64,000 nt of DNA from Gemmatimonadota bacterium. GTDB lineage: Bacteria; Gemmatimonadota; Gemmatimonadetes; Gemmatimonadales; Gemmatimonadaceae. Position 1 is the stretch's first letter. Every line of letters begins with the position of its first letter. The position numbers and the translations under genes are program-made. The stretch spans positions 62,001 through 126,000 of the forward strand of contig DAHUXM010000027.1 in assembly GCA_027307165.1 (NCBI GenBank). The letters run 5' to 3'. A model generated the notes under the pieces. The model was not told the DNA's origin. It did not search any database and saw only the letters and a list, made by a program, of their open reading frames with translations. Positions 1-64,000 of the stretch are shown here, piece by piece.

Positions 1-2849
1 CCGAGCGCGGAATATTCCGCTCGACTGATGGCGGCAAGACTTTCGAGAAGGTGCTTTACAAGGACGAGTACGTGAGCGGCAACGACGTTCGCATCGATCC
101 AAAGAATCCGAACATCGTTTACGCTGCGCTCTGGCAGCAGCAGCAGAGTTACATCGAAGGCGCTGAGTTCGGCGGCACGGAAGGGGGAATCTTCAAGTCG
201 ACGGATGGCGGCACTACGTGGAAGCAACTCACGAATGGGCTTCCGGCAGGGGTGATCGAAGCAAACCTCGGCGTCTCGATGAGCTCGCCGAGCACTATCT
301 ATGCGATGGTGGCAGGCACATCCGGGTCCGCAACACCAGCTCGCGGTGGAACGACTGGAACGATTGGTTTCTACAAGTCGACCGATGCAGGCGAGCACTG
401 GACACTTGCAGCGCGAGATGCGAACAACCCAGGGGCATCGCCGAACGCGGTGCTGGATCCGCGTCCACTCGTGCGTATCGGCGGCGGCGACCTTCCGACG
501 ATCGCAGTGGATCCAAAGAATCCAAACGTCGTCTACAGTGCATCGACGGTGTTCTGGCGCACTGAAGATGGAGGTGTCACATGGAGCGCGGTGCGCGGTG
601 CACCGGGCGGCGATGATTATCAGAAGGCATGGGTAAACCCGAACGATACGAACATTCTGCTCGTCGTCTCGGATCAGGGCGCGATCGTTTCGGGCAATCG
701 TGGCGTGTCGTGGAGCAACTGGTACAATCAGCCGACGGCTGCGATGTACCACGTGTCGACGGATGACGCATTCCCGTATCGCGTGTGCGGCGGCCAGCAG
801 GATTCTGGCTCCGCCTGCGTGGACAGCAGATCGATGGATGGTGAGATCACGTTCCACGACTGGCATCCGGTGAACATTCAGGAATACGGCGTTGCGGCGA
901 GCGATCCGAAGAATCCGGATCTCGTTTTCGGAAGCCAGCGCACCAACATCTCGCTGTACAACCGCACGACCGGTCAGACGACAAACGTAGGTCCCGACGC
1001 GGAAGCGCGCGGCACCGAGTTCGGTCGCAATGTGCGCACGATGCCGATCATGTGGTCGCCGGTGAATCACAACGTTCTCTTCTATACGTCGAACGTCGTG
1101 TGGAAGTCGACCGATCAGGCGCACAGCTGGACGCGCATCAGTCCCGATCTCGCGCGCCAGACGTGGGCCGTGCCGGCCACAGTCGGAAAGTATTCCAGCA
1201 GCGTGAAGCCGGCGCCACAGGGAAGCATCACCGCGCTCTCCGCGTCGCCGCGGGACGTGAAGGTGATATGGGCTGGCACCGACGACGGCAACATCCAGGT
1301 GACGACGAACGGTGGCGCTACGTGGACGAACGTAACACCTGCCCAGATCAAGCCATGGACGCGCATCTTCAACATCGATGCGGGCCACTTCGATACACAG
1401 ACCGCGTATGCAGCGGCAAATACGATGCGTATCGACGATCTCAATCCGCATCTCTGGCGCACACATGATGGTGGCAAGACGTGGACCGAGATCGACAACG
1501 GGATTGCGCCCGGCGCTGCCACGAATTCCATCCGCGAAGATCCGCACAAGAAGGGATTGCTGTATGCGTCGACGGAAACTCAGGTGTGGGTGTCGTTCGA
1601 CGACGGTGATCACTGGCAGTCGCTCAGGCTGGACATGCCGGCAGTGTCGGTGCGCGACATACAGATCAAGGACGACAGCATCTGCATGTGCTCCGATCTC
1701 ATTGCGGGAACGCACGGGCGCGGCTTCTACATTCTGGATGACGTGACACCGCTGCGCCAGGCTGCGGAGGCTCGCAGCGCCAATGGTGCGTATCTGTTCA
1801 AGCCGCAGACGGCATTGCGTATTCGCCTTGCGACCAACGATCCGACGCCGTGGCCACCCGAGCTTCCCGCGGGGGAGAATCCGCCGAACGGCGCGATCAT
1901 CGACTACTATCTGTCGTCGAGCGTGTCGGGGCCGGTGACGATCGACATACTGGATGCAGGTGGCAAGGTGGTTCGCACCTACACGAGTGAGCTCAAGCGC
2001 GATCCGGATCCTGGAGTGGATCGTGCTGCTTACGACAAGGTGTGCAAGGCGAATCCGGAGTCGCCGGATTGCGACGTGCCATTGTACTGGCCATCGCGCA
2101 TCAAGTCCATGCCGACGAGTGCCGGCATGCATCGCATCAGCTGGAACATGAGATACCAGCCGCTCGCGACGGAGCGCGGCGCAGTCGATGCTACGGGTGC
2201 GGTTCCGAATCGCAGCTCGCCGTCGCCGAGCTCGCCGTGGGCGCCGCCGGGTCAGTACACGGTGCGTCTCACCGTTGCTGGCAGCAGTTACTCGCAGCCG
2301 TTGACTGTGCGTCTCGATCCGCGCGTGAAGACATCACCGTCTGCGCTTGCCGAGAACACGAAGCTGTCGCTCGAGATGTACGAGCTTGCGCGCACGACGC
2401 GCATGGCGTACGGACAGGCGCACGACCTGGGAGAGAAGGTCGGTCAGCTGGTGAAGGAGCAGAACATCGACGGTGCGTTCAAGACGGAACTCGATTCGGT
2501 CGCGCCGGACGAGGCGCGCGGCGGTCGGCGGTTCTTTGGACGCGGCGGCGGTCGTCCTCCCGTCACACTCAACGCAGCGAGCAGTGCAGCGTTGGCAGCG
2601 TCGTTGTCGATGCAGGCCGCAGAGACGGCACCCACGGCGGCACAGATCGCTGCATGCGCGCGCGCCAGGGCACAGGCTGCTGCGGCGATGGCGCACTGGA
2701 ATACGCTCAAGACGACGGGGCTGTCGTCGTTCAACGCGCTGCTGAAGACGAAGGGTCAACCGGCGCTGACGCTGCCGGCGCTCAGGCTGCCAGCGGCGTT
2801 GCCGAGTGATGAGAATGGGAACGTGAATGAGAAGGAGAACGAAGGGTAG
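1..2849 (+). CDS. BNR/Asp-box (sortilin VPS10-like) repeat protein, 5' truncated by window edge
   Basis: The reading frame is open from the first base (the codons before the GTG at 51 read ERGIFRSTDGGKTF), so the true start lies before the window. At least eight Asp-box motifs of the form S-x-D-x-G-x-T-W are visible (STDGGTTW, STDAGEHW, TEDGGVTW, TTNGGATW, THDGGKTW and others), the signature of multi-bladed BNR/VPS10 beta-propellers. After about residue 600 comes a non-propeller C-terminal part with an FFGRGGGRPP stretch. Such proteins are secreted or periplasmic and are often annotated as glycosyl hydrolases, but no catalytic residues can be assigned here. The family call is firm; function and export signal are not visible. 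Confidence 0.85.
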   Translation, partial: ERGIFRSTDGGKTFEKVLYKDEYVSGNDVRIDPKNPNIVYAALWQQQQSYIEGAEFGGTEGGIFKSTDGGTTWKQLTNGLPAGVIEANLGVSMSSPSTIYAMVAGTSGSATPARGGTTGTIGFYKSTDAGEHWTLAARDANNPGASPNAVLDPRPLVRIGGGDLPTIAVDPKNPNVVYSASTVFWRTEDGGVTWSAVRGAPGGDDYQKAWVNPNDTNILLVVSDQGAIVSGNRGVSWSNWYNQPTAAMYHVSTDDAFPYRVCGGQQDSGSACVDSRSMDGEITFHDWHPVNIQEYGVAASDPKNPDLVFGSQRTNISLYNRTTGQTTNVGPDAEARGTEFGRNVRTMPIMWSPVNHNVLFYTSNVVWKSTDQAHSWTRISPDLARQTWAVPATVGKYSSSVKPAPQGSITALSASPRDVKVIWAGTDDGNIQVTTNGGATWTNVTPAQIKPWTRIFNIDAGHFDTQTAYAAANTMRIDDLNPHLWRTHDGGKTWTEIDNGIAPGAATNSIREDPHKKGLLYASTETQVWVSFDDGDHWQSLRLDMPAVSVRDIQIKDDSICMCSDLIAGTHGRGFYILDDVTPLRQAAEARSANGAYLFKPQTALRIRLATNDPTPWPPELPAGENPPNGAIIDYYLSSSVSGPVTIDILDAGGKVVRTYTSELKRDPDPGVDRAAYDKVCKANPESPDCDVPLYWPSRIKSMPTSAGMHRISWNMRYQPLATERGAVDATGAVPNRSSPSPSSPWAPPGQYTVRLTVAGSSYSQPLTVRLDPRVKTSPSALAENTKLSLEMYELARTTRMAYGQAHDLGEKVGQLVKEQNIDGAFKTELDSVAPDEARGGRRFFGRGGGRPPVTLNAASSAALAASLSMQAAETAPTAAQIAACARARAQAAAAMAHWNTLKTTGLSSFNALLKTKGQPALTLPALRLPAALPSDENGNVNEKENEG

Positions 2850-2952
2850 GCGTTGTAGGCGACACCGAAGACTCCGCGCATCGGCATGATCGTGAACGCG
2901 ATGGTCACAGGATCGCTCGTCTGTCCGACGAATTAATCATGGGCGCTCCTTG

Positions 2953-3246
2953 ATGTCGCTTTCGTTCTTTCGCTCGTTGCTGCTGGCGCTATCCGGTCTC
3001 GCCGTCATAACCGGCGTGATCATGCACGGGATAGTGCGTCGCGCGATGTTGCAGCCGGTTATCGATGCCTCGCGGCGTCTTGACGGAGTGCCGGCGCATG
3101 CCCTGAGGCTGTTCAGCATCATGATCGGACGTGCATGGGTCTTTCGTGTCTACCATCTGTGTTTCGCAGTCCTGTTTCTGGGCGGCTGGTGGTATTTTGG
3201 AACCGCTGCGGGAACGGCCACCTGGGTCCAGCTGACTTCTCGATGA
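2953..3246 (+). CDS. small two-helix membrane protein, unknown function
   Basis: Encodes 97 residues starting at ATG 2953 (a TTG directly precedes it). Two hydrophobic segments are visible: residues about 5-25 (FFRSLLLALSGLAVITGVI) and about 65-85 (VYHLCFAVLFLGGWWYFG), separated by a basic, His-containing linker. Its TGA overlaps the ATG of the PH-domain remnant at 3243 by 4 bp (ATGA), which suggests the two once formed a translationally coupled pair. I do not recognise the family. Confidence 0.55.
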   Translation: MSLSFFRSLLLALSGLAVITGVIMHGIVRRAMLQPVIDASRRLDGVPAHALRLFSIMIGRAWVFRVYHLCFAVLFLGGWWYFGTAAGTATWVQLTSR

Positions 3247-3493
3247 CCATCAACGCAGCTGCACAAAACATTGCTCCAGGCAAAAAACTTCTCTGGGATG
3301 GGTCGCCGCGGCAGGGTATAGTACTTCGAAGCAACGACATCCTGAAACTTGCGGCCCAACTAATTTCCTGACGTTCATGTACTCAGGCGTGAACTGGCCT
3401 GGCATAAAGCAGCCGCCGAGCTTTGACCTCATCGATGGTGCTAGCGGAGTCTATGAAATCATTCGAAAGGCGCAAGCGCGGATCGCGGCGTAG
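3243..3493 (+). pseudogene. internally deleted remnant of a bacterial PH-domain membrane protein
   Basis: The frame from ATG 3243 gives 42 residues with LLWDGSPRQGIVLRSND, which resembles the N-terminus of PH-domain (YdbT/YcxB-like) membrane proteins, and stops at 3369. In another frame from 3371 to the TAG at 3491, a 40-residue stretch (SGVNWPGIKQPPSFDLI followed by GVYEIIRKAQ) resembles the C-terminus of the same family. The roughly 100 middle residues, with the membrane helices and most of the PH fold, are absent. I infer an internal deletion plus frameshift. Assignment of both ends to one family rests on memory of family motifs and was not searched. Confidence 0.5.
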
Positions 3494-3551
3494 TCCGCAT
3501 GTAGTGATATGCCAGTCACTGGCGCAAGCTGGTACTACACAGGGTGCGCGT

Positions 3552-4808
3552 ATGAAATTCGCGCGACTGCTTGCTGTCCTCGCGACAGCAATGGTGCCCT
3601 CCGTCGCCGCCAGCCAATCATCATACTTGTTTGTGTGGGCCGGCGGAAGCGGACCTGGCGCGAGCGACTTCATGGCGACAATTGACGCCAATCCTGCGTC
3701 TCGAAGTTACGGGCGTGTGGTCGCAACTGTGCCGACCGGCACTATCGGCATGCCGCATCACACCGAGCAGGAGCTCGGTCCGAACGACCATCTGCTCGCT
3801 GACGACTTTACTGCGGGGCGCACGTGGCTGTTCGATCTGCACGATCCGCTCAAGCCGCGGATAATGACATCCTTCGGTGACGTGGCCGGATTCAGTCATC
3901 CTCATACCTACAGCAGGCTCGCGAACGGGCACGTGCTGACGACGTTTCAGTATCGCGCCGACGCGAATACCGCAAAGGAGATGAGAGGCCATGCGAGCAG
4001 CATGGCCGGCATGAACAATCCGCAAACGAACGTGACTGGTGGACTCGTCGAGATGGATGAGCGCGGCCATCCCATCATGTCGGCAAGTGCCGTCGATCCG
4101 TCGATCAGGGATCACTTCATCTATCCGTACAGCGTCCTTCCGATTCCCAGCATCGACCGCGCCGTATCGACGACTACCGACATGAATTTCGGCGATACGG
4201 TGGCCACGTCGCAGTGGGTGCAGATCTGGCGGCTGTCCGATCTCAAACTGCTGCGCACGATTGCACTGCCGCCTGGCTCTGGTGCACATATCAAGGCAAA
4301 CGAGTTCTCGGGCGAGCCGAGGCTTCTCGCTGACGGCAGGAGCGTTTACATCCACACGTTCAATTGCGGGTTGTATCTGCTCCGTGATGTGGCACGTGCT
4401 ACACCGGTTGCAACGGTCGTGCATACATTCGACGGAACTGACTGTGGAGTTCCGGTTCTCACCTCGCACTACTGGATTCAGACAGTGCCGGCGGATCATG
4501 GCCTCGTCACACTCGATGTAAGTGACCCTGAGCATCCGCGCGAAGTATCGCGAGTAATGGTTGGCAACGATGAGCAGCCGCATTGGATCGCGATCGATCA
4601 CACGGGCAGAAGAATCGTGTTGAATTCCGCCGGGAAGGGAAACCGACTGTTCATAATCAACTTCGATCCCGCGAACGGACACATGTCGGTCGACAGTGCG
4701 TTTCGCGATCCGGGAAGCACCAAACCTGGAATCAGCCTTGCCGGCGCCAACTGGCCGCGTGGCTTCAAGGGGAACATCGTGCCACACGGGGCGGTGTTTT
4801 CGCGATAG
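3552..4808 (+). CDS. secreted selenium-binding-protein-like (methanethiol oxidase family) beta-propeller
   Basis: I chose ATG 3552 because it begins a clear Sec signal peptide (MKFARLLAVLATAMVPSVAASQ, cleavage near residue 21); the open frame extends further upstream without a better start. The mature 397-residue protein resembles SBP56/SELENBP1 proteins: an N-terminal DFMATIDANP strand, PHHTEQELGP, GFSHPHTY, and a C-terminal DEQPHWIAID repeat. Known relatives are propellers that bind metal through His residues and can oxidise methanethiol; this protein's substrate is not shown. It is preceded by the PH-domain remnant and followed by a retropepsin-like gene with no obvious functional link. 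Confidence 0.7.
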   Translation: MKFARLLAVLATAMVPSVAASQSSYLFVWAGGSGPGASDFMATIDANPASRSYGRVVATVPTGTIGMPHHTEQELGPNDHLLADDFTAGRTWLFDLHDPLKPRIMTSFGDVAGFSHPHTYSRLANGHVLTTFQYRADANTAKEMRGHASSMAGMNNPQTNVTGGLVEMDERGHPIMSASAVDPSIRDHFIYPYSVLPIPSIDRAVSTTTDMNFGDTVATSQWVQIWRLSDLKLLRTIALPPGSGAHIKANEFSGEPRLLADGRSVYIHTFNCGLYLLRDVARATPVATVVHTFDGTDCGVPVLTSHYWIQTVPADHGLVTLDVSDPEHPREVSRVMVGNDEQPHWIAIDHTGRRIVLNSAGKGNRLFIINFDPANGHMSVDSAFRDPGSTKPGISLAGANWPRGFKGNIVPHGAVFSR

Positions 4809-4950
4809 CGTCACGATCGCGTCGTACGGTGTCCGACGGCAATCGTTGACGGAACGGCGCGTCGCCCGACGTACAACCTTCCGAGCCATTCCCATGTCCA
4901 AGTGAAAAGACACCGATTCACCATCGGCACGTCGTCACCTGGAAACAATC

Positions 4951-5826
4951 ATGGCCCGCTTGAATATGAGACACCTGCTTGCATCTTCTGTTGTTATCGC
5001 AGTTATCTGCGCGACTGGCCTTGGCGCTCAGGTCGCGCACCCGGTCGCCGTAATCGATCTCGAACCCTATCAGGACAATCCGGACTTCCTGACGGTGCGC
5101 GCGAGTGTGGGCGGTCAGACTCGAACCTTTGCTTTCGACTCGGGCGAAGGGGTGTCGATGATCAGCCCCGAACTTGCGCAGGCCATCGGATGCAAACCGT
5201 GGGGGCAGGTGACGGGTTTCCGCATGAACGGTGAACGGATCGACGCTCCGCACTGTGACGGCGTCACATTCGATGCGGCCGGTCAGCACTTTGCGGCGCC
5301 GAGTGTGATCGTGTTCGACCTGATGAAATTCTTCAAACCGGGCCAGCCGCGCCTCGATGGGTCACTCGGCTTCGATCTGTTCGCGGACCGCGCGATTACC
5401 TTCGCATTCTCCGGCCGGTCCATCATCGTCGAGAGTCCGGCGAGTCTTGCAGCACGCATCGCGCATGGAACGGAAGTGCCGATTCGCATCGTGCGTGACG
5501 CCGAGGGGCTTGCGCTCACAGTCGATATCGGCGTGCCGACCCCGGAGGGAATGGCATGGATGGAGCTGGACTCGGGCGGCGGCAATTCGATCATAATCGG
5601 AAAGCACATCGCGTCGCTGTTCAAAATGGATCCGGAATCGAAAGCCATGCAGCAGGTGAGCTTCACGCTTGCTGGAAAGATCCCGGTGACAGCGCCAGCT
5701 CGAGTAATGGATCACATGATCATGGATGGAAATATCAACGTGCCCTTTCTCAGTAAATGGGACGTGACGCTCGACTTTGCGACTGGACGAGCGTGGGTCG
5801 CACCAGCCGATCACCCCACGCGCTAG
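4951..5826 (+). CDS. periplasmic retropepsin-like aspartyl protease-fold protein
   Basis: Encodes 291 residues with an N-terminal signal peptide (hydrophobic ASSVVIAVICATGLGAQ after MARLNMRHL; ATG 4966 is an alternative start). Two pseudo-symmetric halves carry aspartyl-protease-like motifs, TFAFDSGEGVSMI and MELDSGGGNSIIIG, in which the usual D-T-G is D-S-G. A GSLGFDLF segment matches the flap-following G-x-x-G-x-D region of clan AA proteins. The presence of two D-S-G motifs in one chain suggests an internally duplicated retropepsin-like protein. Protease activity is an inference; no partner gene is adjacent. Confidence 0.65.
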   Translation: MARLNMRHLLASSVVIAVICATGLGAQVAHPVAVIDLEPYQDNPDFLTVRASVGGQTRTFAFDSGEGVSMISPELAQAIGCKPWGQVTGFRMNGERIDAPHCDGVTFDAAGQHFAAPSVIVFDLMKFFKPGQPRLDGSLGFDLFADRAITFAFSGRSIIVESPASLAARIAHGTEVPIRIVRDAEGLALTVDIGVPTPEGMAWMELDSGGGNSIIIGKHIASLFKMDPESKAMQQVSFTLAGKIPVTAPARVMDHMIMDGNINVPFLSKWDVTLDFATGRAWVAPADHPTR

Positions 5827-5857
5827 TCGCGGGCGGCCGCCAACAGATCTGCTCGCA

Positions 5858-6478
5858 TCATCGTCCCTGCGTGAAGTTGCCGGACGCGCGTGACGCAGCT
5901 GGCTTCCCGGTCAGCAGATTGCGGATTGCGCGCCAGACTGTACGAACGAGCAACAAGACGAGTACGAGCAATATCAGCGCAGCTGCAAGCGCGATTATCG
6001 GATGTTGCCACAATGTGTAACTCATCGTCGCAACGACCCCGAGCTCAGCGACGTTGACGATTCCATTGCTCACTGGCTCCGGCGATGTGTCGACTGCGGT
6101 GCGCAGACCGAGCTTCGCAAGATTGGTGGTCAGGCCGAGTCCGCCGCCAAGTAGTCCTGCGAGGGCGATGATCGCCGGATCGGCGTGCCAGGCAGTGGCA
6201 ATCGCGAGTGCGGCTGCAGCCGGTGTGCGGATCAGCGTGTGTGTCGCTTCCCACGCGGACGCGACTCCGGGGATCAATGTCGCAAGAAACTCGACGATCG
6301 CCAGAACCAGCGCGACTCCGATGACGATCGGGTTGGCGAGTGCGGACAGCAGGCCTGGCAGGGGCCCGATCCAGCCGAAGCGCTCCCCGATCCCCACGAG
6401 GACGACAGTGGCGTAGAGGCTGATTCCCGATGCGTACGCGATCCCGAGCGACTCGGCCAGCGTAATCAGAGAATCCAT
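5858..6478 (-). CDS. DUF4126 integral membrane protein
   Basis: Encodes 206 residues with about five hydrophobic segments. The N-terminus (LGIAYASGISLYATVVLVGI) and the central LLGGGLGLTTNLAKLGLRTAVDTSPEP block match DUF4126 membrane proteins as I know them. Function is unknown in the family. The gene is divergent from the membrane MutS-like gene (gap about 120 bp) and convergent with the retropepsin-like gene, whose stop lies 31 bp away. Confidence 0.75.
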   Translation of the reverse strand: MDSLITLAESLGIAYASGISLYATVVLVGIGERFGWIGPLPGLLSALANPIVIGVALVLAIVEFLATLIPGVASAWEATHTLIRTPAAAALAIATAWHADPAIIALAGLLGGGLGLTTNLAKLGLRTAVDTSPEPVSNGIVNVAELGVVATMSYTLWQHPIIALAAALILLVLVLLLVRTVWRAIRNLLTGKPAASRASGNFTQGR

Positions 6479-6601
6479 GCGAGAGTTGGGCAGGTGGGAT
6501 TCGAGGGTCCGACGAGCGCGCCTATCTGCCGGAATGTATCATACCTTTCGCGAGCACGCCTGGCGGGCGTGGCCTGGTCAGCGGCCATGCGCCCCGAGCC
6601 A

Positions 6602-8476
6602 ATGACCGAGAGATGCCAAGTGACGGATGAAAATGACGCCGCGGAGTTCTACACAAGGCGAATAGCGAGTCTGCGGGCATCGCACGACGTCGCCGCGCGC
6701 CAGTGGCGTCGTCTTGCCAATCTGCGCCTGGTCGTATTCGTCCTTGCCGCGGCGTCGGTATGGTGGCTGGTCGACGCAGGGCTCGCGTTGCGCTCGATGC
6801 CCGCGGCGGCCACGATCATCACGACCGTTCTGTTCTGGTATCTGGTCAGGCGCAGCTCGCGCTCGAGGATCCGGGTGACGCGCCTCGCCGATCTCGTACT
6901 GATCAATGAAGAGGCGGTGCATCGCGTTGGGAGAGAATGGTCCGCGCTCGAACAACGTCCGTGGGCCGACGTGCCAGTCTCGCATCCGTACGCGTACGAT
7001 CTCGACGTGTTCGGATCGGCGTCGCTCGCTCAACTGTTCCCGGGAGTCAGCGCCGCGCCGGGACGTCCGACGCTTGCGTCATGGCTGTTGGCACCCGCGT
7101 CAGTGGGCGATGTACAAAGGCGCCAGAAAGCCGTAGCTGAATTGAAGAACAGGATCGAGTGGCGGGATGAGCTGGTACTTCATACGCGGCGAATAACGAC
7201 CGGCCCTGACCGGCTGCACGCGTTTGTCGAGTGGGCGAATCATGAGGATTGGGCTGCTGACGATGTCTGGGTCTTCGTGGCGGCGATCGCACTTCCGGTT
7301 GCGCTGGTACTCCTGGCCGCGGCGCAAGCAGTGGGATTCGTTTCCGGCGCATACTGGCCGATCCCGATCGCGCTCGGCGGCGCCCTTACGGCGCGGTTCA
7401 AGAAACCCTTGAGAGTGGCGCTCGGTCAGGTTCAGGGCCAGCGCAACATGTTGAAGGGATACGCGACCGTCACTCAGCTGGTGGCGACGGAGTCATTCGA
7501 GTGCGATGCACTGCGGGACATTCAACGCGATCTAACTGGCGATGCAAATGCGGCGGGCCAGATGCGCGCGCTCGAACGACTGGCAGATTGCGCGGACGTG
7601 AAATTATCGCCCATGCTTCATTTTGTCGTGCAGGGGCTCTTACTGTGGGATTTTCACGTCGCGTTTCTGTTGACGAGATGGAAGCGTGATACCGGGAAGC
7701 ACATCGGTGGCTGGCTCGCGGCAATCGGCGTGGTCGAGAGTCTCGCGGCGCTCGCCACGCTTGCGCACGACAATCCTGATTGGGTATTTCCGATTGTTGA
7801 CGCGCGTGATCCCGCAATCGTATCGGCGACGGCGCTCGGCCATCCCCTACTGCCAGCGTCGATCATGGTCGCCAATGATGTAACCGTCGGACCGGAACGA
7901 ACACTGTTGTTCGTGACCGGCTCGAACATGGCGGGGAAGAGTACGCTGCTGCGTGCCATCGGGCTGAACGTCGTTCTCGCGCAAGCGGGATCGGTGGTTT
8001 GTGCCGAAGCGATGACGTGTCCACCAGTGTTGCTCCGTACCAGCATGCGCGTGCAGGACTCGCTCGCGCGCGGGGTATCGTACTTCATGGCGGAGCTGGA
8101 GCGGCTCAAGCTGATAGTGGACGCGGCCGAGGCGGTTAAGGAAACGCATCAACGAAAGTTGATGTATCTGTTGGATGAGATTCTTCACGGGACCAATTCC
8201 GCAGAGCGTCTGATTGCTGCGCGGTACGTGCTGGTGCGGCTCATGGATCTCGGTGCGATTGGAGCGGTGACGACGCACGATCTTCAACTTGCAGACGCCA
8301 GCGCGCTGGAGTACGCAGCGCAGCACGTTCATTTTCAGGAAGTGTTCTCGCGCAGCGCGGATGGTCGTGCAACGATGGCCTTCGATTACAAGTTGAGGCC
8401 GGGGAAGGCAACATCGAGCAACGCGTTGAAGTTGCTGGAGATGGTCGGGCTCACGACGGATGCGGTGATTTCGTAG
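6602..8476 (+). CDS. membrane-anchored MutS-family ATPase
   Basis: Encodes about 624 residues. After an N-terminal helical region there are two hydrophobic pairs (about residues 45-85 and 220-260), then a lever-like helical part and a MutS-type ATPase domain: Walker A GSNMAGKST, the LLRTSMRVQDSLARGVSYF segment, Walker B KLMYLLDEIL and the THDLQLAD His switch. It lacks the mismatch-recognition and connector domains of MutS1, so it belongs to the small MutS-like group with transmembrane helices, not to mismatch repair proper. The start is uncertain: ATG 6587, ATG 6602 or GTG 6620 (the last preceded by GAGAG) are all possible. The upstream open frame contains no domain. Confidence 0.8.
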   Translation: MTERCQVTDENDAAEFYTRRIASLRASHDVAARQWRRLANLRLVVFVLAAASVWWLVDAGLALRSMPAAATIITTVLFWYLVRRSSRSRIRVTRLADLVLINEEAVHRVGREWSALEQRPWADVPVSHPYAYDLDVFGSASLAQLFPGVSAAPGRPTLASWLLAPASVGDVQRRQKAVAELKNRIEWRDELVLHTRRITTGPDRLHAFVEWANHEDWAADDVWVFVAAIALPVALVLLAAAQAVGFVSGAYWPIPIALGGALTARFKKPLRVALGQVQGQRNMLKGYATVTQLVATESFECDALRDIQRDLTGDANAAGQMRALERLADCADVKLSPMLHFVVQGLLLWDFHVAFLLTRWKRDTGKHIGGWLAAIGVVESLAALATLAHDNPDWVFPIVDARDPAIVSATALGHPLLPASIMVANDVTVGPERTLLFVTGSNMAGKSTLLRAIGLNVVLAQAGSVVCAEAMTCPPVLLRTSMRVQDSLARGVSYFMAELERLKLIVDAAEAVKETHQRKLMYLLDEILHGTNSAERLIAARYVLVRLMDLGAIGAVTTHDLQLADASALEYAAQHVHFQEVFSRSADGRATMAFDYKLRPGKATSSNALKLLEMVGLTTDAVIS

Positions 8477-8571
8477 GCGGTTGCGTTGCATCCGCGGACC
8501 ACGAATTCCAATTATGCGTAACAGGATCGGACGGCGATATCACGGGTTCTTCCGAATACGTTTTACAAGTA

Positions 8572-8628
8572 AATGGATCGCGCGCGGGTTTATCGGATGA
8601 ACACCGATAAATCCGCGCGCGATCCGTT
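8572..8628. terminator. long inverted repeat, probable bidirectional terminator or structured element
   Basis: The 329-bp gap 8477-8805 holds a strong hairpin: left arm 8575-8596, 7-nt loop 8597-8603 (ATGAACA), right arm 8604-8625, with one G-T mismatch in 22 bp and three more weak pairs outside. It lies about 100 bp after the MutS-like stop and 180 bp before the S9 peptidase. There is no T-tract directly after it. The rest of the gap shows no gene. Confidence 0.6.
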
Positions 8629-8805
8629 CATGTGATCGGAATTGGATAAACGTCGCGTCAATATGACCGTCGATGCACCCGGTCCTTAAAGCGTGATCGT
8701 AACGGGATGATGTTCCATTGGACACCCGGTCACCAACGGTACACGCCTGGTCGGCGTAGGTACGACGTAACCACTATACCTGCGCTGTCGCGCACGGGGG
8801 ACCCA

Positions 8806-11403
8806 ATGTCGCTCATCGCCCGGATCACGACCTGTGCGGCCGTACTGGTGGCCGCCGTTCCAATCGCCACTCGCGCTGGCGCGCAGGGAGTGGCGTCATC
8901 GCAAGGTTATCAGGAACCACCTGAATCCATCCGTCGCATTCTGGATGCGCCACCCGCGGCAACGGGAAGTGTCAGTCCCGACGGCAAGTGGATCGTGATC
9001 GCGGCGCGTGAGCCAGCCGTCACGAGCATTGCCGACATGGCGGAGCCGACGCTGTATCTGGCCGGCCGGCGGTTTCATCCGGTGGCGAGCTATAGAGTGG
9101 ACACCGTGGGAATTCGCTCGATGCGCCTCAAGCCGGTTACGGGGAGCGCGGCAAAGCCGGTTCCGGTGCCGGCCGGTGGACGGATCGCGCAGTACTCCTG
9201 GAGCCCCGATGGTCACATGATCGCGTACACGACCGTCGACAGGTCGCTTGGGATGGCCATCAAGCTGTTTCCAGTATCCACCGCAACGGAGATATCGGTG
9301 TCGGCCGCCGGTCTGCACGGCAAACTCGGCGCGCCGTCATGGTCGAATGACGGAAAGTACGTCGCATTGACGGAAGCAACGCGCAATGGGACCGCGCTCT
9401 GGATGGTGAACGTTGCAACGCACACGGCGAAGCGCATCACGCCATACACAATCAACACAGTTACCGGCGGATGCGACTGGCTGTCCAAGGCATCGCAGCT
9501 GGTTTGTCTCATGAACGTGGCGGGACGTGGAGCGCCACCACGCGACGGGCAGACACCGGCTGGGCCGATAGTACAGGAATCGTACGGGCGCGCAGCACCG
9601 GTGCGCACTATCGAGTATCTGCTCAAGAACCAGCACGACGAAGCGCTGTTCGATTACTACTTCGCCAATCAGATTACCATCGTCACGCCGGACGGTGCGA
9701 GCAGAAATGTCGGCAAACCGGGAATTCACACTCGCGCCGATGCGTCTCCTGACGCTCGGTGGTTGCTCGTGCGCACGGTGCATCGACCCTACTCGTATCA
9801 GGTTGCGCTGAATGACTTTCCGGAGCGCATCGAGGTGTGGTCGCTGGACGGGAGGGTTGCGCGCACCGTCACTGACAGACCGCTTACGGATAATGTTTCC
9901 AGTGCACGCGACGCTGTCGCGGCTGGCATACGCGTTGTGTCGTGGCGGCCGGATGTACCTGCCACCGTGTTTACGGTCGAGGCGCTGGACGGCGGTGATC
10001 CGCGCAAGCAAATGGAAAGACACGACCGCGTGAGTCTCATGTCTGCTCCATTCACGAGTGCGCCACAGCCATTCATGGATCTCGAGATGCGTTATCGCGG
10101 GATCACCTGGATGTATCCCGATCTGGCGCTCGTGAACGAAGGCACGTCGCGTACGGCGAAACTGCGCACGTGGGCGGTGAATCCATCCTCTCCTGCTTCA
10201 GCACGCGTACTGTTCGATCGGAGCTCGGAGGATCGTTACGGTGATCCGGGCAGGTTTGTAATGGTGTACGACGCCGCGAGCGATCGGATGGTGCCGCTTC
10301 GTGGTGCGGACGGTCACACGATGTACCTCACGGGTGATGGTGCGTCGGCTGAGGGCGACCGTCCATTCCTGGATGCGATCGACATGCGGGACGGCAGCAA
10401 GCATCGCATCTGGCAGAACTCGGGCGACCATTACGAATTCGTTGCATCGCTGACGGACCCGGCTGCCAGGACCTTCGTCACCAGGCGCGAGTCACCGACC
10501 GAGCCGCCGAATTTCTTCCGGCGTGAAGTGGGGAGCGATGTTGCCACGAAGCTCACGGAGCTTTCCGATCCGGCACCGGCGTTCGCCGGCGTCACCGGAA
10601 AACTGATCACGTACACGCGAGCGGATGGCGTCAAGCTCTCGGCGACGATGTATCTACCCGCCGGCTACACGCAATCACAGGGCCGGCTTCCCTTCTTCTT
10701 CTGGGCGTATCCGCGCGAGTTTCTCTCGGCCGCGGCCGCTTCGGAAGTGCGCGGATCTCCGTACGAATTCAAACGGCCGTCACTGCCGCGCGATCGCCAA
10801 CTGCTGCTGCTCGCGGCAGGTTATGGAGTTCTGGATGGACCATCGATGCCCATCGTTGCGAAGAACGGCAAGGAACCGAACGACAGTTACGTCGAGCAAC
10901 TCGTGGCCAGCGCGAAGGCGGCGATCGACGCGATAGATTCGATGGGCGTCGGTGATCGCAATCGCGTCGCAGTGGGCGGTCACTCGTATGGTGCATTCAT
11001 GACGGCAAATCTGCTGGCGCATTCGACGCTGTTCCGTGCAGGGGTCGCCGAGAGCGGTGCGTACAACAGGACGCTCACCCCGTTCGGATTCCAGGCGGAG
11101 CCGCGTACGTTCTGGCAGGCGGAAGACATTTACAGTACGATGTCGCCCTTTTATTACGCGGACAAGATCAAGACGCCGATTCTGTTGATTCACGGCGTGA
11201 ATGATGACAACGACGGAACGTTCCCGATCCAGTCGGAGAGAATGTTCGCCGCGATCAAGGGAAACGGCGGCACCGTGCGATACGTGCAGCTGCCACTGGA
11301 GCCACATGGATACACGGCGCGCGAAAGTCTGCGGCATGTGATGTGGGAGACGGTTACGTGGCTGGACAGGTACGTCAAGAATCCTGCGGAAAAGACCAAC
11401 TAG
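8806..11403 (+). CDS. secreted S9-family (prolyl oligopeptidase-like) peptidase
   Basis: ATG 8806 follows a GGGGG ribosome-binding stretch and begins a signal peptide (MSLIARITTCAAVLVAAVPI, cleavage after ATRAGAQ). The first ~600 residues form a beta-propeller with repeated W-S-x-D-G-like blades (SPDGKWIVI, SWSPDGHMI, SWSNDGKY). The C-terminal alpha/beta-hydrolase domain carries nucleophile Ser727 in GGHSYGAFM, Asp800 in IHGVND and His834 in LEPHGY, a complete catalytic triad. At 865 residues it has the size of the large S9 glutamyl-aminopeptidase-like group. It probably degrades peptides in the periplasm. It is followed by a strong terminator and stands alone. Confidence 0.9.
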   Translation: MSLIARITTCAAVLVAAVPIATRAGAQGVASSQGYQEPPESIRRILDAPPAATGSVSPDGKWIVIAAREPAVTSIADMAEPTLYLAGRRFHPVASYRVDTVGIRSMRLKPVTGSAAKPVPVPAGGRIAQYSWSPDGHMIAYTTVDRSLGMAIKLFPVSTATEISVSAAGLHGKLGAPSWSNDGKYVALTEATRNGTALWMVNVATHTAKRITPYTINTVTGGCDWLSKASQLVCLMNVAGRGAPPRDGQTPAGPIVQESYGRAAPVRTIEYLLKNQHDEALFDYYFANQITIVTPDGASRNVGKPGIHTRADASPDARWLLVRTVHRPYSYQVALNDFPERIEVWSLDGRVARTVTDRPLTDNVSSARDAVAAGIRVVSWRPDVPATVFTVEALDGGDPRKQMERHDRVSLMSAPFTSAPQPFMDLEMRYRGITWMYPDLALVNEGTSRTAKLRTWAVNPSSPASARVLFDRSSEDRYGDPGRFVMVYDAASDRMVPLRGADGHTMYLTGDGASAEGDRPFLDAIDMRDGSKHRIWQNSGDHYEFVASLTDPAARTFVTRRESPTEPPNFFRREVGSDVATKLTELSDPAPAFAGVTGKLITYTRADGVKLSATMYLPAGYTQSQGRLPFFFWAYPREFLSAAAASEVRGSPYEFKRPSLPRDRQLLLLAAGYGVLDGPSMPIVAKNGKEPNDSYVEQLVASAKAAIDAIDSMGVGDRNRVAVGGHSYGAFMTANLLAHSTLFRAGVAESGAYNRTLTPFGFQAEPRTFWQAEDIYSTMSPFYYADKIKTPILLIHGVNDDNDGTFPIQSERMFAAIKGNGGTVRYVQLPLEPHGYTARESLRHVMWETVTWLDRYVKNPAEKTN

Positions 11404-11416
11404 CCGTAACTCGAGA

Positions 11417-11460
11417 AATGCGCTCGTTGCGATATCAGTCGGAATCGCAACGAGCGCATT
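11417..11460 (+). terminator. intrinsic terminator after the S9 peptidase
   Basis: A perfect 17-bp inverted repeat (11417-11433 and 11444-11460, loop 11434-11443) starts 14 bp after the stop codon and is followed by CTTCGTTTCT, a weak T-rich tail. Confidence 0.8.
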
Positions 11461-11476
11461 CTTCGTTTCTGCCGCC

Positions 11477-11516
11477 TGTAGGGGATTCCCCTAGCGACTT
11501 TCCAGTTTTCTCCCGA
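11477..11516 (+). promoter_or_regulatory. recurrent tandem operator, copy 1 (palindromic)
   Basis: TGTAGGGGATTCCCCTAG at 11477-11494 contains a 15-bp palindrome (TAGGGGA-T-TCCCCTA, 11479-11493). A second half-site, TTCTCCCGA, begins at 11508, 22 bp after the TTCCC of the first box. The same layout occurs at 19232, 24588, 40030 and 52781. Here it can only serve the multicopper oxidase gene, whose start is about 105 bp downstream. Confidence 0.55.
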
Positions 11517-11582
11517 CTGAACGCTCGAGGGCCAGCTGGTAGGTTGTGGAGAACATCATCCGCAACCTACCGGACGGATACC

Positions 11583-12692
11583 GTGAGCAGATCGAGTATC
11601 GATATCGAAACCATGGAAGACGCTGTTGACGCAGTGGCGTCGCGGCGTGAGTCGCGACGTTCGTTTCTTCGCAACGGCGCGGTTGCCGCGGTTGCTGGAA
11701 CGCTGCTGAGCGCATGCAAGCCGGTCGCCGCGTCCGAGCGCGCGCCGAAGACAGTGGCGAAGGCGACTCCGCCAGTATCACCTCCAGTCGCGTTCGGTGT
11801 CGACGATGTGAGTGCTGCGTCGATCGCCGCTGCCGACGAGATGGACAGGATGCACGAGGCCGGCATCAAGGCGTTCCCGGCCGCGAGCAAGGGGAGAGGG
11901 AATCAGCTCCTCGCACCACGCATCGAGCGCGGGGTGAAGGTGTTCGACCTCACTGCAAGGAGAATGCAGTGGGAAACCGAGCCGGGAAAGGTTACGGAGG
12001 CGTGGGCTTACAACGGAATGGTTCCTGGTCCGATGATGCGCGTTCGTGCAGGAGACCGCGTCAGGGTCAACATCAAGAACGAATTGCCGGAGTCCACATC
12101 GATCCACTTTCACGGTGTGGAGCTCGCAAATTCCCAGGATGGAGTGCCGTTCATAACGCAGCCTCCCATCAAGCCAGGGCAGAGTTACACGTACGAGTTC
12201 GTACCGCCGAATCACGGCTCGCACATGTATCACTCGCACCACAACTCAACCAAACAGGTCAGCCTCGGCCTGCTCGGGGCATTCATCGTGGAGCCCAGGG
12301 ACAGCTCGGAAGAGCCACATGCGGACGTCGATCACGTACTGATTCTGAACGACGGGCTGAACGGCTTTACCATCAACGGCAAGGGGTTTCCGGCTACCGA
12401 GCCGATCGTCGCCAAGTTGGGGCAGACGGTGCGGATCCGCTTCATGAACGAGGGGATGATGATCCACCCGATGCACCTGCATGGCATGCACATGACGGTG
12501 ATAGCCAAGGACGGGTGGGCCCAGCCGCAGCCGTGGAAATGCGACACCCTCAACGTGGCTCCTGGCGAGCGGTGGGACGTGCTGGTGAAGTGCAACAACC
12601 CCGGCACCTGGGCGTTCCACTGTCACATTCTGCCTCACGCGGAGTCGGAGCACGGAATGTTCGGAATGGTGACCGCGCTGATTGTGAAGTAG
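11583..12692 (+). CDS. Tat-exported two-domain multicopper oxidase lipoprotein
   Basis: GTG 11583 (ATG 11613 is possible) starts a 369-residue protein. The twin-arginine motif RRSFLRN (residues 25-31) and lipobox LLSAC (Cys45) predict Tat export and lipid anchoring. Two cupredoxin domains follow. All four laccase-type copper motifs are present: IHFHGVE, HMYHSHH, HPMHLHG and HCHILPHAESEHGM. The motifs fit a trinuclear cluster plus a C-terminal type 1 site, so this is a two-domain laccase/copper oxidase, not NirK. It may oxidise Cu(I), organic reductants or reduced nitrogen species; the substrate cannot be read. The operator at 11477 suggests coregulation with the nos region. Confidence 0.85.
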   Translation: MSRSSIDIETMEDAVDAVASRRESRRSFLRNGAVAAVAGTLLSACKPVAASERAPKTVAKATPPVSPPVAFGVDDVSAASIAAADEMDRMHEAGIKAFPAASKGRGNQLLAPRIERGVKVFDLTARRMQWETEPGKVTEAWAYNGMVPGPMMRVRAGDRVRVNIKNELPESTSIHFHGVELANSQDGVPFITQPPIKPGQSYTYEFVPPNHGSHMYHSHHNSTKQVSLGLLGAFIVEPRDSSEEPHADVDHVLILNDGLNGFTINGKGFPATEPIVAKLGQTVRIRFMNEGMMIHPMHLHGMHMTVIAKDGWAQPQPWKCDTLNVAPGERWDVLVKCNNPGTWAFHCHILPHAESEHGMFGMVTALIVK

Positions 12693-12749
12693 CTGGCGAA
12701 AGGCGATTGGCCGGTAGTCATCTTCGTTGGTCGTGGTAGCTTTATAGCC

Positions 12750-14273
12750 ATGACGAACGACAGTCAGGCCAGCGGGGACGGTAACCCTCCAGCCATGCCG
12801 GCCCCACCGTCCGGGTCACCACCGCGGCCACCGTCGGCCGGCATGTACGAAAGGATCGTGGAGGTCGCGGCGGATGCAATCGTGACGATCAACGAGGCAC
12901 AGGAGATAGTGCACTTCAATCGCGGCGCGGAGCAGATATTCGGATATCGGAGGGACGAGGTGTTGGGCGCCAACCTGAACACTCTGTTGCCGCCACAATT
13001 CCGCGCGACCCATGCCGCATACGTAGTCGCATTCGGCGAATCCACTGAGACGGCCAGACTCATGGGGCATCGCCGTGAAGTGTTCGGCCTCAGGAAGGAC
13101 GGAACGGAGTTTCCAGCCGAAGCATCGATTCTCAAGCTGGATGCGCCGGATGGGCGCCGGCTGTATACCGCTCTGGTGCGCGACGTGACCGATCGCAGGC
13201 AGATGGAAGCGCACCAGCGGTTTCTCGCGGACGTCGGCATCGCGCTCAGTCGCTCGCTCGACTACGAGGCAACGATCGCATCCGTGGTGCGCCTGCCCGT
13301 GCCGATGCTTGCAGATGCCTGCATCATCGAAGTGATCGACGAGTCGGGAGAGCTGCATCGGGCGACGCACGGGAGCGCCGAGTTGTTGAGCGGAGCGGCA
13401 TCTTCCGATGTAACAAGGCAGGAATTACCACTCATCGCGCGCGACCAGCCGGTGGGCGTGTTGACATTCCTGAAAGCCGGCCCTTCGCGCGGCAGAGACC
13501 GGTCTGACGCGATCATCGCGGGCAATTTTGCCGCGCGTGCAGCGCTCGCGATCGACAACGCACGACTGTATCAGCATGCGCAGCGCGCAACCGCCGCCAG
13601 GGACGAGATACTGGGAGTCGTATCACACGACCTCAGGAATCCACTGAGCGCGATCGCGATGTGCTCGCGAGTGCTCGTGGACACGCCGCCTTCCGATCCT
13701 GTAGCGTGCCGCGACCTGGCGAGGACCATACACGAATCGACGACGTGGATGTCGCGCATGATTCAGGATCTGCTCGATGTGTCCGCGATTGAAGCGGGAG
13801 TCCTGTCCGTAATCCGCGACAGCGAGGACATCGGCCAGATCGTGATGCGGGCTGCGGGCCTCTTCACGCGGAGAGCGGCCGACAGCGGCGTCGCACTTGA
13901 AGTCACGCTGGAGGAACCGCTGGCGCAAGTGTCCGTAGACGCCGAGCGAATGGCACAGGCGATAGCGAATCTCATAGGCAACGCGGTGAAATTCACCCCC
14001 TCGGGCGGACGTGTCTCAGTCGATGCGTACGCGCAGGGCGGAGTCATCGATGTTGTCGTGGCGGACACGGGACGCGGAATCGCCGAAACGGACATCCCGT
14101 TCATTTTCGATCGATTCTGGCATACGCGCGGCTCCGCTGCGGGAACGGGGTTGGGGTTGGCGATCGCGAAGGGGATCGTCGAGGCACATGGTGGAACCAT
14201 TGCTGTTGCAAGCAGGATCGGAGAAGGCAGTCGTTTCACGATCAGTCTGCCGCAAAAGGGTGCTACTGATTGA
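12750..14273 (+). CDS. PAS-GAF sensor histidine kinase, cytoplasmic, orphan
   Basis: Encodes 507 residues without membrane segments. A Pro-rich start is followed by a PAS domain (about 30-150, with the typical HFNRGAEQIFGY and DGTEFPAEAS), a GAF-like sensor (about 160-275), a HisKA domain with phospho-acceptor His293 in VSHDLRNPLS, and an HATPase with N box LIGNAVKFTP, G1 VADTGRGI, F box FDRFW and G2 GTGLGLAIAKG. No response regulator is adjacent or elsewhere in the window, so the partner is unknown. It lies between a multicopper oxidase and a PPOX-fold gene, so redox or oxygen sensing through the PAS or GAF domain is plausible but unproven. Confidence 0.88.
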   Translation: MTNDSQASGDGNPPAMPAPPSGSPPRPPSAGMYERIVEVAADAIVTINEAQEIVHFNRGAEQIFGYRRDEVLGANLNTLLPPQFRATHAAYVVAFGESTETARLMGHRREVFGLRKDGTEFPAEASILKLDAPDGRRLYTALVRDVTDRRQMEAHQRFLADVGIALSRSLDYEATIASVVRLPVPMLADACIIEVIDESGELHRATHGSAELLSGAASSDVTRQELPLIARDQPVGVLTFLKAGPSRGRDRSDAIIAGNFAARAALAIDNARLYQHAQRATAARDEILGVVSHDLRNPLSAIAMCSRVLVDTPPSDPVACRDLARTIHESTTWMSRMIQDLLDVSAIEAGVLSVIRDSEDIGQIVMRAAGLFTRRAADSGVALEVTLEEPLAQVSVDAERMAQAIANLIGNAVKFTPSGGRVSVDAYAQGGVIDVVVADTGRGIAETDIPFIFDRFWHTRGSAAGTGLGLAIAKGIVEAHGGTIAVASRIGEGSRFTISLPQKGATD

Positions 14274-14329
14274 CCGAGACGAAAGTTGCAGGGTATCCAG
14301 TACAAACTCACCAGCAACAGGAGATTGCC

Positions 14330-14815
14330 ATGAAGCACCAGCCGGATTCCGGGAGCGATAGCGGAGCGCCGGACACAGGCGTTCCCCGGTTTCGCGAGCT
14401 TGACCGCGGTGAGATAGAGGAGATTCTTGCTCGCAACAACGTCGGGAGACTTGCATTCTCGCTGCACGATCGCGTGGACATAGAGCCGATCAACTATGTG
14501 TTTGATGCCGGCTGGATATTCGGTCGCACGAGTCACGGTACGAAACTCGCGACGATCGCGCACCACCCCTGGGTTGCGTTCGAGGTGGACGAGGTCCACG
14601 GCCTCTTCCATTGGGCGAGTGTGGTGGTCAAGGGTGCATTCTATCTCATAGATGCGGACACATCGATACGACAGGATCCGGCGTTCAATCGTGGCGTCGA
14701 GTTGCTTCGGGCGCTCATACCTCAGACGCTGACGGCCAACGATCCAACGCCGTTCCGCAATTCGGTGTTTCGCATTCACCTTGACGAGGTGACGGGCCGC
14801 GCGGCGAATGGGTAG
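14330..14815 (+). CDS. pyridoxamine 5'-phosphate oxidase-fold flavoprotein (NimA-like)
   Basis: ATG 14330 follows AGGAG with 7-nt spacing; the open frame starts earlier but inside the kinase gene. The 161-residue product has FRELDRGEIEEILARNNVGRLAFS, then INYVFDAGWIFGRTSHGTKL and HHPWVAFEVDEV, which fit the split-barrel PPOX/NimA group. These bind FMN, F420 or heme and often act on nitro compounds or as redox-linked stress proteins. It follows the kinase stop by 57 bp and may be cotranscribed with it. Cofactor and substrate are not determinable. Confidence 0.75.
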   Translation: MKHQPDSGSDSGAPDTGVPRFRELDRGEIEEILARNNVGRLAFSLHDRVDIEPINYVFDAGWIFGRTSHGTKLATIAHHPWVAFEVDEVHGLFHWASVVVKGAFYLIDADTSIRQDPAFNRGVELLRALIPQTLTANDPTPFRNSVFRIHLDEVTGRAANG

Positions 14816-14851
14816 CGCTTTCCAGCATCGCAGCGAAGGCAGAGTATCCGG

Positions 14852-16558
14852 GTGTTAGTTCCAAAGCTCGTTACCACACTCAAGACGTACGATCGCGATC
14901 AATTCCTTGGCGATCTTACAGCGGGAGTGATCGTCGGGGTCGTTGCACTCCCGCTCGCCATAGCATTCGCAATTGCGAGCGGTGTTCCGCCGGGTCGCGG
15001 TCTGTGGACCGCGATCGTGGCTGGCTTCATAATCTCTGCACTCGGCGGCTCGCGCGTTCAGATCGGTGGCCCGACCGGTGCGTTCGTGGTCATCGTTTAC
15101 GGCATCGTCCAGAAATACGGGATCGACGGCCTCACCGTAGCGACGCTCATGGCGGGTGCGATACTCGTCGTCATGGGGCTGGCGAAGCTCGGCTCCGCGA
15201 TCAAGTTCATTCCGCGGCCCGTTGTGACGGGTTTCACCAGCGGGATCGCGGTGATCATTTTCTCCGGAGAGATAAAGGATTTCTTCGGACTTTCGATGGG
15301 TGCTGTTCCGTCGGCGTTCATCGCGAAGTGGCAGGCGTTCGCTGCGCACGCGGGAGGGATCACTCCGGCTGCGCTCGGTGTGTCCGTTGCATCGATGGCG
15401 ATAATTCTGTTGTGGCCACGTGTGAACCGGCGCATCCCGGGACCGTTCGTTGCCCTGATCGTGATGACAGCGGCAGCACAGTTGCTGCACCTTCCGGTCG
15501 AGACGATCGGTTCCAGATTTGGCACGATTGCGGCCTCAGTACCTCATCCGGCGGTACCGCACCTGTCGCTTGCCCAGATATCCGCGGTCGTCGGTCCCGC
15601 GTTCACGATCGCATTTCTCGCGGCTGTTGAATCATTGCTGTCCGCCGTTGTTGCAGATGGAATGATCGGCAGCAGACATCGCTCGAACATGGAGCTCGTC
15701 GCGCAGGGCGTGGCCAATCTTGCAGCGCCCTTGTTCGGCGGTATTCCAGCAACGGGTGCCATCGCGCGCACGGCGACGAACATCAAGAACGGTGGACGCA
15801 CTCCGGTCGCTGGAATGGTGCATGCGCTGACGCTGCTGGTCATCACGGTGTTCGTGGGACAGTGGGCGGCACTCATTCCACTCTCTGTACTCGCTGCGAT
15901 TCTCGTCGTGGTCGCGTACCACATGAGTGAGTGGCGAACGTTTCTCACGGAGCTGCGCTCTCCCAAGAGCGACGTGGCAGTTCTGCTGACGACATTTCTG
16001 CTGACACTGCTGGTCGACCTGACAGTTGGCATTGGTGTCGGCATGGTGCTGGCAGCGTTCCTGTTCATTCGCCGCATGGCTGAGGTGACGCAGATCAGCT
16101 CCGTTGCAGACGAGTCCGACGAGGATGCGCATGCCGGCGATCCGTACGAGACGGATCCGAACGCAATGCATCGGAGGTCGGTACCGAAGGGCGTCGAAGT
16201 CTTCGAGATCAACGGACCCTTCTTCTTCGGCGCCGCCGAATCATTCAGGGATACGATTGGACAGGTGGCTCGCAAGCCGCGCGTTCTCATAATTCGCATG
16301 CGCTACGTGCCGGCGCTCGATTCCACGGGTATGTACACGCTGAGTGAGCTGGCGCGGCGCTCCAGGAAGGATGGCACCACGGTTCTCCTTTCCGACGTGC
16401 ACATGCAACCGATGGTCGCACTCACCGGATCGCCGGCACTCACGGAGATCGGGAAGGAGAATCTGTTCGACAACATCGACGCTGCACTGGCCCGGGCCCG
16501 CGAGCTGATCGGTGTCCCTGTGGTGGAGAGTGCGTCAGGGGCTGGCGGTGAGCGCTAG
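14852..16558 (+). CDS. SulP-family anion transporter with STAS domain
   Basis: Encodes 568 residues from GTG 14852. About 11-14 transmembrane helices are followed by a STAS domain from about residue 440. The N-terminal DLTAGVIVGVVALPLAIAFA and the GGPTGAFVVIVYGIV segment are hallmarks of SulP permeases; the STAS part contains RMRYVPALDSTGMYTL with the conserved D-S-T-G. Substrates in the family include sulfate, bicarbonate and dicarboxylates; none can be assigned here. It overlaps the convergent decarboxylase gene by 4 bp and lies 36 bp after the PPOX-fold gene. Confidence 0.9.
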   Translation: MLVPKLVTTLKTYDRDQFLGDLTAGVIVGVVALPLAIAFAIASGVPPGRGLWTAIVAGFIISALGGSRVQIGGPTGAFVVIVYGIVQKYGIDGLTVATLMAGAILVVMGLAKLGSAIKFIPRPVVTGFTSGIAVIIFSGEIKDFFGLSMGAVPSAFIAKWQAFAAHAGGITPAALGVSVASMAIILLWPRVNRRIPGPFVALIVMTAAAQLLHLPVETIGSRFGTIAASVPHPAVPHLSLAQISAVVGPAFTIAFLAAVESLLSAVVADGMIGSRHRSNMELVAQGVANLAAPLFGGIPATGAIARTATNIKNGGRTPVAGMVHALTLLVITVFVGQWAALIPLSVLAAILVVVAYHMSEWRTFLTELRSPKSDVAVLLTTFLLTLLVDLTVGIGVGMVLAAFLFIRRMAEVTQISSVADESDEDAHAGDPYETDPNAMHRRSVPKGVEVFEINGPFFFGAAESFRDTIGQVARKPRVLIIRMRYVPALDSTGMYTLSELARRSRKDGTTVLLSDVHMQPMVALTGSPALTEIGKENLFDNIDAALARARELIGVPVVESASGAGGER

Positions 16559-18510
16559 CCGAGCGCGGCGTCGCACGCGTGCCGCAGAGCAGTGATGAAG
16601 CCGGCGATGTGATCCGGGGCAGGTGGAGGCGCCGCGAGAAACGGGTCCATTACTGTGGACCGAAGGACGACGAGTCCATCGCTGCCAGCGCGCTTCCAGT
16701 CATCTTCGGTGCAGACGCCGAGTTCGTGGAGCAACGTCGCGATCGCTCCATCGTACATGGGTGTCTGGAATCGTGTCCGAGATATGATGTATTCCGGCGT
16801 CGCGCCCGCGACCTCCAGACTCATCAGCGAGTAGATGCGCTCGTTGAACGCATTCACGGCGTCGAGAGTGGTGAGTGACGGATGATGAACCAGGTAGCAG
16901 ATGATGTTGACGTCCGGTCGCGGTAGAAGCACAACCCGGAATGGCGCAAGATCGGCCGTGTACAATCCGTCGTAAAGACGGCGCGCACCGGCGGCAGTCT
17001 GTTCGATGAGATGACCATAGCCAGTTTCATTCAGCGGGAGAACCTTGTGGCTCAACCACACCGCCGCCGCTGCCGCGCCGGGTTTCGATCCCTCGAAGAT
17101 GAAGCGTCCGAGGTAGAGATCCTCGGCGGAGTCTAGTCCTGCCGTCGGTGCGAGGTAGGGCGGGTCGGTGGCGACGAGCTCTCGCGCGCGTCGCTCCTTC
17201 AGCAGAAATGCTCCTGCCGGATAAGGCACGTAACCCAGCTTGTGCGGATCGATCGTCACGGAGTCCGCCTCGCCCAGTGCGGTCATTGCGCGAACCCACA
17301 GCTCGCTCGGCCAGTCGCAGCCTGACGATGCCCGGATGTCGGCAGCCGAGCGCCGGTTGCCGTCCGCGCTCCATGTCACCGCGGCCGCGTAACCACCGAA
17401 GCACGCGTCGGAATGTACATGAAAAGTGACACCGAGCTCTGTCGCGGCGCGCGCACGTACAGCGAGAACTTCGTCGAGCTGATCGACAGCGGATTCTTCA
17501 GTCGTTCCGCAAACTGTTATGCATGCCATGATCGGGACGCGTCGCTTGCTGAGAGAGCGAACAGTGTCCCATAGTGCCGCTGTATCGAGGCGAAAGTGGT
17601 TGTCGACCGGAATACGGACAATCTGATTGGACCCGATCCCCAGTGCACGGATGATCTTCTCCCATGAATAGTGCGCAGTGGATGCAACTAGGATGACGCT
17701 GGCGGGCAGCGGATCGCCATAATCCAGTGCGAGGCGACGTCCGTAGTCCTGGTAGCCGACAGTGGAGAGTGAATGGTTTGCGAGTGCCAAGGTCACGCGT
17801 TCGTGGGATTCCGATCTCCAGAGAGCGTCCCACAGCTCGAGCGAGTCCGTTGTGCGGATGTTGAGCAGCTGTTGGAGCGAGAGCGACTCGAGCGGCGCAG
17901 TCGTACCATCGGGCAGTGCAACGGTGAGATCGACGTGGAGATCGCGTGCCGCTCCAGCTGCAGCGAGTGGAAGATAGAACACGTTTCGGGCGATCCACAG
18001 AGCCTCGAAATTCGCTACCGTTCCGCCGGAAGTGAGATGTCCCCACGAGTGGGCCGGATCGTATCCGATCATCCCTGCCAGCTGTGCTGCGACTTCCAGC
18101 TCCAGGCGCGAGGTGACCGGAGACGCCTCGACGGAAACGTTGTTCGGGTTGTAGAGCATGGTTGCGAAAAAGCCAACCTGCGCGGCGATTGTCTGCTCCG
18201 ACAGCATGTGCGCGCGGTATCGCCCGCTGAAGAAGGGGACTCCTCGTTTGAGCTCTGCGAGCAGACCCATCAACTCCTGCGTCAGCGTCGATACAGCGTT
18301 CTCGTACCCTGGCTTGCGCTTGTCGGTCTCGCGAATTGTGAAGCCATCTTCCGGGTGATAGTTGCGCCGCCAGAATACATGATCGCGCAGCGCCTCGACG
18401 ATCACGCGCTCCAGCAGGTCGGCGTTCTCGGCGCGAGGGCCCAGGAACCATGCGCGAAGCGCGTCATGGGATTCCGACGAATTCGGTGAAGGAGTGTCAG
18501 CCGCCGTCAT
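16555..18510 (-). CDS. group II PLP-dependent decarboxylase, tyrosine-decarboxylase-like
   Basis: ATG 18510 overlaps the HlyIII stop (ATGA), so I chose it over the much longer open frame. The 651-residue protein has HLTSGGTVANFEALW (PLP phosphate-binding region), TAHYSWEKIIRALGIGSN, HVHSDACFGGYA (PLP-ring Asp) and the Schiff-base lysine in TIDPHKLGYVPYPAG. Order and length resemble bacterial tyrosine decarboxylases (about 620 residues) more than glutamate decarboxylases. The expected reaction is amino acid to amine plus CO2, consuming a proton; the substrate is inferred. It is coupled to the HlyIII gene, and both could be driven by the operator at 19232. Confidence 0.82.
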   Translation of the reverse strand: MTAADTPSPNSSESHDALRAWFLGPRAENADLLERVIVEALRDHVFWRRNYHPEDGFTIRETDKRKPGYENAVSTLTQELMGLLAELKRGVPFFSGRYRAHMLSEQTIAAQVGFFATMLYNPNNVSVEASPVTSRLELEVAAQLAGMIGYDPAHSWGHLTSGGTVANFEALWIARNVFYLPLAAAGAARDLHVDLTVALPDGTTAPLESLSLQQLLNIRTTDSLELWDALWRSESHERVTLALANHSLSTVGYQDYGRRLALDYGDPLPASVILVASTAHYSWEKIIRALGIGSNQIVRIPVDNHFRLDTAALWDTVRSLSKRRVPIMACITVCGTTEESAVDQLDEVLAVRARAATELGVTFHVHSDACFGGYAAAVTWSADGNRRSAADIRASSGCDWPSELWVRAMTALGEADSVTIDPHKLGYVPYPAGAFLLKERRARELVATDPPYLAPTAGLDSAEDLYLGRFIFEGSKPGAAAAAVWLSHKVLPLNETGYGHLIEQTAAGARRLYDGLYTADLAPFRVVLLPRPDVNIICYLVHHPSLTTLDAVNAFNERIYSLMSLEVAGATPEYIISRTRFQTPMYDGAIATLLHELGVCTEDDWKRAGSDGLVVLRSTVMDPFLAAPPPAPDHIAGFITALRHACDAALG

Positions 18511-19178
18511 GCGCCTGCCCAGTGCGACACGTACGCCAGCACGGCCCAGTAGTGACAGAAGCTTCCAGCCATCACGAACAGGTGCCATATCTCGTGAAAG
18601 CCGAACGTGCGTGGCGCAGGATCTGGCCACTTGGTGGCGTATACGACGGCGCCTACGGTATAGAATGCACCGCCTGCGATGATCCAGGTAAAGAATCCCA
18701 GCGGAGCAGCGCCGAGCAGCGGCTTCGCGACTATCATCGCAGCCCAGCCCATGCCCAGATAGAGTACGGTCGAGAACCAGCGTGGCGCGTGCATCCAGGA
18801 CAGTTTCTGCACGATCCCCGCCAGAGCGATCATCCACACCGCGATCAGGAGGCCGATGCCGAGCCGGCCTCGGAGCAGTACCAGACAGACGGGCGTATAC
18901 GTGCCCGCAATGAGCACGTAGATCATCATGTGATCCAGGCGCCGCAGCATTGCCAGGCCGCGCTCCGAGCAATTGACCGAGTGATAGATCCCGCTGGCGC
19001 TGTACAGGAGCACAAGGCTGGTCCCGAATATCGCGAACGCTACTATCTGCCGGGCGCTGTCGTTGGCGACGCCATTGGCGAGAAGGACCACCATGCCAAC
19101 CGCCGCCAGCGCCGCGCCGAGCAGGTGCGTGAGAGCATTGACTGGTTCGCGAATCGCAAGCCGATATCTATGTCGCAT
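18507..19178 (-). CDS. hemolysin III / PAQR-family membrane protein
   Basis: Encodes 223 residues with seven hydrophobic segments. Family signatures are visible: EPVNALTHLLGAALA near the N-terminus, LLYSASGIYHSVN, RRLDHMMIYVLIAGTYTPVC, and the C-terminal GFHEIWHLFVMAGSFCHYW carrying the His residues that bind Zn in PAQR proteins. Its TGA overlaps the decarboxylase ATG. Function in bacteria is poorly defined (membrane stress or lipid hydrolysis). Its start is 54 bp from the operator copy at 19232. Confidence 0.9.
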   Translation of the reverse strand: MRHRYRLAIREPVNALTHLLGAALAAVGMVVLLANGVANDSARQIVAFAIFGTSLVLLYSASGIYHSVNCSERGLAMLRRLDHMMIYVLIAGTYTPVCLVLLRGRLGIGLLIAVWMIALAGIVQKLSWMHAPRWFSTVLYLGMGWAAMIVAKPLLGAAPLGFFTWIIAGGAFYTVGAVVYATKWPDPAPRTFGFHEIWHLFVMAGSFCHYWAVLAYVSHWAGA

Positions 19179-19231
19179 GGGTATGATCCTTGTATCGATG
19201 ACGTAAGGTAGAAGGCCAGCGCCGCTGGCGG

Positions 19232-19271
19232 TGTCGGTATTTCCCTGAGATGACGACGGCAGTTCCCTTAT
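19232..19271. promoter_or_regulatory. recurrent tandem operator, copy 2
   Basis: TGTCGGTATTTCCCTGAG occupies 19232-19249 and the second half-site TTCCCTTAT starts at 19263, 22 bp after the first TTCCC. The site lies in the divergent gap between HlyIII (start 19178) and the DUF2231-like gene. Confidence 0.6.
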
Positions 19272-19366
19272 GAAGAATCCGACGATGCCTGACGGTGCGA
19301 AGCCGACAAGGGGTCGTAGATTTCGTTTCGAGCCGGTTTCTCGCGATCACTTCACCCATACCCCAT

Positions 19367-19897
19367 ATGCCGCCGCTAACCTGGCCGTATACGCATCTCC
19401 TGATCAATCACTTCCCTATCGTCCTGGTGACCATGGCGCTGGTTGCCGCACTCGGCGGTCTGTTGCTGCGACGTCGCGGTCTGTGGTTGTATGCGATGGG
19501 GACACTTACCGTCGCTGGGCTGTCCATATACCCGGTGCATTTCAGCGGCGATCAGGCGGATCACGCGCTACACGACCCATGGTACATCGCCCGTGGTGCG
19601 ATCGACGCGCACGACGACGCGGCCGGAGTCGCCATGGTCATCATTCTGATTGCGGGCGTGGTGGCTGCATACGGATGGTGGCGCGCTCTGCGTCGACGCG
19701 ATGAAATCATCCCTGCGTGGATCCGCGCTCTGGTACTCGCCGGTGCGCTCGCAGGCTTCGCGTCCGTAGCTTACACGTCGTATCTGGGGGGCAAGATAAT
19801 CCACGACGCTCCCGTACTCACGTTGCCGACGGCGCCGGCAAACCTTCCGCCAGGCATCGCCACGCCACCACATGGGTCGGGACTTGGGAGCGAGTAA
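19367..19897 (+). CDS. DUF2231-like four-helix membrane protein
   Basis: ATG 19367 gives MPPLTWPYTHLLINHFPIVLVTMALV; the HxLLxHFPI motif in the first helix is typical of DUF2231-type proteins, which have been linked to heme or electron transfer. GTG 19295 in the same frame is an alternative start. Four hydrophobic segments are visible; conserved His residues are in helix 1 and in VHFSGDQADHALHD. The C-terminus is a Pro-rich soluble tail. It diverges from HlyIII around the operator at 19232 and converges with the radical SAM gene. Confidence 0.6.
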   Translation: MPPLTWPYTHLLINHFPIVLVTMALVAALGGLLLRRRGLWLYAMGTLTVAGLSIYPVHFSGDQADHALHDPWYIARGAIDAHDDAAGVAMVIILIAGVVAAYGWWRALRRRDEIIPAWIRALVLAGALAGFASVAYTSYLGGKIIHDAPVLTLPTAPANLPPGIATPPHGSGLGSE

Positions 19898-19916
19898 TCG
19901 CGGCGCCACGACGGCG

Positions 19917-21071
19917 TCAGCGAGCGCGAGCTGGTATGTACGAGCAGTACGGATCCGAGGCGAGATAGTTGCCGGTAGTGGCGTAGGCGCGCGCACGCGA
20001 GCCACCGCATATCGTGCGATACTCGCATACGGCACACTTGCCTTCGAGACTGTCCGTGTCACGCAGGTCGCGGAATAGCGGGCTGTTCCGATAGACGTCA
20101 ACGACGTCGTGTGTGCGTACGTTTCCAGCGCTCACAGGCAGAAAGCCGGACGGATATATGTCACCGCGGTGACTTATGAAGAGAAACCCGTTGCCATCGT
20201 TCACGCCGCGCGCGCGTCCAACGCCATCGGCAAGACTGAATCCGACTCCAGCCGTGAGCGGCGTCGCCGCTCCCTCGCGTTCGCCGGCGCGTCGCTCTGC
20301 GACCTGGCGCTGCACAACCACGCGGCGATAGTGTGGCGCTGCCGTGGTCTTGATGTCGAAAGGTGCAGTCTTCGACAGGTCGTACAATCGGTGAAACACG
20401 CTCTCGAACTCGTCGGCGGTCGTCAGGTCTGATGTTCTGGCACGCCCGGTCGGGACGATGAAGAATACCGACCACAATGCGATCCCGAGTGTTGTGATGA
20501 ACTCCACGATTGGCTCGACGTCATGCAGGTTATGGCTCGATATGGTTGTATTGATCTGCGTCGAGAGACCGAGCTTTTGCGCCGCGTCGAGCATCCTGAC
20601 AGTCCATTCAAATGAGCCGGACACGCCGCGGAATCGATCGTGAATCGCCGCGTTGGAGCCATCGAGGCTGACAGCCAGACGTGCAAGACCAGCGTCACGA
20701 AGGCGGCCGAGGACGTCAGGTGTCATCAGCGGTGTGCCTGATGGCGTCATCGCCATTCGAAGTCCGATCGATGTACCGTGTCGAACCAACTCGACCGTGT
20801 CGTCCCGCTTGAGCGGATCGCCACCCGTCAGAACGAAGAGCGGCTTGCCAAACTGTCGCACGGTATCCATCAGGCGTCTTGCTTCCGCCGTGTCGAGTTC
20901 GCCACGGTCACGGGCTGGCTGCGCGGAGGCTCGGCAATGGAGGCATGCAAGATCACACGCCTGCGTGGTCTCCCAGATGACTATGAACGGGGACTCGTTG
21001 AAGTCAGTGCTGCCGATGGATGGACGTGTGGACGAGACCACTGGGGCAGGGTTGGGGGTGGTTGGGGACAT
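19917..21071 (-). CDS. radical SAM/SPASM protein related to NirJ/AhbD heme-synthesis enzymes
   Basis: Encodes 384 residues. The radical SAM cluster motif is CDLACLHC (C-x3-C-x2-C) after FIVIWETTQA, followed by FVLTGGDPLKR, and a C-terminal SPASM-type cluster region CAVCEYRTICGG plus a late Cys in SDPYCSYIP. This arrangement matches the NirJ/AhbD/TIGR04053-like group as I know it, whose members act in heme or heme d1 formation or peptide modification. Its start overlaps the stop of the CopD-like gene (TGATG), so it ends an operon with YceI, porin, DUF3108 and CopD-like genes. The substrate is unknown. Confidence 0.8.
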   Translation of the reverse strand: MSPTTPNPAPVVSSTRPSIGSTDFNESPFIVIWETTQACDLACLHCRASAQPARDRGELDTAEARRLMDTVRQFGKPLFVLTGGDPLKRDDTVELVRHGTSIGLRMAMTPSGTPLMTPDVLGRLRDAGLARLAVSLDGSNAAIHDRFRGVSGSFEWTVRMLDAAQKLGLSTQINTTISSHNLHDVEPIVEFITTLGIALWSVFFIVPTGRARTSDLTTADEFESVFHRLYDLSKTAPFDIKTTAAPHYRRVVVQRQVAERRAGEREGAATPLTAGVGFSLADGVGRARGVNDGNGFLFISHRGDIYPSGFLPVSAGNVRTHDVVDVYRNSPLFRDLRDTDSLEGKCAVCEYRTICGGSRARAYATTGNYLASDPYCSYIPARAR

Positions 21072-21571
21072 CAGACACCGCGCGCGAGACGCACCGCCGC
21101 AATCACGATGATGATACCGAGCACGGCGTTCGCGCGCGCGAGGTGTGCCGCGTGACGCCTGAGCGCGATTGCGCGTGGCGAGCCTGGTTTCTGGCGGCCG
21201 GCGGCAGGCCCGAGTATGAAATCATGAACGGCGCTCACCGTGACCATGGCTGTGACGGCGATGAGCTTGCATGCGAGTGAGTGTCCAACGCCACTGTGCC
21301 AGAACGCGGAGGAGGCCCACACGTCATTCCACTGGAGCCAGCCGCGGTAATGCAGATTGATCACGCCGGTGACGATGAGAATTGCGATCGCAATCCAGCC
21401 GGCGGTGCGGAATCTCAGTCCCAATTCCCGAAAGAGACGCTGCCGCAGCTCTGGAGGCTCGACAGATCGAAGGAGCGGAGCGCCAATAATGGCGATGAAG
21501 GACATGCCGCCGAGCCAGAAGAGGGCAGTCAGTACATGGATCGTTACGACCGCGTAGTAGGTGGCCGACAT
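21071..21571 (-). CDS. CopD/DUF4149-like four-helix membrane protein
   Basis: Encodes 166 residues with four hydrophobic helices. The first, YYAVVTIHVLTALFWLGGMSF, has the H-x6-W-x-G pattern of CopD-like and related b-type heme or copper membrane proteins; further His residues occur in NLHYRGWLQWND, FWHSGVGHSLACK and AVHDFILGP. Role in copper or heme transfer is possible but not shown. It is coupled to the downstream radical SAM gene, and a Crp-like dyad lies 81 bp upstream of its start. Confidence 0.65.
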   Translation of the reverse strand: MSATYYAVVTIHVLTALFWLGGMSFIAIIGAPLLRSVEPPELRQRLFRELGLRFRTAGWIAIAILIVTGVINLHYRGWLQWNDVWASSAFWHSGVGHSLACKLIAVTAMVTVSAVHDFILGPAAGRQKPGSPRAIALRRHAAHLARANAVLGIIIVIAAVRLARGV

Positions 21572-21638
21572 ATTGTGAATGCGTGTCGCTGGGCGATTTG
21601 ACGTTGATCAGGTATGCCATGGAAGATCGCCTGACACG

Positions 21639-22430
21639 TTACCGAGGTGCAGTGACGTTTGTCACAGTCCCGGCATTGCACGAGAAACCCGGCGCGACAT
21701 AGGAATCCATCATCAGCACGAACGAACCCATGCTGGGAACTGAGCTCTCGATGCGCACGGGGAGGCGGCAGCTGTCATCACTCAGAAATACTCGAATGAT
21801 TCCCTCACCGCGGTAGCGCCGCGGATCATGCACACGCATCTCCATGAGCGTCGTTACATAAGCACGGGATGCAGTCTGTATCACGCCGCCAGATGACTCA
21901 CGGACTGTCACCGGATCGCGTGTCGCATCGAAGTGGTTGTTGAATTGGTAGAGCGTATCCTTGCCTTGCGGAAGCGTCCGCAGATAGTAGATGAACGAAA
22001 GCTCATCCAGCGAAGCGTTCGTGATGCTCTCGCCGGAAGTTCCGTCATCACTCGTCCAGAGCCGATCGTCGGGATGGATCTTCACCGTGATGCTGTGGGA
22101 ACGAAAGAAGCGGCGCTCCTGCTCGTGAAAGCGGAGCGAGCGGACCGTCAACGGATCCAGCCATGACTCCATCAGCTGAAATCCGGTAAACGGACCCATT
22201 CCAGCTCTGGTGTGTGACCGGAGCAGATACGTCGACGTCCCGCTCACATCCACCGGTCCCTCGACCGACATGGTCGCGCGACCGATTGTACCCACGCCAC
22301 CGACATCCACCCGGTAGGTGATTGTCTCACCGGGAGCGAATGGCAGTGGCGTCTGACCGCGAACCGGCGCGCCGAGCGCAGAAACTACGAGCGCAGCGGC
22401 GGCCGGTGCGATGCGTGGTAGCCGGTTCAG
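21639..22430 (-). CDS. periplasmic DUF3108 protein with probable CTG start
   Basis: The only standard start (GTG 22310) would remove the N-terminal strand, because the frame upstream reads LPFAPGETITYRVDVGG, the usual beginning of DUF3108 proteins. Further upstream it encodes a good signal peptide (NRLPRIAPAAAALVVSALG) that begins at a CTG (22430-22428) overlapping the porin stop codon as CTGA. No ATG, GTG or TTG was found between that point and 22310. I therefore propose CTG as start (263 residues). The family consists of periplasmic beta-structured proteins of unknown function; the downstream part includes WLDPLTVRSLRFHEQ. Confidence 0.7.
   Translation of the reverse strand: MNRLPRIAPAAAALVVSALGAPVRGQTPLPFAPGETITYRVDVGGVGTIGRATMSVEGPVDVSGTSTYLLRSHTRAGMGPFTGFQLMESWLDPLTVRSLRFHEQERRFFRSHSITVKIHPDDRLWTSDDGTSGESITNASLDELSFIYYLRTLPQGKDTLYQFNNHFDATRDPVTVRESSGGVIQTASRAYVTTLMEMRVHDPRRYRGEGIIRVFLSDDSCRLPVRIESSVPSMGSFVLMMDSYVAPGFSCNAGTVTNVTAPR
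21652..21666 (-). promoter_or_regulatory. candidate Crp-family site inside the end of the DUF3108 gene
   Basis: The minus strand reads TGTGACAAACGTCAC, i.e. TGTGA-N6-TCAC, next to a 5-4-5 perfect dyad (GTGAC-GTTT-GTCAC, 21652-21665). It closely resembles TGTGACAATAATCAC at 63164-63178. It would sit 81 bp upstream of the CopD-like gene and could drive CopD plus radical SAM as a sub-operon. Confidence 0.4.
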
Positions 22431-23773
22431 AAGGATACCGTTCCTTCCACCATGAAACCCTTGATCTTGCCGCCGTTCCGGATGTCAGTGATGGGGAAGT
22501 CGTTGTAGTTCTGCACCATGTACTCGCCCTTGAGTAGAACCGTCGGGGTGACGAACCATCCGCCGCCGCCCTGTGTCCGATTGACATTCACGTCGGTAGG
22601 CATTCCGAGGAAGCTTCCCTTGACGTAGTTGTATCGGCCGCCGACGTACAGCTTGTCATCCATGAAGCGATACAGACCCTCGCCGACGTACTGGTGCCAG
22701 GTACGGTCTACGGACTCCGTAGCGCCTCGTCCCTTTGCCATCTCGGCGTTACCGAAGAATTCGAAACCCTGGTACTTGATGAATGGATTGACGACAACCG
22801 CAGTGACCTTGCTGCTCAGCTTGGGCTGAATCGCTCCGGACCACGCGTTTGCATCCTCGGTGGAAGCGGTATTCTCCATCACGTCGTAGTAGCGGGATCC
22901 GGCACGATCGCCGCTGTACAGCGTGTTGTTTGCCGAGCGAGAAGTGCCGTAAACCGAGCCGGTCAATCTGAAGCGGAGGTCGGGATTGACCTGGGTGTCG
23001 TAGCCAATCTTGCCGAGGAAGGTCGGCGAGCGCTTCTGCGGCTGCGTAACCTGACCGTGGATTTCGCCACCGGTGACACCCGCCATGGCCAGGAACCCAT
23101 TCGCGCGCACGTACGCCTCACCTCCGATCTCCGTGGTGAACGCGTCCATTATGAAGTTGCCGACGAACGGGTTGTACATTGCGAGCCCGTTGTCCGTTCT
23201 GCGATAGTGCTCGTCTCCGTAATCCACCTCGAAGTGCCCGACCTTCAATGTCAGGTATTTCATGATGGAATTGAGGACGTCCACATCGATCGGTGATGCG
23301 TCGACAAGCAGATATCCATCCTTCACCCAGGTATCCTGGTGATGGCGGGACGACAGATAGGTGGTAACCTCGACACGCATTCCTTTTGCGAGCTGTGCGT
23401 TGAGATAGAGGTTTGCGACGGCGTTGTTGAAGCCGTGTCCTATCTGAATGAGCTGGTTTGCGTCGACACCGTTCACCACCTTCGGCGCCGCGGTGTTGCT
23501 GTGCTCGAGTCCCTGGAATTGCTGGGTGAACGCCGCGCCGAGTCCAATCTTGAAATTGGTGAACGGAACGGTGTCCTCCTTGGGTGGCTCGAAGACATTG
23601 ATACCGCGTTGGTCACGCGGACGCATGTGCTGGATCTCTATGAGCGGAACCAGCGACGGATTCACGGTACTGTCGGCGGCGCGTGCGGCAGGTGCGCCGT
23701 CCTGGGCCGCAAGCGTTGGGGCAATCGCACCAATCATCGCGATGCTGATCGCGCTAAACAGGAACGGTTTCAT
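22427..23773 (-). CDS. outer-membrane porin (phosphate-selective-porin-like beta-barrel)
   Basis: I start at ATG 23773, which begins the signal peptide MKPFLFSAISIAMIGAIAPT ending in LAAQ. The 448-residue product is rich in alternating amphipathic beta-strands, contains VGHFEVDYGDEHYRRTDNG and NPFVGNFIMDAF, and ends with the aromatic residue expected for a barrel (MVEGTVSF). Pattern and size resemble porin O/P-like channels. It follows the YceI gene by 45 bp and overlaps DUF3108. The substrate is unknown. Confidence 0.7.
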   Translation of the reverse strand: MKPFLFSAISIAMIGAIAPTLAAQDGAPAARAADSTVNPSLVPLIEIQHMRPRDQRGINVFEPPKEDTVPFTNFKIGLGAAFTQQFQGLEHSNTAAPKVVNGVDANQLIQIGHGFNNAVANLYLNAQLAKGMRVEVTTYLSSRHHQDTWVKDGYLLVDASPIDVDVLNSIMKYLTLKVGHFEVDYGDEHYRRTDNGLAMYNPFVGNFIMDAFTTEIGGEAYVRANGFLAMAGVTGGEIHGQVTQPQKRSPTFLGKIGYDTQVNPDLRFRLTGSVYGTSRSANNTLYSGDRAGSRYYDVMENTASTEDANAWSGAIQPKLSSKVTAVVVNPFIKYQGFEFFGNAEMAKGRGATESVDRTWHQYVGEGLYRFMDDKLYVGGRYNYVKGSFLGMPTDVNVNRTQGGGGWFVTPTVLLKGEYMVQNYNDFPITDIRNGGKIKGFMVEGTVSF

Positions 23774-23818
23774 TTTCGGTTTCCGTGAGGGAGTGAGATT
23801 GTGTGTGTGACGCACGTG

Positions 23819-24514
23819 TTACTTGTGTGACTCGCGGAGCAGTGGTGTCACGCGCGGGGTATTCGCTGCGAGCTCCGATGAGAGCCCGGAGATTGCGTCG
23901 GCGATTGCCGCGTGTGTGGCCTTCAACGTGAACTTCACCTGCAACTGATCGCCAACGCGAAGGGTTCCGAGCATGAACGTCGGCGGTTTGATGCCGAAGG
24001 CGCTCATCTTGAGGGCCTGCGTCGCCGTCGCGGATACGATGCCGTCAGATCCGCGCGCCGCGTCGATCGTCATTCGAATGGGATTTGCCTTGCCGGCAAT
24101 CGTGAGCTCTCCCTGCGTGACTGCGCTGAATTTCGCGGCCGCCACACTTTCAGCGATCAGGTCGTAACTCGTGAGCTTGTATATCACGTATGGGAACTCG
24201 GTTGCATGCAGAGTCTTGTACATGTTGCCCTCGAGCTCACCTCCGCACTTCAGACTCTTGACTGGAATCACCACCTGCACGCTCACAATAGGATGCGTGA
24301 GAGTGTTCAGGGGTGCAGTCTGATACGATGCATCGACGTCTACGTACGCCTGCATCGTGCTCGTGGTGCAGGTAAATCCATGTAGAGTGGATGTACCGTC
24401 GAAGCTGAGTTGACTGCCCGGAGCTAGCTGCAGGCGTACGGCACTTGCCTGTGCAGACAACGTGGTGCCAAGCAGCGCGATGGCCGCAGCAGTCAATACT
24501 GTCCGTTTGATCAT
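23819..24514 (-). CDS. periplasmic YceI-family lipocalin-like protein
   Basis: Encodes 231 residues with a signal peptide (MIKRTVLTAAAIALLGTTLSAQA). The body has the YceI pattern: SQLSFDGTSTLHGFTC near the start, VVIPVKSLKCGG, MYKTLHATEFPYVIYKL and a GELTIAGKANPI strand. YceI proteins bind polyprenoid or quinone-like lipids in the periplasm. It is the first gene of the minus-strand operon leading to the porin and radical SAM genes and starts 74 bp from the operator at 24588. Confidence 0.82.
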   Translation of the reverse strand: MIKRTVLTAAAIALLGTTLSAQASAVRLQLAPGSQLSFDGTSTLHGFTCTTSTMQAYVDVDASYQTAPLNTLTHPIVSVQVVIPVKSLKCGGELEGNMYKTLHATEFPYVIYKLTSYDLIAESVAAAKFSAVTQGELTIAGKANPIRMTIDAARGSDGIVSATATQALKMSAFGIKPPTFMLGTLRVGDQLQVKFTLKATHAAIADAISGLSSELAANTPRVTPLLRESHK

Positions 24515-24587
24515 GGCTCGTCCGTTCTGGTGTGAGTTTCTTCCTGCGTTTACGAGCGAACGATACGGCCGACAGGTAGCCGCCGTC

Positions 24588-24627
24588 TGTCGGCGCTACC
24601 CTGAATTGTCGTAGGGGTAATTCCGAT
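24588..24627. promoter_or_regulatory. recurrent tandem operator, copy 3
   Basis: TGTCGGCGCTACCCTGAA (24588-24605) is followed 22 bp after its TACCC by AATTCCGATA; the spacer also holds GTAGGGGTAATTCC, resembling the palindrome at 11477. The site lies between the divergent YceI and universal stress protein genes. Confidence 0.5.
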
Positions 24628-24743
24628 ACGCGGACCGTGACGATCAATGGTACTGGAATGCCCTACAATCATTCCGGGAACGGCCGACAGACGGCGACCG
24701 AGGGGCGAGACAGATTGGGTTATCACTCACTGGAGGTGCACAG

Positions 24744-25748
24744 ATGTCCAGCCCCGCTTTCTCCGCTGCGACGACACCGGCGGGAGAATTTCACGGCATT
24801 ACCCGTCGTGGCCTGCAACCAGCACTCGACGCAGTGTTTCCACTGTTGCTGGCAATCACCGAGGACGAGCGTGCGACACCGGCAATCGCCATGACACGTG
24901 AGCTGGCGCGCACTCATGGTGCGATTCCGACGGTACTGCGTGCACTTGGCAGAGATCACGAGACGGAAGTGCTGATCCAGCCGTTTGCAGGTTATGTCGC
25001 AGAGGGCTTACTGAGTCCGGAGTATCGTGACGAATCCAGAGAGTTGCTGCAGAAACAGGTGACTGCGGTGGCGGGTGACGTGCGGTGGCAGTTCGAAGTC
25101 GCCGATGAGCCACCGGTCGAGGCGATCGTCAATCATGCGCGACAGTTGCGCGCCGGTCTGATCGTCATTGGCCTGCGACGGCACGGCGTTGTGCATCGCG
25201 TGGTCGTTGGGGACCTGCTGCGGTCGGTCGTCCGTCTGGCTGGCGTGCCAGTGCTTGCGGTTCGGCCGGATCTCGTTGCCCTGCCGAGGCGTGTCGTCGT
25301 CGCGATCGACTTCGGCGAGGCGAGCGTTCGCGCAGCGAGCATGGCGCGACAAATCCTTGCTGACGACGGGGAAATGCATCTCGTGCATGTTGTAACCGAC
25401 GCGACGCATCGGGATAGAGCTCCGGCCGGTATGCTGGGCGCCGGAACCTTCACACGCGCGACGCGCGACTTGGCATCGATGGTCGATGATCTGAGACCTG
25501 GCCCGCGGATGACCATTACTTCCCACGTGATAGAAGGCGAAAAAGAGGCGGCAATCGACGGCTTTGCGGAACGCGTTCGCGCCGATCTGCTCGCGCTGGG
25601 GAGTGATGAACACCCGTTGCTGGACAGACTCGTAAACAGAAGCGTATCGATGGGCCTTGCCAGGACGGCACACCGGTCGGTGCTGGTAGTTCCTGCCAGG
25701 AACCACGAGCAGAACTCCACCGCGGCGGGCAAGGGCAGCACTACGTAA
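24744..25748 (+). CDS. tandem-domain universal stress protein
   Basis: Encodes 334 residues; ATG 24744 follows TGGAGG. Two UspA domains: about residues 30-170 (ending LLRSVVRLAGVPVLAVRPD) and 175-325 (VVVAIDFGEASVRAASMAR at its start, LLALGSDEHPLLDRLVNRSVS and SVLVVPAR at its end). The second domain's late G-S-x9-G-like loop is degenerate, so ATP binding is uncertain. It is followed after 20 bp by a paralogue. In other bacteria such proteins are strongly induced by hypoxia, nitric oxide or starvation, and its promoter gap carries the shared operator. Confidence 0.9.
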   Translation: MSSPAFSAATTPAGEFHGITRRGLQPALDAVFPLLLAITEDERATPAIAMTRELARTHGAIPTVLRALGRDHETEVLIQPFAGYVAEGLLSPEYRDESRELLQKQVTAVAGDVRWQFEVADEPPVEAIVNHARQLRAGLIVIGLRRHGVVHRVVVGDLLRSVVRLAGVPVLAVRPDLVALPRRVVVAIDFGEASVRAASMARQILADDGEMHLVHVVTDATHRDRAPAGMLGAGTFTRATRDLASMVDDLRPGPRMTITSHVIEGEKEAAIDGFAERVRADLLALGSDEHPLLDRLVNRSVSMGLARTAHRSVLVVPARNHEQNSTAAGKGSTT

Positions 25749-25768
25749 ACAGCGTAACGGGAGGACCG

Positions 25769-26743
25769 ATGAGCATCACACGAAAGGACTACGTGAACGA
25801 GTTGGAGGCGCCGCTCAAGGAGCCGTCGGCTGCACCAGAGGCTCTCGCAGCCGCCGGAGAGTTTGGCGTTCTCCTGGCGCTGAACGAGGACGAGCTTGCG
25901 GATGCGGCCGTCGCCGTAACACGTGCTCTGAGCGAGCGACGTGGCGCCGGTCCTTCTGCGCTCTACGTCATCGAGGTCGGTACGTCAGTGCCGGAAGCGG
26001 CGATCGTAATCGTATCGATCGAGGAGGATCTGCAGGATCCACGAATACGTGAACGGCAGACTCTGGAGATGCGGAAGACGCTGCACCTGGATCGCGGTCC
26101 TGCCGCGGCGTGGCCCCTCACCCTGGCTGTGGGAAACGTAGCGCGGGTCGTGGTCGAGCACGCAGAGCGGAGTGGCGCACGAATGATTGTCCTGGGCCTG
26201 AATCGCCACAGCACGGCTGGCCGCGCGATAGGCAATGATACGGTCCGCGGTGTGATGGGACTCAGCAGTGTGCCGGTGCTGGCTGTACGTCCGGAACTGA
26301 CGGACCTTCCAAAGCGGATCGTCGTGCCAGTGGACTTTAGCCGGGCGAGCCTTCGCGCTGCACAACTCGCGCGGCGCATCGTCGATGAACATGGAGCCAT
26401 GCATCTCGTTTTCGTCGAGCCATCGAGATCTCAGGTCAGGACGGAAAGCGAAGAAGCGTTTGAGCTGATTCACACGCGCGGGGTCGAAGCAGCCTTCAGT
26501 GATCTGGTGGCGGAGCTATGGCCATCGGTTGGTGTGAAGATCGATACCGTGGTACGGCAGGGAAGTCCGGTCGCAGAGATAACCCGCTTCGCCGAGGAAT
26601 CCAATGCCGATCTCATAGCCATTGGAAGCCAGCGGCATCCGTTTCTCGATCGATTGCTACTCGGCAGCGTAGCCAAAGCCATCGCGGCGGATGGCAGATG
26701 GTCGGTTCTCGTGACGCCGCCGGTCCGGGCCGGCAATCACTGA
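25769..26743 (+). CDS. tandem-domain universal stress protein, paralogue
   Basis: Encodes 324 residues after a GGGAGG site. It has the same two-UspA architecture: domain 1 ends LSSVPVLAVRPEL, domain 2 starts RIVVPVDFSRASLRAAQLAR and ends ADLIAIGSQRHPFLDRLLLGSVAKAI before SVLVTPP. This paralogue keeps the canonical G-x2-R-x9-G-S ATP-type loop more completely than its neighbour. Both genes form an operon; a hairpin shared with the convergent MBL gene follows. Confidence 0.9.
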   Translation: MSITRKDYVNELEAPLKEPSAAPEALAAAGEFGVLLALNEDELADAAVAVTRALSERRGAGPSALYVIEVGTSVPEAAIVIVSIEEDLQDPRIRERQTLEMRKTLHLDRGPAAAWPLTLAVGNVARVVVEHAERSGARMIVLGLNRHSTAGRAIGNDTVRGVMGLSSVPVLAVRPELTDLPKRIVVPVDFSRASLRAAQLARRIVDEHGAMHLVFVEPSRSQVRTESEEAFELIHTRGVEAAFSDLVAELWPSVGVKIDTVVRQGSPVAEITRFAEESNADLIAIGSQRHPFLDRLLLGSVAKAIAADGRWSVLVTPPVRAGNH

Positions 26744-26747
26744 CCGC

Positions 26748-26788
26748 AAAGCGCGGCTGGCAGGTACTATGACTGCTCGCCGCGCTTT
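26748..26788. terminator. shared hairpin between convergent Usp and MBL genes
   Basis: A perfect 10-bp inverted repeat (26748-26757 AAAGCGCGGC and 26779-26788) with a 21-nt loop overlaps the last codons of the MBL gene and lies directly behind the Usp gene. The A and T ends give a U-run in both directions. Confidence 0.5.
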
Positions 26789-27735
26789 CGCCACCAACGC
26801 GCGATGCCGTCAACACTCATTCGATAGTTGCCGGCCTCTTCATATCTGCGAAGCAGCGAAGGATCTCCAGTTCGGGTCAGGGTAACGTCTTCCATTGCTC
26901 GTAGTGCGTCCGAGGCAGCGTCAGCTTCCTCGCCTGCAGCGAGCCGCCCGCCGACCCAGCCCGCCCAGAACCACGTGCGCGAGAGCAGCTCGTCCAGATG
27001 CCACGCTACGTCGTCGTAGCCTCCAAAGTGGGTGAGATACAGACGACGTGGTTCGAGTGCGCGCAGAGTAGCGACGCTCTTCTGCCACTTTTCAGGGGAA
27101 AATTCCGGTGGTGGTGTCGGAGGCCTCAAGTGCCTCGTACCATCGAGACGAACACCGGCGACGTCACCCGTGAAGACGGAGCCGGTATCAGGATCGTGCA
27201 GCGCAAGGTGGTGATTCGCGTGTCCGGGAGTGTCGTATGCGCGGAGTGTACGCGCACCCGTGCGCAGATCGGCGTGATCCTCGAGAACGCTGAGACGTTC
27301 CGCTGGTATCGGAATCATCTCACCCCAGAGCGGTCCCATCAGATCGCCGTAGATTCGCGTCGCACTCGCCATCAGTTTGGCCGGATCTATCATGTGCGGT
27401 GCGCCGACCGGGTGTACGTACAGCCGTGCGCGTGGTAATTCGCGGAGCAGGGCTCCGGCGCCGCCGGCATGATCGAGATGTATGTGAGTCACGACGACTC
27501 GTTCGATGTCTGCGGGATCGAAGCCCGCTTGGCGTATGCCGGCAAGCAGCGTTCCGCCTGTACTGGCCGGCCCAGTCTCGATCAGCGTCAGTGCATCGCC
27601 GTCAGCGACCAGATACGATGCGATCACGCCGGGCGAACCGCGAAAATGATGGTCGAGCAGAAATACACCAGGCTCGACTTCGCTCGCCAGACGGTTGGAT
27701 GCTGGAGTATGATCAACGGAAGATGTCATTTGCAT
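26767..27735 (-). CDS. MBL-fold metallo-hydrolase
   Basis: I start at ATG 27735 (ATG 27729 is also possible), 25 bp after the ArsR stop. The 322-residue protein shows the metallo-beta-lactamase metal motif THIHLDHAGG, then LYVHPVGAPHM, AYDTPGHANHH and SVFTGDVAG, i.e. a complete binuclear site. The C-terminal about 90 residues are helical (WHLDELLSRTWFWAGWVGG). Substrate is not visible; many close relatives are uncharacterised hydrolases. Its place after an ArsR repressor with two C-terminal cysteines would suit a thiol or persulfide detoxification role, which is inference. Confidence 0.82.
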   Translation of the reverse strand: MQMTSSVDHTPASNRLASEVEPGVFLLDHHFRGSPGVIASYLVADGDALTLIETGPASTGGTLLAGIRQAGFDPADIERVVVTHIHLDHAGGAGALLRELPRARLYVHPVGAPHMIDPAKLMASATRIYGDLMGPLWGEMIPIPAERLSVLEDHADLRTGARTLRAYDTPGHANHHLALHDPDTGSVFTGDVAGVRLDGTRHLRPPTPPPEFSPEKWQKSVATLRALEPRRLYLTHFGGYDDVAWHLDELLSRTWFWAGWVGGRLAAGEEADAASDALRAMEDVTLTRTGDPSLLRRYEEAGNYRMSVDGIARWWRKRGEQS

Positions 27736-27760
27736 GCCTGCAGTATTATGGGGCCAAACG

Positions 27761-28090
27761 TCAGGATGCAAGCACCCGCCGGCGCGCGCGAGCATTGGAA
27801 TCGAGCTGACTGCACATGATGTCGCAGAGCGCGAAGACAGACTGATCTGCAAGCGCGTAGTAGGTGAACAGCCCATCCTTCCGTCGGGTAACGAAACCCT
27901 GCGCGTGCAGCAGCTGAAGGTGTTTCGAGACATTGGCCTGGCCAAGCCCCGTCTGACCAACCAGGTCGGTGACCGTCATTTCGTGCCGTCTCATGGACTG
28001 CAGAATCTGCAGGCGTGCCGGCTCAGCGAGTGCTCGAAAGCGCTGCGCCACGAGTGCAAGAACATCGGGTGTCAGTTTCGTTTTTGCCAT
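27761..28090 (-). CDS. ArsR-family transcriptional repressor
   Basis: ATG 28090 follows an AGGAAA site and gives 109 residues. The winged helix is clear: RFRALAEPARLQILQSM, the recognition region VGQTGLGQANVSKHLQLL and wing VTRRKDGLFTYYAL. The final helix carries two cysteines (FALCDIMCSQL), a possible thiol, persulfide or metal sensor site; no arsenic-type C-V-C motif is seen in the DNA-binding helix. It sits between the RND/DUF2892 genes and the MBL gene. It probably represses itself and the efflux operon through the shared elements at 28127 and 34220. Confidence 0.88.
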   Translation of the reverse strand: MAKTKLTPDVLALVAQRFRALAEPARLQILQSMRRHEMTVTDLVGQTGLGQANVSKHLQLLHAQGFVTRRKDGLFTYYALADQSVFALCDIMCSQLDSNARARRRVLAS

Positions 28091-28126
28091 GTCTATTTTT
28101 CCTGTGGCACTCGACAACGGTATCGT

Positions 28127-28137
28127 AATCTAGTTAT
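28127..28137. promoter_or_regulatory. candidate ArsR operator upstream of arsR
   Basis: AATCTAGTTAT at 28127-28137 matches AATATAGTTAT at 34220-34230 in 10 of 11 positions. It lies 37 bp upstream of the ArsR ATG within an unusually AT-rich stretch; read on the minus strand, two TTCGATA repeats lie next to it. Confidence 0.45.
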
Positions 28138-28192
28138 CGAATGCGTATCGAACAAAAGGGCACAGGCTGGACGGCGCCTCGCCAATGAGGCG

Positions 28193-28426
28193 TCATCTGC
28201 CTGCGGTACTCTGGTCCCGTTGACGTCTTGCGGGTGTGCATCCCGCCAGCCCTCCCCAGCCAAGCATCCGCTCCAGCGGACAGAATCCGGTGAAACTCGA
28301 CTGCAGCAGATTGACGCCTACAAAGGCAGTAAAGAGAAACCACGCTGGGTGCACCCAGTAGCCCAGTGCCAGTGATGCAATGATGAATGTCCCGGCGAAC
28401 CGCCCGATGATGTTGTCGTCACACAT
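28193..28426 (-). CDS. DUF2892 (YgaP-type) small membrane protein
   Basis: Encodes 77 residues from ATG 28426, overlapping the RND stop by 8 bp. It has two hydrophobic helices (IIGRFAGTFIIASLALGYW and WFLFTAFVGVNLLQSSFTGF) followed by CPLERMLGWGG, the N-x-x-Q-S-x-F-T-x-F-C-P pattern of DUF2892. These domains are frequent beside rhodaneses and sulfide/persulfide-responsive ArsR regulators. It has a polar tail ending QRDQSTAGR. Confidence 0.85.
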   Translation of the reverse strand: MCDDNIIGRFAGTFIIASLALGYWVHPAWFLFTAFVGVNLLQSSFTGFCPLERMLGWGGLAGCTPARRQRDQSTAGR

Positions 28427-31400
28427 TGTGGGACTCCTGATCTGAAGTGTTTGCCGCGGACGCAGGGTGCGCACGCAGCTTCGAGCCAACTCCGCTCGAT
28501 CGCGCGTCGCGACTGCGCAATTCCCAGTAAAGGATTGGAACAACGATCATCGTCAGCAAAGTGGCCACTACCGCACCACTCATTAGCGCCACTGCCAGAC
28601 CCTGGAAGATCGGATCGAGCACCATCACCAGGCCGCCAATCACAACCGCTGCTGCCGTCAGTGCAATCGGTCGGAATCGCACGGCGCCAGCTTCGATGAC
28701 CGCCTCGCCGAGTGGCCGCCCGCGCGCTTCCGCGAGTTGTATGAAGTCCACCAGCAGGATGGAGTTGCGCACGATTATCCCGGCAAGCGCGATCATACCG
28801 ATCATGGAGGTTGCAGTGAAGAACGCGCCGGTGATCGCGTGGCCCGGCAGGATGCCGATGAGCGTGAGCGGAATGGGCGTCATTATGACGAGCGGTACGG
28901 TAAAGGACTGAAACCATCCAACCACGAGCACGTAGATCAGCACCAGAACCACCGCGAACGCGAGGCCCAGATCGCGGAATACCTCGATCGTCACCTGCCA
29001 CTCGCCGTCCCATTTGATCGCTGTCTCCGTGAGCCGCTCCGGTTGGACGGCGTTGTAGCGCGGGATGCGCGCGCCGTTCACGCGAATTGCATCCAGCTTC
29101 CTGTTCATCGTGAGAATTGCATATACTGGTGATTCGATCTGCCCAGCCACGTCACCCGTGACGTAGATTGCCGGCCGCAGATCCTTGCGCACGCGACTGC
29201 TCTCGATGGTCCCACCGATCACGCTCACGAAGCGCGCGAGTGGCTGTGGGCCACTAGCCGTAGCAATCGGGAGCGCAAGTAGTGCATCGACCGACGACCT
29301 CTGTTCGAGTGGCAGCCGTGGCACGATTGCGACGCCCTCGCGTGCGGTAGCCGAACTCGTGATGCCAGCTGGCGCACCCGAAAGGGCGAGGTAGAGTGTC
29401 CGCGTTATCTGCTCGACACTGGCGCCCGCTTCTGCAGCGCGCGCGCGGTCGACCCGAAATCTGCGTTGCTGTTCGGGTGCTTCGACGGTCCAGTCGACGT
29501 CCACCACGCCCGGTGTGGTTTCAAAGATTCTCTTCACCTGCTGCGCGGCCAGCAGTCGCGTCGAGTCGTCCGCGGCATACACCTCGGCCACCAGCGTCGA
29601 AAGCACCGGCGGGCCCGGCGGGATCTCCGCGATCTTTGCCGATGCTCCATATCGGACGGCAATTGAATCAATCGCCGGCCGCACCGCGACGGCGATGGCG
29701 TGGCTCTGGCGCGAACGCTCACCCTTGGACAGGAGATTCACCTGAACGTCGCCCACGTTTGCGCCGGACCGCATGAAGTAGTGTCGCACGAGTCCATTGA
29801 AGTTGAACGGTGCGGCGGTACCGGAATACACTTCCGTACTCCTGACTTCAGGCACCCGGCTCAGATATCCGGCAATCTCCTGGCCCAGCGCGTTGGTCGT
29901 TTCGAGCGTCGATCCCTCAGGCAGGTCGAGCACCACCTGGAACTCGTTCTTGTTATCGAACGGGAGCATCTTGACCTTGACTGCCTGGATGAAGATCAGC
30001 CCGACAGATAGCAGGAGCAGTGCAACTACGCCTGCATAGAAACCGAACCGCACGCCGCGGCGCTCCATCAGTGGCGTCATGACACGCGAGTAGAATCGCG
30101 CGAAACGCGAGCGTTCTTGCATCTCGTGCGCACTGTCAATCGGCAACGTGGACGCCGGCACGGTGCGCACGTGCCCTTTCAGCAGTCGATATGCAAGGTA
30201 CGGCGTCACGACGAACGCAACGGCAAGAGATGCCAGCATGGCGAACGATGCGCCGATCGGAATGGGACGCATGTATGGGCCCATCATCCCGGAGACGAAT
30301 GCCATCGGCAGGATTGCAGCAATTACCGTGAAGGTCGCCAGGATCGTGGGATTCCCCACTTCATCCACCGCGTCGATCGCTGCAACGTCCGGCGGTCGAT
30401 CGCCGATCTTGATGTGTCGGTAGATGTTCTCGACGACGACTATGGCATCGTCGACGAGAATGCCGATGGAGAAGATCAGCGCGAAGAGCGTGATCCGGTT
30501 GAGCGCGTAGCCAAGCGCGTAGTACGCGAACAGTGTCAGCGCGAGCGTGACCGGCACGGCGACCAGTACTACTGCAGCCTCCCGCCAACCCAGAAACAGC
30601 CAGATGAGAACCGTGACGGATACGGTTGCGATCAACAGGTGAAGAATCAACTCCCTGGCCTTGTCACCCGCTGTCTCTCCGTAGTCACGTGTCACGGCAA
30701 GATGCACATCGGCCGGAAGCAGGCGTCCCGTGGCCGCGTGAACGCGTTGCATGACTGCGCGCGTCACTTCCGTCGCGTTGGCACCATGTCGTTTCGCGAC
30801 TGCTATGGTGACAGCCGTCTCGGGTGCTCCGTGCGATGCTGTATGCGACACGTAGGTCGTCGGCTCGCCGTAACCCTGCGAGACGTCGGCAACGTTGCTC
30901 AGGTACACGGGCGCGCCCGCGTGCATGCCAACCACCACGCTCGCCACTTCCGAGGACGACGTGAGCGGAGCTCCGATGATTACGCGGTATACCTGATTCG
31001 TAGCGGTAAACTCCCCCGCCTGAAGTTGCGCGTTTGCTCCGGTCAGTGCGGATGCAACCTCGCCAGGCGTCACACCGCTCGCGACGAGTCGTGCTGGATC
31101 GAGCGTGACGCGGATCTGTCTGGGTTGGCCTCCCACAACGAACGTCTGCGCGACGTCGGGAACAGTGCGGATCTCATCTTCGAGATGGCCAGCGATTTGC
31201 CGCAACATGTTCGCGTCATAACTGGACGAGTGAAGGGTGAGCGTCAGCACCGGCACGTCATCGATGGAGTGGGCTTTTACAACTGGCGGATTCGCCCCAG
31301 ACGGCTGTTCATCCATCGCACCAGCGAGCTTCGCCTGCACCCTCGTCACACTTCGTTCCTGATCTTCGCCGACCTTGAAGCGTACGGTTACCATGGCGTA

Positions 31401-31670
31401 ACCATCGCCCGAGAGCGAGTACACATGGTCGACGCCTGGTATCTCCAGCATGCGCTGCTCGATCGGACGCGCCAGCAGGTTGTCGGCCTCGCGCGGCGAT
31501 GCGCCAGGCAAGGTCGAGATCACATCGATCATCGGCACGGAAATCTGCGGCTCCTCCTCGCGCGGTGTTGCAAGGATGCCAAGCGCGCCGAGGGCAAGCG
31601 ACGCCAACGCGAGCAGAGGCGTCAGCTTCGATCGAATGAAAGCCCGGGCGATACGTCCTGCAATGCCCAT
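28419..31670 (-). CDS. RND-family efflux pump inner-membrane transporter
   Basis: Encodes 1083 residues, the usual size for RND pumps. The N-terminus (IARAFIRSKLTPLLALASLALG) leads to a large periplasmic loop; the TM4 proton-relay pair Asp-Asp is in ILVDDAIVVVENIYRH. The second half repeats the fold (LALAGIIVRNSILLVDFI). No heavy-metal-specific motif is evident, so it is a hydrophobe/multidrug-like (HAE-type) pump of unknown substrate. It is encoded 3 bp after the adaptor gene and overlaps DUF2892. Confidence 0.92.
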   Translation of the reverse strand: MGIAGRIARAFIRSKLTPLLALASLALGALGILATPREEEPQISVPMIDVISTLPGASPREADNLLARPIEQRMLEIPGVDHVYSLSGDGYAMVTVRFKVGEDQERSVTRVQAKLAGAMDEQPSGANPPVVKAHSIDDVPVLTLTLHSSSYDANMLRQIAGHLEDEIRTVPDVAQTFVVGGQPRQIRVTLDPARLVASGVTPGEVASALTGANAQLQAGEFTATNQVYRVIIGAPLTSSSEVASVVVGMHAGAPVYLSNVADVSQGYGEPTTYVSHTASHGAPETAVTIAVAKRHGANATEVTRAVMQRVHAATGRLLPADVHLAVTRDYGETAGDKARELILHLLIATVSVTVLIWLFLGWREAAVVLVAVPVTLALTLFAYYALGYALNRITLFALIFSIGILVDDAIVVVENIYRHIKIGDRPPDVAAIDAVDEVGNPTILATFTVIAAILPMAFVSGMMGPYMRPIPIGASFAMLASLAVAFVVTPYLAYRLLKGHVRTVPASTLPIDSAHEMQERSRFARFYSRVMTPLMERRGVRFGFYAGVVALLLLSVGLIFIQAVKVKMLPFDNKNEFQVVLDLPEGSTLETTNALGQEIAGYLSRVPEVRSTEVYSGTAAPFNFNGLVRHYFMRSGANVGDVQVNLLSKGERSRQSHAIAVAVRPAIDSIAVRYGASAKIAEIPPGPPVLSTLVAEVYAADDSTRLLAAQQVKRIFETTPGVVDVDWTVEAPEQQRRFRVDRARAAEAGASVEQITRTLYLALSGAPAGITSSATAREGVAIVPRLPLEQRSSVDALLALPIATASGPQPLARFVSVIGGTIESSRVRKDLRPAIYVTGDVAGQIESPVYAILTMNRKLDAIRVNGARIPRYNAVQPERLTETAIKWDGEWQVTIEVFRDLGLAFAVVLVLIYVLVVGWFQSFTVPLVIMTPIPLTLIGILPGHAITGAFFTATSMIGMIALAGIIVRNSILLVDFIQLAEARGRPLGEAVIEAGAVRFRPIALTAAAVVIGGLVMVLDPIFQGLAVALMSGAVVATLLTMIVVPILYWELRSRDARSSGVGSKLRAHPASAANTSDQESHNV

Positions 31671-31673
31671 GAC

Positions 31674-32717
31674 TCAGCGTCTCCCGGCGGGAGCCAGCGC
31701 AACCGCCGGCGGGATGACGATCACATCGCCAGCGCGCAAGCCGGAAATGACCTCTACGCCGCCCCCCGTCGTGTGTCCCAGTTGCACCCAGCGCTTCTCA
31801 TCACCCTCGGGTGTTCGAAGCGTTACACCGGTGAGGTCGCCCGAGCGCGAGACTGCGCTGACCGGTACTACGAGCGCACTCCGTGTATTCTGCGGCACCG
31901 ACAGAGTCGCGACGCTTCCTGACAAACGTGCGCCGCGCCCGTTCGGGACGAGCGCGTTGATGGTGTACAGATTACCACTCGCCGATGGTACGACCCCTTC
32001 CACGCGCGCAGTGACCTGCGCACCTTCGACGGTCGCTCGCAGCAACTGCCCACGCCGAACCAGTTGTGCAATATCCGGCGTTACGGTCGCGCTGAGCCGA
32101 AGCTGGCTCGCGTCCTGCACGGTCACGAGCGGTGCACCGGGTGTTGCGAACGCACCAGGATCCACGAATCGATGCGTCACGATGCCGGCGAAAGGCGCTC
32201 GCACGTCCGCGTAGGCGCTCATGGCGCCGAGTTCGGCGGCGGATGCCCGCGCAACGTGCACGCCGGCGTTGGCGCGCGCGAGCCCGGTCTCGACGGCATC
32301 CAGCTGTGAGCGAGTCGCGGCGCTGTCCGCGTACAGTGCGCGAATGCGCGCAGCCTGTGTTGCGGCGTCGCTCTGGATCGCCTCGGCATCTGCAATCGAC
32401 GCTGCGATCTGCGTCTGCCTTGCTGCAAGCTCGCGCGCATCGATCCGTACGAGCCGCTGACCAGCAGTCACGGCGCCACCTTCTCTCACGAGTACCGAAA
32501 CGACGTTGCCCATGAGCTTGGTGCTCAGCGTTGCCTGTCGCAGCGGCTGCGCAACGCCATCGGCGTCGAACACAGCCTGCACCGTTGTGTCCTTGAGCGT
32601 GTACGGAGTGCCCGCTAGCCGCACAGGCGCGTGGCTGGCCGTTTCCGTTCCGGACGGCGAACAGGCTGCAAGTGCGAGAACTCCCACAGTGCTTGCATCG
32701 AACAATCGGATACGCAT
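31674..32717 (-). CDS. RND efflux periplasmic adaptor lipoprotein
   Basis: ATG 32717 (AGGA upstream) begins a lipoprotein signal (VLALAACSPSG). The 347-residue protein has the membrane-fusion layout: a lipoyl half-motif (LMGNVVSVLVREGGAVTAGQ), a coiled-coil hairpin (about residues 95-165, rich in Ala and Gln), the second half-motif (YADVRAPFAGIVTHRFVDPG), beta-barrel and membrane-proximal domains. It joins the inner-membrane pump to the TolC-like channel encoded upstream. Confidence 0.9.
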   Translation of the reverse strand: MRIRLFDASTVGVLALAACSPSGTETASHAPVRLAGTPYTLKDTTVQAVFDADGVAQPLRQATLSTKLMGNVVSVLVREGGAVTAGQRLVRIDARELAARQTQIAASIADAEAIQSDAATQAARIRALYADSAATRSQLDAVETGLARANAGVHVARASAAELGAMSAYADVRAPFAGIVTHRFVDPGAFATPGAPLVTVQDASQLRLSATVTPDIAQLVRRGQLLRATVEGAQVTARVEGVVPSASGNLYTINALVPNGRGARLSGSVATLSVPQNTRSALVVPVSAVSRSGDLTGVTLRTPEGDEKRWVQLGHTTGGGVEVISGLRAGDVIVIPPAVALAPAGRR

Positions 32718-32748
32718 GATCGGGTATTCCTGGAGTGAGCCGAAAGGA

Positions 32749-34182
32749 TCAGGGCTGGCGCTGCGCGCGGGGATTCGAAACTGGTGCGCTTCCGTCAGTT
32801 GGCGCCGCAGCGGCTGCCGCGTCGTCGTTGTCGAGCGCGGTGAGAGATGCCGGGTCGGCGCCGAGTGCACGACGTCGCTCCGCATCCGCAATGATCGCAC
32901 GATACCTGGCCTCGGAGAGAGCGAGAGCACTGTTCATCTCCACTGACTGTGCGTCGAGCAGATCTACAATGCTTGCCAGGCCACCTTCGTATTTGCGCGA
33001 CACTATCCGGTGAGCTTCGGCGCTCTGCACTACGGATTGCTCGGCGATACGAAGCCTGGTAAGCGCTACGGAGAGAGAGGTGCGTGTCTGCGCCACTTCC
33101 AGCGACGCCTGGGCCTGGACAGCATCCGCCTGCGCCTGCGCCGCGGACGCATTTCCGGCTGTCGCGCGGATGTCGGACAATTCGGCCGCGCTGCCAAACG
33201 GGTTCACTGATGCCATGATTCCGACTGTCCAGTTCCGCTGACCACTGTAGGGTCGGTTGGGAGCGTTCCAGTCGTACCGGGCGAACGAGTTGACGTGTGG
33301 TAGATATGTTGCGCGTGCACGAAGCGCGTCGGCGCGCGCGCTGGCCGATCGCAGCTGCGCGCTGCGTACATCCTCGCGTGGTGCCATCGTTGCGGCAGTG
33401 TCACCCTCGACCACGGCGCGAATGCGATCCGCCGATGGGAGCGAGGATGGCGCCTCCGATGTATTCATAAGTTCGGCCGGTGGCATGCCGAGGATCATGG
33501 CGAGCTCGCGTCGCGCAGTGTCGACGTTACCATCCGCCTCGGCGAGCTGCGCTTCGATGTCGGCTACCCGTACGGATGCAAGCAGTGCATCCGACCGTGT
33601 AACCATGCCCTGTCGCACCATCGCTTCCGTCTGGGTCAGGTGCGCGTGGGCGGCGCGAGTTGCTGTGCGAAGAGTTGCGGCACGCTCCGATGCGAGCACG
33701 GCGCCATAATACGCGCGCACGACGTCCACTCGAGTCGAGAGTCTGGTCCACGCTGCACTCGCGTGGCTGGCGTCGGCCCCGTGGCGGGCGGCGATACGGG
33801 CCGCCCACGCATCGGCGTTGAAAATGGGCTGTTCCAGCACAACGCTGCCCTGGTAATTGTCCATTGCGGCAGGAAAATTCAATCGTGCGGGATCGAAATC
33901 AGCCTGTGTGGCGATGCCCTGCCGCAGTCTGTCTCCGAAGACACCGATGGGATCGGTGGTTCTCGTGTATCCGGCCTCGAGCCGGACGTTCGGGAGGACG
34001 CCCTGGAGGGGAGCGATTGCCCGAGCGTCCTGTGCTGACGCTGTGGCGGCCGCGGCGCGGTTGGCATACGCCGACCGATCTGCCTGTCGAAGAGCTTGAG
34101 AGAGCGTGATCTGGGCGCCAGCTGGCTGAGCGACCATCCCGCCAAGTACGACTGCAAGGACCCCGACTGTGGATTTGCGCAT
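32749..34182 (-). CDS. TolC-like outer-membrane efflux channel
   Basis: ATG 34182 begins a signal peptide (MRKSTVGVLAVVLGGMVAQPAGAQ); the open frame extends 63 bp further into the AT-rich promoter. The 477-residue protein contains two outer-membrane-efflux repeats of long amphipathic helices with the typical GYTRTTDPIGVFGDRLRQ and KYEGGLASIVDLLDAQ motifs. It is the first gene of the efflux operon. A dimeric operator-like sequence lies 18 bp upstream of the start. Confidence 0.9.
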   Translation of the reverse strand: MRKSTVGVLAVVLGGMVAQPAGAQITLSQALRQADRSAYANRAAAATASAQDARAIAPLQGVLPNVRLEAGYTRTTDPIGVFGDRLRQGIATQADFDPARLNFPAAMDNYQGSVVLEQPIFNADAWAARIAARHGADASHASAAWTRLSTRVDVVRAYYGAVLASERAATLRTATRAAHAHLTQTEAMVRQGMVTRSDALLASVRVADIEAQLAEADGNVDTARRELAMILGMPPAELMNTSEAPSSLPSADRIRAVVEGDTAATMAPREDVRSAQLRSASARADALRARATYLPHVNSFARYDWNAPNRPYSGQRNWTVGIMASVNPFGSAAELSDIRATAGNASAAQAQADAVQAQASLEVAQTRTSLSVALTRLRIAEQSVVQSAEAHRIVSRKYEGGLASIVDLLDAQSVEMNSALALSEARYRAIIADAERRRALGADPASLTALDNDDAAAAAAPTDGSAPVSNPRAQRQP

Positions 34183-34199
34183 GGGCGTTAGCGGCTGTG

Positions 34200-34230
34200 T
34201 AACTACAATACCATATGGCAATATAGTTAT
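34200..34230. promoter_or_regulatory. symmetric operator in the efflux-operon promoter
   Basis: TAACTA (34200-34205), CAATA, CCATATGG (34211-34218), CAATA, TAGTTA (34224-34229): outer arms and centre are palindromic with equal 5-bp gaps. It contains AATATAGTTAT (34220-34230), nearly identical to the element before arsR. On the minus strand TTGTGT and TATATT, 16 bp apart, could be the -35 and -10 boxes, so a repressor here would block RNA polymerase. Confidence 0.5.
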
Positions 34231-34334
34231 ATAGATCTGCAACACAAGTCAACTATCATTCCTGCGGGTGCGGCTCTGGTGCTAGTCTATCGAGTACATC
34301 TCGTGCTGCGCCGTGGGGGGAAATCAGCCGCAGA

Positions 34335-34901
34335 TCAGCGATGGCCAAGCGAATAGACGTACGCTGCAACGGCGCACACCTGGGCGGCGCTCAGCGTGGC
34401 GCCACCCATGGGGGGCATGGGCGCAGCGTGCTGCTTGGGCCTGGGGACTCCCGTGCGCACCAGTCCGGCGATGGCCGCATATGACCCATCGATATTGAGC
34501 CACTGCGCATCTGTAAGGTCGGGGGCCAGTGGGGTGCCCTTGGCGTTCGTGCCGTGGCACGCAAAGCAATTCCCTGCTCCGCTGAACACGGTGCGACCGC
34601 GGCTGACCAGCGCCTGATCCACTGGAGGGCACTCGACGGTCGCCGCTGCCTGGGCCGCTGCCTGCGCCGCCGCGGGCCTCGGTGCGGCGCTCGTGTCGGC
34701 GTGGGGCCGCCCCATCATCGACATGGAGCCCATTCGACTGCCCATGGCGCCGCCGCCCATCGCGCTACGGGGCATGGCGCCCCCGTCTGAGCTGGGTGTC
34801 GTATCCGCTGCGATCGCCGACGTGGATGCTCCGCCGGTGTCTCGCGAGGGAGGTGAGCAACCGATGATGAACGTGGCCACTACAAGGGTCAGACACTTCA
34901 T
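34335..34901 (-). CDS. cytochrome c lipoprotein with Met-rich linker
   Basis: ATG 34901 begins MKCLTLVVATFIIGCSPPS, a lipoprotein signal with Cys15. Residues about 40-65 form a Met/Gly-rich linker (AMGGGAMGSRMGSMSMMG), followed by an Ala-rich stretch and one cytochrome c domain with heme motif CFACH and a late PMPPMGG that probably supplies the axial Met. It may carry electrons in the periplasm; the Met-rich linker could bind copper. It is transcribed alone, 178 bp downstream of ackA. Confidence 0.82.
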   Translation of the reverse strand: MKCLTLVVATFIIGCSPPSRDTGGASTSAIAADTTPSSDGGAMPRSAMGGGAMGSRMGSMSMMGRPHADTSAAPRPAAAQAAAQAAATVECPPVDQALVSRGRTVFSGAGNCFACHGTNAKGTPLAPDLTDAQWLNIDGSYAAIAGLVRTGVPRPKQHAAPMPPMGGATLSAAQVCAVAAYVYSLGHR

Positions 34902-35079
34902 GCGACGCTCCCGCACCGACACGAACGATTGACGTCGCTGACGAACCGCTTCGTGTCGATAATCTGACGTTATGGTGGCCGTCCCGCTGTGTCAAGCTGC
35001 GCCCCCCGGAATCTGACGGCCGTTAAGATGGCTCACTCACGCGCGTCGGCACCACGAACGGCGCTGGAAGAGAGTCGTA

Positions 35080-36324
35080 CTATGCGGGTGGTGCTTGGCC
35101 GCTCACGATTCGCCACGTATCACGTGCGATGAGCAGCTCTTCGTCGGTTGGTATCGTCCAGAGCTCGACGCGTCCGCCATCCCGGTCGAATCTGCCTTCG
35201 GCGCCACCCGTGAGAGTGGCATTGCGTCCGGCATCCGTCTGGATTCCGAGCCAGTCCATGCCTGCGCATATGCGCTCGCGGACCGCGGGCGAGTTCTCAC
35301 CGATTCCGCCGGCGAACACTATCGCATCCGCACCGTTCATGGCGGCGAGATATGCGCCGATGTACTTGCGCACGCGATAACAGAAAACGTCGATTGCCAG
35401 CCGGGCTCGGCGGTCGCCATTTTCGGCGTCCTCCGCCAGAAGCTCGCGCATGTCGGCGGTGAGACCCGAAAGGCCGAGCAGGCCGGACTGCTTGTTGAGC
35501 ATCACGTCCATTTCACGGCTGGTGAGCCCTTCCTTGGCGCCCACGTAATCGATGATTGCCGGATCGATGTCTCCCGAGCGCGTTCCCATCACCAGCCCTT
35601 CGAGCGGCGTGAAGCCCATCGACGTGTCGACCGAATGTCCATGCACGATCGCGCACGCAGACGCCCCGTTTCCAAGGTGCAGGGTGATGATGCGGGTCTG
35701 CTCGGGGGTCTTTCCTGTGAGTTGCCTATAGCGATACGCAACGTATCTGTGCGACGTCCCGTGAAACCCATAACGTCTCACCTTGTATCGCCTGTAGAGC
35801 TGATACGGTATGGCGTACAGATGTGCAGTCTCCGATATGGTCTGGTGAAATGCGGTATCGAATACTGCAACCTGCGGCACCTTCTCGCCGAGCACTTCGC
35901 GCGCGGCCGCGATGCCCGTGAGATTGTGCGGATTGTGCAATGGAGCGATATCGATGAGTTGCTCGAGGTTGCTTCGGACGGCTGCATCGATGAGAGTGGA
36001 TCGCGTGAATCTCTCACCGCCATGCACGACACGGTGGCCAACAGCCTCGATGTCGGATGCAGCGGAGATCTCGACACCCGAAGCAGGATCCGCCATCCAT
36101 TTGATGACGCGCTCGACTGCGTCCGCATGACTGCGGATCTGCGCCGTCGTGCGCGATGCTGCCGCAGTGCCTGCACCGAGTGTGAGGATTGCCTCGCCGC
36201 CGATACGCTCGATCTGACCGCTGGCAAGTCGACGGTCCCTGTTGCCTTCGATCGCGCTCTGGTCGGTATCTATGAGCTGAAACTTGAGCGACGAAGATCC
36301 GACGTTCAATACAAGGATCTTCAT
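35080..36324 (-). CDS. ackA: acetate kinase
   Basis: ATG 36324 overlaps the phosphoketolase stop (ATGA). The 414-residue protein shows [48 protein letters not shown]-like [30 protein letters not shown] and [10 protein letters not shown], all classical acetokinase motifs. It converts acetyl phosphate and ADP to acetate and ATP. Coupling to phosphoketolase gives an oxygen-independent ATP route from sugar phosphates. It has the usual length and no missing catalytic residue that I can see. Confidence 0.97.
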
Positions 36325-38729
36325 GAGGCGGCGTGTCGGACCCAACGCCAGTCGCGAATCTCCGGCATGTCGTCGCCATGTTCATCTACATAGGCGCGAT
36401 GCTCGACAAGTCTGGAGTGAAAGAGATCCGCCGCCACGGATGCCGCGGCGTGATTCCTGAGACGCGGCACACGCGCAATGACATCCAGAGCCAGATTGTA
36501 CCGGTCAAGCTGGTTGAGCACGGTCATGTCGAATGGTGTAGTGGTCGTTCCCTCTTCCTTGTAACCGCGTACGTGCATGTTGTCGTGGTTTGTGCGGCGA
36601 TACGTGAGACGATGGATCAGCAGTGGATAGCCGTGAAAGGCAAATACTATCGGTCTGTCCCTGGTGAACATCGCGTCGAATTCGTCATCCGGCAAGCCGT
36701 GCGGATGTTCGCTGTTGGGCTGGAGCGCCATCAGGTCCACGACGTTGACGACACGCATGCGCAGGTCGGGTATGTGAGTCCGTAGCAGATCCACCGCCGC
36801 GAGGACTTCGAGCGTCGGCACATCGCCGCAGCATCCGAGCACCACGTCCGGGTCGGTGCCACCGTCGTTGCTCGCCCAGTGCCAGACGCCGAGCCCTCGT
36901 TCGCAGTGGGCCGTTGCATCTTCGATGTCGAGCCATTGGGGTTCGGGCTGCTTGCCTGCGACAATCACGTTCACGTAGTTCCTGGTGCGAAGGCAGTGGT
37001 CCGCCACCGACAGCAGACAGTTGGCGTCGGGCGGAAGATACACGCGCACCACATCGGCCTTTTTGTTCACCACATGGTCGAGAAATCCGGGATCCTGATG
37101 GCTGTTGCCATTGTGATCCTGCCGCCATACGTGTGAAGTAAGAAGGTAATTGAGCGACGCGATCGGCCGTCGCCACGGGATGTTGCGAGCCGTGGCGAGC
37201 CACTTCGCGTGCTGGTTGAACATCGAGTCCACAATATGGATGAACGCTTCATAGCAGGAGAAGAGGCCATGTCTGCCGGTAAGCAGGTATCCCTCCAGCC
37301 ATCCCTCGCACATGTGCTCGCTCAACACCTCCATCACTCTGCCGTCGGGTGCGACGTGCTCATCGCTCGGCAATATCTCGGCGGTTGACGTGCGATCCGT
37401 GACATCGAACAGTGCATCCAGCCTGTTGGAGCTCGTTTCGTCCGGCCCCATGATCCGAAAGTTGCGCGCGCTCATGTTGAGCCGCATTACGTCCCGGAGA
37501 AACGTGCCGAGTACGCGGGTGGATTCTGCGTCGACTGCTCCCGGCGCCGGTACGCTCACGGCGTAGTCGCGGAAGGCCGGCATTGCGAGGTCCTTGAGCA
37601 GCAGCCCGCCATTGGCATGCGGATTGGCGCTCATGCGGCGTGTGCCCGTGGGCGCGATGCCCGCGATCTCCGGAACGAGTGCGCCATTCTCATCGAACAG
37701 TTCTTCGGGACGGTAGCTCTTCATCCACTGCTCGAGCAACGCAACATGTCCCGGATTATCCGCAAATCCGGTGATCGGTACCTGGTGCGAGCGGAACGAT
37801 CCCTCCGTCTGCTTCCCGTCCACGAACCTGGGACCCGTCCAGCCTTTGGGCGAACGCAGCACTATCATCGGCCATGGGACGCGATGCGTGAAGCCGTGCT
37901 CGCGTGCGTCCTGCTGGATGCGCTTGATGTCGGCCAGAACGGTGTCCATGGTGGCAGCCATGAGCTGGTGCATCACATGTGGATCGTCTCCGGAGACGAA
38001 ACGAGGATCGTAGCCGTAGCCTCGCAGCAGCGACGTCAGCTCGTTGTCGCCGATTCGTGCGAGGACGGTGGGACCGGCGATCTTGTAGCCGTTGAGATGC
38101 AGGATCGGAATAACGGCGCCGTCCCGTGCGGGATCGAGGAATTTGTTCGAATGCCAGCTTGTCGCGAGCGCGCCTGTTTCTGCCTCGCCGTCCCCGATTG
38201 CGCAACAGACGAAGAGATCGGGATTGTCGAATACGGCGCCATACGCGTGCAGCAGCGAATATCCCAGCTCTCCGCCTTCATGGATGGATCCAGGTGTTTC
38301 CGGGGCGACGTGACTGGGTATGCCGCCCGGAAACGAGAACTGCTTGAACAGGCGCTGCAGACCAGCGGTATCGCGACTCACCATCGGATAGATCTCGCTG
38401 TACGTCCCCTCGAGGTATGTGTTGGCGACGACGCCCGGTCCGCCGTGGCCTGGACCGGCGATGAAGATCGCGTCGATGTCGTGAGTCCGGATCAGCCTGT
38501 TCATGTGCACGTACATGAAGTTCAGTCCGGGTGTCGTGCCCCAGTGGCCGAGCAGCCTGCGCTTTATGTGGTCGAGACTCAGCGGTGCGCGCAGGAGAGG
38601 ATTGGCGAGAAGATATATCTGTCCGACGGAGAGGTAGTTCGCGGCGCGCCAGTAGGCGTCCATCAACCGGAGTTCATCCGCGGAAAGCGGATTCCGGCTC
38701 GGCGCTTCATTCACAATGACGGTCGCCAT
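36321..38729 (-). CDS. xfp: phosphoketolase
   Basis: Encodes 802 residues, normal for xylulose-5-phosphate/fructose-6-phosphate phosphoketolase. Visible are the N-terminal [18 protein letters not shown], the family signature [16 protein letters not shown], the thiamine-diphosphate motif GDGEAETG and [17 protein letters not shown]. The enzyme splits xylulose 5-phosphate (and often fructose 6-phosphate) with phosphate into acetyl phosphate plus glyceraldehyde 3-phosphate or erythrose 4-phosphate. It is coupled to ackA. The 119-bp promoter gap upstream does not hold a clear copy of the recurrent operator. Confidence 0.96.
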
Positions 38730-38848
38730 GTCGATTGCTCCATGGGAATTGCAGGATCAGGATGATCCCGCCGTCGTGTCAGTAACTGGCAGGACGGAAT
38801 ACGCCGATCCAGCGCACGCGACATGCCGCCGGATTGGCGACGTGCGGG

Positions 38849-39313
38849 TCAGAACTTCTCGCCTTTCGCCTCGCGCGCCTGACTGCCCACAGGCCGAATT
38901 CTTGTCCACATCGTGAAGAAGAACACCCCGATCGCGATTCCCTGCAGGAAGCCGGCCGCGACGATCGCGACGCGCAGCCACATTGCGGAGATGTTGAACA
39001 GGCTGGATCGCATTATTTCGCCACCGACCCGCGCGACGGTTCCGATCGTGATCAGCCAGTAAGCCGTCGCGGCCAGGCGCGGATCGTATTGCGCGTCTGT
39101 CTTGTCAGGACGCGGAAAGAGCCACAGCGCGACACCCATGATCATCATCATCACGAAGCCGACGAACAGCGCGTGCGTGTGAGCGCTGACGAGATATTCG
39201 TCCGGTGCCGCACCCTGGAATTCCCGGCGCGCGATCAGGTACCCGCCTATCGACAGCCCGATTGCCAGAAAGGCGATTGCGGTCTTGAGGTAACGGCGAA
39301 CGAGAGTGTACAC
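38849..39313 (-). CDS. mini heme-copper-oxidase-like membrane protein (H-x-H type)
   Basis: Encodes 154 residues from GTG 39313 with four hydrophobic helices. The second, AHTHALFVGFVMMMIMGVAL followed by WLFPRP, resembles helix X of CcoN/NorB, where the H-x-H pair binds the two hemes. It is far too short to be an oxidase subunit (about 470 residues). A related small protein is encoded at 51361. It is third in a minus-strand group with the ScdA-N/DUF542 protein and a cupin, which suggests a role in NO or oxygen handling. Confidence 0.65.
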   Translation of the reverse strand: MYTLVRRYLKTAIAFLAIGLSIGGYLIARREFQGAAPDEYLVSAHTHALFVGFVMMMIMGVALWLFPRPDKTDAQYDPRLAATAYWLITIGTVARVGGEIMRSSLFNISAMWLRVAIVAAGFLQGIAIGVFFFTMWTRIRPVGSQAREAKGEKF

Positions 39314-39361
39314 GTCGCGCTACGCGTCCGCGCTCATGCAGCGACGCTCATGCAACTGCAT

Positions 39362-39724
39362 TCATGCAGCTGCAGTCGTACGGCCGCCTGGCCTGGGCGT
39401 GATCGCCGCCAGTACGACGAACGGACCGTGGGGCGCGCGCATGCCGTGCAATTCGTTCGGCTCGTAGGTAACGACGCTTCCCGCCGAAACAGTCACGTCC
39501 TGTATCTCTCCATTGACCGGTCCGGAGATCACACCGGTGCCGCTCACCACTGAAAGAACGACGGTGGAAGTACTCGTGTGCATGGCCACGGAGTCGTCAG
39601 AATCAAATCGGAAGACTACTAGGCGCACATCTGGCGAGTCGTGCACGATCGCGCTTGCCGCGCGGCCAGCCGTCCCCGAAACTGCCTTGCCAGCGATCGC
39701 CAGGCAATCGTGTACATGCATCAT
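39362..39724 (-). CDS. single-domain cupin
   Basis: ATG 39724 overlaps the stop of the preceding gene (ATGA), so the longer open frame is rejected. The 120-residue product is a small cupin barrel: the first metal motif region is reduced (DDSVAMHTSTSTVVLSVVSG), the second is VTYEPNELHGMRAPHGPF with His-Gly-Met. The N-terminus has M-M-H-V-H-D. Metal binding is possible; function is unknown. Confidence 0.72.
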   Translation of the reverse strand: MMHVHDCLAIAGKAVSGTAGRAASAIVHDSPDVRLVVFRFDSDDSVAMHTSTSTVVLSVVSGTGVISGPVNGEIQDVTVSAGSVVTYEPNELHGMRAPHGPFVVLAAITPRPGGRTTAAA

Positions 39725-39951
39725 ACTGCCGCCCCTGTGCTGTGGCGCCGGCCGGCGACGACTGCGTTGAGTGCGTTCAGCAACGCAGCTGGATCTGCAC
39801 CGTCCCGCACCGCGGCGTCCTGAACGGAAACTGCACCACCGCAGCACGCATCTATCCCAAACTCGTTGAACACGTTTGTCGTGCCAGGGTGTGACTGTAT
39901 GACGTCGTTGACGACCGATGCGAAAGTTATGACTTCGTCTTGCAATGACAT
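39721..39951 (-). CDS. ScdA/RIC N-terminal (DUF542) single-domain protein
   Basis: ATG 39951 gives 76 residues; the TTG at 39987 is less likely. The motif FNEFGIDACCGG with a Cys-Cys pair is the hallmark of the DUF542 domain at the N-terminus of ScdA/YtfE (RIC) di-iron repair proteins, but the hemerythrin-like di-iron domain is absent. Such solo domains occur in NO-response loci. It heads the group with the cupin and mini-oxidase protein. On the minus strand TTGAAT and TACATT, 16 bp apart (about 39988-40018), could be its promoter. Confidence 0.82.
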   Translation of the reverse strand: MSLQDEVITFASVVNDVIQSHPGTTNVFNEFGIDACCGGAVSVQDAAVRDGADPAALLNALNAVVAGRRHSTGAAV

Positions 39952-40029
39952 GAGTGATGTCCGGATTTGATGAATCAATGTAGACAATTCGTGACCTGAT
40001 TCAAACTAGAGAACCGGGCGTTCCATCGG

Positions 40030-40069
40030 TGTCAGTGTTTCCCTGAGATGTCGCAACCCGTTGCCTGAC
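40030..40069. promoter_or_regulatory. recurrent tandem operator, copy 4 (nosZ / DUF542 gap)
   Basis: TGTCAGTGTTTCCCTGAG (40030-40047) is followed by TTGCCTGAC starting 22 bp after the first TTCCC. It lies in the 225-bp gap between DUF542 (start 39951, 79 bp away) and nosZ (147 bp away), so it could control N2O reduction and the NO-related genes together. Confidence 0.6.
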
Positions 40070-40176
40070 AAAAAAATCCGGGCTTGCCCGACTGTTTGCC
40101 GTATCCGGCGCCCGTACGTTCATCTCAATGCAGTTACTCACCCGCGCTCCACGCGAGCCATAAGCGAGGTAGTTGT

Positions 40177-42207
40177 ATGAAATCGTCGGTCAAGCTATAT
40201 GCGGCTGTCGGGTACATAGGCATCACCCTGAGCGGCCTTGCGTATGCCTGCGCGCCGAGTGTCAAGACGAATGCGTCCTCCGGCCTGCTGGCCGGTGACG
40301 CCGCGACTCGAACCTACGTGCCGCCAGGTTCGTATGACGAGTATTACGCCTTCCTGTCGGGCGGTTTCAGCGGCCAGGTAACGGTGTATGGGCTCCCATC
40401 GGGTCGTCTTTTCAAGCAGATACCCGTTTTTTCGCAATTTCCACAGACGGGTTACGGCTACAACGAGGACACCAAGGCGATGCTGACGACGACCTTCGGC
40501 CAGGTGCCGTGGGACGACTCGCATCACACGGAGATGTCGCTCACCGATGGCGTTCCGGACGGCCGCTGGCTGTTCATCAACGGTAACAACACTCCCCGCA
40601 TAGCCCGTATCGATCTCAAGAAGTTCGAGACCGAGGAGATACTCCAGATTCCAAACGCCGCGGGTGGCCACGCGTCACCGTTCGCGACGCCGGATACCAA
40701 ATACGTGGTGTCGGCGACGCGCTTCAGCGTTCCGATTCCACAGACCGACGTTCCCATCGACAGCTACAAGAAGAACTTCAAGGGAACCATCACGTTCGTC
40801 AGAGCCGACCAGCCAGGGAAGATGGACGTCGCCTTCCAGATCATGATGCCGGGATACGACTACGATCTCGGTCACGCCGGCAAGGGTCCGTCCGACGGCT
40901 GGTTCTTCTTCACGACGTACAACTCCGAAGAAGCGAATACGAAGCTCGAGGTGAACGCGTCACAGGCGGACAAGGACTACATCGCCGCGATCAACTACAA
41001 GCAGGCGGAGAAGTGCATCGCCGACGGAAAGGGAAAGAGTTTCGGCGGGAGCTACGTCCACAACTATATGAATCCGGCCACCGGGATCGCGACGAGCGAG
41101 ACGAAGACCGGTGTGACCATGTTGTATCCAGCCGATTGTGACGGTCTCGTATACTACCTGCCGACGCCGAAATCACCGCACGGTGTCGATATCGATCCGT
41201 CGGGCGAGTACATAGTTGCCGGTGGCAAGCTGGCTACCGTCATTCCCGTGCACTCGTACACGAAGATGATCAAGGCGATCGCCGACAAGCAATTCGAGAA
41301 GACGATCGACGGAATCCCGGTTCTCCGTTACCAGGCAGTCGTCGCAGGCGAAGTACAGAAGCCGGGCCTCGGCCCGCTGCACACCGAGTTCGACGGCAAG
41401 GGCAACGCCTACACCTCGATGTTCATCTCGTCCGAAGTCGTGAAGTGGAAGCTCGGCACGTGGCAGGTGCTGGACCGGATCCCGGTGTACTACTCGGTGG
41501 GACACCTGATGATTCCCGGTGGCGACAGCAAGAAGCCATGGGGCAAGTATCTCCTCGCGCTCGACAAGATCACCAAGGACCGCTACCTGCCCACCGGCCC
41601 GGAAGGATCGCGCTCGGCACAGCTGATCGACATCAGTGGCGACAAGATGAAGATGTTGCTGGACTTCCCGACGATGGGTGAGCCGCACTACGCGCAGGCA
41701 GTTCCGGCGAGCCTGCTGCAGCCCGGCTCGCTCAAGTTCCAGAAACTGACGGACAACCACAACCCGGATGTTACGACTGCGGAAGCCGCTGGCGGAATTA
41801 CACGCAAGGGCAAGCGCGTCGATGTGAAGATGATTGCGATCCGCAGTCACTTTGCGCCCGACAATCTGGAGGGTATCGAGCTCGGCGATACCGTGTACTT
41901 CCACGTCACCAACATCGAGCAGGACTGGAACATCGCGCACGGGTTCGCAGTGTTCGGTGCGAACACGTCCGGTGTCACACTCCCGCCAGGCGAGACGAGA
42001 ACCCTGAGATGGGTTCCGCAAGCAACCGGCATCTATCCGTTCTACTGCACGGACTTCTGCTCCGCGCTGCATCAGGAGATGCAGGGATACGTTCGAGTGT
42101 CCGCGCCGGAGATGCACGTTCCACTATCGGCGAACATCAGCAAGGTCGCACAGACGCAGAATGGCCGCATGCCTGCTGAGCATGGCGATCATGGCGAGCG
42201 CAGGTAG
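40177..42207 (+). CDS. nosZ: clade II (Sec-type) nitrous-oxide reductase
   Basis: ATG 40177 (GAGG upstream) starts a 676-residue protein with a Sec signal and a possible lipobox ending at Cys25 (GLAYAC), lacking the twin-arginine signal of clade I. CuZ ligands are visible as His116/His117 in DDSHHTEMS and in GGHASPF, KSPHGVDIDP, GPLHTEF and VGHLMIPGG. The C-terminal CuA domain has His588 (NIAHGFAVFG) and Cys624, Cys628, His632, Met635 (CTDFCSALHQEM). It reduces N2O to N2 in the periplasm. No nirS, nirK or norB is in the window, which fits a partial N2O-reducing rather than a fully denitrifying locus. Confidence 0.97.
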   Translation: MKSSVKLYAAVGYIGITLSGLAYACAPSVKTNASSGLLAGDAATRTYVPPGSYDEYYAFLSGGFSGQVTVYGLPSGRLFKQIPVFSQFPQTGYGYNEDTKAMLTTTFGQVPWDDSHHTEMSLTDGVPDGRWLFINGNNTPRIARIDLKKFETEEILQIPNAAGGHASPFATPDTKYVVSATRFSVPIPQTDVPIDSYKKNFKGTITFVRADQPGKMDVAFQIMMPGYDYDLGHAGKGPSDGWFFFTTYNSEEANTKLEVNASQADKDYIAAINYKQAEKCIADGKGKSFGGSYVHNYMNPATGIATSETKTGVTMLYPADCDGLVYYLPTPKSPHGVDIDPSGEYIVAGGKLATVIPVHSYTKMIKAIADKQFEKTIDGIPVLRYQAVVAGEVQKPGLGPLHTEFDGKGNAYTSMFISSEVVKWKLGTWQVLDRIPVYYSVGHLMIPGGDSKKPWGKYLLALDKITKDRYLPTGPEGSRSAQLIDISGDKMKMLLDFPTMGEPHYAQAVPASLLQPGSLKFQKLTDNHNPDVTTAEAAGGITRKGKRVDVKMIAIRSHFAPDNLEGIELGDTVYFHVTNIEQDWNIAHGFAVFGANTSGVTLPPGETRTLRWVPQATGIYPFYCTDFCSALHQEMQGYVRVSAPEMHVPLSANISKVAQTQNGRMPAEHGDHGERR

Positions 42208-42208
42208 A

Positions 42209-42817
42209 ATGATGTCACGCCTCACCCGCACGCTCACGGCGATTGCGTCGCTCGCTCTTGCAGGACTCTTCGTCCTTCCACTGTGGCGCGTGCAACTGGT
42301 CGCGCCGCAGTACCCGGAGGGACTGGGCATGCGGATCGGGATCAGCGGTGTCCACGGGACCATGCCGACGGATCTCGACAACATCAATGGTCTGAACCAC
42401 TACATCGGCATGAAGCACATCACGCCGTCCGCTATTCCCGAGCTGCGGTACATGCCGTGGATCGTTGGCGCACTGATACTGTTCGGGCTCATCGCGGCCA
42501 GCGTGGGCAGCAGAAAGTTGCTGCTCACCTGGATCGGCGGATTCGCCGTCCTTGCAGTGGCGGGACTGGCCGATTTCTGGCGTTGGGAATACGACTACGG
42601 CCACAACATCGATTTCGAGCACGCGATAATCAAGATCCCGGGGATGACATACCAGCCTCCGCTCATAGGCGTGAAGCAGCTGCTCAATTTCACGGCGATA
42701 TCCTGGCCGGATACCGGTGCGTGGCTGGCACTGGCTGCATTCGGGCTGGGTGTGCTGGCAGTCATCATGACGTTCAGGCAGCGCGCTCCGGCTGCTCAGG
42801 AACATGCGCACTCCTAG
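42209..42817 (+). CDS. nos-cluster integral membrane protein, unnamed
   Basis: ATG 42209 follows the nosZ stop by one base and is preceded by an AGG. The 202-residue protein has about five hydrophobic segments and a periplasmic motif INGLNHYIGMKHI plus FWRWEYDYGHNID, rich in His, Met and aromatic residues that could bind copper. Its position between nosZ and nosD fits the small membrane proteins of clade II nos clusters, where nosB or similar genes occur. I cannot assign it to nosB with certainty. It overlaps nosD by 14 bp. Confidence 0.7.
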   Translation: MMSRLTRTLTAIASLALAGLFVLPLWRVQLVAPQYPEGLGMRIGISGVHGTMPTDLDNINGLNHYIGMKHITPSAIPELRYMPWIVGALILFGLIAASVGSRKLLLTWIGGFAVLAVAGLADFWRWEYDYGHNIDFEHAIIKIPGMTYQPPLIGVKQLLNFTAISWPDTGAWLALAAFGLGVLAVIMTFRQRAPAAQEHAHS

Positions 42818-44081
42818 TTTGCTGCGCCCCGGCGCAGCCGCGCTGCTGTTGAGTCTTGCTGCCGTCACCACGCCAGCGCTGGCGTCGCCCGTGGGTGCTG
42901 CGCAGCAGGTCGTCAACGTGTCGCCAACCGGGCCGGTACGCAGCATACGGCAGGCGCTGACGATGGTCGCGCGCGGCGGCACGATCATCGTGCATCCCGG
43001 GGTCTACAGTGACACCACGATCGTGGTTTCGCTTCCGGTCACGATCATGGGAGAGAAGTATCCGGTCCTCGACGGCGACGGCGTGCGCCAGATAATGACC
43101 GTGACGGCGGATAGCGTCACGGTGCGCGGCATCGCATTTCGCAACGTCGGTGTCGCGTTCACGGAAGATCTCGCTGCGATAAAGGTCGTGCGAGCGCGCT
43201 ATTGCTCGATATCAGACAATCGCATCGACAACGGCTTCTTCGGTATCTACCTGCAGGAAGCCCAGTACTGCGCCGTGGTTTGCAACGTCATACGCGGCAC
43301 GCACGCGAGTGATGCCACATCCGGGAACGGTATTCACCTCTGGCACTCGCGCGACATAGTCATCCAGGGCAATCGAGTGTCCGGTCATCGCGACGGAATC
43401 TATTTCGAGTTCGTTCGTGCAACTCACGTTCATGACAATATCAGCATGGGGAATCTGAGATACGGGCTGCACTTCATGTTCTCCGACAGCTGCGATTACG
43501 AAGGCAATACCTTCCGGCACAACGGTGCGGGTGTGGCCGTCATGTACACGCACAACGTGCGGATGGTGGGCAATCACTTCACCGATAACACAGGCTCCGC
43601 CGCGTACGGCTTGCTGCTCAAGGAGATATCCGACAGCGAGCTCCGGGATAACATCTTTTCCGGTAATACGTCGGGGCTGTACGCAGATGGCGCCACGCGG
43701 CTGAACGCGCATCACAACACCTTTATCAACAACGGCTGGGCGCTCAAGCTCCAGTCCAGCACCGAGGATGCCACATTCACGGCCAACAACTTCGCTGGCA
43801 ACACGTTCGATGTGAGCACCAACAGTCGCTCGGCAAATTCGACTTTTCGCGGCAACTACTGGTCCGAGTATCAGGGATACGATCTCAACCGCGACGGTGT
43901 GGGAGATGTGCCGTACCGTCCAGTACGGCTCACGTCAGTCGTGGTTGCGAGATATGAGCCCGCGCTCATTCTGCTACGCAGCAACTTCCTGTTGTTGATG
44001 GACGCCGCGGAGCGAGTGCTGCCGGCTCTCACACCTGAAACGCTGGCCGATTCCGCGCCCGCGATGCGATGGGTAAAATGA
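42804..44081 (+). CDS. nosD: NosD, periplasmic copper-site maturation protein
   Basis: Encodes 425 residues with a signal peptide (LLRPGAAALLLSLAAVTTPALA). Right-handed parallel beta-helix repeats run through the body (GIYLQEAQYCAVVCNVI, GIHLWHSRDIVIQGN, GLHFMFSDSCDYEGN), and the family's NYWSEYQGYDLNRDGVGD motif is present near the end. NosD acts with NosFY to mature the CuZ site of NosZ. It overlaps the upstream membrane gene and nosF (ATGA). Confidence 0.95.
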   Translation: MRTPSLLRPGAAALLLSLAAVTTPALASPVGAAQQVVNVSPTGPVRSIRQALTMVARGGTIIVHPGVYSDTTIVVSLPVTIMGEKYPVLDGDGVRQIMTVTADSVTVRGIAFRNVGVAFTEDLAAIKVVRARYCSISDNRIDNGFFGIYLQEAQYCAVVCNVIRGTHASDATSGNGIHLWHSRDIVIQGNRVSGHRDGIYFEFVRATHVHDNISMGNLRYGLHFMFSDSCDYEGNTFRHNGAGVAVMYTHNVRMVGNHFTDNTGSAAYGLLLKEISDSELRDNIFSGNTSGLYADGATRLNAHHNTFINNGWALKLQSSTEDATFTANNFAGNTFDVSTNSRSANSTFRGNYWSEYQGYDLNRDGVGDVPYRPVRLTSVVVARYEPALILLRSNFLLLMDAAERVLPALTPETLADSAPAMRWVK

Positions 44082-44809
44082 AACGACCACTGCTACAGAT
44101 CATGAACGTGTGCAAGAGATTCGGCGCAATGGACATCCTGCGCTCGGTCGATCTCACCGTCGCGGCCGGCAGAGTCCTGGCAATCGTCGGGCCCAACGGC
44201 GCCGGCAAGACCACGCTCATCAAGTCGGTGCTCGGACTTACCCGGCCGGATGCAGGACGCATAACATTGATGAGCACCGACGTTCTGGGCGCGAACGCAT
44301 ATCGCGCCAGCATCGGTTACATGCCTCAGATCGCGCGCTTTCCGGAAAATCTAACAGGCGCGGAACTGATCGCGATGCTGAAGGACCTGCGCGGACCGAC
44401 GGCGCTGCTGGACACGGAGCTCATCGATTGCTTCGGGCTCGAGCAAGCTCTGGACAAACCTCTTCGCGTGCTGTCCGGTGGGACTCGGCAGAAGGTCAAC
44501 GCAGCAATGGCATTTCTGTTCTCGCCAGAGCTGCTGATTCTGGATGAACCGACCGCCGGTCTCGATCCGCTCTCGAGCAGCGTGCTGAAGGACAAGATTC
44601 TTGTGGAGCGCGGCGCGGGGAAGACGATCATGGTCACGTCACACATCATGAATGAGCTGGAAGAGCTGGCGGACGATGTTGCGTTCATGGTCGATGGCCG
44701 CCTGGCGTTCTCCGGAACACTCGACGATCTCAAGCGTGTAACGGCGCAGACGACGATGGAGCGGGCCGTGGCGGCGATGATGCTGCGCGACTGTGCGGAG
44801 GCGGCATGA
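44078..44809 (+). CDS. nosF: NosF, ABC ATPase for NosZ maturation
   Basis: I chose ATG 44078 because it overlaps the nosD stop (ATGA); ATG 44069 is in frame too. The 243-residue ATPase has Walker A GPNGAGKTT, signature LSGGTRQKV, Walker B LLILDEPTAGLD and the switch His in VTSHIMNE. With NosY it forms the transporter that works with NosD, in known systems delivering a sulfur species or copper for CuZ. Confidence 0.95.
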   Translation: MKRPLLQIMNVCKRFGAMDILRSVDLTVAAGRVLAIVGPNGAGKTTLIKSVLGLTRPDAGRITLMSTDVLGANAYRASIGYMPQIARFPENLTGAELIAMLKDLRGPTALLDTELIDCFGLEQALDKPLRVLSGGTRQKVNAAMAFLFSPELLILDEPTAGLDPLSSSVLKDKILVERGAGKTIMVTSHIMNELEELADDVAFMVDGRLAFSGTLDDLKRVTAQTTMERAVAAMMLRDCAEAA

Positions 44810-45594
44810 ACACGATGATGAAGGTTCTCAAGTATCAGGCGAGAGACGCCATCCGCAGCCGGTGGTTGATCGCCTATGCACTGTTCTTCCTCGTAGTGAC
44901 CGACGCGCTGCTGCGCTTCAGTGGCGATCCGGTCAAGGCTCAGCTGAGCCTCGTGAGCATCGTCCTCTTCGTCGTTCCGCTGGTCGCCATCGTATTTGGA
45001 ACCGTATATCTCTACAACGCACGGGAGTTCGTCGAGCTGATTCTCGCACAGCCCGTCGACCGTCGTCAGACGTACTGCGGCCTCTATCTTGGCCTCACAC
45101 TTCCGCTGATCGTAACCTTTGTCGTCGGTCTTGCGCTGCCATTCGTCTTGAACGGACTCGACGCGTTGGCCTGGGGCAGGCTCGCAGCGCTCCTCGTCGC
45201 CGGAACCGTTCTGACGTGTGTCTTCACAGCAATCGCGACGTCGATCGCCGTGAAGTGCGAGGACCGCTTGCGCGGCCTCGGAGCCGCGATCGGAGTGTGG
45301 CTGCTCGTCACCATCGTGTACGACGGATTCGTTTTGCTGGTACTGGCAGTTCTATCGGACTATCCGCTGGAGCGTGCGACCCTCGGACTGATGATGGCCA
45401 ACCCCATCGACATCGCACGGGTCGGCCTGCTGCTGAGATTCGACGGGGCCGCGATGATGGGTTACACCGGCGCCGTATTTCTCAAGTTCTTCAGTGGTTC
45501 CGCTGGAATGGTCGTCGCCACGCTTGCGCTGACGGCCTGGATCATCGCGCCAATCGCTTTCGGAGTGCGCGTGTTCCAGAGGAAGGACTTCTGA
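44806..45594 (+). CDS. nosY: NosY, ABC permease for NosZ maturation
   Basis: Encodes 262 residues with six hydrophobic segments, starting in an ATGA overlap with nosF. The N-terminal KYQARDAIRSRWLIAYALFF and EFVELILAQPVDRRQTYCG loop match NosY/ABC-2 permeases. It forms the membrane part of the NosDFY complex. The cluster then ends without nosL or nosR: the next gene 63 bp downstream is a plastocyanin. Confidence 0.92.
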   Translation: MNTMMKVLKYQARDAIRSRWLIAYALFFLVVTDALLRFSGDPVKAQLSLVSIVLFVVPLVAIVFGTVYLYNAREFVELILAQPVDRRQTYCGLYLGLTLPLIVTFVVGLALPFVLNGLDALAWGRLAALLVAGTVLTCVFTAIATSIAVKCEDRLRGLGAAIGVWLLVTIVYDGFVLLVLAVLSDYPLERATLGLMMANPIDIARVGLLLRFDGAAMMGYTGAVFLKFFSGSAGMVVATLALTAWIIAPIAFGVRVFQRKDF

Positions 45595-45657
45595 TCCGTA
45601 GTCAGAAGCACAGCAAGCACAGAAACTACGAAAACAACAATCTTACCGGATGGAATC

Positions 45658-46113
45658 GTGAATCGTTCAGGTCTCAAGTCGAGCTTTGTCGTACTCTCCC
45701 TGTTGGTGATCGGTGCGTGTGGGGGCGGGGAAAAGAAGGGGGAGAGCGAGGCGGGAGCTCCAGCGTCGTCGTCGCAGTCGTCGTCCCCGAGTGGCGAGGT
45801 GGCTGCTCCGACCGGAAAGGTGGTGGTCGTCGAGCTCAACAGCGACGCGCAGGGCAACTATTTCAAGCCTGCGGACTTCGAAGTGCATCGCGGTGACGTG
45901 ATCCGGTTCACGCTGAAGAGCGGAGTGCATAACGTGCACTTCCTGCCTGATTCCAATCCAGGCAAGACAAACCTCCCTCCGGCGAGTGATTTCCTTCAAC
46001 TGCCTGATCAGACTCTGGATGTCCCCGTCAACTTCGCACCGGGAAAGTACTATTTTCAGTGTGATCCACATGCAGCGCTGGGGATGCACGGACACGTGGA
46101 GGTAGAACGCTGA
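45658..46113 (+). CDS. plastocyanin/azurin-like blue copper lipoprotein
   Basis: GTG 45658 begins a lipoprotein signal (LLVIGACGGG, Cys21) and a Ser-rich linker. The cupredoxin domain has the type 1 copper ligands His in SGVHNVHF, then Cys-x2-His and Met in FQCDPHAALGMHGH. As a membrane-tethered electron carrier it could donate electrons to NosZ in place of the cytochromes of other clade II clusters, or handle copper. Its stop overlaps the CTG proposed as start of the ATPase. Confidence 0.88.
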   Translation: MNRSGLKSSFVVLSLLVIGACGGGEKKGESEAGAPASSSQSSSPSGEVAAPTGKVVVVELNSDAQGNYFKPADFEVHRGDVIRFTLKSGVHNVHFLPDSNPGKTNLPPASDFLQLPDQTLDVPVNFAPGKYYFQCDPHAALGMHGHVEVER

Positions 46114-48008
46114 AGGCAAGTGCCACGGATGCGGTGCGACGGAGCAAGGTCACCCACTGGTACAATTCTCCGGCTGTAATACCCGGCCTGGCGACGGCCT
46201 TTGTCCTGGGTGGTCTCGTGGCATGGACCCTCAGGTCACCCGTATGGGCCCATAACATATGGATGGCTGGGCTGGTTGCGGGTGGTTCAATCGTCGTGAC
46301 GGGCACCATCCGCGGTGCGTTGCACGGCAGATGGGCGTCAGACATCGTAGCGGCCATGGCGATCGTCACATCGGTCGTCATGGACCAGCCCCTGGCCGGC
46401 CTGATCGTAGTGGTAATGCAAACTGGTGGCGAGGCGCTCGAGCGATACGCGGAGGGCCGAGCATCGCGTGCGGTTCAGGAGCTCGAGGCGGATCGTCCCA
46501 AATCAGCCCACGTTCTCCGCGGCGGTGAGGTATCGGATATCAGAGCAGACGAGCTCGTCGTCGGCGACAGGGTAATCGTACGCGCCGGCGAACTGGTACC
46601 GTGCGACGGAATCGTCGAAGAGGGTAGATCCGAGCTCGACACATCCAGGCTCACCGGTGAATCTCTGCCGCAGTCGATCGAGCCGGGCGTACCGGTCAGT
46701 AGCGGAAGCATCAACGGCGATCGGGCTTTCACGATGCGCGCCACTGCAATCGCCGAGGCCAGTCAGTATGAGCGTATCGTGCAGCTGGTGCGGGCCGCAC
46801 TGGAAACCAAGGCGCCGTTTCAACGGATCGCGGATCGCTACGCCATCTGGTTCACGCCGATCACGCTCGTCATAGCGGTTGCGGCGGCCGCAACCACAGG
46901 AGACTACGAGAGATTCCTGGCCGTGCTCGTCGTTGCGACACCATGTCCACTCATACTCGCCCCGCCGATCGCGATAATCGGGGGAATCAATCGCGCGGCT
47001 CGGCGTCAGATAATCGTGCGCAACGGCGCTGCAATCGAGCGACTCGCGACCGCCGATGTTGCAGTGCTCGACAAGACCGGTACGCTGACGATTGGAAAAC
47101 CCGTGGTTCATGCAGTCATTCCATATCCGCCGTTCTCGCGCGCAGATGTATTGCGTCTGGCCGGCGCCGTGGAACAGGGCGCCGCCCATCTGCTCGCACG
47201 TACACTCACCGACGCAGCGAAGGCGGAGAATGCGTCCCTGCCACCCGTTCGGGATGTCGTCGAAGCTCCCGGCCGCGGCGTCAGCGGGATAATCGGCGAC
47301 GATACGGTAATGGTCGGCTCGCACGGTTTCATTGCCGAGCGTCTGACGCTGGACGCCGATAACTCGATTCCCGATGATTCCTCCGTCGGGCTCAAGGCGT
47401 ATGTCGCGATCAACGGAAGATTCGCTGGTGTGGTGGCATACGACGAACAGCTGCGAGAGAGCGTGCCAGCAATTCTTTCCGAGCTCGAGTCACTCGGCAT
47501 TCCACGCGTCCTGCTGCTGTCAGGCGATCACGGCGACAATGCCCGTGCGATAGCAAAGTCGCTCGGCATCAACGAAGTTCGCGGCGATATGAAACCGGCA
47601 GACAAGGTTGATGTGGTAAAGGAGTTGACCGCAGCGGGCGATCGCGTTCTGATGGTCGGCGACGGCACCAATGATGCGCCGGCGTTGAGCGCGGCAACCG
47701 TCGGAATAGCCCTCGCAGGTCACGGCGGCGGTGTCACCGCGGAGGCAGCCGATCTCGTGATTCTGGTCGACGATCTGGAACGCGTACCAGAAGCGATTCG
47801 TATCAGTCGGCGCAGCATGAAGATCGCACGAGAAAGCGTCTGGGCCGGACTTGGGCTCAGTGGAATCGCAATGCTGTTCGCGGCCGCTGGCAAGATCGCA
47901 CCCGTGCCCGGCGCGCTGCTTCAGGAAGTGATCGACATCGCTGTGATAATCAACGCACTACGCGCAAGTGCTGGCCCGCCACGATCCATTCAACGACCCA
48001 TCAAGTAA
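46110..48008 (+). CDS. P1B-type metal ATPase with TPCP motif, probable CTG start
   Basis: The first standard start is GTG 46134 with a weak ribosome site, but CTG 46110 overlaps the plastocyanin stop (CTGA) and has a perfect GGAGG 7 nt upstream; both are in frame. The product has about eight membrane helices, no N-terminal metal-binding domain, actuator LTGESLP, phosphorylation DKTGTLT and VGDGTNDAPAL hinge. The membrane metal motif is TPCP (VVATPCPLIL) rather than CPC, like the P1B-5 group (Ni/Fe). The usual His-Pro locus reads AAHLLART. The transported metal is therefore open: copper is suggested by the neighbours, Ni/Fe/Co by the motif. Confidence 0.88.
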   Translation: MKASATDAVRRSKVTHWYNSPAVIPGLATAFVLGGLVAWTLRSPVWAHNIWMAGLVAGGSIVVTGTIRGALHGRWASDIVAAMAIVTSVVMDQPLAGLIVVVMQTGGEALERYAEGRASRAVQELEADRPKSAHVLRGGEVSDIRADELVVGDRVIVRAGELVPCDGIVEEGRSELDTSRLTGESLPQSIEPGVPVSSGSINGDRAFTMRATAIAEASQYERIVQLVRAALETKAPFQRIADRYAIWFTPITLVIAVAAAATTGDYERFLAVLVVATPCPLILAPPIAIIGGINRAARRQIIVRNGAAIERLATADVAVLDKTGTLTIGKPVVHAVIPYPPFSRADVLRLAGAVEQGAAHLLARTLTDAAKAENASLPPVRDVVEAPGRGVSGIIGDDTVMVGSHGFIAERLTLDADNSIPDDSSVGLKAYVAINGRFAGVVAYDEQLRESVPAILSELESLGIPRVLLLSGDHGDNARAIAKSLGINEVRGDMKPADKVDVVKELTAAGDRVLMVGDGTNDAPALSAATVGIALAGHGGGVTAEAADLVILVDDLERVPEAIRISRRSMKIARESVWAGLGLSGIAMLFAAAGKIAPVPGALLQEVIDIAVIINALRASAGPPRSIQRPIK

Positions 48009-49417
48009 TCGATGACGTCGGACGCGGTGTACGTGGTACGCGTGCCGAGGAAGTTCTGAATACCCAGCAGATCATCGCCGCTCGTCAGCAGCGGCGGCTC
48101 CTCGATTCCGCCACTTCGCACCTGCGGCTGCCCGATGTTCGCTGTCAGTCCGTTGCAGAGACATTCACGACCCTCTGTGTCCTCCAGCGCGCCGCCCTTC
48201 TTGACATACGCGTCCACCGGCTCGGCGGGACAGCGATAGCCGATGCGGCCATCTGCATCGCGATAGGCGGTGCGCAGGTAGCCGAGATCGCATTTGCGCT
48301 CACGACGCGGTCCGTCGGCGTTGTCGCCGGCCCATCGCACGACCTTGAAGGGATATCCTGTTGGCGACGCACGCGGGTCTGTCACCACATCGAGATCTCC
48401 CAGCGCTGCGTGGGCCAGGACTTCTCTCTTGAGCGACTCCGCGATGCCGGATTCTTCGCAATAAGCGAATAGAGTTCCGACCTGAACGCCGGCCGCACCG
48501 GCGACAAGCGCGTCAACGAGTGCCTTGGGTGAACCGGCGCCACCCGCGATCCAGAACGGCAGCCCGAGCTCGGCGATGCGTGCCAGGTCGACGACGTCGC
48601 GCTCTCCATAGATTGGCTCGCCCCGCTCGTTCAACTTCTGTTCACCCCGCGGCGGAGCGTTGTGTCCACCTGCGGTCGGACCTTCCACCACGAAACCATC
48701 CACGTGGCCATTCGCCTTTTTCGCAAGCGTGGCTGCAAGCGACGTCGCCGCCACGATGGCGATGAATTTCGGCCGTTTCATCGGCATCGACTGTTCGACA
48801 CCATGAGCCGCGGGATCGAAGCTGAGAACTTCGGACTCCCCTGCCGGCATTCCCTCGACGTCGAATTTCATCGATGCAGTGCGATGCTCGGAGAGCGCAT
48901 CCAGTACGCCGGGAATCTCACGTGGTATTCCAGCGCCCATCAATACGTAATCCACGCCAGCGAGCATTGCACCGCACAGCGATGCCAGATTTGGGAGCTG
49001 TACCTTGGTGAGAAGATTGACGCCAACCAATCCGTCGTGACCTTCCCTCGCCAGATACACTTCAACGAAATTCGCGAGCATCGTGACCTGCTGGCGCGCG
49101 ACGCTGACGTGTTGCTTGTACATCGGAAGCATCTTGTACGGCTGGGCTGCTGCGCGACCATTCGGAAGGAAGTAGCGCTTGAGTGCATCCTCGCCAACGT
49201 GGGCGATCGGAAAATGCTCGATCGCTCGCCGCACGTGTCCACCCGGATCGCCATCCTGGAGTCGGCGTACGAAAACCGTATCAAGAGCAGTCCCCGAAAC
49301 GACGCCAAGATGGCCGGCGCGCGCAACGGCGCGCGCCAGAGGCCAGTTTGAAACACCGACTCCCATTCCACCTTGAATGATGGTCGGAAGCATGATGTTG
49401 CGCGGTACAGTAGTCAT
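47990..49417 (-). CDS. nitronate monooxygenase / 2-nitropropane dioxygenase-family flavoenzyme
   Basis: Encodes 475 residues. The FMN TIM barrel shows IIQGGMGVGVSNWPLARAVA, GVNLLTKVQLPN, FVVEGPTAGGHNAP (FMN/active-site loop) and WIAGGAGSPKALVDALVAGA followed by GVQVGTLFA. A C-terminal Cys-rich extension (KCDLGYL, YRCPAEPVD, GRECLCNGL) is unlike short NMO proteins and could bind metal. It may oxidise nitronates or reduce a lipid or flavin substrate; FabK-type enoyl reductases are an alternative. It overlaps the convergent P1B ATPase gene by 19 bp. Confidence 0.85.
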   Translation of the reverse strand: MTTVPRNIMLPTIIQGGMGVGVSNWPLARAVARAGHLGVVSGTALDTVFVRRLQDGDPGGHVRRAIEHFPIAHVGEDALKRYFLPNGRAAAQPYKMLPMYKQHVSVARQQVTMLANFVEVYLAREGHDGLVGVNLLTKVQLPNLASLCGAMLAGVDYVLMGAGIPREIPGVLDALSEHRTASMKFDVEGMPAGESEVLSFDPAAHGVEQSMPMKRPKFIAIVAATSLAATLAKKANGHVDGFVVEGPTAGGHNAPPRGEQKLNERGEPIYGERDVVDLARIAELGLPFWIAGGAGSPKALVDALVAGAAGVQVGTLFAYCEESGIAESLKREVLAHAALGDLDVVTDPRASPTGYPFKVVRWAGDNADGPRRERKCDLGYLRTAYRDADGRIGYRCPAEPVDAYVKKGGALEDTEGRECLCNGLTANIGQPQVRSGGIEEPPLLTSGDDLLGIQNFLGTRTTYTASDVIDYLMGR

Positions 49418-49497
49418 GCGGTGGGAAGTTACGGTCGGCTGCTGCTGCGTTCAGTCGGGGTAAGCTGGAAATATCGTAAAGGAATCCCCGACCATCA

Positions 49498-51294
49498 TCA
49501 CTTGCGTGATGGATCTGGCGCCGCCGTAAGTACGAATGTTTTAACTAACGCGAATGCAAACAGCACGAGCAACACCGACTGAAGGGCAGTAGTCTCGACC
49601 GTCGGGAACAATCCCAGCCACGAGATGTCGGGTACGTGCGGCAGCGGCGTCATCGGCAGTACGTTGCCCTCCTGCAATTCCCGTATTCCGCGACCCGCGA
49701 ATACAAACGCCATGTAGTACAGCAGCAGGCTCGTGGCCGCGAAGAACGTCCGCATGGGAATCTTCACACCGAACCGGTAGAACAGCACGAATACGACGCC
49801 CAGCGCGACAGAGCCGGTGACAATTCCGAGCGTGAGCGGCAGCGCCGCGCCGTGCGCCTGACTGAACAGCGCCTGATAGAAGAGAGCCGTTTCCGCGCCC
49901 TCCCGGTATACCGCAAGGAATGCGATGAGCATCAATGCTCCGCCACTACCTTGCTCCAGCGCCAACGACACCTTCTCTCTGATGAACTTCTGCCATTTGT
50001 GCGCTTCGACCTTGGAGATCAGCCAGTAGCTGACGGAGAAGAGCACCACGACTGCAACCAGCAGCGATACTGCTTCGACGATTTCGCTGCTCGCCGGAAT
50101 CGCGGCGAGCGCAGTCTTGAGGATCACTGCTGTTATCGCGCTGGCGACGACACCGAGTGCTGCGCCGATCCAGATGGAGCGCAACCGTTTGCGGTTTCCG
50201 GTCTTGATGAGAAACGCGACTACGGCACCCACAACGAGTATCGCTTCGAATCCTTCTCTGAGGATTATGACGAACGATTGCCAGAACATCGTTACGGCAC
50301 CTTCGTCACTTCCACTTGCGAGCGCCACCGCGCGTGGCAGTGCGTCTGCGATTGCATTGCGAGCACGAGTCGCCGCACCCGTATCACCGCCGCGCACTGC
50401 GACTCTGAATTTGCCGAACGAACGCTCCAACGATGAAACCAGTCGGGGGTCCTTCGCGCGCGCGACAGTTTCGAGCGGCTCGAACGCGAGGTACGCGTCG
50501 AATGCCCCGTCGCTTGCCCTGCCGACGTTTCCGCGCTTCGCCGATGCGAGCGAGCTGTCAAGCAGTGCGACTATCGACGCCGCGGTGCTGCTGGCACCCG
50601 CCCCAGCGCCGGCAACCTGCGACGGCAGTCGCATCGGCTGTCCGCGCAGCTGGTACACATAGTTCACTACCTCCCATCGCTGCTGAGGAGTAAGCGACTC
50701 CCCGAACGGCAACATGGCGGTGCCGTTGATGCCAACCGACGTCACATTGTAAGCAAGCGTCGGAGTCAGATTGGGAGTGCCCGCCACCCTTCCGATCGCC
50801 GGCACAGGCGTGGACAGAGTCCGCGCCACGGGTCCGTCGCCGAGCCCGCGCGAGCCGTGGCACGAAGCGCAGCTTTCCGTGAAAATCTGTCGCCCGACGG
50901 CGGTATCGAGTGGTGCAGACGGCAGCTCCAGTGCGGCTGCATCGCCCAGGGCCGCAAGCAACGACGCCCGGTATTGCTCCAGCGCCGCCGGAGGTCGTTT
51001 CTGCTTCACGGCGCCGATCAGCTCCTGGAGTGCGGCCCTGGCGGCCGGAGCGTCCCGTCCCTCCAATCGGCCCGCGACCTCACTGGCGTTCTCCAGGAAT
51101 CCGGCGACCTCGGCGTACTCCTCCGCCGAGATGAGCTGGCCTCGCTTGTCGACCGCAAGCCCGTACTCGGAGACTGCGACCGATACGATGCTCGCCAACC
51201 TTCTGGCGGCCGTATCCTGGGATCTCATGGTTGCTGGCGTAAGCCATAGTGAGGCGAGGGCGCAAAGGCACCCTACCCGCCGCTTGCAGTTCAT
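49498..51294 (-). CDS. cytochrome c-FTR1 iron permease fusion
   Basis: Encodes 598 residues: signal peptide (about 1-25), a helical periplasmic domain, a cytochrome c domain with CASCHG (about residue 142) and axial Met in TAMLPFG, a second helical part, then seven-helix FTR1 permease with both iron motifs, REGFEAILV and REGAETALF. Yeast Ftr1 needs a ferroxidase; here the heme domain could oxidise Fe(II) for uptake. Bacterial fusions of this kind are known. A hairpin lies directly before the start. Confidence 0.92.
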   Translation of the reverse strand: MNCKRRVGCLCALASLWLTPATMRSQDTAARRLASIVSVAVSEYGLAVDKRGQLISAEEYAEVAGFLENASEVAGRLEGRDAPAARAALQELIGAVKQKRPPAALEQYRASLLAALGDAAALELPSAPLDTAVGRQIFTESCASCHGSRGLGDGPVARTLSTPVPAIGRVAGTPNLTPTLAYNVTSVGINGTAMLPFGESLTPQQRWEVVNYVYQLRGQPMRLPSQVAGAGAGASSTAASIVALLDSSLASAKRGNVGRASDGAFDAYLAFEPLETVARAKDPRLVSSLERSFGKFRVAVRGGDTGAATRARNAIADALPRAVALASGSDEGAVTMFWQSFVIILREGFEAILVVGAVVAFLIKTGNRKRLRSIWIGAALGVVASAITAVILKTALAAIPASSEIVEAVSLLVAVVVLFSVSYWLISKVEAHKWQKFIREKVSLALEQGSGGALMLIAFLAVYREGAETALFYQALFSQAHGAALPLTLGIVTGSVALGVVFVLFYRFGVKIPMRTFFAATSLLLYYMAFVFAGRGIRELQEGNVLPMTPLPHVPDISWLGLFPTVETTALQSVLLVLFAFALVKTFVLTAAPDPSRK

Positions 51295-51296
51295 AT

Positions 51297-51313
51297 CCGA
51301 TAAAAACTATCGG
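51297..51313 (-). promoter_or_regulatory. leader stem-loop directly before the FTR1 fusion gene
   Basis: On the minus strand CCGATA-GTTTT-TATCGG forms a perfect 6-bp stem with a 5-nt loop ending 2 nt before the ATG at 51294. It replaces a Shine-Dalgarno sequence and might influence translation initiation. The function is inference. Confidence 0.35.
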
Positions 51314-51360
51314 GTTACACTTGAACCGCTACTGCGGGCCTGTCCGGCCGCGAGACCGCT

Positions 51361-51783
51361 TCAAACAGGGGTAGCTCCGGGCCGCCGCCGGGCGCCGTCG
51401 ATCGTCCGCCAGATATTGTATACAAAACAGTATGCCGCGACGGCTGCCAGGACACCGCCCGTGCCTAGCACGAACGGCGCAGCCGGCACTGCATTTGGCG
51501 CGAGGCAGAAGCCAATCACCATCAGCGCCAGACCTGCATTGGCGAGCCACCATTGCACAGCTGCCACGCTCCGATTGTGCAACGGGTGCCCAGTGAAACG
51601 CGGAATTACATGATATGCGACACCGTAAATCATCATCGTCACAAAGCCCAGCAGATTCATGTGAACGTGCGCAGGCCGGTAGATGATGAGTTGCGGATGC
51701 ACTGCCATGGCGACGCCGAGCGTTACGCCGAGCGCGAGCCAGGTGATGCTTGCCTTGAGAAACGCCTTTACGAACCACTCCAT
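51361..51783 (-). CDS. mini heme-copper-oxidase-like membrane protein (H-x-H type), second copy
   Basis: Encodes 140 residues with four hydrophobic helices. Helix 2, AHVHMNLLGFVTMMIYGVAY then HVIPRF, is nearly the CcoN/NorB helix X motif H-x-H-x4-G-W-V-x3-G-x-x-Y-x3-P-R. It parallels the protein at 38849 but shares little outside this motif. It lies 66 bp before the FTR1 fusion gene, in the same orientation, suggesting a heme- or iron-linked role. Confidence 0.68.
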   Translation of the reverse strand: MEWFVKAFLKASITWLALGVTLGVAMAVHPQLIIYRPAHVHMNLLGFVTMMIYGVAYHVIPRFTGHPLHNRSVAAVQWWLANAGLALMVIGFCLAPNAVPAAPFVLGTGGVLAAVAAYCFVYNIWRTIDGARRRPGATPV

Positions 51784-51826
51784 GCTGTTCTTATGGGTAT
51801 GATGGGGATATATGTGTCAGGCTGAT

Positions 51827-52714
51827 CTACTGTGATGGCGATCGGACCGTCGCGACAAAGTCGTAGTCGGCGTGCACGATTTCGCCGCGCCAATATGGAG
51901 AGGGTTTGCCGTGAAGGACCCACTCCACAGTAGCCTTTGACGGAGTCATCATGTTGCCAGAGCGTTTGTACTCGCTGAAATGTCCGATCCACGCTGTGAG
52001 CACGCTGGATTCATCGACCATGCGGTAGCGCATTGCCTCGGTGCGTAGTATCTCGCCGTTTTCGCCAAAGTGAACATCGACCGATACACTGGTAGAGCCA
52101 TCCGCGAGCGTAGCGACAGCTGTGCTGTCATCCACTCCTCTCCACGAAACACCCGCACTTGGCAGAAGTGCGGTGGGGAACCAGGCGGCCTCACAGAGAT
52201 AGCGCATCAACTCGCCTGACGCCATTTCTGACGTACCCCCTTCATTTACAACAGGTACGACTGCAGCAACTTTACCATACATCCTGCCTTCGCCTGCGAT
52301 GTAGCCGTCGTGCACGTATGCGTTCAGCAGAGGCATCACGCGGATTCTCGCATCCCAGATAAAGCCAACAGGGTAGACGGAAACGTACTCGGTCGCCGTG
52401 AAGCGGCTCCATGAGCCAGGCCGCATGGCGAAGTCTCCGGTCTGTCGCAGTCTGGCACGCCGGATGAGCGGCTGGCCAGCTGTAAGTGCGAATTCAAAGT
52501 AACGGATCACCGGATTGGGCAGTCCCGCCAACTCATCACGCGAGAACGTGTGTGGTGCAGAGGTGTCAGTTCCAATATGTCGCTCCTGCTCGAGAGCCAT
52601 CACGTTGCGATGGGTGTCGCGGCGCCACAATAACGCGCCGACCGAACTTGCGATTATACATGCAAGCGCCACGACGCCAACTATGATGAGGCATAGCTTG
52701 ATCCAGTGTTGCAT
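51827..52714 (-). CDS. DUF6544-family membrane-anchored protein
   Basis: Encodes 295 residues with one N-terminal membrane helix (LIIVGVVALACIIASSVGALL). The soluble part has LAGLPNPVIRYFEFALTAG, RARLRQTGDFAMRPG, SRFTATEYVSVYPVGFIWDA and the conserved LMRYLCEAAWFPTALLPS, which match the DUF6544/DUF6920 proteins as I know them. Function is unknown. Its start is 67 bp from the operator copy at 52781. Confidence 0.7.
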   Translation of the reverse strand: MQHWIKLCLIIVGVVALACIIASSVGALLWRRDTHRNVMALEQERHIGTDTSAPHTFSRDELAGLPNPVIRYFEFALTAGQPLIRRARLRQTGDFAMRPGSWSRFTATEYVSVYPVGFIWDARIRVMPLLNAYVHDGYIAGEGRMYGKVAAVVPVVNEGGTSEMASGELMRYLCEAAWFPTALLPSAGVSWRGVDDSTAVATLADGSTSVSVDVHFGENGEILRTEAMRYRMVDESSVLTAWIGHFSEYKRSGNMMTPSKATVEWVLHGKPSPYWRGEIVHADYDFVATVRSPSQ

Positions 52715-52780
52715 GATTACGCGTGAGTAAGATGCTTCTGCTACCCACGATGCAACTTACACGACCAAGGAATTGGCTGG

Positions 52781-52820
52781 TGTCGGCATTTCCCTGAAGT
52801 AACCGCGGCGATCTCCTGAC
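52781..52820. promoter_or_regulatory. recurrent tandem operator, copy 5
   Basis: TGTCGGCATTTCCCTGAA (52781-52798) is followed by TCTCCTGAC beginning at 52812, 22 bp after the first TTCCC. The only gene starting beside it is DUF6544 on the minus strand (the rightward neighbour runs toward it), so this copy implies the motif can act on the minus-strand side. Confidence 0.6.
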
Positions 52821-52862
52821 AGAGAACCCGAGGCCACCGTCTCGATGAAATCCCGTTCCGAT

Positions 52863-53060
52863 CTAGTCTTCGCGTGCGTCGAGCGCGGCCAGCAACGAAG
52901 CCCACAATCTTGCGCGCTCGGCTGTGATCGCGTTTGGCGGCTCGAGCCAGTACCGTGTGGGAACAGAACCGATCGGCCAACCAGCGAGGTAATCCTGTAC
53001 TGTACCGGACACACCACTCCCACGCGCTTCATGCACTACGCGCGTGGGGTAGTGCACCAT
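52863..53060 (-). CDS. small hypothetical protein in the DUF2249 operon
   Basis: ATG 53060 has GGAGAG immediately upstream and gives 65 residues; ATG 53111 in frame lacks a ribosome site. The sequence (TRVVHEARGSGVSGTVQDYL, then SVPTRYWLEPPNAITAERA) is soluble and lacks cysteines. I do not recognise the family. It lies 72 bp after the DUF2249 gene in the same orientation. Confidence 0.5.
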   Translation of the reverse strand: MVHYPTRVVHEARGSGVSGTVQDYLAGWPIGSVPTRYWLEPPNAITAERARLWASLLAALDARED

Positions 53061-53132
53061 GATCTCTCCGCCACGAGCGGTGTAGCCAAGCCCCGTGGAA
53101 TCAATCAGCATACGAGAACATTGTGGTGGCGA

Positions 53133-53387
53133 TCACTTCCGGGCAATCTGCACGCGCCAGATTTCCGGTCCCTGCGCCTGATACGTCCACTCGAAAGTAC
53201 CGGGATGCTCGGCCTCGAGCTGATACCGAAGCGGACGCGGATCGTGGTCGTTGATGAGAATCATCGACTCCCCTTTCTTGAGATCCTCGAACGCGCGAAA
53301 GATGGTGGGATGCTTGTCGCGCGGGGGGATGACGCGAACATCGAGCTCTATCGGGCGGGCGGGCTGTGCTGCAGTTGACTGTGACAC
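53133..53387 (-). CDS. DUF2249 single-domain protein
   Basis: GTG 53387 follows AGGAG with 6-nt spacing. The 84-residue protein has ELDVRVIPPRDKHPTIFRAF, KGESMILINDHDPRPLRYQL and GTFEWTYQAQGPEIWRVQI, the standard DUF2249 pattern (TusA-like fold). Such proteins sit beside ScdA/RIC, NnrS and NO reductase genes in many bacteria and are thought to help in NO or nitrite stress. It follows the larger DUF2249 gene by 55 bp. Confidence 0.88.
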   Translation of the reverse strand: MSQSTAAQPARPIELDVRVIPPRDKHPTIFRAFEDLKKGESMILINDHDPRPLRYQLEAEHPGTFEWTYQAQGPEIWRVQIARK

Positions 53388-53442
53388 GTATTACTCCTGA
53401 TAGGAAAATTGGTATCTGTCGTGAATTGTTCGGTTCTGTCTG

Positions 53443-54297
53443 CTATGCGTTGCGCCAGATTCTCACCTGGACTTCGCCGGTCTCTGGTTCGTCTATGATG
53501 AAGTGAAATCCTCGCTCTCTCAGGATTGGTAGAAGGAACTGTGGGACACGCTGATTGACCTGGACCAGCATGCTATCCACCGGCAGCGTCTCGAGCGCTT
53601 CCAGCGTGCGCACCAGTGGCTCTGGAGGTTCGAGGTCGCGGACGTCGAGCCACACTTCCGTCCGTGCCGTGATACGGTTGTCCGCCGTGCTGTCGGTCAT
53701 CACGATTCGCGGTGCGACAGGTGCCGATGTAATTGCTGGTGCCGTTGCTGGCTCCGGGGTCTCGATTGGTTCCGTTCTTCGAAAGAACCAGACCGACCAA
53801 TCATCATCGGCATGCTGCTCGACCTTGTGCCCAAAGCCGCGCTTCTCCATCACCCCGAACAGCGGTACCGGCTCGAATGGGGCGCGTAAATGCAATACCG
53901 CATCATCGCCGAGTCCAGCGACGGCAGCCATGATTCGCGAGAATGGCTCACCTCCCTTCTTGAGCTCATCGCGCACGTCCAGCTCGACGACGGATGTGAA
54001 CGGGGGGAGAGGAGTCGAATCGTCCGTTGTTGCCGCGACGGGACTTGTGGGAATACTTGCGCCACCGATCCCGAGTACGCCGTTCAGCTCGTTTACGAGC
54101 GACTCGACGTTCATCTTGCAGACGCGAGCTGCCTGTGCCACCGTGGTCACCCGGGCCATTATCCGGCGCATCGGTGAATGACGCAATTTCGCCAGTTGCG
54201 GTGAGTGGCTCGCTATGACGTCGATCAGACGCTCGTCGCGCTCGAACAGGCTCTGCAGCTTGTCCGATGCCTGCACAGGGGTCATGCTCGTATTCAT
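53443..54297 (-). CDS. DUF1858-DUF2249-DUF2249 protein
   Basis: ATG 54297 overlaps the stop of the upstream membrane gene (ATGA). Of 284 residues, the first about 75 resemble a DUF1858/ScdA-like helical domain (ERDERLIDVIASHSPQLAKL then CKMNVESLVNELN). Two DUF2249 units follow: about 95-170 (ELDVRDELKKGGEPFSRIM) and about 205-284 (VWLDVRDLEPPEPLVRTLEA). The first keeps the VMEKRGFGHKVEQ segment typical of heme/NO-related DUF2249 proteins. It probably forms a redox or NO-response module with the neighbouring genes. Confidence 0.8.
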   Translation of the reverse strand: MNTSMTPVQASDKLQSLFERDERLIDVIASHSPQLAKLRHSPMRRIMARVTTVAQAARVCKMNVESLVNELNGVLGIGGASIPTSPVAATTDDSTPLPPFTSVVELDVRDELKKGGEPFSRIMAAVAGLGDDAVLHLRAPFEPVPLFGVMEKRGFGHKVEQHADDDWSVWFFRRTEPIETPEPATAPAITSAPVAPRIVMTDSTADNRITARTEVWLDVRDLEPPEPLVRTLEALETLPVDSMLVQVNQRVPQFLLPILRERGFHFIIDEPETGEVQVRIWRNA

Positions 54298-55700
54298 CCG
54301 GATGCCTTCGTGATTGTGGGTTGCACGCTCGCTGAACCGATGCCTCTGAACGATGTGGCAAGCGCCACTCGTGCTATCTGACTCACGAACAGCGCGACGG
54401 CGGACGCGACCAGGATCGCTGCAATCCGAACCACTGGTGAAATGCCCGTTACGACACCTGTCACCATGCCGAGAATGCCGACAGCGAATAGCGCGAGATC
54501 GATGTGCGCAACGAGCGGGGAATACAGCTGCGCCACGGTCGGAACATGCTTCTTCCCCATGTCGTTGCGGAAGCGCGCCATCCAGGCGAGGAACGGCACG
54601 ATCTTGTAGAACTGCCCGATCACATAGAGTGTGAGCCCGCCGAGCAGACCCAGCATCACGTAGGCAGTATCGAGTCGGCGGTGCTCCTGCCCTGCGGCCA
54701 GAACTACCGGCGCGAGTGCGGCGGTCGCTGCGAGAAAGATGAGAGCGGTGCCAGCATGTCGCAGTCCCGCGTCGAGTCGCGGTCGCTTGCGTGCTCTGAA
54801 AAAGAGCCACGCCTGTCGGAGAAAGCAGAATATTCCGCATTCAATCAACAGGAGTCCCATCCACACGACGACGCTGGACCTGACGCTGTGGCCGACCAAT
54901 ATTCCCGGTGCCAGAATCAGGACGCCAGCCGTGAGCAGCGTGAGTGCACGAGCCGTCCATCTTGTGTCGGCGCCGTGCGCCAGGAGAAACATCGGCAGGA
55001 GGCGATGTGATATGCCGACGATCATCACCAGAACCCATCCGATCAGCGCGACGTGCAGATGCGTGGCGAGCACCGTGACGCGCCAGTCGCCGAGGAAGCC
55101 GGTGTGCAGGTTCTGCGCGAGCATGGCACCGATGCCGAATGTCACAGTGAGAAACGAGAGTGCGATCACGATCGCACTCCATATCACGTCGCGATCGGCC
55201 GCTCTGCGCAGCGACAGCGCGACATTTACGATGAGACACGTGACGCCGATCGCGATCAGCGTGATTCCGAAGTTGCGGAGCATCGCCGAGCTGAACGCGA
55301 CTCCGGACGCAAACAGTGCGACACCGGGCGCGAAGGCGCAGAAGCTGACGTGTCCGGCGCGCTCCGATCTGATCGATACACCGAGTGCGACTGGCAGCAG
55401 TTGGTACATCGCCCCGAAGATCGTCATGCTGAGCCAGCCGAGCGTGAAGCAATGTGTCACGCCGGCGACATGCGGAGAGAGATACAGACCGGCGGCGAGC
55501 TCCGGCGCGATCCAGATGAGTCCGATGGACCCGACGCACAGGAAGAACAGCGCCGCCGCGAAGTGCTCGCCGGGAAGGCGTAGCGACGGAGCGCCTTCCA
55601 TTGCGAGCGCCGCCATCCCTGGCGCACGTGGCGGCGCCGACCGCGCCGACCAGGCTGGAGCGCGAGCGGCGATGCGTGGTACCGGTGCTGCGGCACTCAC
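54294..55700 (-). CDS. 12-helix NnrS/CcoN-like membrane protein
   Basis: Encodes 468 residues from GTG 55700 (GTGA overlap with Mrp) with about 12 hydrophobic helices. Two helices carry oxidase-like motifs: VTHCFTLGWLSMTIFGAMYQ and THLHVALIGWVLVMIVGISH followed by RLLPMF. The second matches the H-x-H helix X of CcoN/NorB; the full six-His set of a proton-pumping oxidase is not evident. It could be a heme- or copper-binding NnrS-type protein that protects against NO. It is in an operon with Mrp and the DUF2249 genes. Confidence 0.68.
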   Translation of the reverse strand: MSAAAPVPRIAARAPAWSARSAPPRAPGMAALAMEGAPSLRLPGEHFAAALFFLCVGSIGLIWIAPELAAGLYLSPHVAGVTHCFTLGWLSMTIFGAMYQLLPVALGVSIRSERAGHVSFCAFAPGVALFASGVAFSSAMLRNFGITLIAIGVTCLIVNVALSLRRAADRDVIWSAIVIALSFLTVTFGIGAMLAQNLHTGFLGDWRVTVLATHLHVALIGWVLVMIVGISHRLLPMFLLAHGADTRWTARALTLLTAGVLILAPGILVGHSVRSSVVVWMGLLLIECGIFCFLRQAWLFFRARKRPRLDAGLRHAGTALIFLAATAALAPVVLAAGQEHRRLDTAYVMLGLLGGLTLYVIGQFYKIVPFLAWMARFRNDMGKKHVPTVAQLYSPLVAHIDLALFAVGILGMVTGVVTGISPVVRIAAILVASAVALFVSQIARVALATSFRGIGSASVQPTITKASG

Positions 55701-56809
55701 TCTGCGGCTGCCTCGCCCTGCGCGAGCTGCCAGCCAAGCGCGTTGACGACTCTGTGCGCGATCGCGTCGAAGCTTCTGGCGAACTCGCTGTCGCCTCGCG
55801 TGATTACTGTCGGAGTGCCTGCGTCTCCCTCGCCTACCGCCTGCGCATCGAATGGCACCGTCCCGAGGAGCGGTACGTTCAGCGCGGTCGCGACGATGTT
55901 ACCGCCGCCGCTGCCAAACGCGCCCGACATGTTCTCCACGACTCCCAGCACCGGCACATCCAGCTTCGCAAACATGTCCCCCGCCTTCTGCGCCTCGACA
56001 GCTGCGAGCCGCTGCGGTTGCGTTACGACGATTGCACCGGACACTTCGACGGCCTGCACGAGACTGAGTGGAATGTCGCCCGTGCCCGGCGGCAGATCGA
56101 CAACGAGCACGTCGAGCTGCGGCCATTCCACTCCGCGCGCGAACTGCTTCACCGCCTTCGATACCATGGGCCCGCGCCAGATCGCCGGCGACCCCTCGCC
56201 CAGGAAGAAACCAAAGCTGATGAGCGTGAGTCCCAGCACTTCAACTGGAATTATGTGCTTGTCAGCGGTGACGCGAATCTGTTGTGCACCGTTCTCGATT
56301 CCGAGCAGGATCGGCACACTGGGGCCGTAGATATCGGCGTCGAGAAGGCCGACCACGAATCCCGCGCGAACGAGCGCAAGGGCAAGGCTGACTGCGACCG
56401 TACTCTTTCCAACGCCGCCCTTTCCCGCACCGACGGCGATGATGTCGCGGACGTTGCTCAGCCTGACGCGGTCCGCCCATGGGTCCGGTACTCCGGCGCG
56501 CGCGTGTCCTGAGTCCGGAGCGTGCGGAACTGGCCTGGTCGGTGGGTCCGGTTTGACTATCTCGACCGTGACGAGTGTCGCGCCCATTGCGGCGAGGCGA
56601 TCCCGGACCGCGACGCTGAGCCGCTCGGGGATGGACTCGTCCGTGGTGCGGAGTGCCAGCTGAACCTTCACCTGGGTCCCGCACACAGAGACATGCTTCA
56701 CCATCCCGAACGACACGACATCGCGCGCCAGCCCTGGGTAGTGAACGTCTCCCAGCGCGCTCCGTACCTTATCAACGTCGAGCTCGATATCTGGCTCAGC
56801 TGTTGCCAT
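55697..56809 (-). CDS. Mrp/ApbC-type P-loop ATPase lacking the Fe-S cysteines
   Basis: Encodes 370 residues: an N-terminal DUF59/MIP18-like domain (about 1-95, VRSALGDVHYPGLARDVVSF) and a MinD-type ATPase with deviant Walker A GAGKGGVGKST, switch I DADIYGPSVP, VDLPPGTGDIPLS and ENMSG. In Fe-S carriers the ENMS segment continues into a C-P-x-C motif; here it reads ENMSGAFGSGGGN with no Cys. It may therefore act in a non-Fe-S or altered assembly role. It is the first gene of the minus-strand NO-related operon. Confidence 0.9.
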   Translation of the reverse strand: MATAEPDIELDVDKVRSALGDVHYPGLARDVVSFGMVKHVSVCGTQVKVQLALRTTDESIPERLSVAVRDRLAAMGATLVTVEIVKPDPPTRPVPHAPDSGHARAGVPDPWADRVRLSNVRDIIAVGAGKGGVGKSTVAVSLALALVRAGFVVGLLDADIYGPSVPILLGIENGAQQIRVTADKHIIPVEVLGLTLISFGFFLGEGSPAIWRGPMVSKAVKQFARGVEWPQLDVLVVDLPPGTGDIPLSLVQAVEVSGAIVVTQPQRLAAVEAQKAGDMFAKLDVPVLGVVENMSGAFGSGGGNIVATALNVPLLGTVPFDAQAVGEGDAGTPTVITRGDSEFARSFDAIAHRVVNALGWQLAQGEAAAE

Positions 56810-56870
56810 GACAGCACGCTAGCTTGACTCCATTTGGCGAGGTGTGACGGATGTCTCAGGAAGACGAGCG

Positions 56871-58106
56871 ATGACCGATCATGTAGTTGGCTCTGCAGCC
56901 CGTGCAAGGGTTCTGCACGAAACGCTGGCGACACAGTTTCCAGCGTCATTGTTCCAGTTCGATGGGCGAACGGCGGACGGATACTACTCCGATCGCTACT
57001 TCGTGCTGACGGCGAAGACCATATCGCACGCCGGGCTCGATCCGATTGTCACCATGCAGGTGTTCGCAAAACAGAAGGGGATCCTTGCTGGCATATACGA
57101 AGCGCTTCGAATGCTGCAGACTCAGCTCGCGATCAATCCGCGTACTGGGGCTCGTTACGACTTCGCCGAGCTTACGATCGATACGCTCGTGGATGGCGAC
57201 GTCGTCATTCCGTGGGAGCCGGTCATGCACATCACCGGCCCCTACCTTGCGTTCGCGCATCTGGAAACCGATTACCTGGGCGTGATCGCAAGGCGCACAT
57301 TGATCGCAACCAACGTGCGACGCGTCATCGACGCTGCCAACGGGAAACCTGTCATCTTCATGGGTGCCCGGCACGACGACTGGCGCGTGCAGACCGCGGA
57401 CGGGTTCGCGGCGAAGATTGGTGGCATCGCCAGCGTCTCCACGGATGCGAATGGCGCGTGGTGGGGTGGCGGTGGCGTTGGCACGATGCCGCACTCGATG
57501 ATCGCGTCGTTTGGTGGCGACGTGGTGCGCGCAACACTTCAATTCGCGCGATACTGCCGCGAAGCGGCGCTGAACATCGACATCGTGAGTCTTACCGATT
57601 ATCACAACGATGTGATCGGCGACTCGCTCGCAGTCGCACGCGCCATGCGCGATGACTATGGCGACGGCGCGCTTTGGGGTGTGCGGGTCGATACGAGTGA
57701 GAAACTCGTCGACAGGTCACTCGGGGCGCAGGCGATGCGCTTTCCGGAACGACGACTCAATGGAGTGTGCCCGGAGTTGATCGTGCTGCTCCGGTCGGCG
57801 CTCGATGCCGAAGGGTTCCAGTACGTCAGGATCGGGGTATCCGGCGGATTCCATGGGCGGAAGATCGAGCGCTTCGAGGCGGACCATGTTCCTGTAGACT
57901 TCTACGGGGTCGGGAGCTCCCTCCTTGGCCACAATAACGGTGATATCGACGGGCTCGCGAACAACTTCGACTTCACCGCCGACGTAGTTCGGCTGGATGG
58001 GCACGCCGAGGGCAAGGTGGGCAGGGAGGAGCGCGGCAACGCGAGGTTCATACGGGTGGATCACGACCTGCTCGAGCGGCTCCAACTCACAGCTGCCACG
58101 CGATGA
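56871..58106 (+). CDS. pncB: nicotinate phosphoribosyltransferase
   Basis: ATG 56871 follows AGGA with 9-nt spacing. The 411-residue protein has YYSDRYFVLTAKTI near the N-terminus, VIPWEPVMHITGPY, VIFMGARHDD and the phosphate-binding ISGGFHGRK-like VSGGFHGRKI with FYGVGSS. It makes nicotinate mononucleotide from nicotinate and PRPP for NAD salvage. It is followed by PnuC- and NadR-type genes, a salvage cluster. It is divergent from Mrp. Confidence 0.88.
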   Translation: MTDHVVGSAARARVLHETLATQFPASLFQFDGRTADGYYSDRYFVLTAKTISHAGLDPIVTMQVFAKQKGILAGIYEALRMLQTQLAINPRTGARYDFAELTIDTLVDGDVVIPWEPVMHITGPYLAFAHLETDYLGVIARRTLIATNVRRVIDAANGKPVIFMGARHDDWRVQTADGFAAKIGGIASVSTDANGAWWGGGGVGTMPHSMIASFGGDVVRATLQFARYCREAALNIDIVSLTDYHNDVIGDSLAVARAMRDDYGDGALWGVRVDTSEKLVDRSLGAQAMRFPERRLNGVCPELIVLLRSALDAEGFQYVRIGVSGGFHGRKIERFEADHVPVDFYGVGSSLLGHNNGDIDGLANNFDFTADVVRLDGHAEGKVGREERGNARFIRVDHDLLERLQLTAATR

Positions 58107-58178
58107 ACGCCGCTTCAGCTTGCATGTAGTCACACCGCCCCGCAGATTGCGCGCGATGATACCGGTCGAGGTTGGATA

Positions 58179-58775
58179 GTGACTGTCTGCCTGTGGCTCA
58201 CGGCGCATGGTTCCAGTTGCCTGGAGGCTGTCGCGGTCATCTTTGGTATCATCAGCGTCTACCTCGGCACGCGCCAGAATATCTGGAGCTGGCCTACTGC
58301 GCTCGTCAACGTGGCGCTCTTCTTTGCGCTCTTTCTCGAGTCCGGTCTGTACTCGGATACGGGGCTGCAGATAGTCTATTTCGTTCTGTCACTGTACGGC
58401 TGGTACGAATGGCTGTATGGCGGTGCCGGTCGTACTGCGATCACTGTAACGCGCACGTCACGAAAAACGTGGACAGTGCTGGCCGGAATCGGCGTCGTGG
58501 TATGGGCGTTGCTCGGAACAATCACGTCCCGGCTGCCGGGAACAGCACTGCCGTACGTCGACTCTGCGACTACGACTGTAAGTCTGCTGGCTCAGTGGAT
58601 GATGACCCGCAAGCTCATTGAGAACTGGTTGATCTGGATTGCCGTCGACGTGGTATACGTCGGCATGTTCATCTATAAGGGACTGTATCTCACCGCATTC
58701 AACTATGGGATCTATCTCGTCCTGGCGGTGATGGGCTATATCGCATGGAAACGATCGCTCGCGGCAACGGCTTGA
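58179..58775 (+). CDS. PnuC-family vitamin transporter
   Basis: GTG 58179 starts a 198-residue protein with seven hydrophobic helices. PnuC-like motifs are VAVIFGIISVYLGTRQNIWS, WPTALVNVALFFALF and KLIENWLIWIAVDVVYVGMF. PnuC carries nicotinamide riboside, but the related PnuT carries thiamine. The neighbouring NaPRT and kinase favour NAD salvage; the thiamine-regulated receptor next door leaves thiamine open. It overlaps the kinase gene. Confidence 0.85.
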   Translation: MTVCLWLTAHGSSCLEAVAVIFGIISVYLGTRQNIWSWPTALVNVALFFALFLESGLYSDTGLQIVYFVLSLYGWYEWLYGGAGRTAITVTRTSRKTWTVLAGIGVVVWALLGTITSRLPGTALPYVDSATTTVSLLAQWMMTRKLIENWLIWIAVDVVYVGMFIYKGLYLTAFNYGIYLVLAVMGYIAWKRSLAATA

Positions 58776-59284
58776 TCCGGGTTGTTCTGATCGGATCGGA
58801 ATCCACTGGCAAAACTGTGCTTGCCAGGGAGCTGGCCGAGCACTACCGCGCCGAGCTGGTGCCCGAGTTCGTGCGCGATTTTGCCGTGCAGAAAGCATCT
58901 CCGATCGAGCTCGCTGATACCGACGCAATCGCGCGCGGACAGATGACGCTCGAAGATGAGCACGCAAAGCGGGCAACGCGAATGCTGATACAGGATACGG
59001 ACCTGCTCAGTACCGTCGTATACAGCGGGCACTATTACGGAGAGTGTCCGGCGTGGATTGCCGCCGCTGCGCACCAGCGCAGGCCTGACCTGTACCTTCT
59101 GCTGGAGATCGACGTACCGTGGGTACCGGACGATGTGCGAGATCGGGGAACACGCCGCGAGGAGATGCAGCGACTCTTCCGCGACGCGGTCGCCAGATCC
59201 GGGTCGGCCTACGCTGTGATCGAGGGGACGTGGGAGCAGCGATCGCAGCGCGCGCGCGCTGCGATCGATCGGTTGCTCGCGTAG
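58745..59284 (+). CDS. NadR-type nicotinamide riboside kinase-like ATPase
   Basis: Encodes 179 residues from ATG 58745; TTG 58772, which overlaps the PnuC stop as TTGA, would begin MIRVVLIGSESTGKT and is closer to usual family starts. Motifs are Walker A GSESTGKT, ELVPEFVRDFA (typical of the NadR kinase domain), LLSTVVYSGHYYGECPAWI and DDVRDRGTRREEMQRLF. It would phosphorylate and trap the vitamin carried by PnuC. A thiamine kinase role cannot be excluded. Confidence 0.85.
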   Translation: METIARGNGLIRVVLIGSESTGKTVLARELAEHYRAELVPEFVRDFAVQKASPIELADTDAIARGQMTLEDEHAKRATRMLIQDTDLLSTVVYSGHYYGECPAWIAAAAHQRRPDLYLLLEIDVPWVPDDVRDRGTRREEMQRLFRDAVARSGSAYAVIEGTWEQRSQRARAAIDRLLA

Positions 59285-59324
59285 CGATCAGTAACGCCTG
59301 TACTGCGCGAGCAACAACGCCTGG

Positions 59325-61418
59325 TCAGATCCCGACTTTCAGTGTGACGAATACGTTGCGTGGCGGAAGCACGAAGTAGTACGACACGCCATCGCTCGCG
59401 TATCCACTTCCGTATTTCTTGCTGTTCGTGAGGTTGTTGCCGCGAACGAGCAGCTCTGCCTGACCGATTCGCCAGCCGATCGACGCATCCAGGTCAGCAG
59501 ACTCCGGCAGGACATATCTGCGATCGCTCGTGTTCGCCAGGAACGAGACGCTCTGATATCTGCCCTGCACGGCGAGATCTATCGACGGCGTCAGCGCGAA
59601 CTGCGCGCGCGCGAAGCTCAGGAAGCGCGGTGTGAGCAACGGCTCGACGTTATGGTAGGTCACCGGTACATTGCCCGACGAATCGGTGTATTCGCGGATC
59701 CGGTTCACGCTTTCCGTCGCGTTACCGGAGAGTATCCAGCGCGGAATTCCGCGATACGTGACGTCGGTCTCGATACCGCGACGGTAGCTCGATGCGACGT
59801 TCTTGTTCAACGGGCTTCCGATGTAGCTGAGCGCGCCAATCGGTGCGATCTCGTTGCGGAAGTCCATCGAGTAGAGGTTGGCCTGGACATCCAGCGTCGC
59901 GCTGCGGTAGTTCGTGCCGATCTCGACGTCGTGAACCGTTTCCGGTTTCACGCGACTCAGGCTGCCGACGAATCCGACACTGGACGTGTCCAGATTATCG
60001 AAACCGGCGAACATGTCGGTACGCGTCGGCTCGCGCGAATTCTTGCCGTACGACGCGTACACGGAAAGCGGACGAGTGAGCTGGTACGTAGCACCCACCT
60101 TCGGATTCAGAAACGACCATGAGATGGAACTGCCCGGTATGTCGGCATGAACGTCCGGCCTGTACCTGAACTGGGCGTGCCGTGCCTGAAGATCTCCGAA
60201 CAGAGTTGCGCGCCCCAGGGTATATCCAACCTTGGCGAAACCAGCCAGATCATGCTTGTAGCTCGTATTGAAGTACAGCGGATTGCTGAGATCCGGATGC
60301 ATGAACGCGTAGTGATCCCGCGCGTAGCTGTCACCGTTGGCTCCCACGTCGAGCTTGAATCCCGAGAGATGATAGCTCCATGCACCCGTGAACCCGTACG
60401 ACACGAAGTCGAGGTGCAAGGTTTCGAGCGAGTCCAGGAGGACGTCGTAATCGCCCGTGGCAGCCAATCTGTAGAGCGTCCCCGTAAAGGACGAGTTGGA
60501 GTTGACCAGATGCGTGTACGACAGGGCCGCCAGTCGCTCACCGAAGCCGTCGCGTTCCTGCGGGGAGAGCGGGTTGATGCGGCGATTGGTGTCCAGGTCG
60601 GCTTTTGGAACGGCGAGGTAAGCCATGGTGTCTCGCATGTAGCCGGCCGTGACTGTGAATTTCAGGATGTCGCGGTCGCCAAAGTAGCCGCCACTCAGAA
60701 AGCCGGACGCGCCATTGACCCCGGAGTGATACCGGTATCCGTCCGTCTTCAGCTGCGACACGCGTCCGTAGAAGGCAAGATGGTGCGGTAGCAGACCTGT
60801 GTTGTAGTTCGCGCTGGCCCGCAATGAACCGAAGGATCCTGCCTCTGCCTGGAGTGTGCCGGACCGCGGCGCAGCGGCGAGCGACATCGTTTCCATGTTG
60901 ATGGAGCCAGCGTACGAAGCTGTACCGTTGCTGCTGGTTCCGACGCCACGCTGTACCTGTATGGACTGCAGACTGTTCGCGAGATCGGGAAAGTCTGCGA
61001 AGTAGAGAACCTGATCTTCCGGATCGTTGAGCGGGATTCCGTCCAGGGTGATGTTGATTCGCGACTGATCGATGCCGCGCAACCGGATGTAACTGTAACC
61101 CCAGTAGTTGCCGGTTTCGGCATACGACGTGAGCGACGGAGTCGCGCCCTGCAGCACGAGCGGAATGTCCTGCCCGAAATAGTGCTGCTGGATGTCGCTG
61201 CGCGATAATGTCTTCTGCGAGATTGGCGCGTCGGGTTCCCTGACCGCCGAGATCATCACGCGCTCGAGCTTCCGGGCCGAATCGGCGCGGGACGTCGTAT
61301 CTCGTTTTGTGTTCTGGGCCGTGAGCGGCGCCGTGGCCGCAAGCGTGATGAGGATTGACGTCGCAAAGGCAAACGTCGTGACGCGCCTGCAGCGCGAGGG
61401 TGTAGCAACTCCATTCAT
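59325..61418 (-). CDS. TonB-dependent outer-membrane receptor under TPP control (probable thiamine uptake)
   Basis: Encodes 697 residues with a signal peptide (TTFAFATSILITLAATAPLTA), an N-terminal plug domain (ERVMISAVREPDAPISQ, RLRGIDQSRINITLDGIPLND) and a beta-barrel ending in a C-terminal aromatic/hydrophobic strand (NVFVTLKVGI). The TPP riboswitch directly upstream means it is made when thiamine pyrophosphate is low, so thiamine or a derivative is the likely ligand. It converges with the PnuC-kinase genes. Confidence 0.9.
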   Translation of the reverse strand: MNGVATPSRCRRVTTFAFATSILITLAATAPLTAQNTKRDTTSRADSARKLERVMISAVREPDAPISQKTLSRSDIQQHYFGQDIPLVLQGATPSLTSYAETGNYWGYSYIRLRGIDQSRINITLDGIPLNDPEDQVLYFADFPDLANSLQSIQVQRGVGTSSNGTASYAGSINMETMSLAAAPRSGTLQAEAGSFGSLRASANYNTGLLPHHLAFYGRVSQLKTDGYRYHSGVNGASGFLSGGYFGDRDILKFTVTAGYMRDTMAYLAVPKADLDTNRRINPLSPQERDGFGERLAALSYTHLVNSNSSFTGTLYRLAATGDYDVLLDSLETLHLDFVSYGFTGAWSYHLSGFKLDVGANGDSYARDHYAFMHPDLSNPLYFNTSYKHDLAGFAKVGYTLGRATLFGDLQARHAQFRYRPDVHADIPGSSISWSFLNPKVGATYQLTRPLSVYASYGKNSREPTRTDMFAGFDNLDTSSVGFVGSLSRVKPETVHDVEIGTNYRSATLDVQANLYSMDFRNEIAPIGALSYIGSPLNKNVASSYRRGIETDVTYRGIPRWILSGNATESVNRIREYTDSSGNVPVTYHNVEPLLTPRFLSFARAQFALTPSIDLAVQGRYQSVSFLANTSDRRYVLPESADLDASIGWRIGQAELLVRGNNLTNSKKYGSGYASDGVSYYFVLPPRNVFVTLKVGI

Positions 61419-61426
61419 TTCACTGA

Positions 61427-61506
61427 CTCCCTACGCCGGTACAAACCGGATCAGGTTCTACGGGACTCTCTCAGCCTGCGCCCTTCGTGGGCAGGCACCC
61501 CGGTCA
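61427..61506 (-). promoter_or_regulatory. TPP (THI-box) riboswitch
   Basis: Read on the minus strand, the conserved pieces occur in order: GGGGTGCC (61504-61497), GGCTGAGA, ACCTGATCCGG, the short hairpin CCGGTTTGTACCGG and CGTAGGGA. The last element contains the AGGGAG Shine-Dalgarno, 8 nt before the ATG at 61418. Ligand binding should therefore sequester the ribosome site and turn off translation. No terminator is visible. Confidence 0.95.
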
Positions 61507-61579
61507 ATGGATCAATTTATCGAGCGAGGCGTGATGGCGCCACTTGCGATCGGTGCGCCCCATCGCGTTTCGCGAGTGT

Positions 61580-62302
61580 CTATCTCCCTTGAGCGCGTGC
61601 TCGCAGCTTTGCAACATCAGGAATCCGCATCCGTCCGCGCGGGAGCGATTCCACCAGCCCGGTGCGCTTCAACTGCCGCATCGCGCGTGAAACCGATTCG
61701 CGGGCGCTGCCTATCTCCATCGAGAGCTCTTCCTGTGTACGATCGAGCTTGATCTCGATTCCGAACTGAGTGTGCGTGCCCGATCTTTCCGCATATCCCA
61801 CGAGCAGCATCGCCAACCGCGCAGCTACATCGTGGAACGCAAGCGTCTCCGTCACGTGGACGAGGTGTCGGAGTCGCTTGCCGAGTGCGTGAATTATCGC
61901 CTGGGCGATGTCCGGATGCTCGCGGTACATCGTTTCGAAGTCGTCACGCGCGAGAAACATCAGACGTGACGGCTCGACGGTAATCGCCGACGCGGGGTAC
62001 GGGCCCCCGTCGAAAAGTGGCAGCTCCGCCACGGGACGACCGGGACCCTCGATGTGCAGTACCTGCTCCTTGCCGTCCGGACTCGTGCGGTAGATACGCA
62101 CTCGTCCAGACTGGATCACGTAGAGGCCACGGCACGTGTCGCCAGCGGTAAAGAGCACACGGCCGGCGCCGAAGTCACGCGCGACACACCGGGCTGCAAG
62201 CTGGTGAATTGCCGAGTCTTCGAGTTCCGAGAAGATCGCCATCTGCCGGAGCAGCTCGGTGGTCCTGGCTGAAGACTCGTCAATCGATTTTTCCCGTATC
62301 AT
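61580..62302 (-). CDS. Crp/Fnr-family regulator, CRP-like recognition helix
   Basis: ATG 62302 overlaps the stop of the DsbA-like gene (ATGA). The 240-residue protein has a cNMP-type barrel (GRVLFTAGDTCRGLYVIQSG, RPVAELPLFDGGPYPASA), dimer helix (QAIIHALGKRLRHLVHV) and a C-terminal winged helix. The recognition helix reads ARESVSRAMRQL: R-E-x-x-x-R as in E. coli CRP, rather than the E-x-x-S-R of FNR, predicting TGTGA-type sites. FNR's Fe-S cysteines are absent. TGTGA-N6-TCAC sites occur at 63164 and 21652. The ligand is unknown. Confidence 0.9.
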   Translation of the reverse strand: MIREKSIDESSARTTELLRQMAIFSELEDSAIHQLAARCVARDFGAGRVLFTAGDTCRGLYVIQSGRVRIYRTSPDGKEQVLHIEGPGRPVAELPLFDGGPYPASAITVEPSRLMFLARDDFETMYREHPDIAQAIIHALGKRLRHLVHVTETLAFHDVAARLAMLLVGYAERSGTHTQFGIEIKLDRTQEELSMEIGSARESVSRAMRQLKRTGLVESLPRGRMRIPDVAKLRARAQGR

Positions 62303-63078
62303 GGGGCGCCGATTCGGAGCGGTGACCACGATGGAGCATCGCTGGCCGGGAAGCTGTCGATGGTGCTGTCCCGGAATATCTCACGCATATCTTGCAGACG
62401 ACGTTGCTCGATCGCGCTGTCAAACAACGCGCGGGTGGAGTCCGTGCAACCGTCTCCGACACAGGGGAGCGGCGGTACCGAAACGATTCTGCGGTTCCGG
62501 ACTCTGGCCATCGCGAGTGGCGTGCGCAGACGCGTGCCGTCCTGCAGCATCATGGTCGGCGTCCCGCGGACGTGATATTGCTCCCGGCCGATCCTGCCCT
62601 CCTCGGCGACTGCGGCACGTGCGGCCGGACTGGCGAAGTCACGCTCGAATCTCGCGAAGTCGAGATCGGCAGCGCGTGCCAGCTCCAGCAACACACTGCG
62701 GTCGCCGATGTTGCGGCTCTCGCCGAAGAAGGCGCGCCGTACCGCGAGATCGAGACCCATTGCGACATCCATCCCCTGCTGCCGCGCTGCCCACACGGCT
62801 TCGAACGCCGGCAGGGTGGTCGCAGGCCAGTCAGGTGCAGTGTAGGGGACGAAGGATGCGTCTGGCTCCTGTATCGCCGCGAGCCACCATTCCTGCTCCA
62901 GGACGTCGCGTGGCGGTGCCTCGTGATTGAACAGCTCCAGCGGGAAGAAACGCGTATGTGCCAGAACGCGGCCGGCGTACTCCGGCTGAACGCGATGCAC
63001 GCGGACAGCCATCACGTAGCACCAGGGGCAATAGTATTCGGCCCATTCCCACAATTCCGCGATCGATCGATCACTCAT
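62299..63078 (-). CDS. DsbA/FrnE-like thioredoxin-fold oxidoreductase
   Basis: ATG 63078 follows GGGAGG with 8-nt spacing. The 259-residue protein has the active site YYCPWCYVMA near the N-terminus, an inserted helical domain, HVRGTPTMMLQDGTRL with the cis-Pro, and a C-terminal tail SFPASDAPSWSP that recurs in many short stress proteins. No signal peptide is seen, so it is probably a cytoplasmic FrnE-type enzyme. It is coupled to the Crp-family gene. Confidence 0.85.
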   Translation of the reverse strand: MSDRSIAELWEWAEYYCPWCYVMAVRVHRVQPEYAGRVLAHTRFFPLELFNHEAPPRDVLEQEWWLAAIQEPDASFVPYTAPDWPATTLPAFEAVWAARQQGMDVAMGLDLAVRRAFFGESRNIGDRSVLLELARAADLDFARFERDFASPAARAAVAEEGRIGREQYHVRGTPTMMLQDGTRLRTPLAMARVRNRRIVSVPPLPCVGDGCTDSTRALFDSAIEQRRLQDMREIFRDSTIDSFPASDAPSWSPLRIGAP

Positions 63079-63162
63079 CCGTGTGACCTCCCGTTCAGTG
63101 CTGAAGTGTACGCTCTGAAACCTGCGCTCCACGGCGTGCGCCCCGGCGGTACTCGGCTGCGG

Positions 63163-63180
63163 TTGTGACAATAATCACGT
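63163..63180. promoter_or_regulatory. Crp-family binding site upstream of dsbA-crp and SufT-like genes
   Basis: TTGTGA-CAATAA-TCACGT is close to the CRP consensus TGTGA-N6-TCACA. It lies 85 bp upstream of the minus-strand DsbA-like gene and 112 bp before the plus-strand MIP18 gene. The regulator encoded in the DsbA-like operon has the recognition helix expected for such a site, suggesting autoregulation. Confidence 0.55.
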
Positions 63181-63291
63181 TTCCACATCGGGCGCAGCGC
63201 GATCATTCAATCTATCAGATGCGACGGGCAGAAGATGCAGCCGCGCCCTTTCGCAGACAATACGCGTACCTGAGCAGACTGGAATACGCCG

Positions 63292-63603
63292 ATGGAGACA
63301 AGTAACGCAGCCGAAGGCGACATCTGGAACGCGCTACGTACCGTTATCGATCCGGAAATCGGTCTCGATATCGTTACGCTGGGCCTTGTATATGATGTCG
63401 CCTTCGGCACCGATTCCCCGGTGCCTGGCGATACTATCCGCGTCACGCATACACTCACCACGCCAGGATGTCCGATGGAGCGCGTAATCACGTCCGGCAT
63501 TCGCGCAGCTGTGGGTCGTGTTCCCGGTGTTGTGGCGGTGGAGACGAACCTGGTGTGGGATCCCATGTGGCACTCCGGGATGATCGCACCGGGTGCATGG
63601 TGA
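63292..63603 (+). CDS. MIP18/SufT-family Fe-S assembly protein
   Basis: Encodes 103 residues of a DUF59 domain: IWNALRTVIDPEIGLDIVTL, GLVYDVAF and the reactive-Cys loop LTTPGCPMERVI, ending LVWDPMWHSGMIAP. The conserved Cys in T-P-G-C-P is expected to carry iron or a cluster in Fe-S assembly. It stands alone on the plus strand behind a Crp-like site, opposite the DsbA-like gene. Confidence 0.88.
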   Translation: METSNAAEGDIWNALRTVIDPEIGLDIVTLGLVYDVAFGTDSPVPGDTIRVTHTLTTPGCPMERVITSGIRAAVGRVPGVVAVETNLVWDPMWHSGMIAPGAW

Positions 63604-63622
63604 CGCTGACTACCCGGAGCAG

Positions 63623-63690
63623 CTGACAGAACCGCCGCTCGCGCTGTTACTGGCATCGGAAGCCAGCGCTGCGAGCGGCGGTTCTGTCAG
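63623..63690. terminator. 20-bp perfect inverted repeat, bidirectional terminator
   Basis: Arms 63623-63642 and 63671-63690 are perfect reverse complements; within the 28-nt loop CTGGC and GCCAG (63650-63654, 63662-63666) form an inner stem. It starts 20 bp after the MIP18 stop and its right arm overlaps the DUF3565 stop codon. Confidence 0.8.
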
Positions 63691-63923
63691 GTGATTCCAG
63701 CTTCGCGCGGGTCGCAGCACTTGACGCATTCGAGCGTCTTGCCCAGGAAAGTCGCGCGGCCCGATTCAGTCGTGACCCAGGTTCTGACTTGCCACGGTGG
63801 GTCGTGCCGCACGTGTTGTGTGTGCCCGCACTCGAGATCGGCGACCCAGTGGTTCTCTTCATCCTGATGGAATCCGATTATCCGTCTTGGAATCGCCGAC
63901 CCCGCGCATGCATCCCGCTGCAT
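63687..63923 (-). CDS. DUF3565 small protein
   Basis: I start at ATG 63923, giving 78 residues. The motif string RIIGFHQDEENHWVADLECG, then THQHVRHDPPWQVR-like TQHVRHDPPWQVRTWV and CVKCC near the end matches DUF3565, a putative metal-binding (two Cys pairs plus His) family of unknown function. The 77 bp from here to the window end hold nothing I can identify. Confidence 0.85.
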   Translation of the reverse strand: MQRDACAGSAIPRRIIGFHQDEENHWVADLECGHTQHVRHDPPWQVRTWVTTESGRATFLGKTLECVKCCDPREAGIT

Positions 63924-64000
63924 TACAAACTCCGTTGATGTCCGTCGATGTCGCCTAGTGCGACATTGTGGTGAACTGCTTTGGTGTTCCAACCTGCACC

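Follow-up and report, generated by a model that had tools for sequence, protein, structure and literature searches.

The window analysed here is a 64,000-nucleotide stretch of a Gemmatimonadota genome (3.7 Mb, 98% complete). Its minus strand carries a run of genes that starts with an Mrp-family ATPase and continues through a 12-helix membrane protein, for which the name NnrSL is used here, into two DUF2249 proteins of the DrpB and DrpA types (Table 1). At each of the two junctions between the Mrp, NnrSL and DrpB genes there is a 4-bp overlap: the GTG start of NnrSL sits within the TGA of Mrp, and DrpB overlaps the end of NnrSL in an ATGA. A 55-bp gap separates the DrpB gene from the DrpA-like DUF2249 gene. 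The gene content and order given in a preliminary description of this DNA (Mrp, 12-helix protein, DUF1858-DUF2249-DUF2249 protein, DUF2249 protein), as well as the overlaps, were found as stated there. Pfam scores are 268 bits for ParA/NUBPL and 30.5 bits for FeS_assembly_P (DUF59) in Mrp, 105.9 bits over two stretches for DUF2249 in DrpB, and 106.8 bits for DUF2249 in the DrpA-like protein; DUF1858 in DrpB reaches 32.0 bits against a cut-off of 32.2 and thus falls 0.2 bits short.

Table 1. Positions in the window and main characters of the operon genes and of features around them.
Feature	Position	Strand	Remarks
Mrp-family ATPase, 370 aa, N-terminal DUF59	55697..56809	-	Walker A GKGGVGKST intact, CxxC deleted
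NnrSL, 468 aa, 12-TM, heme-copper-oxidase/NO-reductase subunit I fold	54294..55700	-	H83 (TM2) and H214 (TM6) are the sole invariant His
DrpB-like protein, 284 aa, DUF1858 + DUF2249 + DUF2249	53443..54297	-	TusA-like fold without the sulfur-carrying Cys
DrpA-like DUF2249 protein, 84 aa	53133..53387	-	the family's two invariant His (PRxKH, NDHDP) present
82-aa protein, no family assigned	52863..53111	-	closest genome only; dN/dS 0.49; outside the conserved core
DUF6544/DUF6920 protein	51827..52714	-	downstream of the 82-aa protein
COX1/CcoN-like fragment, 140 aa	51361..51783	-	HxH motif; relatives found again near the module elsewhere
FTR1-cytochrome c	49498..51294	-	last gene of the run
Crp/Fnr-family regulator	61580..62329	-	recurring neighbour of the module
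Stand-alone DUF59 protein (FeS_assembly_P)	63292..63603	+	carries the conserved DPE and the Cys of TTPGCP; in other phyla the general partner of NnrSL/DUF2249
Copper nitrite reductase-like gene, edge only	63955..64000	-	mostly beyond the window (L166:1956-2975)
nosZ-(p218)-nosD-nosF-nosY-cupredoxin cluster	40084..46113	+	Sec-type N2O reductase; genomic context
Stand-alone ScdA_N (DUF542) protein	39721..39987	-	adjoins nosZ

The conserved core excludes the 82-aa protein, DUF6544 and FTR1-cytochrome c. Values of dN/dS across the first four genes of the operon range from 0.04 to 0.16, and two genomes of the same genus (L084 and L083) keep the Mrp-NnrSL-DrpB-DrpA core with none of these three proteins beside it; narGH lies near the module in L083. 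Among the relatives inspected, DUF6544 and FTR1-cytochrome c adjoin the module only in the nearest genome, so they can no longer be counted as members of the module. The protein of 82 aa had been given as 65 residues, a length that corresponds to an internal ATG and not to the first start; as a genuine gene it is weakly supported. A second mini COX1-like protein is found together with a cupin and the stand-alone ScdA_N protein at 38849-39987; these, like the Crp/Fnr regulator, the stand-alone DUF59 protein and the nos cluster of the window, are types of partner that the module has in other genomes as well. A scan of the window for Fnr boxes gave 28 matches where 15 are expected, with none at the Mrp start.

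Core proteins of the operon

An AlphaFold2 model of NnrSL (55 relatives) has a pLDDT of 92, a pTM of 0.89 and 12 long helices. The model matches CcoN (8smr_E; Z 37.6 over 395 residues at 3.0 A, 12% identity) and NorB (4xyd_A; Z 36.6), and a profile comparison of NnrSL with NorB gives an E value of 9e-8 over nearly the whole length. Although the fold is shared over the full length with CcoN and NorB, the six metal-ligand histidines of heme-copper subunit I (TM2, TM6, the TM7 HH pair and the TM10 HxH) are incomplete in the 55 NnrSL sequences, and only those of TM2 and TM6 are kept. No histidine other than H83 and H214 is invariant, and histidine conservation peaks at 27% in TM7 and at 51% in TM10. 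NnrSL therefore cannot carry a canonical binuclear centre, and it also departs from CcoN and NorB in the low-spin heme pair. H83 is aligned with the TM2 histidine of NorB in a single-sequence comparison, and this NorB histidine is a low-spin heme ligand. H83 and H214 are candidate heme ligands; the earlier wording of a “heme-like” membrane protein comes down to these two residues, and heme itself is unsupported.

A NorB-type NO reductase was rejected as the identity of NnrSL because the metal ligands are missing. Identity with NnrS (PF05940) was likewise rejected, as NnrSL has no match in Pfam or NCBIfam and its profile comparison with annotated NnrS gives a probability of 3.8%. The best NnrS match in the host genome is a mini protein and lies below the cut-off. 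Of the initial label “12-helix NnrS/CcoN-like protein”, the 12 helices and the CcoN-type fold (Z 37) are retained and the NnrS family is dropped.

The operon Mrp shares with the Mrp/ApbC/NBP35 carriers a P-loop with the deviant Walker A motif (GKGGhGK[ST]) and an N-terminal DUF59, but its CxxC motif is deleted. In Mrp/NBP35 proteins this motif binds a bridging [4Fe-4S] cluster and is essential in vivo (PMC6345978). Within the window lineage ENMSGA runs straight into FG, and approximately 11 residues including the CxxC are missing. Sister Gemmatimonadota have CxC at this position and two NC10 sequences have CPHC; in the tree of the relatives each motif state forms one group, with support of 86/99 for the motif-less group. 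Among the core genes, which number four, Mrp also shows the strongest constraint (dN/dS 0.04 and 0.08). Deletion of the motif combined with strong purifying selection suggests that Mrp is kept for something other than cluster carrying of the known type. The protein is predicted to be unable to bind the canonical bridging cluster, and its proposed role as a “cluster-carrier ATPase” is therefore not upheld. A second Mrp in the host genome carries the canonical CPHC. The occurrence of a CxxC-less Mrp under strong purifying selection, alongside a canonical Mrp in the same genome, is new and raises the question of what ATPases of this family do beyond cluster carrying.

The DUF2249 domains have a TusA-like fold, with Z of approximately 10 to YeeD, a SirA-like protein and TusA, and a sequence search found no solved structure for DUF2249 itself. 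The catalytic cysteine of TusA, however, is missing, and neither the DrpB alignment nor the DUF2249 alignment holds a conserved cysteine. Sulfur relay via TusA-like cysteines was rejected for this reason; “TusA-like domains” is accurate for the fold (Z ~10) and inaccurate for a cysteine-based site. Single-domain DUF2249 proteins have two invariant histidines, in PRxKH and NDHDP. The DUF1858 and ScdA_N profiles hit one and the same stretch, and several genomes have DUF2249-ScdA_N fusions adjoining NnrSL, which links the family with the repair proteins of the RIC type. With RIC/YtfE/ScdA the module thus has ScdA_N in common, fused to DUF2249 beside NnrSL in those genomes and stand-alone near nosZ here, whereas the operon has no hemerythrin di-iron domain. 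RIC genes lie near NnrSL in L101 and L106, and the search of the host genome yielded no full RIC gene.

Conservation of the gene neighbourhood

NnrSL matches were obtained in 53 of the 298 genomes of a phylum sample and were strong in 42. Scanning named genomes yielded 80 NnrSL loci; the scan used a Gemmatimonadota-only alignment, the all-phyla alignment being too diverse, and so is skewed towards relatives with two short peptides in common. DUF2249 lies within 3 kb in 39 of the 43 NnrSL loci that have 3 kb on either side, compared with 1 of 26 control windows placed 7-10 kb away (the survey profiles were trained on matches from these loci, which flatters recall, and the control windows were scored with the same profiles). 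DUF2249 plus DUF59 or Mrp is found in 34 of the 43 well-flanked loci. The preliminary description had named a synteny survey as its check and a lack of conserved synteny outside close relatives as evidence against it. The linkage extends well past close relatives: outside Gemmatimonadota, DUF2249 is present in 20/23 loci and DUF2249 plus DUF59/Mrp in 17/23, with Mrp counts there inflated because the Mrp HMM includes the DUF59 domain. By their record titles, these loci belong to Methylomirabilota, Bacteroidota/Ignavibacteria, Chloroflexota, Elusimicrobiota, Verrucomicrobiota, Myxococcota and others.

Altogether, the NnrSL-DUF2249 linkage spans approximately ten bacterial phyla and haloarchaea, usually with a DUF59 Fe-S-assembly protein. 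The Mrp-NnrSL-DUF2249 order is found again in many Gemmatimonadota genomes, and a full Mrp ATPase occurs beside NnrSL in Gemmatimonadota and in two NC10 loci. DUF59 is the general partner of NnrSL, and in the present operon Mrp is added as first gene; in the window a stand-alone DUF59 gene lies 6.5 kb from the operon. The same linkage can be seen in independently annotated records, e.g. nar-drpA-drpB-hyp-protoglobin-NnrSL-DUF59 in Thermus, nor-hemN-DUF2249-NnrSL-DUF2249-DUF59-NnrS-nirK in Sinorhizobium, and nos-NnrSL-DUF2249-DUF1858-Crp-Rrf2-DUF2249-DUF59 in a Mesorhizobium nos island. Haloarchaeal plasmids hold NnrSL, DUF2249 and RIC-type genes, and an Aliarcobacter plasmid holds NnrSL-DUF59. 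A SufR-like regulator adjoins the module in many loci, and a Crp/Fnr gene is found within 10 kb in 26 of the 43. The module consists of DrpA (DUF2249), DrpB (DUF1858-DUF2249-DUF2249 or DUF2249-ScdA_N), NnrSL and a DUF59 protein, and the first four genes of the operon are the Gemmatimonadota version of this widespread denitrification accessory module.

Nitrogen-oxide respiration and published precedents

In the phylum sample, homologues of NirK, NosZ or NarG are present in 42/42 NnrSL genomes and in 116/256 others (Fisher p 1e-13, with kinship ignored and NirK below the curated cut-off counted). Taken alone, NirK is present in 30/42 NnrSL genomes and 66/256 others (sub-cut-off matches included, kinship ignored) and NosZ in 33/42 and 69/256 (kinship ignored); the co-occurrence of NarG in the phylum sample, 2/42 against 11/256, is not significant. 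The host genome encodes NosZ and a pair of NirK-like proteins, and NarG is absent from it. The NirK-like gene at the window edge scores 192 bits against a family cut-off of 296, and the second, on contig 27, lies approximately 2.5 kb from another DUF2249 protein. Searching the host genome for NorB with PF00115, a profile that scores NorB at 251 bits, retrieved only a pair of aa3-type CtaD and the two mini proteins, and strong NorB matches (E below 1e-100) occur in only 3/42 NnrSL genomes. Gemmatimonadota are counted among the soil N2O consumers, and this host, with its genes for N2O reductase and for proteins like nitrite reductase, appears to lack any known NO reductase.

The DUF2249 pair has been studied in Thermus, where both DrpA and DrpB affect nar transcription (Chahlafi et al. 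2018; PMC6282519). In that study, transcription of nar and dnr becomes constitutive when drpB is mutated, nitrate control is lost in drpAB mutants, and NarG of the drpAB double mutant has about one tenth of its activity, from which its authors infer a maturation role; DrpA is located in the periplasm (PMC6282519). The operon proteins have the same architectures (DUF2249; DUF1858-DUF2249-DUF2249) and the same denitrification context, and Thermus DrpB aligns with the operon DrpB over 98% at approximately 31% identity (best full-length plasmid matches). NnrSL and DUF59 sit just downstream in Thermus too, although the gene order is different and Mrp is missing from the cluster. In the host the pair is linked to nos and nirK-like genes instead of nar.

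COG4309 (DUF2249) was placed in NnrR/NsrR regulons with nor, and relevance to NO reductase was proposed (Rodionov et al. 2005; PMC1274295). Rhizobial DUF2249 is co-transcribed with nor in that study, and the Sinorhizobium cluster holds NnrSL too; the available text treats COG4309 only, with no occurrence of Mrp and no cofactor hypothesis. No published S. meliloti locus names were found for the Sinorhizobium cluster. In Haloferax mediterranei, DUF2249 genes are induced in denitrification, including an Mrp-type ATPase-DUF2249 fusion in the nar operon. As the DUF2249 pair has the experimentally studied DrpA/DrpB architecture, the module is only partly undescribed: DrpA/DrpB and COG4309 are already in the literature, and the preliminary claim of novelty applies to NnrSL and its DUF59/Mrp coupling, on which a search outside subscription journals found no paper. 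The Thermus Drp literature, in the text available, mentions neither NnrSL nor DUF59. The connection of DUF2249 with denitrification goes back twenty years, a mechanism being absent throughout, and constant partners of the domain are now defined. These partners, an oxidase-shaped NnrSL without the oxidase site and DUF59, across some ten phyla and haloarchaea, turn an orphan domain into a defined and testable module.

Proposed function and alternatives

The module may serve at the membrane to build or repair the metal centres of N-oxide respiration, or those of the regulators of that respiration, during NO production; a probability of roughly 0.45 is given to this reading. Metal-centre assembly or repair is reasonable because the third partner is usually DUF59, fusions of DUF2249 to ScdA_N occur in some loci, and NarG activity falls in the Thermus drpAB mutant. 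NnrSL would act as a membrane anchor and possibly as a heme-bound NO or redox sensor via H83 and H214, and the DUF2249 proteins, with the TusA fold and the cysteine lost, would be docking or metal-handling adaptors and not sulfur carriers. Cluster assembly would fall to DUF59 and Mrp, together with nucleotide-driven switching. Heme binding, an NO signal, a physical complex and a repair output are all presumed here. The preliminary description had likewise proposed metal-centre assembly or repair under NO; that proposal is partly supported, by the N-oxide link (42/42 genomes) in addition to the three points above, and it loses the Mrp carrier and the heme on which it had drawn. Several observations speak against repair: the operon Mrp is predicted not to bind the canonical bridging cluster, the low-spin heme pair is not kept in NnrSL, a full RIC was not found in the host genome, and the periplasmic location of Thermus DrpA misfits a cytosolic repair complex. 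The Thermus DrpA/DrpB mutants also alter transcription, which a sensor explains equally.

The mechanism lies between repair or maturation, which is favoured, and sensing, which is possible but less probable. As a sensor, NnrSL-DrpA-DrpB would respond at the membrane to nitrate, NO or redox state and control a Crp/Fnr-type activator, and DUF59/Mrp would only load the metal centre of the regulator or sensor. The constitutive nar and dnr transcription of Thermus drpB mutants and the lost nitrate control of drpAB mutants (PMC6282519) agree with this, as do the recurring Crp/Fnr genes, including the one in the window, and an oxidase fold without its active site would suit sensing. The same study, however, gives wild-type NarG amounts with reduced activity in the double mutant, a non-transcriptional effect, and a constant DUF59 partner is unexpected for a pure sensor. 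With NarG absent from the host, nitrate is also an unlikely signal here. A maturation system for one enzyme alone (be it copper nitrite reductase, N2O reductase or else nitrate reductase), as opposed to general NO repair, is unlikely. Genes of the nirK-like, nos and nar types are closely linked to the module in different genomes, but none of their products would suit as the sole client: the linked genes are nar in Thermus/Chloroflexota, nirK/nor in the rhizobia and nos in the case of Mesorhizobium, and the copper enzymes NirK and NosZ have no Fe-S clusters.

It is improbable, though conceivable, that NnrSL, DUF2249 and DUF59/Mrp form an unrecognised NO-handling membrane complex that possibly reduces or scavenges NO and covers the NO step in denitrifiers whose nitrite reductase-like and N2O reductase genes are not accompanied by a known NO reductase, as appears to be the case in the host, with the CxxC-less Mrp as a nucleotide-driven switch or motor. 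The idea that the operon is a chance or lineage-specific set of unrelated housekeeping genes is hardly credible. It draws on the downstream genes, as neither the 82-aa protein nor DUF6544 nor FTR1-cytochrome c keeps its place beside the core and close relatives hold other genes there, whereas the core linkage is kept across phyla and every core gene is under purifying selection. A chance arrangement of the core is ruled out by the synteny survey.

Nitrogen-oxide enzymes of the genome

Across the whole genome that contains the window, genes like those for nitrite reductase were found, as were genes for N2O reductase. Neither a NorB-type NO reductase nor NarG was found in this genome, and the genes found leave the NO step unaccounted for. 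Elsewhere in this genome (locus L167), a CuNIR fusion of 665 aa lies near a 224-aa DUF2249 protein, a second DUF2249/NIR pairing.

Neighbors of nosZ and of DUF2249 genes

In several Gemmatimonadaceae genomes (L067, L068, L071, L072, L073), a diverged NnrSL adjoins nosZ and is accompanied by an Rrf2-type regulator; no adjoining DUF2249 gene was detected beside it at these five loci. The mini COX1/NnrS-like protein at nosZ in the window has 154 aa, and mini COX1-like and cupin-like pairs recur close to the NnrSL module in Bacteroidota/Ignavibacteria (L118, L119, L128). The cluster c3 protein, lacking a Pfam or NCBIfam match, has a DUF2249 gene on either side at many loci of Gemmatimonadota (L100, also L102, L104-L107, L111).

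Features at the surveyed loci and in the window
Feature	Position	Strand	Remark
Fused membrane-CuNIR-cytochrome c protein	L167:5582-7579
Protein with DUF2249 at its end	L167:10109-10783
Cluster c3 protein, ~255 aa, conserved	L100:12778-13545		flanked by two DUF2249 genes
ScdA_N (DUF542), cupin and mini COX1/NnrS-like protein	window 38849-39987	-	grouped, adjoining nosZ
FTR1-cytochrome c fusion	window 49498-51294	-

FTR1 genes

FTR1 is fused to cytochrome c in the window. In Sinorhizobium, an FTR1-cupredoxin-4Fe-4S iron uptake set (L081:18869-20609) is also close to the module.
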